From positions 310,001 through 374,000 of the forward strand of contig WION01000015.1 of assembly GCA_015039365.1 (NCBI GenBank): a DNA stretch of 64,000 bases, given 5' to 3'. This DNA comes from Amanita rubescens (taxonomy: Eukaryota; Basidiomycota; Agaricomycetes; Agaricales; Amanitaceae). Within the stretch, counting starts at the first letter, position 1. Every line of letters begins with the position of its first letter. The position numbers were made by a program, and so were the translations under genes. Below, one piece after another: positions 1 through 64,000 of the stretch. Below the pieces are notes generated by a model. That model was not told where the DNA came from, searched no databases, and worked only from the letters and a program-made list of their open reading frames with translations.

Positions 1-238
1 ACATAGTTCTTTGGATAAGATCAAAAGAAAGGAATGGGCGTTCAGAGCCTTCAGCCCTTACTAATCCCAGAAAACAGATAATTTGTACGCAAATTGGATG
101 TTTCGGCACAAGTTTCGCACATCATTGTTTCTTCTTGTCATGCATGTTGAATTTGGTACTAATCGTTATGAAAGGTGTTATTTTAACCAAGATCTATGTC
201 ACATTGGTATCCACTTCGATGTTTTTAGCATCTAATAA
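1..238 (-). mobile_element. copia copy A, leader fragment left of the nested gypsy insertion
   Basis: This stretch is nearly identical to 21732-21969 and is the part of the copia-type leader nearest the start of its first ORF, read on the minus strand. The coding part of copy A lies beyond the left edge of the window. The match resumes at 8384 after the gypsy insertion, so 1-238 and 8384-10025 belong to one element. No gene is seen here; a 72-codon open frame running through 135-353 crosses the insertion border and is not credible. Confidence 0.93.
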
Positions 239-693
239 TGTTACAACACGGTACGGACTCCCGCATTATGCTTACATGATACGTCGGACATGTTTATTTT
301 CTTTATGCATACCTTACTCGTCATTCCCTTTATGCTCGATTCATACGGACTAACTTGTTCCCTTACTTATACCAATCCTTATTCCACATATGACGCCGTC
401 CTTATACCTACTTTCATACTTACCTTTATACATTAATTAGTACGTCCCATTGTACTTGCTAGTATAAGTACCACATGTATTCTAGAGTCGAACCCTAAGT
501 TCGACTTAGCTGTTTATTGTCGTCTGGCAATATAACTATACTCTTAAAACTCATCTACCACAATCGTCCTCAGATCCTAAGTCAACGTCTTGACTTAGTA
601 TTGAACTTATAATCTTAACGGTTTGACTTAAGACTTGTAATCGTGACTAGAGTTGCCGCTGCAACTTAAGTTGAGATTAACGAGTTCGTAACA
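239..693 (+). repeat. 5' LTR of the gypsy element
   Basis: 455 bp, TGTTACAACACGG at the start and GAGTTCGTAACA at the end, repeated at 7929-8383. It holds a TATA-like TATAAGTA at 463-470. About 30 bp downstream, at 496-508, lies a 13-mer exactly complementary to the primer-binding site. That places a likely transcription start near 493-496. Confidence 0.95.
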
Positions 694-695
694 AT

Positions 696-708
696 TAAGT
701 CGAACTTA
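696..708 (+). promoter_or_regulatory. self-priming type primer-binding site of the gypsy element
   Basis: Two bases after the 5' LTR lies TAAGTCGAACTTA. It is the exact reverse complement of TAAGTTCGACTTA at 496-508 inside the LTR, close to the inferred 5' end of the transcript. In the Tf1/sushi group of chromoviruses reverse transcription is primed by the folded-back 5' end of the RNA rather than by a tRNA, and this layout fits that mode. It is an inference from complementarity only; the 13-mer is near-palindromic, which weakens it somewhat. Confidence 0.6.
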
Positions 709-784
709 TCAATAAGCCTGAACATCGATTCATTGGCATTTGATAACACACACTTCGACGAACTTCCGGAAAGCCAGCCCGTAG

Positions 785-2521
785 GTTACTGGCCACGTTG
801 TCAAAACGGATTGGAGAGCTCCACCGAATAGAGCTACACGAGATCGTAAAGGGAACTACATTCTTGACGGATACTACGTCAGACTAAACGGTGCAAAACG
901 AATCTGGGAAGATACAGGAGGAAATCCAGTTAAAGAACAAGAATTCTGGATACCACAAAAAGAAACTAGACCTCCGAACGAATCGTATTATTATTTCGCA
1001 GATCTATATCTTCAGGAACAGCACATTAGATTCGATCACCTCACAGAACGTTGGATAGCATCCGAAACACAAGAATTTGTCCCTAACGAATACTTCAACA
1101 CCCCCATTTGGATAAAGGGGACTGCTGACGCTCTACCAGAGAACTTAAGACCGAAAACTCTCCTTTCCATACAGACAAAAGGCAAAAAGAAAGCAAACTT
1201 TGGCCTAAACGAGAGTGAATCCGAGAAAGAAGGAGAAACAGATCAAGAACCCGATCTATCCCTTGATTTTCTCAGTGATCTTTCAGTTGGAACGACACCA
1301 ACACCTGCCCAACAACCGACCAACCCCGAATCAGGTCCTTCGAACCCTAAAGAAGAAAAGGACGAAGAAGACCCGTTTGACTCTGACAGAATCGAAGTAG
1401 ACGAACCTAAACCCGACCCAACTCCACCACGTAGAGATCCATCACCCCCACCATCACCAAGGATGTCTGGAGGAAGCACAGACCCGACACCCAACCCACG
1501 AATCCCTAGTCTCATCGGAGATCTTCCTGAATTCAAAGGGAAGCGAAAGGATGCCAACACGTTCATAGAAGATATCGAAATCTTCTTTGATATGAACCCT
1601 GAACGGATGAACACAGACCGTTTAAAAATCCTTGCTGCCCTGAATAAAATCTCAGACGGAGCTAGACAATGGAAAAAGAATAAATTAGCAGAACTACGAA
1701 AATCTCGTACCACCACCGAAGAAGGCATCACGAGACCTGCTTTATTCGATGACTGGGAAGCATTTAAACTGTCATTCTTGACAGATTGGGGAGAAGTGGA
1801 TCCAAGTGGAAATGCATATACGAAAATTCTCAATCTACAGAACAGATCGTCTATGAAAGGAAAGAAACAGATGACCCTACCTAACTACGTTAATCAGTTC
1901 AAGGAACAAATCACGAAAGCCGGAATTGAAGGAGAAGCAGCATTCCATATGTTCGGAAAAGGACTTACAGCACCCGAGTTCGAAAAAGCAATGCTCATGA
2001 ACCCAAAAACACTACAAGATTGGTACGACATTGCTATCAAACTCGACAACATCCGAACCCGTTCATATGCTTATTCCCCTCGATCTGGAAATGGTCATTC
2101 ATCATCCTCTCATAACGACGAATCATGGGCTATGCAGATCGATCATAAATTTCTGGAATACGAAGAAGACCCAGAATTAGAACTTACGATCAGATCTATG
2201 TCCAAAGAAGAAAGAGAACGCTACATCAAAGACGGTTTATGTTTTATCTGCGGAATCAAAGGACACATGTCAGGGCAATGCCCGAAGAAGAAAAGAAACA
2301 AAGGGAAAGGCCGATTTAAAGGAGGAAAGAAAAGAGGATTCACGCCCAAACGTCACATTCGAGCCACATCAAATGATGGTGACGGAAATTGGGAAGAAGA
2401 AGAAGTCCGAGAGTCTAAACCAAATTACACCAAGAACATCCGAGCGCTGATGAAAGGGATGTCAACCGACGAAAAGAATGATCTATTACTATCTCTTGCC
2501 GACGAAAACGAGGATTTTTAA
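785..2521 (+). CDS. gag: gypsy Gag, with open N-terminal extension lacking ATG
   Basis: Structural capsid and nucleocapsid protein of the gypsy element. The first ATG in this frame is at 1463 and gives 352 aa. The same frame is open without a stop from about 785, adding some 226 codons of protein-like sequence: a Trp/Tyr-rich segment, then a Glu/Asp/Pro-rich linker. From 1463 the order is a Pro-rich start, a helical capsid-like region (about residues 20-230), then a CCHC zinc knuckle, CFICGIKGHMSGQC, near residue 261, followed by a Lys/Arg-rich tail. The upstream part has no ATG, so it is either reached from a non-AUG start or has lost its start codon. The stop TAA (2519-2521) overlaps the open start of pol in the -1 frame. 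Confidence 0.88.
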   Translation, partial: VTGHVVKTDWRAPPNRATRDRKGNYILDGYYVRLNGAKRIWEDTGGNPVKEQEFWIPQKETRPPNESYYYFADLYLQEQHIRFDHLTERWIASETQEFVPNEYFNTPIWIKGTADALPENLRPKTLLSIQTKGKKKANFGLNESESEKEGETDQEPDLSLDFLSDLSVGTTPTPAQQPTNPESGPSNPKEEKDEEDPFDSDRIEVDEPKPDPTPPRRDPSPPPSPRMSGGSTDPTPNPRIPSLIGDLPEFKGKRKDANTFIEDIEIFFDMNPERMNTDRLKILAALNKISDGARQWKKNKLAELRKSRTTTEEGITRPALFDDWEAFKLSFLTDWGEVDPSGNAYTKILNLQNRSSMKGKKQMTLPNYVNQFKEQITKAGIEGEAAFHMFGKGLTAPEFEKAMLMNPKTLQDWYDIAIKLDNIRTRSYAYSPRSGNGHSSSSHNDESWAMQIDHKFLEYEEDPELELTIRSMSKEERERYIKDGLCFICGIKGHMSGQCPKKKRNKGKGRFKGGKKRGFTPKRHIRATSNDGDGNWEEEEVRESKPNYTKNIRALMKGMSTDEKNDLLLSLADENEDF

Positions 2522-2523
2522 CA

Positions 2524-5500
2524 GTGGGGCTCATGACAGTGGATGAAGTCTCAGATACACCAGATTCAACTCTCAATATATCTCATGTAACAGTACAATC
2601 TATTTCGAAACGAAGATTATCTGTCCCTATCAAAGTTGAAACTGAAAACAACACTGAAAACCTCGTTGCCCTTGTCGACTGCGGAGCCGAAGGGATATTT
2701 ATCGACAAAAGAATAGCACACAAATGGAGAAAACGAAAAACTCCACGACCAATTAGAGTTTATAACGTCGATGGCACCATAAACAAAGAAGGAGAAATTG
2801 ATGAACAATGTCTAATCACCTTCGAAATGAACGGGAAACGCATGACCGAATGGTTTCACGTATCAGCAATAGGAAAACAAACGATGATACTGGGGCTTCC
2901 TTGGCTAGAGAAGCATAACCCTGACGTAAATTGGAAAGAAAAGACTCTAGAGTTCCGAGACTCTGAACAGGACAAGATCAAGGCATCACTTCGGAGCATC
3001 TGTCAACAGATTGACAGAATAGCTATGCCTGAATGGGAAGAAGATCTAGTCATCGGATATTTGATGTCACACGAAGGATCACAGACGACAGATCACAGAT
3101 GGAACATGCATACATTTGAGGATATAGGAAGCTGGTCAGAAGATGAATACGACCAAGTAACTATCGCACGATATACACCAGCTCAACAAATGGAACACAA
3201 ATACCATCAAACAGAGGAGGTTTACACGCTCCCTCCTGAATACTCGGCATGGAAAGATGTATTCGAGAAAAAAGCAAGTGAACGATTCCCAGAAAGCCGA
3301 TCTTGGGATCACCAGATAGAACTTCGCGATGATTTCATACCAAAAAGAGGAAAAATCTATCCCTTATCTCCGAAACAGCAGAATACACTGGACGAATGGA
3401 TTAAAGAACACGTCGAAAAAGGCTACATCAGACCGTCGAAATCACCGCAGGCATCACCTTTCTTCTTTGTAGAAAAGAAAGAAGCACAAAAATTACGACC
3501 CTGCCAAGATTATCGATACTTGAACGAATATACTAAACCAAACGCATATCCACTACCTCTTATCTCCGATCTTATGATCAAACTCAAAGATTCGGAATAC
3601 TTTACAAAATTGGATATCCGATGGGGATATAATAACGTTCAAATCAAGGAATCTGATAGATGGAAAGCCGCCTTTATCACCAATCGAGGTTTATTTGAAC
3701 CTAACGTCATGTTCTTTGGATTACGAAATTCACCAGCAACGTTTCAAGCTATGATGGACGATTATTTCAGGGATTTTACAGAAAAAGGATGGCTTGTCAT
3801 CTACATGGATGACATGCTAATACACGCGCGCACTAAAGAAGAACTCGAGATTCGAACAAAACAAGTACTTGAACGATTACAGAAACACGATCTTTACCTC
3901 AAGCTTGAAAAATGTAAATTCGCTGCCAAAGAAGTTGATTTTCTAGGCACCGTCATATCCAAAAATACAATAAAAATGGACCCGATCAAACTTGCCGGAA
4001 TCAGGGACTGGCCAACCCCTACTACCGTTAAACAAGTTAGATCCTTTTTAGGATTCGGAAATTACTATCGAAGGTTTATTTTCGGATTCGCCCACCTTGC
4101 ACGACCCCTGCACGACCTAACAAAGAAAAACAAATTATGGACATGGACCGCAGAATGCCAAGTCGCATTTGATCTATTAAAAGAACGCTTCACATCCGCA
4201 CCTGTCTTAATGATGCCCGATATTAACAAACCCTTTATTCTACAAACGGACGCATCAGACCGCGCAATCGGAGCAGTTCTTATGCAAAAAGATGATAATG
4301 GCGACTTACATCCATGCGGATACCTATCCCACGCTTTAACGCCAACTGAAACACGATGGCAAATCTACGACCGAGAGTTATTCGCCATTTACTACGCTCT
4401 CTATAACGAATGGAGATACCTGCTTGAAGGAGCAGAACACCCTGTCATTATTCATTGCGACCACAAGAATTTACTCTATTATCGAGAACCACAACGTCTT
4501 ACGAACCGCCAAGCACGATGGTGGAACGACTTGTCTCGATTTAATATTAAATTAACCCACGTTCCCGGAGCAAAACTAATAATAGCAGATGCACTATCCC
4601 GCCGACCCGATCATATGACAAAAGACGAACCAGAAGAGTTAATAACAATGCTCCCAAAAGAACTCTTCGTTCGCACAATCGCCGAAGATCTCCGTAACAG
4701 AGCAATAGAAATAACTGTCAAAGACGAATTTGCTCAATCAATCAAGAAATGTCTAAAAGAAAAAGGAACACCACCTTTACGCACTGCCCTTTCTGATTGG
4801 ACCCTTGACGATGAATTAATCCTGTACAAAGGGAAATCCTTTATTCCCCCTGACACCGATCTTCGCCAAGATATTATTAGAGATTTTCATGAATCACCAA
4901 CAAGCGGACACCCCGGTTTCTTCAAAACACTCACCTTATTAAAAGAATATTACTGGTGGCCATTAATGTCTAAAATGGTTAAACAGTTCATTGACGGATG
5001 CACGGCATGTCAACAAATGAAATCGAATACACACCCTACTGCCGCACCTCTGATGCCAATCAAGTCTCACGCACACCGACCCTTTCAACAAATAACTATG
5101 GATTTCATAACCGATTTACCCACAAGTAACGGTTTCGATTCTATCTTTATCGTGGTCGATCAAGGACTTACAAAGGGAGTAATTCTCATGCCTTGTAACA
5201 AAACTATCACCGCCGACGAAACCGCCGACCTCTACATTCGGAATGTATTCAAAAACTTCGGTTTACCCGACGTCATGATCTCCGATCGAGGACCACAGTT
5301 CGCATCACATGTCTTTAACGGCATAATGGACTCATTAAAGATCAAACACAAAATGAGTACCGCCTTCCATCCACAGACTGATGGACAAACGGAGCGATAT
5401 AACGCCGAATTAGAAGCTTATCTCCGAATATTCTGTGCCTATGAACCAGATACTTGGAACAAGATGATACCAATAGCACAATTCGCGCATAATTCACGCA

Positions 5501-6129
5501 CTCATGAAGCATTGAAACAATCGCCCTTTCAATTGATGTATGGAACATCCCCGGTTGCACTTCCCCTTGTCTCAAATAAGACAAATACACCAACCGCCGA
5601 TAACCGCATCAACTCCTTGTTCCGCGCACGAGAAGAAGCACTCGCCGCACATGATCTAGCACGAGCTAAGATGATGGAAAGAACAACGAGAAAGACTAAA
5701 CCGTTCAAAGTCAATGACAAAGTATGGTTAGAGTCTAGGAACCTGAAGATTCCATATCAGAGCAGAAAGCTCGCACCTAAACGAGAAGGTCCCTTTTCCA
5801 TCAAAGAAGTCTTAGGACCAGTGACATATCGTCTCACGCTACCAAGACAATGGAAAATTCATAACGTATTCCATGCCGCCTTACTAACGCCGTTCAAAGA
5901 AACTTCCTTTCACGGAATAACGGAAACAAGGCCCCCTCCCGATCTGATCGAAGGAGAACAAGAATACGAAGTGGAAGCACTGCTTGCACATCGCAAGTTT
6001 AGAGGGAAATTACAATTCCTAGTAAAGTGGAAAGGCTATGACACCAGCGAAAACACATGGGAACCAGAAAATAACTTGACGCATATGGAAGACCTCCTTC
6101 TAGAATATAAAAGACGAAGGAAACTCTGA
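2524..6129 (+). CDS. pol: gypsy Pol polyprotein with C-terminal chromodomain
   Basis: A 1201-codon frame carrying, in order: a retropepsin-type protease (VDCGAEGIFID near residue 55), reverse transcriptase with YMDDM near residue 430, RNase H beginning at the QTDASDRAIGAV segment, the integrase zinc region H-x-H-C-x2-C (GHPGFF to CTACQQ), the integrase DDE core (MDFITDLP, SDRGPQF and TERYNAELE), and a C-terminal chromodomain (FLVKWKGYD, NTWEPENNL). A chromodomain marks a chromovirus, where it targets integration to particular chromatin. Pol is in the -1 frame relative to gag and is open from about 2482, so the two frames overlap by some 40 bases. A T-run (gattttta) ends gag, which suggests -1 frameshifting; reinitiation at the ATG 2533 is the alternative. 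No internal stop is seen. Confidence 0.96.
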   Translation: MGLMTVDEVSDTPDSTLNISHVTVQSISKRRLSVPIKVETENNTENLVALVDCGAEGIFIDKRIAHKWRKRKTPRPIRVYNVDGTINKEGEIDEQCLITFEMNGKRMTEWFHVSAIGKQTMILGLPWLEKHNPDVNWKEKTLEFRDSEQDKIKASLRSICQQIDRIAMPEWEEDLVIGYLMSHEGSQTTDHRWNMHTFEDIGSWSEDEYDQVTIARYTPAQQMEHKYHQTEEVYTLPPEYSAWKDVFEKKASERFPESRSWDHQIELRDDFIPKRGKIYPLSPKQQNTLDEWIKEHVEKGYIRPSKSPQASPFFFVEKKEAQKLRPCQDYRYLNEYTKPNAYPLPLISDLMIKLKDSEYFTKLDIRWGYNNVQIKESDRWKAAFITNRGLFEPNVMFFGLRNSPATFQAMMDDYFRDFTEKGWLVIYMDDMLIHARTKEELEIRTKQVLERLQKHDLYLKLEKCKFAAKEVDFLGTVISKNTIKMDPIKLAGIRDWPTPTTVKQVRSFLGFGNYYRRFIFGFAHLARPLHDLTKKNKLWTWTAECQVAFDLLKERFTSAPVLMMPDINKPFILQTDASDRAIGAVLMQKDDNGDLHPCGYLSHALTPTETRWQIYDRELFAIYYALYNEWRYLLEGAEHPVIIHCDHKNLLYYREPQRLTNRQARWWNDLSRFNIKLTHVPGAKLIIADALSRRPDHMTKDEPEELITMLPKELFVRTIAEDLRNRAIEITVKDEFAQSIKKCLKEKGTPPLRTALSDWTLDDELILYKGKSFIPPDTDLRQDIIRDFHESPTSGHPGFFKTLTLLKEYYWWPLMSKMVKQFIDGCTACQQMKSNTHPTAAPLMPIKSHAHRPFQQITMDFITDLPTSNGFDSIFIVVDQGLTKGVILMPCNKTITADETADLYIRNVFKNFGLPDVMISDRGPQFASHVFNGIMDSLKIKHKMSTAFHPQTDGQTERYNAELEAYLRIFCAYEPDTWNKMIPIAQFAHNSRTHEALKQSPFQLMYGTSPVALPLVSNKTNTPTADNRINSLFRAREEALAAHDLARAKMMERTTRKTKPFKVNDKVWLESRNLKIPYQSRKLAPKREGPFSIKEVLGPVTYRLTLPRQWKIHNVFHAALLTPFKETSFHGITETRPPPDLIEGEQEYEVEALLAHRKFRGKLQFLVKWKGYDTSENTWEPENNLTHMEDLLLEYKRRRKL

Positions 6130-6130
6130 A

Positions 6131-7888
6131 ATGTCACTCACACACCAAGTTACTATGCAGAATGGAAACGACACCACCGACACCGTTCAGCGCTTCCCCT
6201 GGTCTGAATTCTATGCCGGAGACACCACCGACACCCGATTCACCACTTCCACTGAACCCCACCGACCTCGACTCGTTCTTCATACCACCGACACCGACGA
6301 AGAAGACATTGACCCGAACGACTTCGTTGATGTTCCCTACAGATCTCCCGATCAAACCTCGTCTCAGACGATCCCGATCACTCCCACCGAAACCCAGGAA
6401 ACCCACCACGGAACATCAGAAACTCTGGCTGTACCTGGACGAATTACGGAAGATCGCAATAGCCGACCGATCCCACCTAGAAACGCTGAAGACATTAGCG
6501 TTACCTTACATAGAGAGACGATACTTGCCGGTCACGCTTCGACTCAATCTCATAACGAATCTATTCGAGGCAACGACCAGAGTCACGGTACAGATGGGAT
6601 TAACCGCGATATGGCTGGCCCCATCATACGAACCACCCCCGATCTCTATCTCAGTTATCACGGAATTACTACTTACACCAAGGTTAGAGACCGCGTCACT
6701 CTAATCTGTAACGCCGCTAGATTACAGGTTGACATCTTTGACCAAGAAAGGATAGCTCGAGTCTGGCGACTTCTCATGGATTTCCGAACCGCCACTACCC
6801 TTGCCGGTCAAGCCCGAGATCAGTACAACTATCACTGTGCCGATTTAATCGAAACGTTTGTAAACGTTACGTCACTATACTGGGAAGACATTCATCCGAA
6901 AGGAGGAAACCTAGATCAACTGGCAATAGATCTATTACGACGACTTCTCACGGCTGACATCGAGCGCTATATCATCCTTGCCATAGAAGGCATCGACGAT
7001 CAAAGGTTTGGACTAAAAATACAACCTCACGATCAGAATAACCGCATCGCTGTCAACCATTGGTTTCGCGCTACCGAGGCTACACCCGACCGACACCGAG
7101 CAACTAGATGCATTATGGAGACAGATCGTAAATCAAGAGAAATCTGGTGCCTCACCGGAAAGATCCGAGACCTCTTGTCTAGTATCCAAGGAGACACGGA
7201 ATGGACTACAGCCGAATTCGCAGACGGAGTTCCCCTGCATCAACTCACTAGCGACCACATTGCGCAGATCAATAATGCGATCAGCGATCTCGATCTTCAT
7301 CGCCGAATCCGTACAACAGGCGATCTCATTGAGGAAGAACCGAAACGAGATAAGAAGGCTCCTCCTCCTCCTCGATCCGCATCACCCCCAACCACCACCG
7401 TTATTCGCCACGGAGTCTGGAATATTCCTGTCCCCACTTCTCGACGAAACGACACTCCGCCTTCTCGACGACCTACGACCCGCAGTATGACCAATGCCGC
7501 CAACCAACGCCCCCACTGCTACAACCGCTGCATTCACTGCCGAGGTAAACATGCCTCTGAGGATCACCATCTCGCTGTTGCAATTCCTCCTATGTCTACT
7601 CTACCTCCACGCGCTCCCACGCGCCGACGCGATCCGACGCCCGGTCCTTCCACTAAAAAGAAAGGACGTTCTCGAACTACTACAGATGCCACCATTACCT
7701 CCGCTTCCACTAGCCGCCGCCCTCACCAGCCGAAGAAGAAGGGAAAGAAGAAGGCACACCACGCGTCACAGTGTCAGGCATGCGTCAACGGACGACAGTG
7801 CGACGGAGCCGACGACGACGCCTGCGACCTTTACGGCGACTACGGCTATCAGCACGATGACGACGCCATGCACAACATGAACACCTGA
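6131..7888 (+). CDS. gypsy third ORF, 585 aa, unknown function
   Basis: The ATG follows the pol stop after one base (TGAAATG), an arrangement that suits termination-reinitiation. I recognise no family. The first 160 residues are Thr/Asp/Pro-rich. From about residue 175 the sequence looks folded and helical (for example YHCADLIETFVNVTSLYW and LLRRLLTADIERYIIL). A basic Pro/Arg region follows, with a possible zinc-binding cluster CYNRCIHCRGKHASEDHH near residue 460 and a very basic then acidic C-terminus. Extra ORFs after pol are uncommon in gypsy elements; a nucleic-acid-binding accessory role is a guess. A second protein-like frame overlaps its first third (6162-6704). Confidence 0.6.
   Translation: MSLTHQVTMQNGNDTTDTVQRFPWSEFYAGDTTDTRFTTSTEPHRPRLVLHTTDTDEEDIDPNDFVDVPYRSPDQTSSQTIPITPTETQETHHGTSETLAVPGRITEDRNSRPIPPRNAEDISVTLHRETILAGHASTQSHNESIRGNDQSHGTDGINRDMAGPIIRTTPDLYLSYHGITTYTKVRDRVTLICNAARLQVDIFDQERIARVWRLLMDFRTATTLAGQARDQYNYHCADLIETFVNVTSLYWEDIHPKGGNLDQLAIDLLRRLLTADIERYIILAIEGIDDQRFGLKIQPHDQNNRIAVNHWFRATEATPDRHRATRCIMETDRKSREIWCLTGKIRDLLSSIQGDTEWTTAEFADGVPLHQLTSDHIAQINNAISDLDLHRRIRTTGDLIEEEPKRDKKAPPPPRSASPPTTTVIRHGVWNIPVPTSRRNDTPPSRRPTTRSMTNAANQRPHCYNRCIHCRGKHASEDHHLAVAIPPMSTLPPRAPTRRRDPTPGPSTKKKGRSRTTTDATITSASTSRRPHQPKKKGKKKAHHASQCQACVNGRQCDGADDDACDLYGDYGYQHDDDAMHNMNT
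6162..6704 (+). CDS. overlapping frame inside the gypsy third ORF, 180 aa
   Basis: Opens at ATG 6162 and ends at 6704, in a different frame from the 6131 ORF. Its composition is more protein-like than that of the 6131 frame over the same bases: a Pro-rich start, then a helical stretch containing KLWLYLDELRKIAIADRSHL and RLNLITNLFEATTRVTVQMG. After 6704 the 6131 frame becomes the protein-like one. Three readings are possible: two overlapping proteins, a programmed or accidental +1/-1 shift near 6650-6700 joining this N-terminus to the downstream frame, or chance. The second seems most likely from composition alone. Confidence 0.4.
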   Translation: METTPPTPFSASPGLNSMPETPPTPDSPLPLNPTDLDSFFIPPTPTKKTLTRTTSLMFPTDLPIKPRLRRSRSLPPKPRKPTTEHQKLWLYLDELRKIAIADRSHLETLKTLALPYIERRYLPVTLRLNLITNLFEATTRVTVQMGLTAIWLAPSYEPPPISISVITELLLTPRLETASL

Positions 7889-7912
7889 ACGTCTTGTTGT
7901 TGCGGTCAACAA

Positions 7913-7928
7913 CGTAGGGGAGAGCTAG
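7913..7928 (+). promoter_or_regulatory. polypurine tract of the gypsy element
   Basis: The purine-rich run AGGGGAGAG lies directly before the 3' LTR start at 7929, the usual site for plus-strand priming. It supports the + orientation of the element. Confidence 0.8.
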
Positions 7929-8383
7929 TGTTACAACACGGTACGGACTCCCGCATTATGCTTACATGATACGTCGGACATGTTTATTTTCTTTATGCAT
8001 ACCTTACTCGTCATTCCCTTTATGCTCGATTCATACGGACTAACTCGTTCCCTTACTTATACCAATCCTTATTCCACATATGACGCCGTCCTTATACCTA
8101 CTTTCATACTTACCTTTATACATTAATTAGTACGTCCCATTGTACTTGCTAGTATAAGTACCACATGTATTCTAGAGTCGAACCCTAAGTTCGACTTAGC
8201 TGTTTATTGTCGTCTGGCAATATAACTATACTCTTAAAACTCATCTACCACAATCGTCCTCAGATCCTAAGTCAACGTCTTGACTTAGTATTGAACTTAT
8301 AATCTTAACGGTTTGACTTAAGACTTGTAATCGTGACTAGAGTTGCCGCTGCAACTTAAGTTGAGATTAACGAGTTCGTAACA
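7929..8383 (+). repeat. 3' LTR of the gypsy element
   Basis: Second copy of the 455-bp LTR, differing from the first by a C for T in the taactNgttc segment. It is followed by the target duplication aataa at 8384-8388, and copy A sequence resumes immediately. Confidence 0.95.
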
Positions 8384-9320
8384 AATAACGCAGTAATAAT
8401 ATTTGCGTGGGATATGATCCAATGTAGGTAAGAATAGCCAACATAAGCGTCTGACAATAGATTAAAGACTCGGGGATCGGCCCTTGTCCCTTCTTAAACG
8501 ATCAAATGATAACCGTTTAATCTCTGGAATAACCATGACGATAACGACTGCATTCCCAAATGCATGAGATAAGTCCATCACTTAGATGGTCTATGGGGTC
8601 TCAATCCCCCACTAGACGTGTATGTACAAGTATTAAGAATTAATCTAGACACCGCTGGGTTACAGCTGAGTGTATTCCTAATCTAGAGAACTTAAGTCCC
8701 TAAGGGCGCATTCTCGATAGGCAGAGTGTACGGTCCACAATGTGACCTCATCTCACCCCTTATACTAGAATCTATTATTACTTGTACATATATTAGGTAT
8801 TTTACAGGATCGAAAATCCTGATGATGGTATAGCGTGGTTCAATACGTCCAATCACATCACACTGCCCAAGCGGAATACAGTGTGGGACGTTACCCTTTT
8901 ATACGGTAGGTAATAACCGGTGAAGTTCACACTTCACAAGTGAGCCAATTTCTATTGACGCAGTAATGGTCCACTGCGAGATTTTTAAGGCGATCTAGGC
9001 CAGTTTTTAACGTCATCCAAGACTGTCCCTTGTACAGGGATACTCGTAATTTAGACCGCTGAGTAATTAACGGGGTCCCCTTAGCCCTGGGTCCGGGCGT
9101 ATACAATCCAGGTAAGCGGATGACTCAGAGTCTATCCCTCACTTCCCAGAAGGGTTAGCCAAGTGCGGTGACTAATTTAACAAGAAAATGAAAACCACAC
9201 TGGGCGCCTCGCCCAGTTACCTTTGTTTTACCTTTTCTCTCCGTCAATGACTTGAGAGTGTGCGTCGCTTGGCTTCACAACCAATAGCGCCAAAGGCGTC
9301 TGGTTTCGGGGCCCATAACC
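8384..9320 (-). mobile_element. copia copy A leader, continued
   Basis: Non-coding 5' leader of the copia-type element, minus orientation, nearly identical to 21967-22218 plus 30049-30731 of copy B. Together with 1-238 the leader between primer-binding site and first ORF is about 1.17 kb, long for a copia element. I see no credible reading frame in it. It contains the motif CGCCCGGACCC (minus strand, 9089-9099), shared with the gag-only element at 22855-22865. It ends at the primer-binding site 9306-9320. Confidence 0.9.
9306..9320 (-). promoter_or_regulatory. primer-binding site of copia copy A (half initiator tRNA-Met type)
   Basis: On the minus strand GGTTATGGGCCCCGA follows the LTR directly. 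It is complementary to an anticodon arm of the form CGGGG-CCCATAA-CCCCG, that is, initiator tRNA-Met around its CAU anticodon. Drosophila copia and yeast Ty5 are known to prime from a cleaved half of this tRNA. The same 15 bases recur at 30717-30731 and 22694-22708. Confidence 0.75.
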
Positions 9321-10025
9321 TGTTGAAACTAGGGGTAACAAGTCCCTAGCGAGCAGCGCAGTCTAGTACATGGAATGTACTACTTACCGAGTGTGGTGTG
9401 GAGTTGTTAAGAGCTTACTGGAGCTGGGGCTCAACAGTAGACAGTAGAGAGGATAATAGGATAAGGATTGACGCTACTAGAGTACAGTTTATATACTACT
9501 AAACTACAAATAAGTACAAAGAGTCTTATCAGTATGAGTCACAGGTATTTGACTCATAAGGCGTCATTCCACAGCAATGCACAGCTATTGTACAGCAATG
9601 CATAGCTTTGCGCAGCACTTGACTCATCAATTATATTGGCTGACTCATCACATTATCAATCTTCAATGTGATAGGTCGATAACCATAACGTATATATGTC
9701 TTCTATTCTCATGTCAACATATATTCACATCATCAATAGTTCCACTGTTATGATTGGATGATCTCATGAGAATATCGCTAGGATATTCTCATGTCAGAAT
9801 ATGTTCTCATCATCAATCATCCACTATTATGATTGGTAGATGAGTATGAGAATATGTCGAATATATTCTCATGTCAATATATTATCTCACACTCAATCAT
9901 CCACTATTATGATTGGTTGAGAGACGAGTAAGTAACTGAGCGTTATTACATTAGTTAGTGTAAACTAATGATATCACTTATATTTACTATATACTGTATG
10001 TATATTGTATATTATAAGTTCAACA
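9321..10025 (-). repeat. LTR of copia copy A (its 5' LTR, minus orientation)
   Basis: 705 bp, ends tgttgaaac and gttcaaca on the plus strand. The same LTR occurs at 13540-14244 and 30732-31436, from which it differs at about five sites by eye. It contains three imperfect tandem units of about 80 bp (starting near 9705, 9784 and 9865), each with a CCACTNTTATGATTGG core, and a TATA-like TATATAAAC on the minus strand at 9487-9495. The partner LTR is outside the window. Confidence 0.94.
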
Positions 10026-10304
10026 CCTTCACCAAGCCAGCCTGAAGCCTACTTGGAGTGTGGGGGACGTTGGGACAGACTCGGAGAATGGATATCAGTA
10101 CGCACAACGCAGGACTCACCTTAGGCCCTTTATCATTTGACTAGCACTACCGACTCCGACACCACTCTTTAACACCGTATTGCGCCGATGGCATCTCAGG
10201 AAACATCATAGCAGCCTTACAGGGGTCCGTGCTATTGATTCGGATTACTGGGATGACCGCGATCGCGGGAAGTAGCGCCCCACCTCGCCAACACTTTCTA
10301 CCGC
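10026..10304 (+). mobile_element. old non-autonomous LTR element, internal remnant (left piece)
   Basis: This matches 11666-11954 inside the younger relative and joins 12622-12944 across it, so it is internal sequence of an older copy of the same family. Its own left part was cut off by the insertion of copia copy A. I see no coding capacity. Confidence 0.85.
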
Positions 10305-10622
10305 TGTAACGTGCCGATACCGGCTACGTTGTACTCAGTGCTCAAACCCGACACATGGCGGGCTCCGACCTCTGACACTGCGGACCCCGAAACCCGACAT
10401 CGGACGCATCGGATCGTCGGACGCATGTAGTACATGAGGTAGACATTATATAAACGTGTCGTAGTTTAGTTTTATACACCTTCTTTCCTTCCGACCACTT
10501 TAGTTCAATCGTCCGACAGTGCGGCCGAGGTTGGGTGCGACTGCCCCGTCCACCGAACTCATTCGGCACACGCCGAAACACTCGGGGGTTGTGCGCAACA
10601 CAGCCTCCTTTGAGTTGTTACA
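10305..10622 (+). repeat. 5' LTR of the non-autonomous element
   Basis: 318 bp, with the terminal inverted hexamer TGTAAC/GTTACA and a TATA-like TATATAAAC near 10447-10455. It differs from the 3' copy by only one or two bases by eye. Confidence 0.93.
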
Positions 10623-12303
10623 ACTGGAGCCCACCGCTCGGTCCAGCCTTTGGCCGCACTCAAGAAACCCTCGTTTTTCATTCACAAACAGCCCCAGAGG
10701 CGCTCATTCTACCTGGACGGCCCCACTGGCTCATTCCTATTCGCCGATACACCTACTGGTCACGCCAAAGCGCACTGCCACTGCATTTCAGCCCGCCAAG
10801 CACGCCTACAGCCTTCCACAGCTTTATCGGATCCCATCCGGCCCTTACTTCCGCGTCCCAGCCTCCAGACATGCACAATGCCGCTCACTGCTGCTACTTG
10901 CATCCGCTGAACCTGATCCGCCAGCCACGTCGTGCCCCAACTGCTCCGCCAAGTCGCCACTCGATGCCTACAGCCATCTGCAGTCTTATCGGATCCCATC
11001 TGATACCATTGAAGTCCGCCGAGCCCACCGCACGACATCTACACACTACCAAGGCCCTATCAGACCACAATCGGACTCCGTCGGGCCCCAGCCTCTGTAT
11101 TCCAGCTCTCCGAGACACGTACAGCGCTACGCTAGCCGCTATCCGCCTCAGCAGCCCCGATCTACCGGCCCACACCCCGTCCAAGTGCTCGCACCCCGCC
11201 GTTCGATTCCCGCAGCCCTACCACGCCTTATCGGATCCCATCGGTCGCCATCGCAGCCCATCCAGCGACGCCTTGCAGCACGTGCCCACCTCATGCATCA
11301 GACACTATCGGAGCACGTTCCAGCCCTTTATTCCACGCCAACCTCACCCTTCATTATTCAGACGACATTCCCTGCTTCATCAACACGTGTAGACCACGCT
11401 CCCGCCCGCTCATTCGCTCTCACACTTGCCACAGCCGTCCGCCGCCGCGGCTCCTATGCCTTTTGGACACTGCCAGCACCTCGGCTCACTCTACCACCGT
11501 TCCGCCGACACCCGCGAGTCGCAATTCTTTTTTTTTTTCAGCCTTTTTTTTTCTTTTCTACCCAGGATCGGGATACGGCGTAGCCGTATTCGTTCAAAAC
11601 GGCCAAGTTCGCGCTCAATCGGACCCTCAACCCATGTCTCATCACCATCGGCATCACCTCAGCTCCAAAACCCTTATCAAGCCAGCCCGAAGCGTTAACA
11701 GAGTGTGGGGGATGTTGGAACAGAATCAGGATAACGGATATCAGTACGCACAACGCAGGACTCACCTTAGGCCCTTTATCATTTGACTAGCACTACCGAC
11801 TCCAACACCACTCTTTAACACCGTATTGCGCCGACGGCGTCTCAGGAAACATCATAGCAGCCTTACAGGGGTCCGTGCTATTGATTCGGATTACTGGGAT
11901 GACCGCGATCGCAGGAAGTAGCACCCCACCTCGCCAACACTTTCTACCGCCTACGACGACATCCGCCGACACGCCATCTGCTATCTGCACCTCGACACGC
12001 CCCTCCTCCACATCCCGACAACATCCGCAGCACGCCGACTGCCACTGAGACCTCCGACACTTCCTGAACCCTATCGCCATCCCCGACTCCCTTGTTTGCA
12101 ACTACCTACGCACAATCGGACGCCGTCGACACTACGTCTCACCTCCGATGCCTCTTCCGTCAACGCCGACATTCCGTCTCGTTCAATCACAGACTTCCGC
12201 TGCCCTTCCGACTCGGACACTCCGCTTCCGACACTTCACCTCGTTCATCCACCAACCCGATGCAGGTTGACGGTGATGTCAACATTCAAAACTGGTGAGC
12301 GGG

Positions 12304-12621
12304 TGTAACGTGCCGATACCGGCTACGTTGTACTCAGTGCTCAAACCCGACACATGGCGGGCTCCGACCTCCGACACTGCGGACCCCGAAACCCGACATC
12401 GGACGCATCGGATCGTCGGACGCATGTAGTACATGAGGTAGACATTATATAAACGTGTCGTAGTTTAGTTTTATACACCTTCTTTCCTTCCGACCACTTT
12501 AGTTCAATCGTCCGACAGTGCGGCCGAGGTTGGGTGCGACTGCCCCGTCCACCGAACTCATTCGGCACACGCCGAAACACTCGGGGGTTGTGCGCAACAC
12601 AGCCTCCTTTGAGTTGTTACA
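12304..12621 (+). repeat. 3' LTR of the non-autonomous element
   Basis: Second 318-bp copy of the LTR. The older relative's interior resumes directly after it with ccgcctacgacgac. Confidence 0.93.
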
Positions 12622-12944
12622 CCGCCTACGACGACATCCGCCGACACGCCATCTGCTATCCACACCTCGACACACCCCTCCTCCACATCCCGACAACATC
12701 CGCAGCACGCCGACTGCCACTGAGACCTCCGACAATTCCTGAACCCTATTGCCATCCCCGACTCCCTTGTTTGCGACTACCTATGCACAATCGGACTCCG
12801 TCGACACTGTCAACACCATCACGGGCTTCCGCTGACACTCCGTCTCACCTCCGACCTCACTTCCTTTGCCGCCGACATTCATCTCGTTCATCCACCGATG
12901 CATTATAGGTTGACTGACGTCAACATTCAAAACTAATGAGTGGG
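12622..12944 (+). mobile_element. old non-autonomous LTR element, internal remnant (right piece)
   Basis: Homologous to 11955-12303 of the younger element, with scattered substitutions and small indels. It continues the fragment at 10026-10304 and leads straight into the diverged LTR at 12945. Non-coding. Confidence 0.85.
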
Positions 12945-13280
12945 TGTAATGGATGGAATCCGTTTACATTGTGCAGCACGTTCCGCAGCATTCTGAATGT
13001 CTCCCCCACCGTCCGCCAGTTCCGACACATTCCGACACATTCCGACACATTCCGACAGTTCCGTTTCGGGTCGGACACACGTAGCTTACACGAGGTCTAC
13101 AGTACATATATTGTCGTAGTTAGTTTGATATACAAGTTTACTTCCCCTCACTTGAGTTGATCTTTCCAAGCCCCGACGAGTGCGACCGAAGTGGACGAGC
13201 ACCCTTTGGTGCTGCCGAACTCGCACGGCCACATCGGAACGTCGGAGGTTGCACACTGCACCTCCACTTTCGTTGTTACA
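12945..13280 (+). repeat. diverged LTR of the old non-autonomous element
   Basis: Starts tgtaatggatgg and ends cgttgttaca, with recognisable but strongly diverged similarity to the 318-bp LTR throughout. It includes an expanded tandem decamer (acattccgac) at about 13016-13058. This is the 3' LTR of the copy into which the younger relative and copia copy A inserted. Confidence 0.8.
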
Positions 13281-13539
13281 CCGGGAGAATAAGCCCGAGG
13301 ACTTGTGAGATCAGTAACATCAGCGAAAAAGATGGAGTTTTTGGTGACAGCACGACGCCATCCGACAATTAGCATGAAATAGGCCTAAGCCTGAGCGCTG
13401 AGCATTCAGTTGAAAGCGCAGAACAAACCATCGACTGCCACGTCGATCGCTCTGTGTACTAGGACACTTTGCAACGGATCAAATCCGTAAAGTATATCGG
13501 AGTCCTCACACGTCTCCGAAACATGCCATTATTTCACCA
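13281..13539. other. short unassigned stretch between elements
   Basis: About 260 bp with no recognised gene or repeat. It ends with cacca (13535-13539), the left target duplication of copia copy B. Before that insertion it was contiguous with 31442 onward. Confidence 0.6.
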
Positions 13540-14244
13540 TGTTGAAACTAGGGGTAACAAGTCCCTAGCGAGCAGCGCAGTCTAGTACATGGAATGTACT
13601 ACTTACCGAGTGTGGTGTGGAGTTGTTAAGAGCTTACTGGAGCTGGGGCTCAACAGTAGACAGTAGAGAGGATAATAGGATAAGGATTGACGCTACTAGA
13701 GTACAGTTTATATACTACTAAACTACAAATAAGTACAAAGAGTCTTATCAGTATGAGTCAAAGGTATTTGACTCATAAGGCGTCATTCCACAGCAATGCA
13801 CAGCTATTGTACAGCAATGCATAGCTTTGCGCAGCACTTGACTCATCAATTATATTGACTGACTCATCACATTATCAATCTTCAATGTGATAGGTCGATA
13901 ACCATAACGTATATATGTCTTCTATTCTCATGTCAACATATATTCACATCATCAATAGTTCCACTATTATGATTGGATGATCTTATGAGAATATCGCTAG
14001 GATATTCTCATGTCAGAATATGTTCTCATCATCAATCATCCACTATTATGATTGGTAGATGAGTATGAGAATATGTCGAATATATTCTCATGTCAATATA
14101 TTATCTCACACTCAATCATCCACTATTATGATTGGTTGAGAGACGAGTAAGTAACTGAGCGTTATTACATTAGTTAGTGTAAACTAATGATATCACTTAT
14201 ATTTACTATATACTGTATGTATATCGTATATTATAAGTTCAACA
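13540..14244 (-). repeat. 3' LTR of copia copy B
   Basis: 705 bp, apparently identical to 30732-31436. It contains the three 80-bp units (near 13924, 14003 and 14084). The minus-strand polypurine run GAAGGGGAG (plus 14245-14253) lies directly beside it. Confidence 0.95.
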
Positions 14245-14253
14245 CTCCCCTTC
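14245..14253 (-). promoter_or_regulatory. polypurine tract of copia copy B
   Basis: GAAGGGGAG on the minus strand, abutting the 3' LTR and only 7 bp past the Gag-Pol stop codon. Confidence 0.8.
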
Positions 14254-14259
14254 GCTAAG

Positions 14260-17200
14260 TTATTTATTAGCTTTCAAAAGGGTAGTCAATTTATCATTTT
14301 CTCTTTCATAGTATTTAAAGATTTCTTCAAGATATCCTCGCACTTCAAGATCTTGAATTCTTTCAAATATTTTACTATGTTGTCCTGGGGATTTATTAAG
14401 GGTTTTACTTTTAATATAATTAGCAAAAGTTTGTGATGCCTTAATATGATTGGTTAATGATATTTGACTATCATCTAGGATTAATCCCATCTTCATTCGG
14501 AATATTACAAATTTTGAATATGGTAGATTTTTGGTCATTATATCCGCAACTTGTTCATTGGTAGGAATGTATGTGAGTTTAATTTTCTCACTTTCAACAC
14601 ATTCTCTAATGTAATGGAATCTTATGTCAATATGTTTTGAACGATGTTCTTGTGCAGGGTTACTGGCTAAGAACATTGCACCTTGATTGTCACAACATAA
14701 GAAAATAGTTTTAATTGGAAAATCAAGTTCACTCATAAGTGACTCAATCCAAACTATTTGTCTTGATGTATCAGACATTGACATGTATTCTGCTTCAGTT
14801 GAAGACAGTGCCACTACTTTTTGTTTTCGTGAAACCCATGATATAGCTCCTCCTGCGAGTTTTACTATATATCCAGTGACAGATTTTCTTGTAATCTTGT
14901 CAGCACCCCAGTCAGCATCAGTAAAGGCTACAAAGCCTTCTTTATTTAAACCATTATAAACTATTTTAGTTTGTACAGTGGTATTAACATAGCGTACTAT
15001 GTATAATGCTTTCTGTATGTGTTCTTCATTTGGGTTTGCACAAAACTGAGACATTAATATTACTTGATAAGTAATATCAGGTCTTGTTCCTAATGCAAGA
15101 TATAACAACGATCCTATTATTTGTTGAAAATAAGATCGCATTTCTGCTGTACATTCTTTTGTAGCAGCAGTTGGAATATATCCTGTTGGTAAAGGTGTAC
15201 GAGTTGGTTTACAATTTTCTAAACCAAATCTTGTTACAACCTTCTTAGCGTATGCATGTTGATCAATAATAAGAGTACCCATGTTCTTATTGTAATTGAT
15301 TTGCATACCTAAGTATTCTTTAACTTTTCCAAGATCATGACATTCCCATTTCTTCATAAAAGCGTTTTTAACTTTATGAATTTCTGGTGTATTGTCACCC
15401 ATGAAAAGCATGTCATCGACATATACTATACACACTATTATAGTGTCGTCTTTTCTTCTGACGTATACGCCAGAATCAGATAAACAGCGTATAAATCCTA
15501 AATCCTCTAAGGATTTATTAGCTTGTTTATTCCAGGCATATGAGGCTTGTTTAAGTCCATATATTGCCTTTTTAAGTTGGTAAACTTTTTGTTCTTGGCC
15601 TTTGACTACATAACCTTCTGGTTGTTGCATATAGATATCCGCTTCGAGATCTCCGTACAAAAAGGCTGTTTTAACATCTAGTGCTTCAATATCCCATTTT
15701 TCTAGCACAGATATTGCTAACAAAAGGCGAATCGTTTCATATCTTGCCACTGGCGAAAACGTTTCATCATAGTCAAGTCCAGGTCTTTGAGAAAAACCTT
15801 TAGCGACAAGTCGAGCCTTCTTTCGACCGTCAGATTTAATATCATATACCCATCTACATTTAATGGGTGTACGATTATGAGGTAATTCTGCAAGCTCCCA
15901 GATTTTTCTATCATTCAATGATTTCATTTCATCATTCATTGCTGTTTCCCATTGTTCATAAGATTTGGGATCAGTAATTTTGACTTTTTGAATATCTTTG
16001 TATTGATATTCTCTGATATTATCTCTTGAAATATCAATGGCAGGAATTGCTTGTGCGAGTAAGTAATTTAGAAAACCATTACCTTGCTCTTTAATGAGAC
16101 ATGACATTTCATTAATTTGAGCATTGTGTAATGTTGAATAAAGTAATTTAACTTTATCAATATGTTGTCGTATTTTAGATCTAAGAGAATATCTGATTGT
16201 GACATCAAGTCTTGGATCAGATTTATCTTTTTCTTTAAGATCTTGAATTAATTCTCGAACAACATCTTGTTCTTCTGTAATTTCTTTTTCAATTTCTAAT
16301 GGTGTTTTATTACCATAAGCATTGTCTTTCTGTATAACCGGTTTTCTAGATCTTTCAGATCTTCGAGTAGGTTCTACAGGTTTTTTAGCAGTTCCTTTGC
16401 CTTTTCCTTTAGTTGGTTTATCTTTAAGACTTTGTACAGGTAGATCTAATTCAACGCCTGTAGGTTGATCCAATTCAACACCTTTGTCTTTTGAAGATGT
16501 ATCTTTCTTTTCAAAGAAAGATTCTAATTTGTCATCCCATTTAGTGTCATCATCATCATCATCTGATGAATCAGAACTAGGATGATTTTCAAAGTTGAAA
16601 TCAAAGAAATCATCATCTGAATGCTGCTGTTCAGATGAAATATCTCCTTCATTATCTGGTTTACCATCAGAGATATTTTTATCTGAGTTTTCAGAATTAT
16701 CCTGCTCAATAGGCCTGATAGGGTCCAAGTTTTTTGTATAATTTTCATCTTGAGGTTTGGCTCTTGGAAATTTGGTTTCATCAAATTCAGCTTGGGTGGA
16801 TACTCGAAGTTGATTTGTATTTGTCATGAAGCGGTATGCTTTTGCATTCGGTTCGTATCCAATAAAGGTCATTATTTCAGACCTTGGTGTTAATTTATTT
16901 TCGCGCGATTCATGTGGGATAAATACCCAAGCTTTAGATCCGAATATCTTAAAGTAAGAAACATCAGGTTTCTTTCCAGTAAGATTTTCAACAGGGGTCT
17001 TCCATTTGGTTCGTCTAAGTGGAGTACGATTATAAACATGTACGGCAGTTTCGATCGCAAAGTTCCACCAAGATTGAGGGCATGAAGCATGTAATCTCAA
17101 TGCTTCACTTTTTTCCCAAAGTGTTCTATTCATGCGTTCAACCTTTCCATTTTGTTGATGTATATATGGAGTAGATTTTTCATGAATAATTCCTACATCA

Positions 17201-20200
17201 GTTAAGTAATCTTGTATATTGGTGGACATAAATTCGCCCCCTCGATCGGAACGAACTATTTTTATGTTATATCCATATTGGTTGTATATTTGTTTGTGCC
17301 AGCCTTCAAATACTACAGCGACATTAGACTTTTTCTGTAATGGTTTTACCCATACATGAGATGTACAATCATCAAATATTACAAGTAAATATTTTTGTTT
17401 ATGATAAGATTGTATTGGAAAAGTCATCAAGTCATAGTGTATACGTTCAAAGGGTTGGGTAGCACGTTTTTCTGAAAGAGGAAAGCTTTGTGAAACAGCT
17501 TTTCCTTTTAGACAACCGTTACAAGGTTCTAAGTCTTTAGGAATTGTTAAGGGAGGGAAACCCTCTAAGTTTTTAGAGCCTAATTTCAATATTTGTTGGC
17601 TAGGATGACCCATCCGTTGATGCCAAATTTCATATCCAACAACATTAATTGTGGTCATCATTAATTTATAATTTGAAGGTTTAATAATTTGACCTTCTGT
17701 CCACATTAATGTTTCGTTACCATCTCCTGGAAATCCTTCCAGTGATGCGTTTTCAGAGCCTTCTCTGTAGAAAGAAATCCTATCATTATCTTGTTTTGCA
17801 ATAAAACCTTGTTTACACAATGTTCCATTGCTTATTAGTCGTAGTGTGGCACTTGGCATATGTAGGACCGGATAAAGTTTCAATCTTGAAATCGAACCAT
17901 TTTTAAGAGTGTGATCCAAAATCACAGTCCCTATACCTAATATATCTGCTTGATTATCAGCTGTAAATACTGAAGTAGGAACTTCATATTTTTTATAGCT
18001 GACAAAATCTTCTAAGTGTGCGGTAAAGTGATGTGATGCACCTGAGTCACACATCCATATTGTAAGTCCTTTATTATTTTTATAACATTCAGGACATTTG
18101 CAAGAAGGTGATTTACTACAAGGTAGATTATATGGATCTTGAAGATGTCCAATGTTAATAACATTAGCACGTCTACGATTGTTTTCTTCTATTATGAATT
18201 CATCCAAGTTATATTGATTGTATAATTCAGAGAATGTTCCATAATTTGGAAGATTTTGAAGATTAGACATGTTTTGTCTGTATCTTTCATTTTCACGCAT
18301 ATTGGCATCAAAATTATATAAATTATGAAGATCTGTAGATCTTCTTGGTGTAGGGTTTACTATCGGTACATTTGATGGTATTACCGGTACAGTGTCAATA
18401 GTACGATTAGTTGGATAATCGTATAAATTGAAAAAATCTTCATAAGGCGTAATAGGCCTTGTTGGGATTTGAGATGATGCCATAGATTCTGGAGCCGTAT
18501 GGTAAACAGAATCTTGATCAGATTGATAAAAGTAATTTAAATCTGATGAACTTACAGATTCTGGTCGGAGGGATACAGTGTCATGGTCATTTACCATCCC
18601 TCTTAACATATTTTGTAAGTGTTCTAAAGTGCGTGCATTAGTATTCATTCTTCGAGCTTCCAAATTAGCTCGTCGAACTTGATCCACATAATATTGTCTG
18701 GTATGTACATACCACCAACTTATTTGTTCATCATCAAAGGAACCAGGCATTGGTCCTTCAGGCTCCTCATCGGTATAAAGTCCTTCATACCCTGAAGAAT
18801 TGGCCTCAGATTGATGTGATTCATTATCTGTTTGATATCCTTCATTATCGGTTTGATGATGGGATATACTAGAGGAAGCAAAGATAGGACTAGCAAGATC
18901 GTCCAAACTTTGAGTATCCTTAGTATCTGCAAATATTGCAGAATCAAAGATATCAGAGTAGTCCGTTGATTCAGTTCGTACTTTTTGTACATCTCTGGAT
19001 ACAGAATCTCCCGAATCTTCGGATATCTCATCAATTCTCCCCATGAAGTCGTCCGTGGGAACCGCACGAGTACCTTTGTACTTGTAAATCTTGGGGACAA
19101 ATTCTTCATCAAAATCTGTCATTACCTGATCTCCAATTCTGGCAATCAGAGGTAAAGATGCTGATGTCGAAGATGCCATAGCATGCCCAGAACCAAGTGT
19201 TGATTGAGCTGCTGTCCGAGCAGCAAGTTTATTCGCACGATTCTTTGCTTTAGCTGCCTTATTGCGTTCCCAATTTGGTCCTTTAGACTGATTAGGGACT
19301 TGACCAGCCCATTGGGGTCTAAAAGGAGTCTGAGATTGGCCAGGTGTATGTTTTGGTCCATTAGATGGTCCACCTGTCGAAGTATGTTGTGTTGGGTTTC
19401 TTCGATTTCCCATTGGTTTTCTTCCACCTCTGCCTCGAAAGGATTTCCCACGATAGGAATTCCAAGGGGTGCGAGGTTGTCCTTGTTGCAATTGTTGGCG
19501 TGCCATATTTGCAACTACTTGAGAGTTAGAATGTTTATTCCCTCTCGTGACAACAGAAGTATTGGCATTGTTCCTGTTACCTTTCCTTCGGGACCATTCC
19601 TCAGATATGAGATTAAGGAATTCATCTACAGTGTCATCATCTGCGGAATGTGCCAACAGATTTGCGACAAAGCTGTCCCATGAAGGAGGTAAGGCATGTA
19701 GGATCGTCATAATTTGCATTTTGACGGTTAAGGTTACACCTTGGTTTGATACTCTATTAATCAAGTCCATAAGATGCGGAACTTGAGTGTTTGGATTGGA
19801 ATTCTCTTTGAGTTTCCAGTCGACAATTTGTCTATAGAGTCCAAACGTAGCAGCCAGACCTTGTTTACCAAATTTATCCTTTAGAGATTTCCAAAGGACT
19901 TCGGCTTTATCATTTTTATCGTCAACAAGGTGTACTAGATTAGGTGCTAGTTTTAAGGTAATGTATCCTTTGGCTTTCATATTGTCCTCTTTAAATTCGA
20001 CGTATTCTTTGCGAATTTCTTTAAGGGTTTTTAATTGATCTGGCTTTATGTCAGATGTCTTTATTGCCGCTTTTTCAGACGGTTCAAGATCTCTGGGCCA
20101 GTCAAGTTTAGGATCAATATGTGCACCAAGACCTTGACTGTTCAAGTACGCAGTCATAAGTCTTTCGAATGCAAGCCAATTTGATCCGGTAAGAACAGGA

Positions 20201-20232
20201 ACAATGGAGTTTATCGAATTGGAAGAAGACAT
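14260..20232 (-). CDS. copia Gag-Pol polyprotein, 1990 aa
   Basis: Single uninterrupted frame. Residues 1-230 are a copia Gag of the UBN2 type (LTGSNWLAFERLMTAYL at the start). Residues 230-720 are a long, Ser/Asp/Asn-rich linker. A short Cys cluster (CSKSPSCKCPEC) precedes the aspartic protease motif WMCDSGASHH near 728. The integrase has its zinc pair at about 870 (HQRMGH) and 903 (CNGC), then the catalytic triad near 955, 995 (RSDRGGEF) and 1030. A 400-residue acidic/Lys-rich spacer leads to the RT (RWVYDIKSDG near 1455, YVDDML near 1603) and RNase H (TDADWG near 1773, LSSTEAEYM near 1810). Integrase before RT is the copia order. At 1990 residues it is longer than the usual 1300-1500 because of the two linkers. 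No classical CCHC knuckle is evident in Gag. Confidence 0.97.
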   Translation of the reverse strand: MSSSNSINSIVPVLTGSNWLAFERLMTAYLNSQGLGAHIDPKLDWPRDLEPSEKAAIKTSDIKPDQLKTLKEIRKEYVEFKEDNMKAKGYITLKLAPNLVHLVDDKNDKAEVLWKSLKDKFGKQGLAATFGLYRQIVDWKLKENSNPNTQVPHLMDLINRVSNQGVTLTVKMQIMTILHALPPSWDSFVANLLAHSADDDTVDEFLNLISEEWSRRKGNRNNANTSVVTRGNKHSNSQVVANMARQQLQQGQPRTPWNSYRGKSFRGRGGRKPMGNRRNPTQHTSTGGPSNGPKHTPGQSQTPFRPQWAGQVPNQSKGPNWERNKAAKAKNRANKLAARTAAQSTLGSGHAMASSTSASLPLIARIGDQVMTDFDEEFVPKIYKYKGTRAVPTDDFMGRIDEISEDSGDSVSRDVQKVRTESTDYSDIFDSAIFADTKDTQSLDDLASPIFASSSISHHQTDNEGYQTDNESHQSEANSSGYEGLYTDEEPEGPMPGSFDDEQISWWYVHTRQYYVDQVRRANLEARRMNTNARTLEHLQNMLRGMVNDHDTVSLRPESVSSSDLNYFYQSDQDSVYHTAPESMASSQIPTRPITPYEDFFNLYDYPTNRTIDTVPVIPSNVPIVNPTPRRSTDLHNLYNFDANMRENERYRQNMSNLQNLPNYGTFSELYNQYNLDEFIIEENNRRRANVINIGHLQDPYNLPCSKSPSCKCPECYKNNKGLTIWMCDSGASHHFTAHLEDFVSYKKYEVPTSVFTADNQADILGIGTVILDHTLKNGSISRLKLYPVLHMPSATLRLISNGTLCKQGFIAKQDNDRISFYREGSENASLEGFPGDGNETLMWTEGQIIKPSNYKLMMTTINVVGYEIWHQRMGHPSQQILKLGSKNLEGFPPLTIPKDLEPCNGCLKGKAVSQSFPLSEKRATQPFERIHYDLMTFPIQSYHKQKYLLVIFDDCTSHVWVKPLQKKSNVAVVFEGWHKQIYNQYGYNIKIVRSDRGGEFMSTNIQDYLTDVGIIHEKSTPYIHQQNGKVERMNRTLWEKSEALRLHASCPQSWWNFAIETAVHVYNRTPLRRTKWKTPVENLTGKKPDVSYFKIFGSKAWVFIPHESRENKLTPRSEIMTFIGYEPNAKAYRFMTNTNQLRVSTQAEFDETKFPRAKPQDENYTKNLDPIRPIEQDNSENSDKNISDGKPDNEGDISSEQQHSDDDFFDFNFENHPSSDSSDDDDDDTKWDDKLESFFEKKDTSSKDKGVELDQPTGVELDLPVQSLKDKPTKGKGKGTAKKPVEPTRRSERSRKPVIQKDNAYGNKTPLEIEKEITEEQDVVRELIQDLKEKDKSDPRLDVTIRYSLRSKIRQHIDKVKLLYSTLHNAQINEMSCLIKEQGNGFLNYLLAQAIPAIDISRDNIREYQYKDIQKVKITDPKSYEQWETAMNDEMKSLNDRKIWELAELPHNRTPIKCRWVYDIKSDGRKKARLVAKGFSQRPGLDYDETFSPVARYETIRLLLAISVLEKWDIEALDVKTAFLYGDLEADIYMQQPEGYVVKGQEQKVYQLKKAIYGLKQASYAWNKQANKSLEDLGFIRCLSDSGVYVRRKDDTIIVCIVYVDDMLFMGDNTPEIHKVKNAFMKKWECHDLGKVKEYLGMQINYNKNMGTLIIDQHAYAKKVVTRFGLENCKPTRTPLPTGYIPTAATKECTAEMRSYFQQIIGSLLYLALGTRPDITYQVILMSQFCANPNEEHIQKALYIVRYVNTTVQTKIVYNGLNKEGFVAFTDADWGADKITRKSVTGYIVKLAGGAISWVSRKQKVVALSSTEAEYMSMSDTSRQIVWIESLMSELDFPIKTIFLCCDNQGAMFLASNPAQEHRSKHIDIRFHYIRECVESEKIKLTYIPTNEQVADIMTKNLPYSKFVIFRMKMGLILDDSQISLTNHIKASQTFANYIKSKTLNKSPGQHSKIFERIQDLEVRGYLEEIFKYYERENDKLTTLLKANK

Positions 20233-20419
20233 TTTCTTACTTTGGTTTTGTTTAAAAATCTAAGAAGATTTTTCGTAAGAAAAGGTTCAAATAATAATAA
20301 GGCATAAGAATATATGTGATGATGTAATTTCCGTCCTGATTTCTTAAGCTTAATGTCGTTCATGATAAAATGACAAGAATATAGTATTTTACTATCTAGT
20401 GTCAATACTAGAAAGTAAA

Positions 20420-21670
20420 CTAGGGAATATCTTTTTTACACGTCCTTTCAGGTATGTAATATCGAATTTCCGTCACAGGGTTAGATGCGAATCTAGCCCT
20501 CCTATTGTCTCTATCATCGACAGGTTTGTCGAAAATAGATTCTTTAGGTAATTTTATGTGAGGAAAGTCTTTATACCGTCCGGGAAGCCTTCCAGTTTCC
20601 TGCCATATTCCCATGTCATTACTATATTCGTCAACAACCCTTTTCACTTCGGTTCCCTCTTGATTTGAAGGAAACACTCCAGCCGCTCTGCTTTGGGCTC
20701 GAGTTTTAGATACGATATATCCCCAACTTGCAATGTTGGGGGCGCATCTACTCCAGGTAGGTGTTGTTGACTTTCGCCATCCTTTTTGTTCTGTATTACG
20801 TTTTAGTTGGGTCTTATATACGTTAAAAGGTGTATTTACCTTTCCTTTTTTGTATATTTGAGTAATCTCCTCCGGAAGAGGAATTCTGCCCCTTTCGTCA
20901 GATGCGATGCCAAGGAAATGTTGGCGGTACGCATCCGAATCCAAAGCATTAGGGATATTCGTCTTATTTTTCCATTGACGATTACCCTTATGCCAGTCGT
21001 TTTTGGTGACTGGCCTGAATTGGACATGGGCATTGTTTGGTGGTCCATAGGACCACTCTTCCGGTTTAGTGTTGTGGATCCAAGGCGATCCACGATCTTT
21101 GTTATATCGCCAACCTTCGTTGACGATAATAGGTCGTCCTTGTGGACGAGAGATTGGCCCAACAGCCTTCGCGGCCTTGGCGTATGAGACTAGATTATCT
21201 TTATGAGATAAAGATGCATACCTAGTATTAGAAGACTGACCTGTTGGGCTCCGCATTGATTTGGGAGCCGTCGGGACTCCTTTATAGTCGAAGACGACTT
21301 TTTGTACACAGCGGTGTACATGATGTATCGCATCGGGATGCGAACAATGGCAGCCCTTTGCTGCATGAGGCATATATGGGCGCGAGCCCATGGGAACAGG
21401 ATACTTTTTATAGTTCCTATTAAGCCTCACAGCTTGAGGCGCAGAAGTCGGAACAGGAAAACGTAATGAAGGTACCATTTCTGGTACCTGTGCCTTTGCA
21501 GGCGGCGGTGAATTTTTTGGTAAGGCCCTAACGGGGGCCTGGAGATGCCGGGCGCCAGAGCCGGGCAAATTGTTCGGGGTAGTCCGAGAGGGGACTGTCC
21601 TCGAAGAAATCGGAGTGCCAAGGGCACCGCCAGCAGAAGACAACGGCGAGAAAGAGTTTACAAACGACAT
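20420..21670 (-). CDS. accessory ORF upstream of copia Gag-Pol, 416 aa, unknown
   Basis: Lies between the leader and Gag-Pol on the same strand; the next ATG downstream is Gag-Pol itself, 187 bp past this stop. The frame is open to 21733, but the ATG at 21670 (MSFVNSFSPL) is the most natural start because the upstream codons look like leader. The protein is basic and Pro/Ser/Arg-rich, with a possible zinc-binding cluster GCHCSHPDAIHHVHRC near residue 100 and a Trp/Lys/Asn-rich second half. I recognise no family. Most copia elements have a single gag-pol ORF, so a separate first protein is unusual; an RNA-binding or assembly role would be speculation. Its DNA is dense in perfect hairpins, especially 21286-21640. 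Copy A presumably has the same ORF just left of the window. Confidence 0.7.
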   Translation of the reverse strand: MSFVNSFSPLSSAGGALGTPISSRTVPSRTTPNNLPGSGARHLQAPVRALPKNSPPPAKAQVPEMVPSLRFPVPTSAPQAVRLNRNYKKYPVPMGSRPYMPHAAKGCHCSHPDAIHHVHRCVQKVVFDYKGVPTAPKSMRSPTGQSSNTRYASLSHKDNLVSYAKAAKAVGPISRPQGRPIIVNEGWRYNKDRGSPWIHNTKPEEWSYGPPNNAHVQFRPVTKNDWHKGNRQWKNKTNIPNALDSDAYRQHFLGIASDERGRIPLPEEITQIYKKGKVNTPFNVYKTQLKRNTEQKGWRKSTTPTWSRCAPNIASWGYIVSKTRAQSRAAGVFPSNQEGTEVKRVVDEYSNDMGIWQETGRLPGRYKDFPHIKLPKESIFDKPVDDRDNRRARFASNPVTEIRYYIPERTCKKDIP

Positions 21671-22218
21671 TTTTATATAAATTGAAAAAATTGATTTTAA
21701 AATTTTGCTGAAATCAGGAGGTTTAATCATCACATAGTTCTTTGGATAAGATCAAAAGAAAGGAATGGGTGTTCAGAGCCTTCAGCCCTTACTAATCCCA
21801 GAAAACAGATAATTTGTACGCAAATTGGATGTTTCGGCACAAGTTTCGCACATCATTGTTTCTTCTTGTCATGCATGTTGAATTTGGTACTAATCGTTAT
21901 GAAAGGTGTTATATTAACCAAGATCTATGTCACATTGGTATCCACTTCGATGTTTTTAGCATCTAATAACGCAGTAATAATATTTGCGTGGGATATGATC
22001 TAATGTGGGTAAGAATAGCCAACCCAAGCGTCTGACAATAGATTAAAGACTCGGGGATCGGCCCTTGTCCCTTCTTAAACGATCAAATGATAACCGTTTA
22101 ATCTCTGGAATAACCATGACGATAACGACTACATTCCCAAATGCATGAGATAAGTCCATCACTTAGATGGTCTATGGGGTCTCAATCCCCCACTAGACGT
22201 GTATGTACAAGTATTAAG
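21671..22218 (-). mobile_element. copia copy B leader, part next to the accessory ORF
   Basis: Non-coding leader matching 1-238 plus 8384-8640 of copy A. Position 21969 is the intact version of the site at which the gypsy element entered copy A. It ends at ttaag (22214-22218), the left duplication of the nested element. Confidence 0.92.
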
Positions 22219-22693
22219 TGTTAAAGTTATCTTATCTAATCATATAAGATAACGTATATCTTATCTTATCTCATATAAGATAACACATCATATCTTATCC
22301 TATAGATTAGGATATACAGATTAGATGTACATACATGTATATTCATATATACATGTACATATACATACATAGGATATTCGACATATCCTATAGTCGCTTG
22401 CGTCATCCCATTACTGCGGTAGACGCGTCATAGCTGCGCTAGACGTCATAACATACGTCATGCACAGCTCTTCCTCTATTTACTATACTTTGTACTTATT
22501 AGGATACTAGTAGTATATAAGACTACCTGTACGTAGGTACAAATAAGAACCTTCCTTCTCCTCTTACCACCACATCCTATATCCATAGGATAGTGAGTTA
22601 TCGTTAGAGGTCGTCACCGCCACTCTACACTCCACTCTAAGTAAGTATTCACTTTAACACTTAGACGCTGCGCTGCTGGGCGTATCTTCGTCA
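22219..22693 (+). repeat. 5' LTR of the gag-only element
   Basis: 475 bp. It opens with stacked inverted repeats (gttatctta/taagataac, acatgtata/tatacatgt, aggatat/atatcct). A TATA-like segment GTAGTATATAAG near 22510 resembles GTAGTATATAAAC in the LTR of the host copia element. Confidence 0.95.
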
Positions 22694-22708
22694 GGTTATG
22701 GGCCCCGA
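22694..22708 (+). promoter_or_regulatory. primer-binding site of the gag-only element
   Basis: GGTTATGGGCCCCGA directly follows the LTR and is identical to the primer-binding sites of both copia copies. It fits half initiator tRNA-Met priming. Confidence 0.75.
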
Positions 22709-23719
22709 CATGGTATTGCTTGCATCACCATCGCCTCCAGGCATGTTACCATGCAAGATGTGTGAACAGGTATAGTATTGTGCGGGTCGGAGACCTGAGT
22801 GGCATCCGTCAATTTAACTGAGTTCTTGTACCTGACATACGAGCTCATGACATGCGCCCGGACCCTAGGGCTTTAGGGGGATCTCCTTGCACCCAGGGAT
22901 AAGGGTACCACCAATGTTTCTCAAGGCTGGCATGGCAACCTTGACCCCCATGGAGTTATACTTGCCCTCCATGATGTAACTGGGGTATTCATGCACGATA
23001 TTCCATTATAAGGCCCTTAGTGCCTTTAGTTACCGTATGTAGATCATATGGCCCGTAGTAACTTTCACAAAGTATAAAGGTCGTGCTGGGGTCCCATTGT
23101 GGACCATACACGCAGACTATTAGGCGTCCACTCCTAGAGAGCGCCTTAGATTAGCCGTTGGCTCTGCTCAAAAGGCATCCACGTATACTTTCATATTGTT
23201 ACTGGGAGTGCTTATAAAGGTGGTCACGGACGGTTTATGGACCGGACACCTTTCATTTTCCAAAGACAACTGGTACCTCTTGGGACCAGGCAGTTGCCGC
23301 AGGCGCACTGCAGTCCGTGGACCTTATGCATGTCATACTCGTTTACAGGTCAGGCACACAAGTCTGGTACATGTTCCTCGGATCGATCCTGGTGCTAGGC
23401 ATTATTATGCTTGGCTGTAGCTCATAACGCTGCACGCAAGGTTGTTGTCGTATTCGTTATGACACCCTCGCCTATGAAGTCGTTGTCGTTTATGTAATGA
23501 CACCTTCATTAATAAAAAATCCTTAAATAGATATAAATCATTGAATTTATAAATAATCCATCAAACGATCAATTGATTTCATCTCAATCAATCGTTCTAT
23601 CATCAAGAAGCAAGAAATAACATTTCTTGCTCACCCACTCCAATACAAGGCTATCAAACCTTGTAAACCGACATTTCCATAAGGTTTTATATATATAAAC
23701 CTTTATAGACATTCTTGTC
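22709..23719 (+). other. non-coding leader of the gag-only element
   Basis: About 1 kb between primer-binding site and gag, without a convincing ORF. It includes CGCCCGGACCC at 22855-22865 followed by a GGGCT and an AGGGG, the same order as in the copia leader (minus strand 9099-9077 and 30510-30488). This may be a packaging or dimerisation signal, by position only. Confidence 0.65.
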
Positions 23720-24868
23720 ATGTCTTCTTTTACCAAAGAAGAAGACAGCGCTTTATGTTCCCTTGTCACCGAATTACAAGGAAACAATTATCGTGCTTGG
23801 GCACGACAAATAACGGCATACTTTCAGATCTCAAATCTGATGGTATTCATGTGTCCCGTTATTCCAAATGCAATCCCTGCTCACCTCAAAGCAGTAATTG
23901 CGCCGATCACTGCCACCAATAAGGCAGCAATCATCATACAAGCTGATGAGCTTGTACAAAACGAGAAGGCGTTACACGCCATTAAGCTCAGATTGTCCTT
24001 TACAATCTTTGAGCTTTATCAACACGTTTACAACGCAAGACTCCTGTGGATGTTCTTGCAAGAACGTTACAAAGATGATTCGCCAGCAATCCTCAATGGA
24101 TCACTGGACAAAATAGATCATGATCGATCTATAAACAAAATCATCACTCGTTATAGACACATAGCAGCACAGGGACATCAATTCCCGGCTGCTCATCTAA
24201 ATAAAGCACTTACGACCATTAGGGCTGTTCCATTAAAATGGATCAACCAAACAGCGGCTACATCATCTGTTACCGCTAATAATATGAATTACTCTAGCCC
24301 TACGGCAGCTAGTTCAGGAAACACTGCCATACAAGTTGGACCAATCAGAGTCCAGCAACTTGCTAGTGAAATTCGTTCATCATGGTCGTTACGGCATCAT
24401 GCTATAAAACAATCACCTCCATCAACGCAAGATCCTAACTTGCATACGGAACATTGTTTAGCTAATGCCTCCTTAACAAACAAAGGCAAAAGCCGCTGCA
24501 GATGCTCACCGCATCCACAGCCCACACATTTGTGCTGGGAAGACTTTAAAAATAGTAGCAAGCCTGATTATATCAGGGGAGGATCTCCACTATTAGTCCA
24601 ACAGCCCGAATCTGATCCGGAATCAGACTCCACACATGATTCATTTAAATCATGTAAATCAAATGTTTCCACGCCTTCACCTTTGTTACACGAGCCTTTG
24701 ACAGACTCGTTGGATACAAGAATAACAAATTCCCAGGAGGAATTTTATGATGCTCATGAAGATTTCGAGCGTCATTATGGAAATTTCATGGCTATGAATA
24801 GCTATGATCAATGGGTAGAAGAACAATATAGCATAGACTTAGATAATTTCTGGAAGATATATATGTAA
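23720..24868 (+). CDS. copia-type Gag-like protein, 382 aa
   Basis: ATG 23720 after a run of hairpins. The first 170 residues have the layout of copia Gag (UBN2-like): an L-x-G-x-NY-x-x-W opening (LQGNNYRAWARQITAYFQ), a long helical middle, and an RLLWMFLQERYKDD segment matching the W-x-x-L-x-x-x-Y signature. The middle is Ser/Thr-rich with a small Cys/His cluster (CRCSPHPQPTHLC, near residue 255) that is not a standard zinc knuckle. The C-terminal third is acidic and ends in an aromatic tail. No protease follows. The coding DNA itself is hairpin-rich, for example tcttctt/aagaaga at the start codon region and acatgatt/aatcatgt near 24635. Confidence 0.8.
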   Translation: MSSFTKEEDSALCSLVTELQGNNYRAWARQITAYFQISNLMVFMCPVIPNAIPAHLKAVIAPITATNKAAIIIQADELVQNEKALHAIKLRLSFTIFELYQHVYNARLLWMFLQERYKDDSPAILNGSLDKIDHDRSINKIITRYRHIAAQGHQFPAAHLNKALTTIRAVPLKWINQTAATSSVTANNMNYSSPTAASSGNTAIQVGPIRVQQLASEIRSSWSLRHHAIKQSPPSTQDPNLHTEHCLANASLTNKGKSRCRCSPHPQPTHLCWEDFKNSSKPDYIRGGSPLLVQQPESDPESDSTHDSFKSCKSNVSTPSPLLHEPLTDSLDTRITNSQEEFYDAHEDFERHYGNFMAMNSYDQWVEEQYSIDLDNFWKIYM

Positions 24869-27800
24869 TATATATAAATTGTCGTCAACACAAGAGTATC
24901 GTGAAGGATCACTCCTTATAAATCCGATTACTTGTCATACAATTTATATTTAAAATAAGGAAATCGTGTAGGCGTATGCCTTGCAATCCCGATTACTTAT
25001 AAATAAAGGTCTTTCTGGTGGTATTAAGCAAGGATCATTATCATTGCCAGAATATACCGCGTTCAAGGGAATTTCGATCACTTGAAGAAAGATCATCACG
25101 CTTGTCATCATATACAAGCATCAACACATATTATCTTCGTCAATTCAGAAATATCTATAAAGTCTACACTATAAAAACAATATCTTTAAAAGCTCTCCAC
25201 ATATGCAAACCGATGTCTATAGCCTATAAACGGCTATAATCTATTTGCAGATAACAATAATGTGTTACCTTTGAGAAAGGTTCCTTGCCGTTGAAACTTA
25301 TACGGTTTTGAAAACGTCTCATAATATGGTTTCCTACACTTGAGAAGGCTCCTTGCCGTTGAAATAGCACGGTCTTGAAAGTGTCTCATAACACTGTAGT
25401 CGCAATAGCAGTTTCATACTGCTGAACATTATCTGTTGGAGATAACAAATTTCTTGGTATAAACACCGTCATTCTTTAACGACGTTAGCAAGGATTTATC
25501 ATCATTGCCAGAATACTGTCGCATACAAGGGAATTTCGATCACTTGTATAAGAATAGACTCCTATGCTTGTCTTTACAAGCATCCATAAACGTCCAGAGT
25601 ATTTTTGTACTCAACCTATAAATTGAATTGTACGGTGGCGCTATGCGCTCATCCCCTTTTCATATTAAAAATAGGTTTTCCAATAACAGGACAGACGTAA
25701 CTAAAATACCTCGAAATAATTCTTATAGCTTTAAGAATTGTGGATTATAATTCTAAATGATTATCTATAGGAACCAGATCATCCTTGAGTGAAATACATG
25801 TACCATGACCATATACGTTAACCAACGTCGTAATGTTGGATAATGTATTGTGTGAAACACAAGAACGGTTACATCTTTTTATAAAGATGATAAATTGACG
25901 AAATCATTGATTTCTTTAATACATGAAGATGATTTTTACAAATCATCACATGTTAAATAAGAATACTGTTCACATCACGTATAAAATTAAAACGTGATAA
26001 ATAGATCATGTCAAAAATATACATGATTCTATCAGGCTAAAAAACGCAATATCAATCCCTGTCTTGATTGAGGGGGAATCATTGCAATTACAAGTACACA
26101 ATATGACTTGTATATGACCAATCAAAACAAGTATTCGATATAACTTGTATACACAAACAATCATGGATGCGTATTAGATATAGGCCCATATTGTATACAT
26201 TATGGTTGCGTATTAAACATAGGCCCATAATCATGGTCATTAACTGTATTAGAGGAGGAAGCTCCCTCGATAATATACAGATGCCTGAACACGAACAAAT
26301 ATATGTATTGGAGTTTTATCCCCGTCTATTGTATAGAGAAGGCTCCTTGCCGTTGAAACTTATACGGTCTTGAAAGCGTCTCGTCTTTACAATATGACAT
26401 TACACTCCTGACAAATATCCTAGTCAGGAACGTGTATTATATGGAATGCCAGGTTAATGCATATCTCAAATAAGCCTGTCTTATGGCTTATCGCAAATAA
26501 CCTCACATATCCTCTCCATACATATAACAGTATTTCTTTATAAGAATCAATGGTAGCTTAAATCAAAAAGAAATAGTTATGTTAATCTTGCGCCAGTTCC
26601 TTTCAAAATACAGATTCCCAAATATCGTTCATATGATATTACGGTTGGATTATTGGAATACATTTAGTTCCTTGCACAGATCTTGGCCCTCAAAAGCTAA
26701 AGATAGGAACACCTTGCACATAATCCAACACCCTCTTTAATCAACTCTAGTTCTTGGTCTCATCCGAACAATGGAGAATTTCCTTACACAAGTTTTGACG
26801 GTTTTCAGGTTGATTAGCAATATTTATATATTGTGGATCGCTTGGGGATACAGCAGACCCAATACTGCTTCGAAAATAAACTTGTACAGGTCAATCTTTG
26901 GATAGGTAGCAATATTTATATATTGTGGGTTATTCAGGGACACAGCAGACCCAATACTGCTATGACTTCGAAATATCGTTATGATCTTCCTGGCGGTATT
27001 AGCAAGGACATATTGTCATTGCCAAAATATACCGTATATGAATGAGCTTCGGCCAACTCATAAGGAGGATCTTTATAAATAATGAATTTCGGTTTAACGT
27101 TGTCATTATACGTTGAACATCAAAAAGGATATTCAAAATCATTCGACGAGACTTCCCCGTTCGAGTTCTATACTCTTATTGCATCTGGATAATGCATAAA
27201 GATAAAATAGAACCAGGGTAGAACAAGAATTAACAGAGTTAAGAGGACATTACTTGCCAACGGACTACACGTAACAGAGGAATAATCCTTGTTTAAGGAT
27301 TAATATAGGCTGTACTGAAAAGGAAACCTATATCGGATAACGTCGCAGTTATACCTTCCCAGTAGACGTGTTCATGTTGAATATATCGTCCAAAAAGATA
27401 GTCATTGACACTTAAATGACTTAGAGGTTAAAAATCTCGTTCATACGAGATATTATATAAGTGTTTGTTCTTCTATACAAACACTTATAATTATACTTGT
27501 CGTTAATACAAGTATATCCTCTTCGTCGTAAAAGAATCTATATCAAAAATAGATTCAATATGCTATTATGGGGTGGCGCCTGCCTTGCGCAAATCCCCAA
27601 ATATACAAGTATGAGTGAATGCGGAACGTCGATCGTTCTCGGATCCTCAATTAAAAACTTGTCATGACAACGGTCGTATCCCTGTGGGTGTAGACCTTTA
27701 AAGTCATATTCGTATCTTGTATCCATACACAAGGTACAATAAATATAGCATATATATAAAACAAGATCGAACATCTTGTACACAGTGTCCAATAAAGGAT

Positions 27801-29573
27801 TACATCATTAATGATCGTCGGGTACGGCAGACACAATACTGCCAGCAAATTATCTTTATATTAAGATAAAATGCGCCGGGCACTTATAGCAGTTCTCACT
27901 GCTGATCATATATGGTAAAACCCTTTTATAATGATTACCAAGATATATTGCAAATGTGGATGACCACCACGTATAAGTCAAGTAGGGAATCATATCTGTA
28001 TGAGCATCCAGTAAAATGTATCTGGATTCACTTACACGATTAAAATACCGAGTACACTTGTACAACGCGAGACAACAGCTCGCATACAAGCTCGTATTTA
28101 ATAATCGTCACACATGCTCAGGAATTGGATAATGATGAAGTTCATTTCGTTATTACGAAATCAGGAGATTCGTCTCCCCGCTGGTGTTGTGCGTTCCTAT
28201 CAAAATAGGGATATATGGAATCACAACCAAATACAATCCTTTGCGAAAGTGATTATAAAGGATTTTAATGATATGCAAATCATCATACCAGACGGATTAT
28301 CATCATTTACAAAAGACAAGATATACACACATATCTATAGAAGGGAACAGTTGTTATTCAATAGCAGACGGGTCAAAATGCTTATACAAGCATAAGTCCT
28401 TTAAAGACCCAAGGACTTCGATCTGCTGGATAACGAAGATATTCTTTAAGACACATGGTTGAACTCTTTATCGAAATTTAAAAAGGAGTTTTTATCGATA
28501 TAACAGAGATGTAAACCATGATGTATAAGAATTATCTGGGCAACCGTCTATAACATAACTTGCTTGTCGTCACACTTGTCTTTACAAGGACGAGCAATTA
28601 TATTAGACCACATACAATTATACTTGTTGTTACAAGAAAATTGTCACGCGTGCGACTTGTCGATCAAGTGAACACGCCACATCATATTCTCGTATTGCTG
28701 TGCAAAGAGAATATATACTCCTTTACCATTAAGGTGCTAGTCACCTTTACACCACATAAGGCGTAGAACGCCTTTAGATATAATAGGAGAACACACGAGT
28801 CAGCGTACATAATCAGAACTTGTAAAGAAACAAGGAATGATTATTGCACTCGTCACACATACGAGCAAGAGTATTTGCAAGGGAGGAAGCTCCCCTTGTA
28901 GAGATACTATACTCATCTAAATAGTTTATTTAGGAAGATAAGTCAAGTTTTTACTTGACAATGCGACATATACACACTCGCATATCCATCAGAGGATTCT
29001 TTTCAAAACAAAGAATCATCGTCATATATCTTGCTATTTACATAGCTTGATATTTATGCAAGTTGTTAAAACGTTATCGTTTACCTGCCAAAAATATTCA
29101 TTTAGCACTTAAGGATATATTCTTATCCTTTATTAAACAAAGTAATAAATCATATCAGAGACAGTGAAGGCAGTAGAACAAGCCCCTTCTCGATAAATAT
29201 GATTTCACACACTTTGTAAGGCTTGAAGCCTGGGGGTGCTTTTATAATGGATATTATCAATATGACAGGAAACTCGATTTTTGATAAATCGATTCAAACA
29301 ATATACGTCATTGTATTGGCTTTTCGACAAAGTCATATCCTATACTTTTAGGATCAAATAATGATAAATATTGTATAACGTATACAACAAGCATTATAGG
29401 AATATCAAAGAAATATATATACAAGGGATTAAGGTGAAAGCAGCATATAGTCTGGATCCCCGTACTTGTACACGAAACGAGAGATATTCCGTGAAGACTT
29501 CTTTTAGTCTTGCAATACCGGTGACTCGTATAAAAATATTTCATATATTCCTGGATAACTTAGCGAGGGGGTG
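24869..29573 (+). other. hairpin-dense non-coding interior of the gag-only element
   Basis: 4.7 kb, AT-rich, with no frame above about 95 codons and no recognisable retroelement domain. Perfect short inverted repeats occur every few tens of bases. Within 27434-27556 alone there are four, with stems of 6, 12, 9 and 8 bp. Dispersed direct repeats include a 50-bp unit with CTCCTTGCCGTTGAAA at 25272, 25341 and 26336; a 60-bp unit with GCAAGG and ATTGCCA at 25027, 25487 and 26989; and a CAGCAGACCCAATACTGC unit at about 26850 and 26945. The end, gcgaggggg, is the polypurine tract before the 3' LTR. Confidence 0.8.
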
Positions 29574-30048
29574 TGTTAAAGTTATCTTATCTAATCATAT
29601 AAGATAACGTATATCTTATCTTATCTCATATAAGATAACACATCATATCTTATCCTATAGATTAGGATATACAGATTAGATGTACATACATGTATATTCA
29701 TATATACATGTACATATACATACATAGGATATTCGACATATCCTATAGTCGCTTGCGTCATCCCATTACTGCGGTAGACGCGTCATAGCTGCGCTAGACG
29801 TCATAACATACGTCATGCACAGCTCTTCCTCTATTTACTATACTTTGTACTTATTAGGATACTAGTAGTATATAAGACTACCTGTACGTAGGTACAAATA
29901 AGAACCTTCCTTCTCCTCTTACCACCACATCCTATATCCATAGGATAGTGAGTTATCGTTAGAGGTCGTCACCGCCACTCTACACTCCACTCTAAGTAAG
30001 TATTCACTTTAACACTTAGACGCTGCGCTGCTGGGCGTATCTTCGTCA
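29574..30048 (+). repeat. 3' LTR of the gag-only element
   Basis: 475 bp, apparently identical to the 5' LTR, followed by the target duplication ttaag at 30049-30053. Confidence 0.95.
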
Positions 30049-30731
30049 TTAAGAATTAATCTAGACACCGCTGGGTTACAGCTGAGTGTATTCCTAATCT
30101 AGAGAAGTCCCTAAGGGCACATTCTCGATAGGCAGAGTGTACGGTCAACAATGTGACCTCATCTCACCCCTTATACTAGAATCTATTATTACTTGTACAT
30201 ATATTAGGTATTTTACAGGATCGAAGATCCTGATGATGGTATAGCGTGGTTCAATACGTCCAATCACATCACACTGCCCAAGCGGAATACAGTGTGGGAC
30301 GTCACCCTTTTATACGGTAGGTAATAACCGGTGAAGTTCACACTTCACTAGTGAGCCAATTTCTATTGACGCAGTAATGGTCCACTGCGAGATTTTTAAG
30401 GCGATCTAGGCCAGTTTTTAACGTCATCCAAGACTGTCCCTTGTACAGGGATACTCGTAATTTAGACCGCTGAGTAATTAACGGGGTCCCCTTAGCCCTG
30501 GGTCCGGGCGTATACAATCCAGGTAAGCGGATGACTCTGAGTCTATCCCTCACTTCCCAGAAGGGTTAGCCAAGTGCGGTGACTAATCTAACAAGAAAAT
30601 GAAAACCACACTGGGCGCCTCGCCCAGTTACCTTTGTTTTACCTTTTCTCTCCGTCAATGACTTGAGAGTGTGCGTCGCTTGGCTTCACAACCAATAGCG
30701 CCAAAGGCGTCTGGTTTCGGGGCCCATAACC
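30049..30731 (-). mobile_element. copia copy B leader, part next to the primer-binding site
   Basis: Continuation of 21671-22218 across the nested insertion, nearly identical to 8635-9320 of copy A with a few indels. It contains CGCCCGGACCC on the minus strand (30500-30510) and the primer-binding site at 30717-30731. A 71-codon minus frame at 30338-30553 exists but has no supporting features. Confidence 0.92.
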
Positions 30732-31436
30732 TGTTGAAACTAGGGGTAACAAGTCCCTAGCGAGCAGCGCAGTCTAGTACATGGAATGTACTACTTACCG
30801 AGTGTGGTGTGGAGTTGTTAAGAGCTTACTGGAGCTGGGGCTCAACAGTAGACAGTAGAGAGGATAATAGGATAAGGATTGACGCTACTAGAGTACAGTT
30901 TATATACTACTAAACTACAAATAAGTACAAAGAGTCTTATCAGTATGAGTCAAAGGTATTTGACTCATAAGGCGTCATTCCACAGCAATGCACAGCTATT
31001 GTACAGCAATGCATAGCTTTGCGCAGCACTTGACTCATCAATTATATTGACTGACTCATCACATTATCAATCTTCAATGTGATAGGTCGATAACCATAAC
31101 GTATATATGTCTTCTATTCTCATGTCAACATATATTCACATCATCAATAGTTCCACTATTATGATTGGATGATCTTATGAGAATATCGCTAGGATATTCT
31201 CATGTCAGAATATGTTCTCATCATCAATCATCCACTATTATGATTGGTAGATGAGTATGAGAATATGTCGAATATATTCTCATGTCAATATATTATCTCA
31301 CACTCAATCATCCACTATTATGATTGGTTGAGAGACGAGTAAGTAACTGAGCGTTATTACATTAGTTAGTGTAAACTAATGATATCACTTATATTTACTA
31401 TATACTGTATGTATATCGTATATTATAAGTTCAACA
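30732..31436 (-). repeat. 5' LTR of copia copy B
   Basis: 705 bp, pairing with 13540-14244. It is followed by the target duplication cacca at 31437-31441, which confirms that the whole 13540-31436 block moved as one element before the gag-only element entered. Confidence 0.95.
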
Positions 31437-31441
31437 CACCA

Positions 31442-32135
31442 TTGGCCTGAATATGTCAGGCATACATATTAGAAAAGGGAAGAGTCTATCGTCAAGGCGG
31501 AACTTCGAGCCTCATACTAATTCAATTCTTCCTGACGATGCAAGGTTACTTGACAAAGGCGGCATGCTTGGAACCGAATAGATCTATGAAAAATCCTTTC
31601 TATGGCATCATTCTAGAAAAGTAGCTGTTCCCCCTTATGCGAATGGAGGAAACGAACACTAGGAAGATTATCAATGCAACGTGAGTATGAAATAACGCCA
31701 ACGAACAAGACAGTGAGAACATAGTTTCAGAGGAAATGGAAGGCTCTCTCGACTGTGTGACCGCCTTCTCCGACGTGAAGTTGTCGGACTATAAAGTGTT
31801 ACATAAAGCACCGTTCAAACGTTCATGATGGCGCAAGTTCAGAAATAGTACAATTGTTTGCCGACACCTAAGTCGTGGTAAGGGGATAGACGTAAAACAG
31901 TCAGCGTGCTTGTGAGTGCCGAGAAGAAAAGGCAGCATCTTTCTCCATGTGCTACTATCTCTATCACCACAGCATAGTACCGAGTAAATGAGATATGGAT
32001 GAGTGACGTTAGTGACTGCCAGTATCGTGAGCGATCAACTGAGGGAGAATCATCACGGGTTTAGGGTGGATTATGGAAGACTAACACCGACATTCATCAT
32101 CTGAATGTTACTCTGGGGAACCGAGCAATAACACA
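31442..32135. other. host DNA without recognised features
   Basis: About 700 bp, formerly contiguous with 13281-13539. No ORF above 60 codons, no repeat and no RNA gene recognised. Confidence 0.5.
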
Positions 32136-32460
32136 TTGGCCTCCTCATCTCCGACTCATGAGTTTGATTCTGTTCAGGCAAGCCGTCAGTGCTTCAACAT
32201 ACACATAGATGCTTCTTACCAGGAGGCGACGTTTGTGGAACCGGCAAATGAAACTCCACGCATCTCCACTCATCAACCAACGTTCAACTATGTATTCGGA
32301 TCCAAGAAACCAGCATTGTGACATGATTCTGGTGGAAAGATACTTGTTGAGAAAGTAATCTAGAATCGGTTTTGAAAAGGCCGGGCTGCATTTAATTATG
32401 TCCGGGATGAGGATACACAAGATGTGCCAGAAGACCATGTTTACTTTCGCTACGATCCAC
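32136..32460 (+). pseudogene. decayed gene fragment, paralogue of 37790-38061
   Basis: A 61-codon frame with stop at 32319-32321 shares a segment of the type EATF(V/A)E...PRIST followed by an F-x-x-x-x-T/S-x-K/F pattern with the minus-strand frame at 37858-38061. DNA similarity continues past both stop codons (gtgattctggaagaaagatactt against catgattctggtggaaagatactt), in a shifted frame. Both are therefore fragments of one unknown gene that have decayed independently. The two lie in inverted orientation about 5.5 kb apart. Confidence 0.55.
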
Positions 32461-32911
32461 TACATCATCCAGCAGAGGCATCCTGAGATGTGTACAGGCG
32501 CGTGAGGAGCAAGGTGTGGAAAAAACAAAATCACATCTCATACTGGATGCATCCTCCAGTTGGTATGTCGCAGGCACGCAGCGATGTATCAGTGGCCTTG
32601 ATGGTCGGGGGATGACGAGATTCCCGCTACGTTAGTAGTGGGTTCAGAACGACGCTTCTGCCAGTGATCGGAATCACGCCATCACATTCATGACACATAC
32701 TCGTTAAGGCAAGGCTTGCAGCCGCGTTCCGAATCCTTTATTTCCGCTTTTCCGTCCTCTTATCCGGTATCCTCTCCATGTCTTTTCCGCCAAGAAGAGG
32801 AGCGATTGAGACTCAAACGTAACCAGAGATCGAGAAAAGGATCATGACACCCCTTTTTCACGCTTTAAAAAACTCTTGATCGTTTCCAGCGGACTGACGA
32901 CATCGCCGAAT
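32461..32911. other. host DNA without recognised features
   Basis: No convincing reading frame. It precedes a possible spliced gene start at 32912. Confidence 0.4.
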
Positions 32912-33755
32912 ATGCCCGCAACTCGTATGGTCGCTTTCAGCGAGGTTGCTGCTGAAATCGACACACTGCATGCGAGATTCAAGAAGGAAAGTCTACCGGA
33001 GGAAAGGTAAGTTTGAGTATCATCTGTTTGCCGTGTGCTGACACGTAATGATATAAAGGCCTATTGGAACTGCCTCTACATTCCAATGCATGGCGAGCGG
33101 CGCACGCTGTGCCCGTTCCTGTCGTTCTCATGGGTATCTAAAACCCGGATGACAACACAGCGTCGCATATCGACTTCACGTTAAAACATGGATTAAGCCA
33201 CCCCCTTTTACACAGGACACGTCAGGAGCCCTGTTGGAATGGCGTTACATTGAAAGACGCAAATGCCTAGTATGCCGTGTTTTATTACACCGTGAAAGCA
33301 GCCATGCATAAGGACATTTGTCCTTTCCGTGAATATGCAGAAATGGTCGGCGCCATTCTTTGCCAAGAAGAAGGACAACATGATTCTCGACATCGAAGAA
33401 GACACCTGATGAAAGTGCAACTCCTCACATTTGAACTGCCTGACCGTTAAAAGAATGGAACAGGCTCGTAAAGTAATCACTACTTCTATGTTTTCAACTC
33501 TGCACTCCTCAGACTTACCAATCCCTGATTGATCGGATTCGCGTCGTTGCACACTCGGATGCCGAAATAGAAATGCCGGAAAACGGGAATCCGGGGTTTT
33601 CCTCCTGTCGGAACCAAAGCGCCATAGCCAAACGTGACGAAACAGACGAGGCATTGGACGCGCTGTTCGCCACGAAAAAAAGAAAGGTGGAATCTGGTAA
33701 TTCTGCCACCCCTTCAACGCCTTCCGCGTCTACATCTCGGGTCTGTCCCTTCTGA
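32912..33755 (+). CDS. possible small multi-exon gene, unknown function
   Basis: ATG 32912 opens MPATRMVAFSEVAAEID. Exon 1 ends at 33006 with a textbook donor (GTAAGT), and an acceptor ataaag precedes 33059, giving a join that stays open to a TGA at 33150-33152. An alternative donor gtatct inside exon 2 with an acceptor near 33215 would extend it. A further coding-like segment runs 33512-33755 after a cag acceptor and carries a basic KKRKVE nuclear-localisation-like motif near its end. The middle exon structure is unresolved. I recognise no family, and the gene could be broken. Confidence 0.4.
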
Positions 33756-34494
33756 CTTCTCATGAGTCATCCACTGAAGCAACACAGATCGTTGCGACTA
33801 AGTCGAAATCACGCCGAAATCACGCTCTGGAAAAGGGAAGGAAAAAGCAACCACCGGGCCTGCCGATAAAGATTGGAATGACATAGAGGATTCCAACATG
33901 ACGGAAAATTTAATTTAAGTCTCTCGATTTGGTTGATTGTGTTCATGTAATTGTATCTCAAATGCTCGGTCTCGTTTTGCTCATTACTACGCGCGTGAGT
34001 CACGGCGACTCGAGCTCTACGTAGCGGGACTTGCGGCACTGGTGGCGCCCTCAACGTTTATAACATAGACCTGGTCGTGGCGTATACGGTAAATACTAAA
34101 GTGAGACGTGACGCGTGACGAATAAGAATTCTTTCTTGTTTTTTGGTACTGCCCGCGTAGACACATAGTGGTTAACGTGCCAGTAACGCTTCACCGTCAT
34201 CCTTACGACTGCTATATATGAATATCTTCTAGAACCGAATACGCGGTCAGCGGAGACTCGATGGGCCACATTCATGAATCCTGTCACCTTGACATGAGAA
34301 GCAATTAGGTGAATGTGTATGGGCTTGCCGTTAGGTTAATATCGTGATTTCTCGTGACCTTGCTTCATATGGGAGCGCTTCAAGGCAGCCGAAATGCACA
34401 GCTCAAATGATGTAACGTCCGAAGGTACATAAAGCAGGCTAGCGCAGACTTTGTGGTGCTATCCCAGCACTTGAACTCCAGAGCTTTCTCCTAC
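33756..34494. other. host DNA; left part of a duplicated lectin-like locus from about 34345
   Basis: 33756-34340 has no recognised feature. From about 34345 the sequence matches 39625 onward, the upstream region of the second lectin-like copy, including a conserved ggtacataaagca (TATA-like) about 65 bp before the ATG. Confidence 0.5.
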
Positions 34495-35090
34495 AATGGC
34501 GAATTACATGATCCAAAGCATACAGATGAGACAATATGTCACCTCCGGTAATGAACAACCGGGCGATTCCGTGATCACTGCACCCAGCGCTCCAGTAGGC
34601 AACTGTCTTTACCCCCCGCTCGCGCACTAGTCAGCTGATCTGCATCCGAGACCCTGTTTTTCAGTAGTGATCCCCTTTCTGCGGCCCAAACTATCACGAC
34701 CATCAAGGACTCGTCCAATGGATTATATATCAACATGGTCCAGGGATCCGGAGTAGGTTCACTGTTTTCATCTAATCATGGATGTTCTCAATTTGTAAAG
34801 AACCTCATATGGTCCTCGGCCTCATATGATTGGAACGTTGTCCGAACCTCTGATGGTTACTATCAGTAAGCCACAACGAATCTTTGGAGTACCCGGAGGC
34901 TTGACCTGATTTAGGCTCATTCCCGCTGATGGTCAAGACCTGTACTGGACTCAGGATGGTAGCGGCGTGCCCGATGTAAGCGTCATTTGGAGAAACAAAA
35001 GAACAAAACTCACTTTTACCTACAAGATTACCCTTTTGTCGGGAAGCAGCATCATAGGCGACATAGCCTATTGGACGATCAATTAAGGGA
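34495..35090 (+). pseudogene. beta-trefoil (ricin-B-type) lectin-like gene, decayed copy 1
   Basis: ATG 34495 begins an N-terminus of the YMI-x-(S/N)-(I/V)-Q form, then an intron (GTAGGC donor near 34606, ttcag acceptor near 34662), a GLYIN exon, and further exons with W-N-x-V-x-T-x-D and LIPADGQDLYWTQDGSG. These spaced aromatic and Gly/Asp motifs are typical of carbohydrate-binding beta-trefoil lectins of mushrooms; this is a lectin fold only, without any enzymatic toxin chain. The copy contains an in-frame TGA before the LIPADG segment and unclear splice sites, so I call it a pseudogene. A second copy is at 39769. Confidence 0.55.
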
Positions 35091-35880
35091 GCGGCACTTG
35101 GAGCAGAAACCATCATGCTCTCTGGGGGAAGTATCAGAACGCCATTGAGAAATTGTGCATAGTAAATTGAAATACACGTACGCGCGATCGTCGATTGTTG
35201 TACGGCGATGTGGTATATTCGTCAGCTCAGAAGACACGCAGGCCTTGGTAAATGGTCTAGGTACTTGGAGACTGCTCGAGTAACTACCGACGTTTGCGCC
35301 CGGTGATAAATCGACAGCTTTCTTTCAAGTCCCATGGCCACTGGCGCGTCCCACTCGTCGCTCATAGACACAGCTAACCTAGTCATAGATTCTTAACATA
35401 CACTCCGCATGAAATTGGGGAAAAACATAATGATCACGAGCGGGCCACGCTTCCGTCCAATACATCTCACCAGCAGGATGACTTGGCGTCGAAAACGCGG
35501 TACAAATCATCGACTGCTGGGTCGAGTCACTGCAACACAGTCGTAGGCACATGGAAACAGACCTATGCTTTTATTATCTAGGTAAATCCGCGAGCTATAA
35601 GAGCCTATAACTGTACGGGAAATCTTCCCGACCGTCAGTATCGCAGTCTCTTATCTGTTAAACTCGTTGATATTAATCAAAACCAAGGCGAGATAACCAG
35701 AATACAAGTCCATTTGCTGGCGTTGGGCAACAAAGTATGGATGAAATAAAAGCGTGAAGGTGCAGTATACATCTGGAGTTACGGGCGCATTAAGGTTGCT
35801 AATTAGGAAAGTGGTATTCTGATTGGTATCTGTCACGCCGACAATTGAGATTTAACGCAATGGAGCCAAAGGGGAACATA
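35091..35880 (+). other. downstream half of the lectin-like locus, uninserted version
   Basis: 35150-35219 matches 40420-40487, and 35220-35880 matches 54527-55170. It is therefore the intact arrangement of a locus that the 14-kb transposon split elsewhere. ggtatatt at 35212-35219 corresponds to the target duplication gatatatt. Coding remnants are visible (ATGATCA-containing segment near 35430) but no intact frame. Confidence 0.65.
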
Positions 35881-35958
35881 CTACAGTGGTTTTAAGCTCC
35901 CCTTTGGTCGAGGTATCCATCAACGCACGTTGTGGGAAACTCAAAACCACAATCGCAA

Positions 35959-37295
35959 TTACAGTCGAACCACACGTAGGCGGATGGACCGCGGGACAAT
36001 CATCCTAACATGCTGTACCAAGCTCCATTCTTTTCCCAACTCCCTCACTAATAAATGTGCATCTGCGATAAAGAAACGCAACCTGTCCTCTTTTAGGTCA
36101 AGAAACTGGAAAACGACATCCTTTACAGTTTCAAAGAGCGGCAGTGGCAACGATTTGGCGAATTGTGGGAAATTCCACGACAGTGAGGGGATAATAAACA
36201 TTTTACTTGGGTAAATTTTGATAGTGAAGAGCGCCGTACCTGTGTCGTCAAGTCATGAATCACGATACGGAGGTCCCCAACTTTCAGACGTGGATAATAA
36301 GTCTGAAAGCAAGTTGCAATCCCTTTCATCACCTCGCTGAATAAACCAATATCTTCCCCTGTACTACTCCACAAAAAATTGAACGTGAGACCGAATACAT
36401 GGAACTTTTTGGGGAATTCATAAAGAGATCTTGTAATCTCTCGACATTCTCCAAAAACCTGGCCAGGACGATGAGACGAAGGAAATATTTGTAGTCCAGA
36501 GTAAAAATAGTTCAGTATAACGATTGTCGGAATTGTGCAAGACGAAGACGCCCTTTGAACGAGCAACTTAATTCTTGCTGAAAGATGTTCAGCACTATTG
36601 TAAAAAACTCCAAGGAATCGGAGGTTAGGCTGGTTGGCGAGGATTCCTTCGAGATCGTGGGCATCCCCTAGCCATAGCGTATGGAGCTGGAAATGACCGC
36701 CCCTGCATTCGTGATGACAGATTGGCTTTCAATAATGTAGCTCTCGGGATTAAATAAAGACGAACCTGATCGTTTCGCTTAGGCACCCCCCGGAAAAATC
36801 GCCAAACCAGTCGTACGCAATTCGCAAGTCCACCAGGTTTGGCAGTTTTTTTAGTGTGTCGGAAACGTGCACCATGATGGGATCCAAAGCTATCTTGGCA
36901 CCATTCCAGCTATCTCTGTTCGAAAAATGTATGCGGAGTTTGTTAACCATCGCCGCTTTCCGCGCGCTCGTGCTTAACGTGTGAAATAGTGACCCAGCCT
37001 TATTCAGCTTCGATGGATTTCTTTCCGAGTCCCAGTCTTGTATAAAGTCGGAGAGGTAAGCGAGGAAGAAGATATGACTATAGAGCGCATGTTGCGCAAC
37101 GTCACGCAGGGAAGTATGCGCCCGGGATAGAGCAGCTAAATCAAGCGGAGTACAGAATTGTAGTACTTCGAGCTGTAATTCTGGAGTAATTTCGCAGAGA
37201 TTCATGCCGCTCGCTAGTGCAGGCAGACTCCAGTACTCCCTGTGTGAGCTTGACGGGCGCTTCGGACTTTGAAATAGTTGACACGAGTCGTCCAA
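35959..37295 (-). CDS. F-box domain protein, three exons
   Basis: Minus-strand gene. Exon 1 (37295-36767) carries a short N-terminus and an F-box-like motif, ITPELQLEVLQFCTPLDLAA, near residue 37, followed by the usual SLRDVAQHALY helix. A clean intron (GTTCGT donor, tgcag acceptor, 36766-36703) joins exon 2 (36702-36240), which continues a leucine-rich C-terminal region (LRFLGVFYNSAEHLSARIKL). A last exon lies in 36200-35959 but its acceptor is uncertain. F-box proteins link substrates to SCF ubiquitin ligases, and mushrooms have many such genes of unknown target. ATG at 37295 is the first; MNLCEITPE 29 codons later is an alternative. Confidence 0.75.
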
Positions 37296-37789
37296 CTCTC
37301 GTTCAAGTCTTCAAGATGAAGAATTTTAGATCCTAGAGCACCAAACCTGTCTCGTCGGCCCCCTCCGAGTCGCTCGTTGGTACAAGTATACCATCATCAA
37401 TCGCACTCCCTCTTCCTTCATTTGCTACTGGAGTCCCGTGCGGATACCCATCGACTTCAAGATCATTAGTGCATCGTTGGTTGATCTATCATCTGCTTAC
37501 TCGAATCAAACTGTGTAAGATGTCTTTTGCAAATTGTTTACTCGTATTCAATTTGGAAAAGAGAGAAGCAATCCTTTCTCCTTCTGCCGGCAACGCCGCG
37601 CCGTGAGTCCGCACCAAGCAGGTTCTGAACGATCTGAATCTTGCTTTTCTATCCTTTCGTTCCTTGCGCGATTTTTTTAACTAGATCAATCGCAACATAT
37701 TTTTTCCCTAACTATTGGCAGGATCCTACACGTCTTGGGTTGCCTATCGGTTCGTTGCAATTCTACGAAACATGAACATGATCTTGCAA
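37296..37789. other. host DNA without recognised features
   Basis: Upstream region of the F-box gene. No gene or repeat recognised. Confidence 0.4.
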
Positions 37790-38061
37790 CACGTTGCTCA
37801 TATCGTCAAGTGTAGTCCAGCCATTTTGAAACCACTCTAAGTATCTTTCTTCCAGAATCACGTCACAGCCGGGATAATAAAAGTCCCTGTTTCTAGGAAC
37901 CGAGTACACAGTTCAATATAGTCGGTGGAGATACGTGGAGGTTCGCCTACTTGTTCCGCGAACGTCGCTTCCTCACAAGAATCACCTGAACAGCATCTTA
38001 CTCGCGAGTCGGAGATGAAACCCGGGGCCAACATGTTTGGATTTCCCATGGTACCATTCAA
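37790..38061 (-). pseudogene. decayed gene fragment, paralogue of 32136-32460
   Basis: Minus-strand frame of 67 codons with the EATFAEQVGEPPRISTD segment, ending at a stop beyond which DNA similarity to the 32.3-kb copy continues in another frame (ILEERYLEWFQNGW-like). No domain recognised. Confidence 0.55.
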
Positions 38062-38815
38062 TTGATGAACGTGTATCTAGTTCTTCATTCATTCCAACCT
38101 AGGCGACGGTGGCGCGTGGAGAAATATACCACACCACATTCGGGCTCCCAGAAGCGCGCTGACCGTTTCACATCTACCACGTTCCCCTAGCCACAACTTA
38201 CGTATTCTGCAAATGATCGTGTTACTCCAATTTCCACCATCGTGAGTGGTACTTATGTAACGCTTCGTAGTCGGACAACAACTTTACTTTAAAGACGGTC
38301 ACATCGCCGAAGACGGTAAAACGAGTCTTCCAGTATCCTGTTCTTTGATCATCATAGTAGCGTGGCACGCCACTCGCACGATGAGCACGAAACGTTATTC
38401 ATGTGCATAAACCTCATGCTACCCTTGTCAGTCCATTCATTCGCGTGATCTCGTACTTATTATATTCGTAGCGCTTGAGAAGGCGTATCACTTTTTTGCA
38501 CGAAAAGTTGCGGAGGCGCGGGAGCAATGACCATTCTAGAATGATGGTAGAAAGCTTTTTATGGGTTTTTTCGGTTCCAAGGATGCCGTTTGATATTCCT
38601 TTTGTCAATAAGTGGTATTTTTTTTCCGAGTTGCAAAAAATTCTAACTATGAGTATCAGCTCGTGGACGCAACAAAGCGGCAAACCGATGTCATCATCTT
38701 ACCCATCAGTCGGACTACCCGCGAACACGTTCGAAATGCTGGTTGCAAATGGAACTTAGGCCCTGACGCCTGCCCACCACCGTATTGGTTTTTGGATTGC
38801 AGACAAGTGTCTCCG
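38062..38815. other. host DNA without recognised features
   Basis: Short open frames overlap on both strands (38414-38759) but none has composition or motifs that support coding. Confidence 0.4.
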
Positions 38816-39240
38816 TCAGGGTCGTGTGGTTACAACAGCGTTCACTACTGAATATCTCGACGGTACTACATTCTCGACGTCACCGAGGCAACATCCTACG
38901 CTAAACTCTGCGCGTCGGCAAAACACTCGTCTCAAAATGAAAGCAATACAAAACGCGAGCCGCTGTGCATCGCCTCGTCCGCTCAGCGTCTCGATTAACT
39001 TTCTCCTCCTGACCGCAGCAATCAGCTCTTCTTTCAGTTTCGCCACTTCTTGATCTGCTGTTTCCGCATCCTTCGAGACTTACTCTGCAAGTATATGGTA
39101 CAATGAGGCTTTATTCTCTGCTGCGCTCAGTTCTGGTCCAATCATACCGAGCGAGCGACCTTGATCCGCCCCCATCGGAACGGGTTAATTAGGGGCACGA
39201 GATGTTATCTCCTGACGTTCCTGGGCACCCCGATCGGCTG
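38816..39240 (-). pseudogene. truncated copy of the 3' end of the Cys6-cluster gene (58076-59941)
   Basis: On the minus strand this reads AKLKEELIAAVRRRKLIE followed by a GRGDA end, against AKLKEELLATVRRK and IERRKLIEMLGGRGDA in the intact gene. Upstream DNA similarity (gagaataaagcctcatt, gatcaagaagtggcg) extends to about 39240. Only the coiled-coil end is present, with a nonsense change in the upstream part. It continues openly past the original stop. Confidence 0.75.
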
Positions 39241-39768
39241 CAATTGATCTAGTGTTAACAAGAAGCGAAAGCGTGAAAAAACACAAAAATCAGATCGTTC
39301 AGAACCTGCTTGGTGGGGACCCACGGTTGCCCCGGAAGGAGAAAGGTAATTTCATATTCCAACGTGGCAGAAGAAGCAATTACGTGAGTGTGTACTGTGC
39401 TACCTTCCCAAGCCCACATCTCTATAATAATGAACGCGCGTATTCCACAGCTCCAGGCCCACAAACCCATGCCAGCCCATACCAAAGCTCAATCGTTTGC
39501 GACACTTACAACCGTTCAACTCCACTTATCCATCGTACACCTGAGCTGTGGTGATGATGACAGTGCACGGACCGTTCTAAAAAGATGGTATAGTTCTCAA
39601 GGATTTCGCCGACTGACACCGTGATTCCTCGTAACCTTGCTTCGTTTGGGACCGGTTCAAGGCAGTCGAACTGCGAAGTTCAATTCACGTAACATCCAAG
39701 GGTACATAAAGCAGACTGATTTTGGTGTACTGCCCCAGCACTGAACTCCAGACCTTACTCCTCCAACA
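39241..39768. other. host DNA; right part is upstream region of lectin-like copy 2
   Basis: 39241-39620 has no recognised feature. From about 39625 the sequence parallels 34345-34494. Confidence 0.5.
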
Positions 39769-40360
39769 ATGGCGACTTATATGATCAAAAACGTTCAGAC
39801 GAAACGTTTTATCAACACCATTGGCAACGAAGAAGCTGGCGAACCCGTGAATACATACTTCGGATCCAGTGTAGGCAACTATCTTTATCCTCAGCTTGTC
39901 TAGCCAGCTTATCTGCATTCAAGTCCCTCACTTTCAGTAATGCTCTTGACGGGTCTGAAACCCTTACAAGCATTAAAGGCGATTCTGGGTTATACATCAA
40001 CCCAGGATCCGGAGTAGGTCTACTGCCTTTTCATCTGATCATGGGTGTTCTCACTTCGTAAAGGGCCTGAATTACCCCATATGGTCCCCGGCTGAATTTA
40101 CTTGGAACGCAGTCCTTACGGACTCTGCTGAGAGTCACTATGAGTAAGCTACAACAAACCTTTGGAGTACTCAGAAGCTTGAGCCGAGATAGGCTCATTC
40201 CCGCTAATGGTCAAGACCTGTACTGGACCCAGAATCGCAGTGATGAGTTCTATGTAAGCGCCGACCGGAGAAACAAAAGAACAAAAACTCACTTCTAACG
40301 ATAAGGTTACTCTTTCGTCGGGAGACGAGATCACAGGCTACCAAGCCGTTTGGGAGATCT
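39769..40360 (+). pseudogene. beta-trefoil lectin-like gene, copy 2
   Basis: ATG 39769 opens an N-terminus of the same form as copy 1 (YMIKNVQTKRFINTIGNE). A GTAGGC donor with a ttcag acceptor gives a 60-70 bp intron, then a SGLYINPGSGVG exon and LIPANGQDLYWTQNRSD. Unlike copy 1 the segment before LIPANG has no stop, but a frame break remains near the WNAV exon. The downstream half of the locus was separated by the 14-kb transposon and now lies at 54519. Probably non-functional, although some splice patterns might restore a frame. Confidence 0.5.
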
Positions 40361-40487
40361 CTGACGATTAGGACAGCAGAGCAGAAACACTCCTGCTCTT
40401 TGAAGAGAGTCATTGAGAATTTGTGTATAGTAAATCGAAATACTTATGCGTGTGATTGTTGACTGCTATTCTGCAATGTGATATATT

Positions 40488-40511
40488 ATGTGCCGCGAAA
40501 TTGGACAAAAC
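40488..40511 (+). repeat. left terminal inverted repeat of the 14-kb transposon
   Basis: CCGCGAAATTGGACAAAAC at 40493-40511, preceded by five less conserved bases. The inverted partner is at 54495-54518. Confidence 0.75.
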
Positions 40512-41184
40512 TCTTTTCAGAAGGAAAAATATAGATGATCATTGATGATCTGTAGTGAATGTCAATGATCATGACTGATCATCATAAATCGTAATTAATG
40601 AACATGTACACTAGTGAACAGAAGTGATACAACATGACCCGTCGTAATTGCTTAGTTTCCCATCCACAAAGGTCCTCATGAATCAACCATGATACATAAT
40701 GAACTTCAACATAGATGAAGTTTTACTCAAATTTGATTCCTCCTTGACCATGGGTGACCATTGATGACCATTGGTGATCACTACCGAGTCTTTCCAAACC
40801 AAAACTTTGGTGGTCAATGTCATTTATTGACGTCGGGAAGCTTATGCAAATACTATGATACCGTATTGGACAAAATCCGCTTGTATATAGAAATTTGAGA
40901 CGGATTGTATTGCGGCCGTGCATTGGCCATAGTAGCCATTTTCTGACAAAATACCCTATGTTCTTCCTACATCTCTCTCTCTCATTCTAGCATGGCCTGG
41001 CTGCGAAGCAATGCTCCTCGTAAATAGTGATGACAACAAATTGTCTCGGCATGACCAAGGGCGCCCTGTGGCTCCGAAAATCAGTGATTAGTTTATTTGT
41101 ATGGGAGAAAACGAAAATTTTCCTCGTACCACTTCCTTATTCTCACTTTCGCTTTCTTCATTCTAGCTTCTCTTATTTCCTACC
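40512..41184. promoter_or_regulatory. left subterminal region with TGATCA repeats
   Basis: Repeated ATGATCA/TGATCA/TGACCA words at 40530-40600 and 40740-40790, matched by a similar cluster inside the right end. Such subterminal clusters often bind transposase. A second TTGGACAAAA in direct orientation sits at 40866. The stretch also forms the upstream region of the HECT-like gene. Confidence 0.55.
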
Positions 41185-44100
41185 ATGCCACTCCTTTTAT
41201 TACAACGTGGGCGATGCTCTCAGTCTTCTTGCCTCTGCAAGAAGACCGTCTTTGTAGACACGGAGGCCTTGTATCGGCAGCAGCCAATCAATGCCAACGA
41301 GGTTTGTCTTTGCGGACACAAGTGGTGGATGCATGTTCCTCGTTCTCCCCCGTCCACCGAACGTGGTACCTGTCCATCTACTCAGTGCGGAGGTTTTCAT
41401 TCCTCGGTAGGTCTCCAGGCACTACATTGTAGTTCAGATCCTCATGAAAAAAATTGGTAGACCGACATACCTCACACCGGGCCTTGTGTTTGTGGTGCGC
41501 TCTATGACGCCCACGAGCTCCTCTCAGCTCCTTTTGTGCCTGCTGATAGCGCTTCTGCTTCTGCTGCTCCTTCTGCGTCCACTGCCATCATTGCCAGAAC
41601 CCCCCCTGCGCACGCGTACACATCTGCTGGTTCAGGAGTAATCCAACCGTGGATTCCCCCCCCAGCTGTCATAGCCAACCAACAGCGCCAGGATGCGGCA
41701 AGACGCCACCGCAAACCATCGAGAGTACAACCCCCAGTTCCTTCTGTATCCAATCCACCCGCTCTTTCAGATTCATCATCTCAATACCTTCAACTTAATT
41801 GTGCCATCTGGCCATTCGTCGTGAGCACTTATAAATTCTGAATCGTTAAATCTCTTAACACTCACCCCTCAGGTCAAGAAGCCAATGTCTTCCGTATACC
41901 CAGTACCTGAAACCTCCTTTAATCGTCGTGACCTTGGTGAGGTCATGCAGTGTCTTTTAGAGCACCACCTCGTCTTCTCAGTAATTATAGCTCGTTCCGA
42001 AGGCCACCCATGGGAACCAATCAACAATGCCTTGTACGAACAACTCGACAAGCACGGATATGTGCTTACCCGCCGTCAAGGAGACGTAGGCCAACAATTT
42101 ACGCGCCTATCCTGGGACATACTAGCTGAAAAAAAGAATAAAAAGGGCAAGAATGTCAAACATACGTTCCAATCGGGCATTGCAGGTCCAACCTCTTTCA
42201 CTTTTGACTTCTTGGATGAGCAAGGGACGCCAGTAGAGCTTGAAAACCCGGCCAATGAGCATCCTTTTATCCTAATTGGTTTGTGACGTTTAGCTTCCCC
42301 TTCGCTCAACCGCTAAGCCATTACAACTTAGCTCCGAGAGAGGAACACCTCAAAGGACCCGTCTCTGATGGCGGCGTCCCTTGCCCAGACGGTCCCCATG
42401 CGTGTTTTCCATGGCGGATGTTCGCCCCATACGACTGGGGAACTAAAGGAACGAACGTCGAATGTATACCCTTGAGATGTCCTTCTGCAGCTTCTACGAC
42501 CTTAAACGCACCTGTAAACACCAATTCTCTCCGTCGCACTCGGTCTCCATCGCCTGAGGTGAGTGTAACTCACCGCAGCCATTATCCTCTTCTCACAAGT
42601 CCTTGCCAGCTTCCCCGAAACACGAGGCCACGCCAAGGCACTGTGTCCGAAGAACCTCAAGAGGAGGATGATCTGCCTGACATCGACGAGCTTCCGCGAC
42701 TGGATGTCTTCGATTGGCAACATCGTATCCGCTTAAGCAGGGCGGGTATTTTTGCTCTCACAGCCCCTACAGTTGAAGATGCATCAGCCACGTTAATCGA
42801 TCTATTGAAGTGGATAATTGGTGGTTCGGCCCCCTATCTATATTTCCCTCAAGACCCCAATATTTATTGTAACATCACCAGTGCCGCAGCTTTGCTCCAC
42901 TACCAGCCAAGGCCCTTTTACATACAAAAGTATGAGAGATTATAATTAATATGCAATGACGTGCGTGGTTACTCACTCGTGTTTAGACCCAACGGAAAGC
43001 ACACCTCCCTTGGAGATGGTCCAGCCATTGCTGTCTACCAAGGCGCGCTCGACATGCGCATCGGGTCAGAACGATGGACTGACATCAACGATGGCTTCTA
43101 CCGCACATTGTCTTTTTCCCCTGCGGCCGCCCATGTCAAGAAGAGTTCACTTGTTGAATTCAAAATAGACGGGATATTGACCGCATTGGTCATGGTGCAA
43201 TTGCTTGCAGAGCCATATCCAGTCAATCCTTTCCTTGTATACGCTGCTTTCTTTTCGGAAAGGGAGCCTCTCGAGTTTCTAATGGATCCAACATCCCCCG
43301 ACGATGAATATAAACGTGACCATCTACTCGCAATGATACCCGACAAAGAAACTCGTAGGGCCCTCGCCGAGCTCTTCAAGCTCGACAAGAAGAAAACGGT
43401 ATCAGCCCTTCAAGCATCTCGGCACCCCCTCTACCGTCGAGCATTTGAAGACCCTATCGGAGCTGGGGCCACTTTTTTCAATGAAGCGCGCGACGACGAC
43501 CAACACGAAAACATCAGGCGTCAGCTCTTCAACGTTTTGCTAATTGGTCACGACGAACCGTGGAAACACCCCCATTTCATTGCTTTTTCGCGTGGGCTTC
43601 GTCTCGGTCTGCTTAGGGTCAAGCACATTGTCAAGGTAAGTCTTTGAGCATAAAAGATTTATCTATACTCACGGAGCTCCGATTCTGGCAGCCCATAGAT
43701 GTATTGGAGTATGAAGATGAAGAGGACATCTTCCTCTACGCCATCCAGCTTGTTATGACCCTTTGGAACAACCGCATCACTGGACCCGACGACATCATGA
43801 GGCACGTCCAATATCGTCTGATCAATCCTTTCAAATCCCCGGAGGCCATGCTCTTCGCAGAACTATTCCATACACGATTCAGCCACTGGCTCCGAGGGCA
43901 AGGACATCCCCACGAATTGGTTGGAAACTTTATATCTGACGAAATGTACCAAAAAAGTTTGAAAACCCCAAAGGCGACGCGCGCGAAACTCCTGTGGAAG
44001 GCTGTTTCAGACTTTGATGTATTGCCTGCGGCCACTGGACTCTGGGCCATTACCGTAAGTCGTCGTCTTCATATTACCTGTGATCATCATTAAACACGTC

Positions 44101-44323
44101 GTTTAAGGTGAAATTAACTTTTGATCCATACCTGCCAGCCACCGAAAGCCATGTCCCCCTCAAGATCTCCGTATGCACCAAAACAATCTACGTAACTTTG
44201 GGTCAGGCTTTGATTAATCTTCTTATTGAGCCCGGACACCTACATGACCAAAAAGATACCCGTTTTGATGTCTGGATCCACAAGTTGCTAACTCATGCTA
44301 CGAAGGACTACAATAGGGCGTAG
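41185..44323 (+). CDS. HECT-like protein with N-terminal CxCG-H motifs, 948 aa, seven exons
   Basis: Exons 41185-41406, 41461-41820, 41873-42282, 42318-42929, 42987-43635, 43677-44054 and 44108-44323 join with consistent phases. The N-terminus has two similar Cys/His motifs, CLCGHKWWMH (residue 45) and CVCGALYDAH (residue 82), probably zinc-binding, then a Pro/Ala linker. From about residue 535 the protein resembles the HECT ubiquitin-ligase fold: FKIDGILTALVMVQLLAEPYP like the N-lobe, and TFDPYLPATESHVPLKISV like the C-lobe around residue 892. The catalytic Cys of HECT enzymes would align with His in ESH, so ligase activity is doubtful unless another Cys serves. The 42283-42317 intron is only 35 bp and tentative. 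The gene is convergent with the integrase gene. Confidence 0.6.
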
Positions 44324-44481
44324 AGCGTAAGGTTTTCAATAATCGTATATATCCGTTTTTCTACAAATTGTCTGCTGTCGATACCCCTAGTATACCCTCT
44401 TTAATCGCAGACTTTTCACATGTGCATAATGCAAAATTGGCATAACGTCATACAGTATACACGGTACTAGCGTATAATTAG
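44324..44481. terminator. shared 3' region between convergent genes
   Basis: 158 bp between the stops of the HECT-like and integrase genes. It must contain both polyadenylation regions; it is AT-rich but no defined signal can be picked. Confidence 0.4.
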
Positions 44482-46227
44482 TTAGAACAAGTCCCGGCAC
44501 CACGCAAGCGCTCGAATCCAAACCATAGTGTATACACCCATATCATGCGTACCCATGTCAAACTCCGTCGATACTAGCGTGTTCAGCTGGTCTACTTGTT
44601 CACGCATCAGCGGGCACCCAGGTGGTTCGCATGGAACAGCGTTCAACGTGCCAGGGGCATAGTTGTCAAATGGTAAGTTTTGTCCCTGATCTTGCAACTG
44701 GCGCAAGAGGTCATCATCCTCCACGGCTTCCCAATCGATTCCAGCTCGCCCCGTAGCTTCCCCTTGTCTCTGCCTTCTATATTCTTCACGCCTTCTTAAG
44801 CCGCGCAAGAACATGTCTCGCGGTGACATGTTCGTTTGCTCCTTCAGGCGCATAATATGAGCGTTCCAATGTTCCGCCCATTCAACGATGTCGTCATTAA
44901 GACGGTCGAGGAAAAGGTGGTGCACAAGCCAAAGGTGCGCAGCCGAATCCACTCGTAATCCATGGAGAACCTCTAGGCCCTCAAAAAAGGGCTTCCATTT
45001 TGACACGATGGACCGTCCAACTTCAACCCATAGCCTCTCTATACGAATGTTATGCACAGACCTGCAACATGAGTTAACAATCTTGCTAAAATACTGAAGC
45101 GGGATCGTTATCTCTTACCTTCCCCAGATGTAAGATCCACGCCCATCGCCACGTTGCTCGATCATGTATGCCGCGACCCGTACATTTTCTGTTCCATGAT
45201 CTCCACGCACACGACTAGGAAGACCATGATTGGCCACTGCTGCAAGAAACACATCTAACACCGTAGCCGCCCTGTTGTTGGTGCTACATTTAATTCCCGT
45301 AATAAAGCGGGACTTCCCATCGATAAACCCATGAATCACAAATTTCCATCTTATAAGCTCTTAAGTCTCGTTAGCGAGATACATCAATGTGATGAATAAC
45401 GACTTACTGTGATTTCCGTCGTGATGCCACAGAGAATTGACTTCTGGCACGGAATAGACGCGTCTCGTAATAGGCCGGTTGACAAAACGCGCTTGTAATC
45501 CTCTCACCCTTATGAGAGAGTCCCGGACGCGGTCACGAGCTACGCGATAACCTTGCGTTCTAAGAGCAGCTTTGACAAACCCGAGGCTGTAGTTGTTGTA
45601 GCGGCGCAGGATGGGCGTCACGAGGTCATCCAGTAGCTCTGGCTCGTCTCGGAAGTCAAACTGTGTTGGTCCCGTGGGATGCCATTCCCTGACAAGTGTT
45701 CCGTCCGGTTGAGCCACAGTTTGAACGACAGGAGGGGCGGACGTTGCTAGATTGTGCTCCAACATGCGTCGGCGCACAGTCCTGGAGGAACATCCTACTT
45801 CCTTCCCAATATCTATGAGGGTTAAACCCTGATTCGCGTACGCCAACCAATTCACATCTATTTCAATCCGTGGGCGGCCAGTCTGGCTGCTTCTCTGTCT
45901 CTGGGAAACGGGAATCGGGTCCCTTAGCAAATTGTCATGTGCTGCAGCCACTGCAGCTTCCAAAGCGTCGAGCATGTTATCGACTGAGTCCTGTAAGGAC
46001 ATCCAGTCGTCTTCTGTCAATAAGTTCCGGGCCTGCAACAATAAAACCGTGAACAACCAGAAAATGGCAAGTAATTATCTTACCCTATTCACGTCCACAG
46101 CAAAAGCGCGAACTTCATCCACCTGGGCTTGAAGGCGAGTCACGTCACCATTTTGGATGCGCAGAGTCTCATGCACGCGGCGTCCAACGTTTTCGTATGC
46201 ATGTACCAAAGCCTGTAAGTAATCCAT
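44482..46227 (-). CDS. DDE integrase/transposase (rva_4-like), 529 aa, four exons
   Basis: Exons 46227-46084, 46032-45408, 45359-45119 and 45061-44482 join in frame. An N-terminal helical region is followed by a helix-turn-helix segment (LIDIGKEVGCSSRTVRRRML, residues 117-136) for DNA binding. The integrase core has the first Asp in WHHDGNHKLIRWKFVIHG (about 255), the second in RVRGDHGTENV (about 313) and the Glu in VHNIRIERLW (about 345). The GNHKLIRW and S-x-HN-x-RIERLW signatures are those I know from the retroviral-integrase-like core domains found in animal and fungal mobile elements. The C-terminus is helical with HLWLVHHLFLDRLN. It is the likely transposase of the surrounding element. 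The start is 113 bp from the divergent gene at 46341. Confidence 0.85.
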
Positions 46228-46340
46228 AACACAGAATTGGCAAACGGGCGTGGGGTCAGTTGTTGAAGTGATATTTTTGGGGGGACAGGGCGGAACTTGA
46301 ATTCCGAAAATTTTTCCAATCGATTCTGATTTCCTTGTCT
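46228..46340. promoter_or_regulatory. bidirectional intergenic promoter region
   Basis: Only 113 bp separates the integrase ATG (minus) from the ATG of the 514-aa gene (plus), so the two genes probably share regulatory sequence. A purine/T-rich run ttttgggggga lies at about 46273. No TATA box is evident. Confidence 0.55.
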
Positions 46341-48057
46341 ATGGCCACACGCCGCTCTTCTCGACAGCATAGGGCTCCTATGAATCCAGAACAGAGTATT
46401 GTACCCCTTGTAGAACGGGGTTCTGGGAGCAACACCCCTGTTACGGTGGGACAGGATCCTGGTACTCCGCACGACGTAACCGCATCCGATGTCTCCAGTA
46501 AGTCGTCCACATAATCCTTATCGTACAATCTTTTGATAACTGGGGTATAGACTCCATGGTTGTCGTGGATGGACATGATCACAACGCTGTGGCCGAACGC
46601 GATGTGATTATGGCAGATCCTCCTAGTAAGTCGTGTAATCTCCATTCCCAATTCAGTCCCTCACTAGAAGTCGCTGTCGACTATAACAGTTACGCAGGAG
46701 TCGCCTGCACCAACTCAACCCATACCCGACGAATCTGATGGAGAGGAGGATGTGGGCGTCGAAGCATTGAACGAAGAACATTTCCAACAAATGTTATCCC
46801 AGGCCACCGAGTTTGGTTATACTTTTAACCCCAACACTGTGGTTGGCGAGTCAAATGCAGTGGCGGTAGCGGAAAATTCTAGTGAAGGTGTTGAAGGTAC
46901 ATGGGAACCTGCTCCGGTGGAAGCCAGTACGATTGATGATAACGGGGTCAATATGAATGATGCTGAACAGCAAACGACTGCTGTCGCCCTCGCTCTCCAA
47001 AAAGCGCCGAACGATTTTATCCTCGCTGTCACGTTGATGAATTTGGGTCCAGAACCCTCACTCGACAAATTGCTCCGCTTCTTCAAGAGAAGCACAGACA
47101 CCAACACTCGTGCGCTCTGTCAGTGCTTGGATTTGCTTCCCAGCGAGGAGGTCAACGTAGGAACGGCCAGGAAGCCCGTCTTCATTCGCAACCTGGCTCA
47201 GCTTCGCGGCGATCCAGACATTCGTTATTTGTTCCTAGGAACCCTACAAGAGGTTCAAGATGAACCCGGCAATCGCCTGGAGCCATGTATAGACTGCCCG
47301 GAGTCAGACAGCTACCGAAGATTCCCGGTGTCACCTATTGCGTCGTCCATTCCTCTCTTAATTGTCTATTTTGAATACCAGGTTAGTGACTCTCCCAATA
47401 TACAAATGGATAGCTCACATTCGCTCGAAATTACAGGGCATCTCTTCTTCTCATCGTGTTTCTGTCCCCGCTACGACGTCGAGCATGGGATCTACAAGTG
47501 CAACTCCGCAGAAGAACACCAAGCTAACGCTGGATACGAACGTCGAAAACTACCTTGAGGCCACAATCGATCCGTTCTTGATCACGATTTACCACGACCA
47601 TGTTCTTCCGCATCGGCAAGCCAACAAAACATATTCGAGTATGATATTGGCGCGGATTATAGAAACGGCGTGTGGAGAAGTCAACGCCAACTACGAACCT
47701 GGCAACGCCAGATCTCACAAACACCGAACCCATAATGGACCCGAAGTTTCCCTGGATGACATTGTAATGTTCTTTGGCAAAAAAACCCCTTCCCATTTGA
47801 GGAATGTTAAGGGAGCTGTCACCGCCCCGTCGACATTCAACAACTATCGCTCTTGGCACTCGCAAGCCCAAAAATGCCTCAAAAAACTGAAAGGGAAAGA
47901 CATATTAGCACAAGGAAACGTTAAGGACGCGTACGACTTAACCCATACCTTGTTATTCACCACTCTAGAGGAGATTAGCGGTATTGAACCGAGGGACCAA
48001 GGGTCATGGATAAGTTTCATGCAGAGGGTCCAGTTATTGGAAAGCGTAGCTTGGTGA
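46341..48057 (+). CDS. transposon-borne protein of unknown function, 514 aa, four exons
   Basis: Exons 46341-46497, 46551-46625, 46690-47381 and 47437-48057 join with matching phases. The N-terminal 100 residues are Ser/Thr/Pro and acidic (ATRRSSRQHRAP start, then PDESDGEEDVG). A middle region has Leu-rich helices (LDKLLRFFKRSTDTNTRALC) and two Cys (CIDCPES). The C-terminal 200 residues look globular (ATIDPFLITIYHDHVLPHRQ, YDLTHTLLFTTLEEISGIEP). I recognise no family. Its divergent pairing with the integrase gene suggests an accessory role in transposition or regulation. Confidence 0.65.
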
Positions 48058-48928
48058 GGTGGCGAAACAGGTTGTGTTCTTGATTAAATGTTACGTCCCC
48101 TTTCTCGGGGTGATTTGTTGTCCATCTTGCCCAATAGCATTGTGAAGCGCCCAAACACGCAGTGACCACGTATGTTGGTACCCTTCGGGGATAGCCCAAA
48201 AAGGGAAGGGCGAGCTGGAAATGATTGGCGCTACAACGATGCGCAAACCGCCACCCATATGCGACTATAAACCACTAGCCGTCAGCCATCGAATGGCGCG
48301 TACGAAGTAGAATTACTTTGGCAGTGACCACGTATGTTGGTACCCGTCGGGGATAGCCCAAAAAGGGAAGGGCGGGCTGGAAATGATTGGCGCTACAACG
48401 ATGCGCAAACCGTCACCCATATGCGACTATAAACCACTAGCGGTCAGCCATTGGATGCGGGCGCGTACGAAGTAGAATTACTTTGTTATATTATCCTATC
48501 TAACTCGGTGTACCATAATCCCCCCCCCCGTCGCCCATAACGGGGGGCGAAAGAAAGCGAGTTGGGCCTGAGAGGCGTTTATGTAGCACCATTGTTGTTA
48601 TGTGGATTTATTGTGGCTTGTGTACGCGATCTGGTATATTAATCTGACCGGTATATTACCAGTATATTTGGCCCATCAATCCGTCAACAAGAAGGTAAGG
48701 GGTACATAATCGTGCTCGTGACTGAGTTTCTCTTTCGTACGCCTGTCAGTAGTAGCGCGTAGTGTACAGTCTCAATCTTTATCGGACATTGCATTAGTAG
48801 TAATTGAGCGTAAGTCTTGTTGTTTACCATAAAAGAGAAATAAAGCCTGGCGTGTGATGACGGCGAACGTCTCTGACCCCGTGTGTTACACGTTGTTTTC
48901 CCTTTAGCAAAACGTCAAGTCGTTAGAA
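48058..48928. repeat. non-coding interval with a 162-bp tandem duplication
   Basis: 48159-48320 is repeated at 48321-48485 with few differences (each contains CACGTATGTTGGTACCC and ends agaattactttg). Further right are a run of ten or more C near 48522 and a short palindromic cccataacgggg segment. No gene. The repeat lies between the unknown gene and the Spt5-like gene and may carry regulatory sites. Confidence 0.8.
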
Positions 48929-51900
48929 ATGGACGCTCAAGAGGTAACGTTTTAGTGATCTCCGTTTATACAAAACGCGCTCAATACAAGATGATAGCAT
49001 ACCAAAAGAACATATACCAGTGCCGATATAGAGCATGAAGTCCGTCGAAAGAAACAGAGGATTGAGGTACTATGGAATTGGATTCAACGTGATATATATA
49101 CTGAACCCAAGTGTCCAAAGGCACACGTGCGCGATTTTCTCGACATTGAGGCTAGTGACGGTAGTTCCGGAGATGAAAGGGTGGATTCGGACGATGAACG
49201 TAAGTCGCACTATGTCAGGTTTTGAAAAATATACTGATATCACCAAAGTATGCGAAGATTTTATTGATAACAACGAAGAAACTCTAGCTCTAGGCGACGC
49301 CGGAGACTCAGAAGAGGATTTTGAAGGTTACAGTGACAAAGGCGAGGGTAAATCTGAATGTAAGTGTGCCCGACACAAACTATGGTTCGCCGCTGAAGGC
49401 AGCAACGCGCTAGCTGTTCAGTCCGTCAATAGGCCAAATTTCTCTAGGGATTTTGGTCTGTCAGACGTGATCAACCGTTATGAAGCTCAAGCAGCCGCCA
49501 TAGGAGACTATAAATCTGAATGTAAGTGTGCCTGACACAAACTATGGTTCGCTCGCTGAATGCAGTAACGCGCTAGCTGTTCAGTCCGTCAATAGGCCAA
49601 ATTTCTCTAGGGATTTTGGTCTGTCAGACGTGATCAACCGTTATGAAGCTCAAGCAGCCGTCATACGAGATTATGCCGAGTCAGATCTCGAGCACGAGAT
49701 GGAGTCAGATGCCGAGAACGATGTAGAGAGCGAGGGCGATATTGAGGATCATATTAAGGAGATCACTCGGTTGGCTGAGCGCGCCTTGCGAATGCCAAAC
49801 GAGGATGATCCTGGCCTTTGGTTGGTCCGTGTACATGTGGGTTTATCTTCTGACATCCCGAAATCTGGTATTGAACGGTGTCGTAGGACGGCGCTGAGGA
49901 GGAAAGTTTCTTCCTTCTTGAAGACCGTTTAAAAGTTCGGCCTCGATGGGCCATTTCCGTTTTTTTGCCACCGGCCAGCAGACAATGGATCTGCGTAGAA
50001 TCCACTTCTCGAGAATATGTAGAGGAGCTCTGCCAAAATCTATCCACGTTCCCTCACCCCCTCCAGATACTGCCCATACCCATCGACGAGCGTCTGCAAT
50101 GGCTCGGCTGTCGCGACACGACGCCAACTATAAAGGCTGGAACGTGGATTAGGGTGAAGAAAAAGCATGAACTAAAAGAATTACTTCGCGAAGACCCCAA
50201 AGTGGATAAGGGATTGGTCAGATATGCGAATGACCTGGGATACGTGCACAGAGTATTCTCTGACTCGCTTCTCGCCATCTGCCTTGTCCCTCGACTCTTG
50301 GTCCCGATCGAGAGCGACTTTGTTGATGAAGAGAATAGGAAGATATGTAGGAGAAAAAGACGATGCCCTCGGCTTTTACATCCCAACTTACTCAGAGGAC
50401 ATAAAGACGCCGTGCACGTGGTAGATCGTCTAGATCCTAATGTCTGGTGGAATCCGAAGACTCTCTATGACATGGAGCCCATCGTTCGTGGTCAAGGCGT
50501 ATATCAATTAGCGAAACCGAACTGGAAAAAAACAGTCAAAGGAGGGGATAACTTTTTGCCGCCATTTGCATACTACGCAGTATGGCCCCGTTCCGTGTGT
50601 TCTGTTGGTGTCGTGCCTACAATTAATGAACTGAAGCTGTTTGGCGAGGGGATGACCGTCGGAGCGAAGCAGTTACAATTTCCGTCGCCCGATCTTGAGC
50701 TCATACGATGGTCGTTTGACAATCATGTAGCAGCGCCAGTCGAAATCGGTCAAAAAGTGGAGATCAAATCGGATGCAAGAATGATGCGGGGAGTGATTGT
50801 GGATGTACACTTCAATAACGTCGTTGTGGAAGTGAGCGACACAGAGGACAAAATCGAAGTGGATGCTAAGTGCGTCCGGAGGTTCTACGATGTGGGTGAC
50901 TCAGTCATGGTTGTAAAACCATCCAAACAGGAGCGTGAAGGATGGGTAGTGGATGTCTGCGACGATGAACTCGAAATATTTGATCCCCATGAGAAAGAAA
51001 AGGCAAGTGAATGTTCTCAAATCTTGTTTCTAAACGAGTTTAACTTTGAAGCCAGTTTCATGCGAAAAGCTGGCAACTTATCCCGCACGATACGTATGAA
51101 CATGGACTTGCTCGTCGTCGGATTAAGGTGGGGGATACGGTTCAAGTGATTAGCCCCATCTCTCCACATTATCAAGAAATGGGTCAAGTATGCAATGTGA
51201 CCGAATTGGGAATCGAGGTCAAGGGAGACGTGACGAAGGTTTGTGCTTTTATAAAATCGTGGCGATCGCTCTACAATCCATGATACTAGTTCTGTGTGCC
51301 GCATTGGTTTCTGGATGTAGAAACGAGAAATGATGCCCTAGAGCCAGCTGTCTCGGGTGGCTTGGAGACGCAGCTCCGCTACTATGATCGTTACAAGGAA
51401 CTGATCAACACTTGGGTCAGAGTCACGGGAGATAACATATACAAAGGGCTATTCGGCCGTATTCGTGACCATTCTGGCCAACAGATGATGCTGATTGAAC
51501 CAAGATGGGGTGGTCCCGCCGTGAATGTCCACGTCGATTTCCTGCTTAATGGGTAAGTAATCAAACTCTCGTGCGCTCAGCGAGGGACACAAATCTTTTG
51601 GTACAGAGAGGAAGGTGGCCGCGATCTGCGCCTGTATCACGTTGGGCTATACGAAACACCTGCTACAAAGGGATGTCAAATTCAATTCCCCGGTAGAAGC
51701 GAGCCAGAGAAATCAACGACGCCAGGGAGATCAACGACGCCAGGGGCAGATGATGATCCTAACGCGTTCGATTTGACTCAAGAGGAGCGGGCTGAACGAA
51801 CAACGACGTCCGGGGAGAGCGAAACGGTGGGGGAACAACCAGCAACTGTTACAGGACTTCCTCAACTTGAGAAAGAAGTGTCTATGATCTCGTACGGAGA

Positions 51901-52358
51901 TCAAGGTGAGCATTCAAGGTCTAATTGTACACGTCAATGTTCATTTCGTCTCCGAAGTGCTTTCTGCTGACTGGCTAATGAAAAACGGATTGGTGAACAA
52001 GCGTATTTGGGTCTATGTGCGTAACACCGGGTTCAATCCATTCGAACAGGGCGGGGGATATGCGAGGGGCTATTATGAAGGAGAAAGAGCACTGATACTA
52101 TCTTGTGAAGGGGAGGATAAAATTGAGGTCAACTTGAAACAGCAGACGATAATAATTCCGTCGCGTTTCCTGTTCCCTGACATCCCCACAACGAGGGGAC
52201 AAGATGTGGTGGTTATCGATGGCGACAAGGCCGGGGAGGCATACCTCACCCGCAAGCCCAACCATGACGGCACTTTTCCTCTGGGTCGTCGCGGTCACAA
52301 AGGGTTACCAATATGTACCATTGAGCAGAGCAGATTGGCGAGATGCGATCCGAAGTAG
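48929..52358 (+). CDS. Spt5-like NGN/KOW protein, multi-exon
   Basis: The best frame is spliced. Acidic exons of the 5' part (DIEHEVRRKKQRIEVLWNW near 49015-49065; DFLDIEASDGSSGDE near 49140-49180) are followed by FIDNNEETL, an NRPNFSRDFGLSDV exon present twice, and LWLVRVHVG near 49820. The latter with ICVESTSREYVEELCQN matches the NGN layout of the transcription elongation factor Spt5, and GTWIRVKKK, KVEIKSDARMMRGVIVDV and YKGLFGRIRDHSG are KOW-like. The 3' exons join as 50999 to 51054 through a GC-AG intron, then 51240 to 51293, 51555 to 51607 and 51905 to 51958. The stop is at 52356-52358. A first ATG at 48929 is possible but unproven. Cellular Spt5 binds RNA polymerase II with Spt4; a transposon-borne version might affect transcription of the element. 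Confidence 0.65.
49349..49680 (+). repeat. tandem exon-intron duplication in the Spt5-like gene
   Basis: About 165 bp (49349-49512) is repeated at 49513-49680: the aaatctgaatgtaagtgtg donor region, a short intron ending in cag, and the exon encoding ALAVQSVNRPNFSRDFGLSD. Both copies are nearly identical, so it is recent. Retaining both exons keeps the frame. Confidence 0.8.
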
Positions 52359-52716
52359 TCAACGAGAATAGTTTCTGTAAATTTATTATATTATCGGGTT
52401 AATAACTTTTTTTGAGTGGAATCTTATGATGCTTGCAATCGCGATGCGCGCAGAACACAAAATTTACACTTACGATTGTAGGACAAGCCAGAAGCTCTGG
52501 TTTATATATACACTCCAAACTGCCGAAACTACGAGGTTAGTGTCTTATTCGTAATGTCGATTTGTCATGCTTACGATTTTATCTAGTTACTCGGGAATAT
52601 ACGGTATTATAGTCAAACACTCACACTAAGATTGACCACGAGTGAGATCCTTACATTTTAACTGAAATGCGCTGGCGATCACTCTTTTCCTAATTAGGTA
52701 TTAGTAGTGATGATCA
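52359..52716. other. intergenic, inside the transposon
   Basis: AT-rich downstream region of the Spt5-like gene. No feature recognised. Confidence 0.4.
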
Positions 52717-54053
52717 TTGACGTCACGGGCATATTTGATCGGCGTCGGTATAACCGATCAATCGAACAACAATCTTGAAGATAGGGAGACCAAATTGGGG
52801 ATGAAGAGGAAACCGAGAGCGGCAGTGACAACGAAGGCGAGTTTGATGAGACGACGCATTATGCACGTGAACCCGCAACCCCGTCACTCCAGTATCTGTT
52901 ACCTAACGGGCCGCGCGCCCGTTGCGCCCCATTCAAACGTGAGTACGACTCTATTTACTCCATTTACTGCAAGAGCTCTAACCATCGCTCAGCATCTCAC
53001 CTCCACTACAACCACAAAACGTGAGTACAATACCATTCACTTCCACTGATTTCGAGAACTGACGTTTACTGCTTACTTCAGTGCTTATACCACAACCAAC
53101 GTTCGTAAGTACCGCGTTCTAACGTTAGTACGGTTTTCTCTTAACTGCTGACTGCGAGAACTAACCTTCCCTTTAGCACTTTGTTCCACAACCAACAATA
53201 AACGTTCGCAGTCACCGCGTTCTAACGTAAGTACGACATTATTTGCTCAATTGACCGCGAGAACTCACCACCATTAGTCGTCGAGTATAACCACCACAAC
53301 GTTCGTAAGTACCGCGTTCTAACGTTTAGTACGGTTTTCTCTTAACTGCTGACTGCGAGAACTAACCTTCCCTTAGCGCTTTGTTCCACAACCAACCATA
53401 AACGTTCGCAGTCACCGCGTTCTAACGTAAGTACGACATTATTTGCTCAATTGACCGCGAGAACTCACCACCACTAGTCGTCGAGTACAACCACAACAAC
53501 AAAATCGGCCCAAAAAGATCCGCGATGCCGTCCAACGCCGAAAGGTGAGCACACGACTAAATTCCTCGATCACTGGTATTCTTATAGCAGATCCAAAGCG
53601 CCTGCGTCGGAAGGAGGGAGAGGAGGGAGGAATAGTGAGAGTGATGACGGTTCCTCAGTGCGATCCAAAGCGCCTGCGTCGGAAGGAGGGAGAGGAGGGA
53701 GGAATAGTGAGAGTGATGACGGTTCCTCAGTGCGTGCTAGAACTCTTATTTCTTCGTCGTTCTAACAGGTCCCTTAGCTCACTGTATTCACTCGATGCAT
53801 GGATTTATTAGATCCGGGTCCCATTGAATCTGCAAACCATCTCAATAGCCAAAACATCACCGGCATCGAGAGCGACGGCTATGACGCTGACCCAGAGGAC
53901 AACAGTACCCAGGCTGACGTTAGCGCCGATGGTTATGATGCCGACAACGAGGACAATGACACCGACACGTTGTGCTTTATCCGTCAGTACAGCCTCGAAG
54001 TCACCAGCGTTGAGCAAGATGATGGTTACGACGCAGACGAAGAGGACATCTAG
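52717..54053 (+). CDS. gene-like array of tiny exons ending in an acidic repeat protein
   Basis: An acidic exon (DEEETESGSDNEGEFDETTH, near 52800-52860) is followed by at least six short introns with strong GTAAGT/GTGAGT donors separating exons of 23-67 bases. A 24-residue repeat (SKAPASEGGRGGRNSESD core) is encoded twice at 53590-53733. A terminal ORF from ATG 53799 has three copies of a DGYDAD(P/N/E)ED motif and ends at 54053. The continuous reading frame could not be established; frame-preserving splices exist for parts only. No family recognised. Composition (Ser, Asp, Glu) suits a disordered nuclear protein. Confidence 0.4.
53101..53500 (+). repeat. 201-bp tandem duplication of exon-intron modules
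   Basis: 53101-53301 and 53302-53500 are near-identical, each made of two similar modules (CGTAAGTAC ... GCGAGAACT ... AG). Two further introns just upstream (from 52939 and about 53022) resemble the same module. Confidence 0.8.
53590..53733 (+). repeat. 72-bp tandem repeat, two copies
   Basis: gatccaaagcgcctgcgtcg begins each copy (53590 and 53662). The copies are apparently identical and in-phase multiples of three, so the repeat adds 24 residues per unit. Confidence 0.85.
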
Positions 54054-54494
54054 ATCTTGAAGTTGTAGAGATTTGCTCATTAAATCAAAAAAGTAAACTT
54101 TTTAAGTATGCAAACTTGTATATAACTCAGACAATAATTTTGCTCATAAGTTCTGCCGTCTACAAATCATGAAAGAATCACTATTGGTTGCCGATGATCA
54201 AACATGTTCACGAACCCTTCACGAGCATCCACTGTTGTGCTACAGACTGTCGGGCTGCTTGCTAACACTAAGTCACGTTCGTTCATCATTGTCAATGGCC
54301 GGTCACGATGAAATGGCTTCAGAAGGTAAAATCTGTTAACGGTTGGCTCACGTTCGCTCACCCCGCCTCACGATGGATCATCAACAATAATCGGTGATCA
54401 TCAATGATCACCAGTGATCACCGGTGATCACGTTCGCTCCTGATGAATTGTGATGAATGCGAATGATCATACAAGATTATCAATGTTCACTCCG
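54054..54494. promoter_or_regulatory. right subterminal region with TGATCA repeats
   Basis: 54375-54470 contains five or more TGATCA/TGATCAC words in alternating orientation, mirroring the left subterminal cluster. No gene. Confidence 0.55.
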
Positions 54495-54518
54495 TTTTGT
54501 CCAGTTTCGCGGAGCAAA
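54495..54518 (-). repeat. right terminal inverted repeat of the 14-kb transposon
   Basis: GTTTTGTCCAGTTTCGCGG, the inverted match to 40493-40511 with one substitution, followed by agcaaa and the target duplication gatatatt. Confidence 0.75.
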
Positions 54519-55290
54519 GATATATTCGTCGACTCGGACTTCCACCTCGGTCACTCTGGAACTCGCACTGCCTGTTTCATAGATTTAAGCTAAACCCAAG
54601 AACAGATCCTTGTCCGCCATGCAGTCCGAGTTGACTGGGCAAGATTGGTGGAAAACAATAATGATCAGCGGGCCACGCTGCACAATGACGGTATGTAACC
54701 AAGCAACTTGTTTAAATTTAAATCTTACTTAAGTGAAATGTAATATAGGGCACTCTCAGCTATGCAATGGAGCCTTGCCTTTGACATCTAGATAGATGCC
54801 GCTCTCCGTAAGACCGAGATAACTGTGTACGGAAGATCTTTCGAACTAACCCGCTATCATCAGTATCATAGTTCATTATCTGTGATGCTCGTTAACTTTG
54901 ATCAAAATGAGGCGAGGACAAACTTAGTTGCCTACCTGTATTGCTGGCTCCGTTTCCTGTGTCAGGGAATGGACCTGTATTCCGGTTATCTACCATGTTC
55001 AGGACTGAGATTGATCAAATCAAAGAGGGAAGGAGCGACATACATCTGGAGTTACCGACGCCGAAAGTCACAGTTTGCGTATTAACATTACTAATTGGGG
55101 AAGCGGCATCCCGGTTGCTTGCCACGCCCACAACTGAAATTGATCGCAACTGATCCAAATGGGGAACATACCGCTGCAGTTGCGGATTTGCCCATCTGAC
55201 CTCTTCGCTCGGTTGGTGCTGCTCTGGGGACAGGAGTCTTGATCGACATAGGGGTCTATGAGGAACGTATCTATCATTTATCTGCCATGA
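54519..55290 (+). pseudogene. downstream half of lectin-like locus copy 2, displaced by the transposon
   Basis: Matches 35213-35880 in order. Shared landmarks are the ATGATCAGCGGGCCACGC segment (54660 against 35430), tacatctggagttac (55040 against 35768) and tggggaacata (55158 against 35868). Frames are interrupted in both copies. It was once joined to 39769-40487. Confidence 0.65.
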
Positions 55291-58075
55291 GCAGATGGTA
55301 TGACCTCAAAGAAGCAGCCTTACTGGAGCAATGTTATTCCCATTGAAAACGTTATTAGAAGCATTGTCGAACATGTGCGTGCTCCGGTGAGAACCGGCGT
55401 AGAGTATTATTGTTGCCACCGTTGCTCCTCTACAGTTGTCGCGCAAGCCCCTATGAGTGCCTTTGCTGTCATAACGAACGTGAATTGTCCCGTGATTGCC
55501 CCCTCTATCATTGTGGGTGCCGTTATTAGCTGTGTTGGAGTTGAAGCTACACGATTCGTCGCTATGCCAGGCTGGGCCATTGGGGCCGATGACATTAGCG
55601 TTATTGGTTCCCAACACGTTTCCACTCATTGCAACCGCTGCCAGACGGGATGTTAGGTTGGTCGCTGCTTATCATTATTCCTGAAGCCAAAAACGTTAAG
55701 GAATTTCTTCATATATGACGGACAGGCACGAAATGGCGTGAAAAGTGGCAATCATATAACGCTTCGACTCCTGGAATGGTTTTTCAGCTCGGAGTGAGGC
55801 TCAAATACGGCCGCAGAATCCCTGTCAGGGGCCGTAGATGGTGATCTGCGGCGAAGGGAGGACCTTATCAGCCGGTGTAAGATTGCTTTAGTGCCTCACA
55901 AAAGGCTGCCACCCGACGTCTTGCGGTCCATATTCCATGAAATACTGTACAAGTGAACTCCCCCCGGAATGAACTACGTGCGCCGCCGGATCTAAAAGGA
56001 CTTTCCAAAATCTGTGGTCTCGATTCTTCCATTCAAATGGGCTGTTCACTGTGGGAGTCCGTGTGGTACCTTACGCAATGTTGCCATATATGATGATCAG
56101 TACTGATTGACACTCCCGAGCAGGGTTGACATCTACACTAACCAAATCGGTGGTTCATATTGTTCTATTAGGTTTTTGCACTTACTGTTGAGTAGACGTT
56201 GAACCCTCCCCTGGCTCCACCTGTCCGATCGTTTTCCAGAAAATCGGATCGCGGTTTGCTTTTACGTCGTGCTTGGACCACCTGAACCAAAAAAAGCCGT
56301 TTTGCGGTGAGAACCATCAACGCATGAGTCTAAATAGTGATGTCTTCGTCGTTTGAACGGATCGGTATCCAGTCCTCCGGCGAACTTGAACTTCAGCATA
56401 AATGCGTGAAAAAAGCATCAACACACGGCCTCATCATTCATGAGTCATATACCTACCATGTAATCGTTGTAACATGCTGTTGAAAGAGTCCTGTGTAAGG
56501 AAAAATGCTGTAATCCTTGGTTCGGTGCCAAATCAATGATCCGTCTACAACATACCGCCTGAGGTACATATTGAACGATACTACTCCGACTTGGGCGGGC
56601 CACAGCGGCCTTTCTGTATTGAGCCCCGGAGCAGAAAACGCAATCAGCCTACGGCACCGGGAAATTTGGTCCTTCCTGGCGTCAAATTAAACTATTTGAA
56701 GTTCCTAACCTTAAATTCTTACCATATCGGAAAGGAGGCGCTGGAGCTGGGCCGGAGGAATGCAGGTATGTTAGGGTCTTGTGCTTAGACTGACAACGCC
56801 AGTGATGCGGCGTTCATCCAAAGTGTGATATCTGCTTGGTCGTGCCGGGTGGCATTCATCGTGTTCTTGTTCGCTTCGCGTATTGAACGCGTCCATTCAA
56901 TTCCAATGGCTTATCATGAACAATAAGCGAAGGTTGTTTCTTACCAATTAAGATAGATTATCACTTTTATCGGAGATAACTGTGGTGCGGCTCAATATCG
57001 CTGAGAGCCAAAATCGGAGATAAGCGGCCGTAAAAGGCTGGACAACTTGAAAGTCGGCCACCGCTTGCTCCAGCTTCAGCACACCATCAGACCAGGTCCG
57101 GGAAGGAAGCGGAACATTGTTCGACAGTTTGAATTGAAGATCGGCGTTTGGAGCGGATCCGATATGTTTGTTACGTTGCGTGTGCTTTTCCGCATGATGA
57201 TGCTGTACGAGCCATATGGTCTTCAAAGCTAATGGCTCAAACGGGAAGGGAAAATCACCTTGGGATGCTGTGATACGGCATGGCCTAATGGATAGCCGTA
57301 ATTATATCAATATTGTTCGGACATGGACGTTCAGGATCGCTAGTCTTTTTGATGAAAAACAAACAGCTCGCCGTTCCTGACTCCAATCCTTCATGTGCCT
57401 TTCCGTTCTTCATGTCAGGGCATACGAGTTCGGTGTCATCCGGATAACCCGAATCCTGTCCCCAACGGTCTTCAAAGCTAGAGAGGATCGTTAGCCAAAT
57501 GTCTCGGAGTACCAGATATGTATCTCATGGACAATATTAAATCAATGTCAAGTGGCGGTGTCGTTTCGAAAGATTGTGTGAAGAAATCAGGAGAAAAAAT
57601 GGCAAATTTTTCGGCACTTCCTGTGGAAGCGCGTCCCGGTCCGAAGACTTGCCAAACTTTGGGCGTCTATCTGTCAACGTATTCGCGGTTTGTTCGGTTC
57701 AGCGCACATGTTGGAACCGAACCGCGTAAAGGTACACTCATTTTTTCGCTTCCCGCGAGCTCAAAGCTCATCGTTTCGCCACTTTGCTAGCAAACAGCAC
57801 GGAAATCGACTGGAGGTGTGTCCCCCGACGAGATCGTACGGAAGAACGGTCCACTGACGTCAACCGTCTGTCGATGGACTAGGTAAGCCGCCGAAGCCCA
57901 GGGCGAGCGTTGTTTACGGTTCCGAGCCTATTGAACACAGCCCGACGATTCAACGCCGAGTAGGTCATTTTCACCCCTCCCCCGAGTTGTGAACGTTGAC
58001 AAAGTCAATCAGGCAATTGGGCATACTCTACAACATTCCGACGAATCTGATTATAAGGACAAGATACCACTAGCT
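55291..58075. other. gene-poor host DNA
   Basis: 2.8 kb with only scattered short frames. At 55300-55660 both strands are open for over 100 codons; the minus strand is Asn/Gly/His-rich, the plus strand hydrophobic, and neither has support. A TGA-free stretch with an acidic beginning at 57989 runs into the Cys6 gene. No RNA gene seen. Confidence 0.45.
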
Positions 58076-59941
58076 ATGGCCGAGTTCGGAAAACTGGACG
58101 AACAGCAATTGAGCCATCATGGTTCCGCACCCGAGTTAGACGGATTCCAGATGTGGTCAGCGCCAACGAGCTATGTTCGCGGCGTCGAAGAGGGGGAAGA
58201 AACAGTAGCGGTACCATCAGCATCCTCGAGTATCAACAACAGTACAGATTCTCTAATGGTTATCGATATTCCGACCTCCCAAGCGCGCCCACAGGTTCGT
58301 TAATCATCTTATATTGTTATATAATCCTGACATGTTCGTATTTCTCATAGTGTACGCGATGCAGTAAAGTGAAGTCAAATACCATGTGCGAGCCTGTCCC
58401 CGGTAGCAAGAAGTGCGCAAAGTGCTACCGGGATCACCGCGTCTGTTCTTGGGCTGCTGACGTTCCGGGGTCAGTATCCTCTGGAAGTCGTCAGCCTTCA
58501 CCACCAAAACGTACAGCACCGGTTTCTACGGGAGGCAACATCACGTCTGGGTCCGAGATATCTGACATTGAAGAAGAGTTGGATGAGTTGGATAAAGATG
58601 AGAAGCTCAGTCCGAGTAGGAAAGGGGCATCATCACCTTCCAAGAATGGCTATCCTGGGCAAATTAATGGAAAGGTAGCGCATGTACCCTGCCCGAGTCT
58701 ATTATGTTGGCTTATGCACCACCCAGTGCCTGCGATGCGCGTCATTCAGCAATAACCCCATCTGCGAACGGTCAGACGATCCTTCTGATCTGAAATGCAA
58801 GAAGTGCCGTCGTGACAAGCAGTCATGTTCATTTGCACCGTACGGCGGGAGACGGAAGCCTGTGAGCAAAGCCATGGCCGAAGAAGACGGTGAGGACGGG
58901 ACAGATGGGGATTCGGAACAAGAAGCGAAGCAATCAAAGGCCAAAAGGGGGATTTCAGAAGGCGCGTGCCTACAGGAGAATCCTAGCACGGAGGAACAAA
59001 GGCCGGATCCACACAGTGCAAAGGGCAAGGAGAAGGAGAAGCCGACAGTTGTAGTGAGAGCGATGGAGAAGGCCCTAGTGAACGGGGACGAGAGGCCGAA
59101 GGAGAAGAACGTGGCGAAAGCAGACAAACCACAAGAGAAAGGGAAGGGAAGGGAAGTAGAGAGACCGAAGGAAAAAGAGAAGAGCGGCGGGATAGAGAAA
59201 CGGGAAGACAAGGCGAAAGCGACGAAGGGACATATCAGGCCCTTGGGAAAGCCGGACGGGGGGAAACAGGGGAATATAAAGGAAAAGGAGCACGGGAAAG
59301 TCACTGAATTCAATGAGACGGCGGGGGTAACGAAGAGGAAGGCAGACGCAGAGCCAGGTGGCGGACACCTGCATCTCAAGAAGTTAAAATTTCGGAAAGC
59401 GCTGGTCGATCCAAAAAGCTCCGTTCCATCCAGTAGTAAATCCGCTGGAGGACCCGCGTCAAGTCCTCCGAAATCTACTTCGCGCATGATCATGGAACAG
59501 CCTGCTTCTGCTGCCTCGGAAGTTCATGCGGGGGATGTCAAGTATCGAACGCCAGCACCTAGGTCATCCACCCTCGGGAAAGATTCCAGTATGCCTGCTG
59601 GCACCCCGTCGACACTCGTTCAAAACGTAGTCGATCGGGATGCCCAGGAAAGAGACAAAAGCACAACGTCCCGTGCTCCAAGTCAACACACTCCGATGGA
59701 GGTGGATCCAGATCGATCCCTCGCTCTGATTGAGCGAGAGTTGAGCGTAGCGGAGAATAAAGCCTCATTATACCGTACTCTTGCAGAGTCGGTCTTGAAG
59801 GATGCGGAGATGGCAGATCAAGAAGTGGCGAAACTGAAAGAAGAGCTGCTTGCCACGGTTAGGAGAAAAACAACTGTCGAAGGATCCGTGATTGAGAGAA
59901 GAAAGTTGATCGAGATGCTGGGCGGACGAGGCGATGCATAG
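58076..59941 (+). CDS. protein with two Cys6 clusters and coiled-coil tail, 585 aa, three exons
   Basis: Exons 58076-58294, 58351-58674 and 58727-59941 join in phase 0. Each of the last two exons begins with a six-Cys cluster: C-x2-C-x8-C-x8-C-x2-C-x6-C (CTRCSKVKSN start) and C-x2-C-x8-C-x10-C-x2-C-x6-C (CLRCASFSNNPIC start). The pattern resembles fungal Zn2Cys6 DNA-binding domains, although spacing between third and fourth Cys is longer than usual. A long Lys/Glu-rich and Ser/Pro-rich middle follows, then a heptad-like helix (LIERELSVAENKASLYRTLA, EVAKLKEELLATVRRK). A nuclear DNA- or chromatin-binding role is plausible but no specific family is recognised. ATG 58076 is the first good start; the frame is open a further 29 codons upstream. 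A truncated copy lies at 38816-39240. Confidence 0.7.
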
Positions 59942-61369
59942 CATTCCGCCAGCAGCTCGAATAGTGAGTATTGTTTGACGTTGAGACGACTGTCTTGTTG
60001 ACGCGCAGAGTTAGGATGTTGCCTTGGTGATATCTATAACAGTGTTGTAGCAACACGACCCTGACGTGCGTATATCGCGCGCCAATCTGTTTCCAAGCTG
60101 CTCTATGTATATACCTGGAGATTTTGTTAATAATTTTTCGAGTATTTTGGTTGGCCACGTACGCTTCAGTTTAGTTATCTGTTATTGTATGCATTTGTAG
60201 TAGTTTTAGTAGTTTTAGTAGTTGTACTACATGTTTGATTGAATAATGGGATTCTCGCCACTCGTTGGAGGGATTTTGGTTTCGTGACGTGGAGCGGAGC
60301 AAGAGCGGATATAAGGTGAATAGTCCGAATCATGGGCGCTGCGGCGCCAATGGATGACTACGCCATAGCAGTGTTGGTATATGAGGCATGACCTTCGGTC
60401 ATACATCTTGCTAGTGTTCAATTCCGTTCCCGAAGTCGGGAGCCTCGCATATATGAGCCCCAAAACTAGGTGGTATCATTTTAGCTGCCCCCTCGGTGAT
60501 TAGCTGGAGGGTGCATATAGAGAGTAAATTGAACATTCCTAAGTATATAGTTGTTGTGTGAGGTTCCAAGGATGATTGCAGGGCGCATATAGTCACCATA
60601 AGCAAGCATAGAGAAAACAATTGCATATGAGACTGTAGAAGTGAAGCCTCCATGGGTGCATTCTTCAAGTTGAAGGGAGTCCTAATAGAACCCTATGAGC
60701 ACAGCCTCCTGGGTCGCACCTTGCGACCGGCAATAGAGTTGGGGAGTTTAGAAGTTGGCAAGCGCCAGTGCCTTGCTGCTCCAGCATGTTAAAGGCAAAA
60801 TGAAATTCCTCAAGCGGAAGGAAGTTCATTATTCTCCTTCCAAATCTGCGAAACGGAAGTTGAGGGGTGAAATTTGAAATGCGGTAACAGAGGTGATTTA
60901 ACGATTGGAATGACATATGGATTGTCGGAGACAAAATACGACGGAATGTTGTTGTGTGACACATACCAAAAACGGAAACTTCCGGGCTGTGGCCGCGGCA
61001 CTTGACAATTGGTCTCCAAACATACAACGCCTCTCCAGCCTCGTACAGAAGTCGTAGAACCTCGAAACTTGTCCAAAACACGCGCATAGATTGGATTTAC
61101 ATGATTACCCAAAAATATCAGGAATTTGCCAAGTGGAAAGTGCAGAAAACGGGAAAAACTGTTTTGGCGAGCAATCTTCCGCGCTCAAAAGAGCGTAGAA
61201 TCTGGATGGCTCGTGCGTCGACTTTAGCGTGAGAAAGTGGGAGAGGGAAGTTGGGGGTTTCCAGGCGATAGGATGCCTGTCCTCCCCATCACACCCTTGC
61301 CTCCTACCACCACCTGCCCTCGTAACAACTCCCCACAAACACTTACTACTTCGAATACTCTCATAACTC
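59942..61369. other. intergenic region with a short microsatellite
   Basis: A TAGTAGTTT-type microsatellite lies at about 60197-60225. Minus frames of 85-140 codons (60411-60668, 60665-61087) lack motifs and could be remnants. The last 250 bp, pyrimidine-rich (tctcataactc just before the ATG), is the promoter/5' UTR of histone H3. Confidence 0.5.
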
Positions 61370-62149
<780 letters not shown>

Positions 62150-63796
62150 AGCAAATGACGAATGTGTCGCTACTATCTTGAACACTCTAATCGTGTATAG
62201 AGGGTTAAGGTTTCCTTGATCCTCCGATGAACGACGTATGTACGTGATTAGCAGTGAATGTTTCCCGTTTTCTTTTTCTCTCTGTACTGTGTCTGTACAT
62301 CGCTATGGTGCTCTAGTATGATTCATCGATGTCATCCCTACTATATGTTCTGGGCTCATATGCACTTTCCTATATGCGCCTAATAAGATTGACTTATGCA
62401 CCATTGTGAGAGCGTGCGACCCTGGCCGCCAGCCTCAGTCTCTACACTCAATCCCATTCTATGGAACGTGAGTATAGATCTATTTACGTGGCCACAATTG
62501 CTGTACCAGTCTCATTGTTCGTGGTTCATTAGGGAATCCCGAATCCGTCATATGTGAGTGGCGACACAGCTTCGGTTCCGCAGTGCGCAATGTGACAGCA
62601 ATCTATTTCAGGCTCACATGTTGCGTCTTATGTGGGACAGGCCCTCGGAGTGCAAGTATTACTCTATGATATGTTAAGTAAGTACTACTAACGGATCAGG
62701 ACAGGAAGGACCCGAATGCAGCCTGCTTCGAGTCCAAGTTTGTAAAAGACCGTCATGTTACGCTTTCATCGGTTCTGCTAAAGCCGGTTCAGAAGCATCG
62801 GCCCCAGTGACTTTGCGTGCCGCAGTAAGAAAGGGAGTTTCTTACGCGGACCCGATTTCTCCGCATGACGTGTATGTATTATAATTTATATGAACTTCCA
62901 ACAAGGTACGACTCGTGAAGTCCATGCGTATCAAAGATGCTGACGCAATGATTAAGGTTATTAGGAAACATAAACGGCAAGTCCATAAGATACAGTTCAT
63001 GCGCTCCATGTGTTGATCTTGTTCTCGCCGCGACTAGGGAGTCAAACCTAAACTTAGCGGTAGTAAACATTAATGAGCGTTTGCTCACCCCTGCTTCGAT
63101 ACAAGCGGGGTGTTTCAAAGACAAAGCGTCAAACTCTATTAGCCTCCTCCAAACGTGAAACTTGGCGGAACTAACATATACGCCTACTTGGATCAACTAG
63201 TTGTTGATGGCCCGGGAACGTCGATCATTTCACGCCTTGTACTAAACATGTGCATTCCCACAGTAAGATAATACGGAAGGTAAGAAAAAAGAGCTGTGCA
63301 GTAGTTCTTTTCGCAAAGTGGCATTTATTTTGTCCTCATGTGTCCCCTTAGGTGAATATTCACCCCGCAGAAAATGATCATCTCGTGGTGGCGATTTTCC
63401 AGACCTCGCTGAGGCTACAAAGTAGCAGGTTGAGTGATCCTGTCGAAGAGCCGAGACGAATTCGGTCCTTCGGTGTCTTCGAGAATGGAAATTACCATCA
63501 CTCGTGTCTAGCAGCGCTGGAAAAGATGAAACAACACGCCGACTACACGAGACTGTCCAAACGTTCAGAGAGCTGTGAAGATATATTTGTAGTTCGATCG
63601 TTTCTTTGTTGCTCGACTAGACATCCAGCACAAATTCGTCGCCGAAAGCACGTATTTAACGTCTCGGCAAAGTTGAGAACTCCCCTCAAGTTCACACTCG
63701 AAGCATCCGATCAAAGTTCCTTTCTACATACCGATCATATTAGTATGTTCTTTCCCTCTCGCTTAGTGGATGATACTGACGGAAGCAAGCTACGAC
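62150..63796. other. region with short coding-like fragments, unassigned
   Basis: Near 62440-62680 good splice signals (GTGAGT at 62469 and 62541, acceptors cattag and ttcag) separate short open pieces (IPNPSY, AHMLRLMWDRPSECK), perhaps a small or broken gene. A 159-codon plus frame at 63352-63831 has a few Cys and basic residues but no recognised domain and overlaps the start of the next ORF in another frame. Nothing else is supported. Confidence 0.35.
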
Positions 63797-64000
63797 ATGT
63801 CGGGATCTACTCCCACTACCGTTATTGTTAATGAAAAGGCGGGTGATGACTTGCCTAAAGCCAACTCCAATGTCAGAGACTGTAACCGAGACGACAACAC
63901 CACCTCAAGTAGTCCTGTTGATAACGGGCGAACTAATGATAGTAGGAACGGTCAAGGAGGGTGGAGGAATAACGACAACAGTGATAACAAAGGGATCATC
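63797..64000 (+). CDS. partial ORF, Asn/Asp/Ser-rich N-terminus, runs off the window
   Basis: ATG 63797 opens MSGSTPTTVIVNEKAGDD and stays open to the last base (68 codons), becoming Asn/Asp/Gly/Arg-rich (NDSRNGQGGWRNNDNSDN). Composition suggests a disordered region; it could be the start of a retroelement Gag or of a host protein. No domain can be named. Confidence 0.45.
   Translation, partial: MSGSTPTTVIVNEKAGDDLPKANSNVRDCNRDDNTTSSSPVDNGRTNDSRNGQGGWRNNDNSDNKGII

Follow-up and report, generated by a model that had tools for sequence, protein, structure and literature searches.

The window, the whole 64,000-nucleotide stretch of Amanita rubescens DNA analysed here, contains a run of open reading frames between inverted repeats. 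It raises the question of whether these genes form one mobile element and, if so, whether the genes other than the transposase belong to its machinery. The element, 14,032 bp long, occupies positions 40487-54518. Its features are given below in window coordinates; the gene models of this analysis are predictions, and ORF1 alone has a public annotation.

40480..40486, no strand: left target-site duplication, GATATAT, its length deduced from another copy's empty site
40487..40511, plus strand: left terminal inverted repeat, 25 bp, beginning TATGTGCC
40535..40780, no strand: left subterminal TGATCA-rich stretch, candidate transposase binding sites
41185..44323, plus strand: ORF1, 920 aa, rich in Cys and His at its start, without a known domain; 8 exons (41185-41406, 41461-41820, 41873-42278, 42332-42558, 42610-42929, 42987-43635, 43692-44054, 44108-44323)
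44482..46227, minus strand: integrase-type DDE transposase, 529 aa, D253, D310, E345; PF24764, E 4.1e-63; 4 predicted exons (46227-46084, 46032-45408, 45359-45119, 45061-44482)
46380..48057, plus strand: ORF3, 501 aa, no known domain; predicted exons 46380-46497, 46551-46625, 46690-47381, 47437-48057
48929..52358, plus strand: Spt5-like gene, 972 aa, NGN and KOW domains; 10 predicted exons, one GC-AG intron (51003-51055)
53799..54053, plus strand: small acidic ORF (putative gene), 84 aa, open in 4/4 full-length copies
54360..54470, no strand: right subterminal TGATCA cluster
54494..54518, minus strand: right terminal inverted repeat, 25 bp, outward end TTTGCTCC
54519..54525, no strand: right target-site duplication, GATATAT

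Ends, copies and empty sites

The element has asymmetric inverted ends. The 19-bp match with one mismatch described in an earlier note on this DNA is present, and extending the ends one base outward on the left (40487, T) gives a gap-free alignment over 25 bp with 21 of 25 positions matching. The extent given in that note was broadly right, but the element begins one base earlier, at 40487. The same base bears on the target duplication. The 8-bp sequence GATATATT does stand at both sides, but the duplication itself is 7 bp (GATATAT), the eighth left T being the first base of the element. A duplication of 8 bp was rejected by comparison with another copy's empty site and with relatives, because T precedes ATGTG at all nine left ends shown (7 different flanks), and because with 7 bp the ends align gap-free and the empty site requires one substitution only. 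With up to 3 mismatches allowed, exactly two instances of the end pattern are present in the window (0.01 expected). TGATCA is found 4 times in the left 400 bp, 6 times in the right 400 bp and 8 times in the 13.2-kb interior. In 500 shuffles the means were 0.59 (left) and 0.50 (right) with a maximum of 4 each, so that of the two clusters reported earlier the right one lies above all shuffles, whereas the left merely ties the shuffle maximum.

Three more full-length copies, 99.65-99.84% identical to the window copy, were found in the genome. The four units measure 14,031-14,050 bp and keep the same boundaries between different flanks (two left and three right), and two of their junctions have near-identical uninterrupted counterparts. 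The junction of copy C223 is crossed uninterrupted by C557 and C321 (reported 100 and 99% over 414 bp); the empty site has a single GATGATG, and the filled site has GATGACG twice. The right junction of copy C645 is uninterrupted in C724 and C112 (99%). It should be mentioned that C645, C223 and C118 have one common left flank (98.8-100%), and because of this sharing they may, on their sequences, represent a single locus, as alleles or as duplicates made in assembly. In C645 the common left flank is joined to a different right flank and there is no target duplication, which suggests a misjoin or a recombination over the 14-kb repeat. All five ORFs are open in three of the four copies; in C223, ORF1 is broken by clustered small indels. 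An empty site had also been read in a paralogous locus at 35.2 kb of the window. The joined flanks do match 34343-35231, with an additional 165-bp piece further on (67%), but the match is weak (72%) and only 12 bases cross the junction. Judged from these alignments, the locus is a weak empty site, and C557/C321 is a much better one, for another copy.

Genome-wide, an end pattern has 165 matches, against 3 in a reversed control. Among 11 places with both flanks readable, target duplications of 6-7 bp are found in nine: 6 bp in five (C780 and C34, C57:467425, C113, C268) and 7 bp in four (the window, C223, C157, C109), with none at C645 or at the 274-bp C135 relative. C34 and C780 have identical flanks, which leaves duplications in 8 of 10 distinct places. 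The full-length copies elsewhere, the empty sites and the many related ends bear out the earlier claim of a mobile unit of about this extent, which we regard as almost certain. A gene cluster or segmental duplication bounded by chance repeats, with no transposon, would fit the mere 72% match of the 35.2-kb paralogue and the flank shared by some copies, but such a reading is opposed by the precise unit length, the identical boundaries between different flanks, the target duplications, the empty sites and the 165 related ends. Because empty sites exist, it is refuted unless these are assembly artefacts, and its probability is very small indeed.

The transposase and similar known elements

The minus-strand gene encodes a D56D34E integrase-type transposase, whose catalytic residues are conserved in 83 (first D), 85 (second D) and 86 (E) of 86 aligned proteins. 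The DDE integrase core proposed for it earlier is confirmed by the PF24764 match, but the accompanying helix-turn-helix is seen by weak matches only. No match to an HHCC-like motif was found in the transposase. In the IS3EU and GingerRoot groups, the DDE core lacks the HHCC motif, with the first catalytic D falling 100-300 residues into the protein (PMC10045372), the target duplication is usually 6 bp, and the termini are TA..TA, always in IS3EU and mostly in GingerRoot, which occasionally has TG..CA. The present element is similar in its integrase-like DDE transposase without HHCC, in the position of D253 within that range and in a left end beginning with TA. However, its ends read TAT on the left and AAA (...GCAAA) on the right. 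Target duplications in its family are around 6 bp and agree partly with the usual length, being 6 bp in 5, 7 bp in 4 and absent in 2 of 11 places. The element resembles IS3EU/GingerRoot but is not filed as a member, because the right end violates the TA..TA rule.

Rust IS3EU elements carry a TET/JBP dioxygenase and an alpha-kinase, with transposase and kinase oppositely oriented, and fungal TET-bearing IS3EU elements have terminal repeats of over 30 bp with TAYGG..CCRTA, as described in PMC12730594. The present element likewise bears extra genes, but these are an Spt5-like gene and two of no known domain, and a Pfam search found no TET or alpha-kinase domain in its four proteins. Its terminal repeat also differs, being 25 bp and beginning TATGT.

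The conserved gene set

ORF1, the integrase, ORF3 and the Spt5-like gene stand in one order and orientation in four lineages, at no fewer than 16 of the 40 places with an integrase. Between lineages, the main pieces are 43-47% (ORF1), 25-33% (ORF3) and 49-52% (Spt5, measured against the C495 protein) identical. The place counts are lower bounds, the best 50 of 202 (Spt5-like), 50 of 180 (ORF1) and 82 of 95 (integrase) candidates having been scored. Twelve modules lie outside the window lineage; in nine of them a matching end lies beyond ORF1, at a distance of 4058-4073 or 3213 bp, and the Spt5-side end was not found in the twelve. No such gene set was found in other species by a search that covered proteins of comparable length with short words in common, and that missed this genome's own ORF1 paralogues. 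The other genes had been described as cargo or accessory functions of one mobile unit. The single unit stands, but the word "cargo" misleads: of the other four genes, three accompany the integrase in fixed order, and since order and orientation are fixed in four diverged lineages they are not chance cargo. We consider it very probable that the four genes are the element's conserved core, and, leaving the role of Spt5 aside, equally so that this is an autonomous 14,032-bp DNA transposon of a family keeping the four-gene set.

An integrase transposon with two ends could instead have picked up Spt5, ORF1 and ORF3 as host genes of no help in moving. The earlier note held that an integrase gene occurring elsewhere without these ends would refute a transposon of this extent. 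Such a situation may hold in part: 24 of the 40 integrase places, among the matches listed, are without the full set, and 20 of these are relatives, with identities of 41-57% in the match row used. There are at least 45 Spt5-like places in the genome, and because 27 of the 45 have no integrase match within 15 kb, among the matches listed, the Spt5-like gene by this mapping also resides outside integrase elements. The ends listed form 24 facing pairs spaced 660 bp to 48 kb, all except one consisting of a left-type and a right-type end, and in 15 of them the span does not exceed 5.1 kb, so that ends would be mobilisable without the genes in cis. All three observations are in favor of passengers. 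Against them stand the identical order and orientation kept in four lineages despite protein divergence, and the frames open in three of four copies. Moreover, the short relatives fetched (C34, C780, C268, C157, C113 and C135) show no match to any of the four proteins, the transposase among them, which on sequence is as expected of non-autonomous derivatives. We therefore regard passengers as unlikely and retain the conserved core. As for other cargo in short relatives, the 5.1-kb C113 pair contains a nested hAT transposase, and C473 (10 of 12 kb covered) has one weak, repetitive gene model only.

Identity and possible roles of the accompanying proteins

The Spt5-like (NGN/KOW) reading of the 972-aa protein agrees with both the family sequence profile and Foldseek. 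Against the PDB, the profile retrieves SPT5 chains (best E 6.8e-16) over the central KOW part. Of nine family members, eight match Spt5-NGN (E up to 0.1; best 4.3e-6). For the window protein this match has E 8.7e-4 and 19.6 bits, under the curated cut-off (22.4). The single Pfam KOW model matches 4 of the 9, the window protein not among them. The best Foldseek matches are polymerase II elongation complex chains, several titled Spt4/5 or DSIF (first E 1.1e-16), with loose superpositions (the first match has a target-normalised TM-score of 0.22; AlphaFold mean confidence 42.4). From the profile and this poor structure model we conclude that the element has captured an Spt5, its gene being a paralogue of the one for this RNA polymerase II elongation factor. 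A protein search returned nine A. rubescens clusters and one true SPT5. Like host SPT5 of Coprinopsis cinerea, the element protein has a colinear acidic start, NGN and KOW; unlike it, the protein is transposon-borne and multicopy, with identity of about 25%. The models of the C-terminal repeat (CTD/CTR, PF12815) and of Spt5_N both match C. cinerea SPT5 (P0130) but gave no match in the element-family protein P0122.

The model of ORF1 agrees to 99% with the public annotation F5887DRAFT_916839 (911 aa), and a protein search with ORF1 returned only the ORF1 protein itself. Its former HECT-like reading found no support in any test run: no HECT model was matched in Pfam at E up to 10 by ORF1 or a paralogue, and no HECT chain was retrieved from the PDB by sequence or by a two-row profile. 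Foldseek gave no match at E 0.001 with an AlphaFold model, built from the annotated protein together with parts of a single paralogue, whose mean pLDDT of 34.8 is too poor to count against HECT. The Cys in "ISVC" is conserved in ORF1 and that paralogue, which by itself proves nothing regarding HECT.

Judging from its protein family, the transposase would bind the ends and the subterminal TGATCA repeats, and cut and join by DDE chemistry. Spt5 is a universally conserved elongation factor and partner of polymerase II. The element's Spt5 might ride on polymerase II and sustain transcription of the long element in the face of host silencing, with ORF1 and ORF3 as possible helpers in transposition or anti-silencing. 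That this lineage has Spt5 in an obligatory gene set, sustaining transcription against silencing or guiding insertion to transcribed DNA, has in our view slightly less than an even chance; the anti-silencing role taken singly, although the likeliest of those considered for Spt5, is a more tentative proposal. Spt5 could also tie the transposase to polymerase II during elongation and steer insertion into transcribed genes, not opposing silencing. Its general partnership with the polymerase fits such tethering. So do the right junctions of the full-length copies, two out of three of which look genic as read from unannotated sequence: the C645 right flank lies in a multi-copy gene-like family and that of C223 reads as coding. 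Three junctions are, however, a small basis, and we judge tethering rather improbable.

Anti-silencing genes are known from few transposons. If Spt5 in an obligatory gene set does serve here against silencing or in guiding insertion, transcription elongation machinery would have been taken over as a transposon function. A family with an Spt5 paralogue kept through deep divergence, with differences among near-identical sites in one genome and with non-autonomous derivatives would make transposon self-transcription directly testable in a fungus. Where mushroom genomes are annotated with Spt5-like, ORF1 and ORF3 genes, these may belong to transposons. Arabidopsis VANDAL transposons are reported to carry VANC anti-silencing proteins (PMC10398659, PMC5735166). 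As a working analogy, both are DNA transposons with an accessory gene, anti-silencing being reported in VANDAL and only conjectured for the Spt5-like gene. The VANDAL and VANC proteins, the host and the transposase are not known to be related to those of this element. In Agaricomycetes, TET/JBP genes are carried by Kyakuja and Zisupton elements, the latter with 8-bp target duplications (PMC12730594). The Kyakuja-Dileera-Zisupton (KDZ) elements are, like the present one, gene-carrying DNA transposons of mushrooms. In contrast, the transposase described here belongs to PF24764, with no KDZ model among the matches listed, and its target duplications are 6-7 bp.

Extent, copies and insertion sites

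The element is best read as extending from 40487 to 54518 (14,032 bp). With T40487 taken as base 1, the left end TATGTGCCGCGAAATTGGACAAAAC and the right end TTTGCTCCGCGAAACTGGACAAAAC align without gaps over 25 bp, 21 of which are identical. The inverted ends described in the earlier note are present in the window, as is the flanking repeat, but the eighth base of the reported 8-bp duplication is T40487, which is the element's own. Both TGATCA clusters were also found; the right one exceeds every shuffle, whereas the left one only equals the shuffle maximum. These repeats are putative transposase binding sites.

In copy searches of the genome (75.7 Mb, 786 contigs), in which the window is C57:310001-374000, the left 213 bp of the element was found with 100% identity at four places (window counted) and with 68-70% over part of its length at four more. 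The right 219 bp was found with 99-100% at five places, 83% at one and 70-72% at eight.

Copies of the element on other contigs of the assembly
C645: full-length copy, 99.82% identical to the window copy
C118: full-length copy, 99.84% identical to the window copy; runs into the contig end
C223: full-length copy, 99.65% identical to the window copy
C65: element fragments

All five ORFs are open in the window, C645 and C118, and the Spt5-like gene of C645 differs from that of the window solely by an 18-bp in-frame insert. In C223, ORF1 is interrupted by small, clustered indels that resemble sequencing errors. Four tandem duplications, at 49349-49674 (~164 bp, within the Spt5-like gene), 48159-48485 (~165 bp), 53089-53500 (~213 bp) and 53590-53734 (~73 bp), are also present in all three other full-length copies.

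C645, C223 and C118 represent a single left junction because their left flank is common; the right flank of C223 differs from that of C645, and that of C118 is cut off. The four full-length copies therefore provide two junctions on the left and three on the right. When the flanks of C223 are joined, they match C557 and C321 over 414 bp spanning the junction (reported 100% and 99%). This empty site carries a single target GATGATG and the filled site GATGACG on both sides; the C223 insertion has a 7-bp target duplication with one substitution relative to the empty site. The right flank of C645 continues uninterrupted into other sequence in C724 and C112 (99%). For the window insertion site, no near-identical empty site was found in the genome, only longer paralogous matches at 73-80%. 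The previously proposed empty-site paralogue at 35.2 kb is one of these, and the match passes the junction by only 12 bases. The element is a mobile unit with defined ends, a target duplication and empty sites. On the 24-kb contig C645, the left flank found at C223 is joined to a different right flank, without target duplication, which suggests either that the assembly went wrong across the 14-kb repeat or that copies recombined.

A wider family of ends

A 22-base end pattern (≤3 mismatches) gave 77 + 88 matches in the genome, compared with 1 + 2 for the reversed control. Separate end searches, whose sets overlap, gave 108 right-type and 77 left-type ends (controls 1 and 0). When 59 right-type and 66 left-type ends among the matches listed were paired (facing within 60 kb), at least 24 facing pairs were obtained among the ends compared, 23 of the 24 combining one left-type with one right-type end. 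Four are spaced by 660 bp and others by up to 14 kb, followed by 15.6, 27, 40 and 48 kb; nesting or chance may account for the largest pairs. Between the facing ends at C3:40388-80323 (40 kb) and C153:17129-65311 (48 kb), pieces of Spt5-like, integrase, ORF1 or ORF3 sequence are scattered in changed order; these could be rearranged copies, nested copies or chance pairs. At C113:323269-328381, family ends 5.1 kb apart surround a predicted hAT transposase (PF05699, E 2.2e-22), a nested insertion in a short derivative.

Both flanks are readable at 11 places. Target duplications of 7 bp occur at four (window, C223, C157, C109) and of 6 bp at five (C780, C34, C57:467425, C113, C268; the flanks of C34 are the same as those of C780), and none is present at C645 and C135. 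Duplications are present at 9 of 11 places, the window included, with 6-7 bp rather than the 8 bp of the earlier note.

Gene content and the four-gene set

Gene models come from a small splice-aware predictor, supplemented by reading the sequence by hand. The ORF1 model is 99% identical to the public annotation F5887DRAFT_916839, which is nine residues shorter. A family-model scan of the window proteins found no recognisable domain in ORF1 or ORF3. The HECT-like label once given to ORF1 is not supported; the N-terminal region of ORF1 reads as rich in Cys/His. The integrase matches PF24764 (E 4.1e-63) and rve (E 3.2e-7, slightly under its cut-off), which upholds the proposed DDE core, while the helix-turn-helix has weak matches only. 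Its relatives number 294 proteins, the best 120 of them at 31-65% identity; the named hosts of those listed are, judged by names, nearly all mushrooms, with one Rhizophagus. Aligned with 85 of the 120 listed relatives (≥470 aa), the catalytic D253, D310 and E345 are conserved in 83, 85 and 86 of 86 proteins.

In own-genome searches, the best 82 of 95 (integrase), 50 of 180 (ORF1), 44 of 44 (ORF3) and 50 of 202 (Spt5-like) candidates were scored, with the paralogue P0122, whose contig equals C495 in length, as Spt5 query instead of the window protein. Absences are soft because only part of the candidates was scored. The earlier note had asked whether other copies carry the same genes. Counting the window, all four genes occur together within 15 kb at 16 of the 40 integrase places scored (counted once each) and keep one order there, the integrase alone reversed. 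The set is incomplete at the other 24.

Places with all four genes, by lineage
Lineage 1: the four copies of the window element
Lineage 2: C12, C495
Lineage 3: C9, C418, C164
Lineage 4: C35, C42, C49, C135, C277, C318, C719

Haplotype duplicates are likely among the 16. A family end lies 4058-4073 bp outside ORF1 in six of seven members of lineage 4 (the seventh would lie past the contig edge) and 3213 bp outside it in all three of lineage 3; among the end-pattern matches listed, C12 and C495 have none there. The pattern detected no opposite end in any of the three non-window lineages. ORF1, ORF3 and the Spt5-like gene, previously regarded as cargo, are carried by a mobile unit but are not chance cargo. 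The 24 incomplete integrase places argue against a strict four-gene core, as do at least 27 of 45 Spt5-like places scored with no integrase match within 15 kb (e.g. C650, C112, C504, C79), which could represent a different class of transposon, dead copies or paralogues of the host.

The Spt5-like gene and proposed functions

The earlier Spt5-like (NGN/KOW) call is supported by family profile, NGN matches, Foldseek and alignment with SPT5. Nine A. rubescens protein clusters form the family (42-56% identity), the tenth match being true SPT5 (E 1.4e-6). The family profile finds SPT5 chains in the PDB (E 6.8e-16), and eight of the nine members match the Spt5-NGN model. The predicted structure of one paralogue is poor overall (mean pLDDT 42.4). 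Its best Foldseek matches are polymerase II elongation complex chains, several titled Spt4/5 or DSIF; the first (E 1.1e-16) superposes loosely (TM-score by target 0.22), and an isolated Spt5 KOW2-KOW3 pair fits better (rank 28, TM-score 0.60). The alignment with SPT5 spans the acidic start through the last KOW. The CTD repeat and Spt5_N models, both of which match true SPT5, have no match in P0122. From this, we read the gene as a captured full-length Spt5 whose repeat tail was lost.

From its protein family, the transposase would act by DDE cutting and joining. The Spt5-like protein may serve as an anti-silencing or tethering partner, the former suggested by analogy with TET-carrying fungal elements (as excerpted from PMC12730594) and VANC-carrying VANDAL elements, and ORF1 and ORF3 may be helpers. 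In excerpts of the sources, fungal IS3EU elements carry TET/JBP and alpha-kinase genes, with 6-bp duplications and TAYGG..CCRTA ends (Kojima 2025, PMC12730594); IS3EU has TA..TA termini, duplications usually of 6 bp and no HHCC (PMC10045372), and is a listed repeat class in Ganoderma and Phlebopus genomes (PMC8955403, PMC12411881). Among the open-access papers listed in searches combining HECT or SPT5 with transposons, none describes such an element in its title or abstract start.

Elsewhere in the window, intronless long ORFs at 2524-6129 (+) and 14260-20232 (-) encode LTR retrotransposon polyproteins of the chromodomain Gypsy/Ty3 (RVT_1, rve, Chromo) and Copia (RVT_2) types. Near-identical repeats around both (e.g. 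8632-10026 and 30048-31437, 98.8%) are probably nested insertions.
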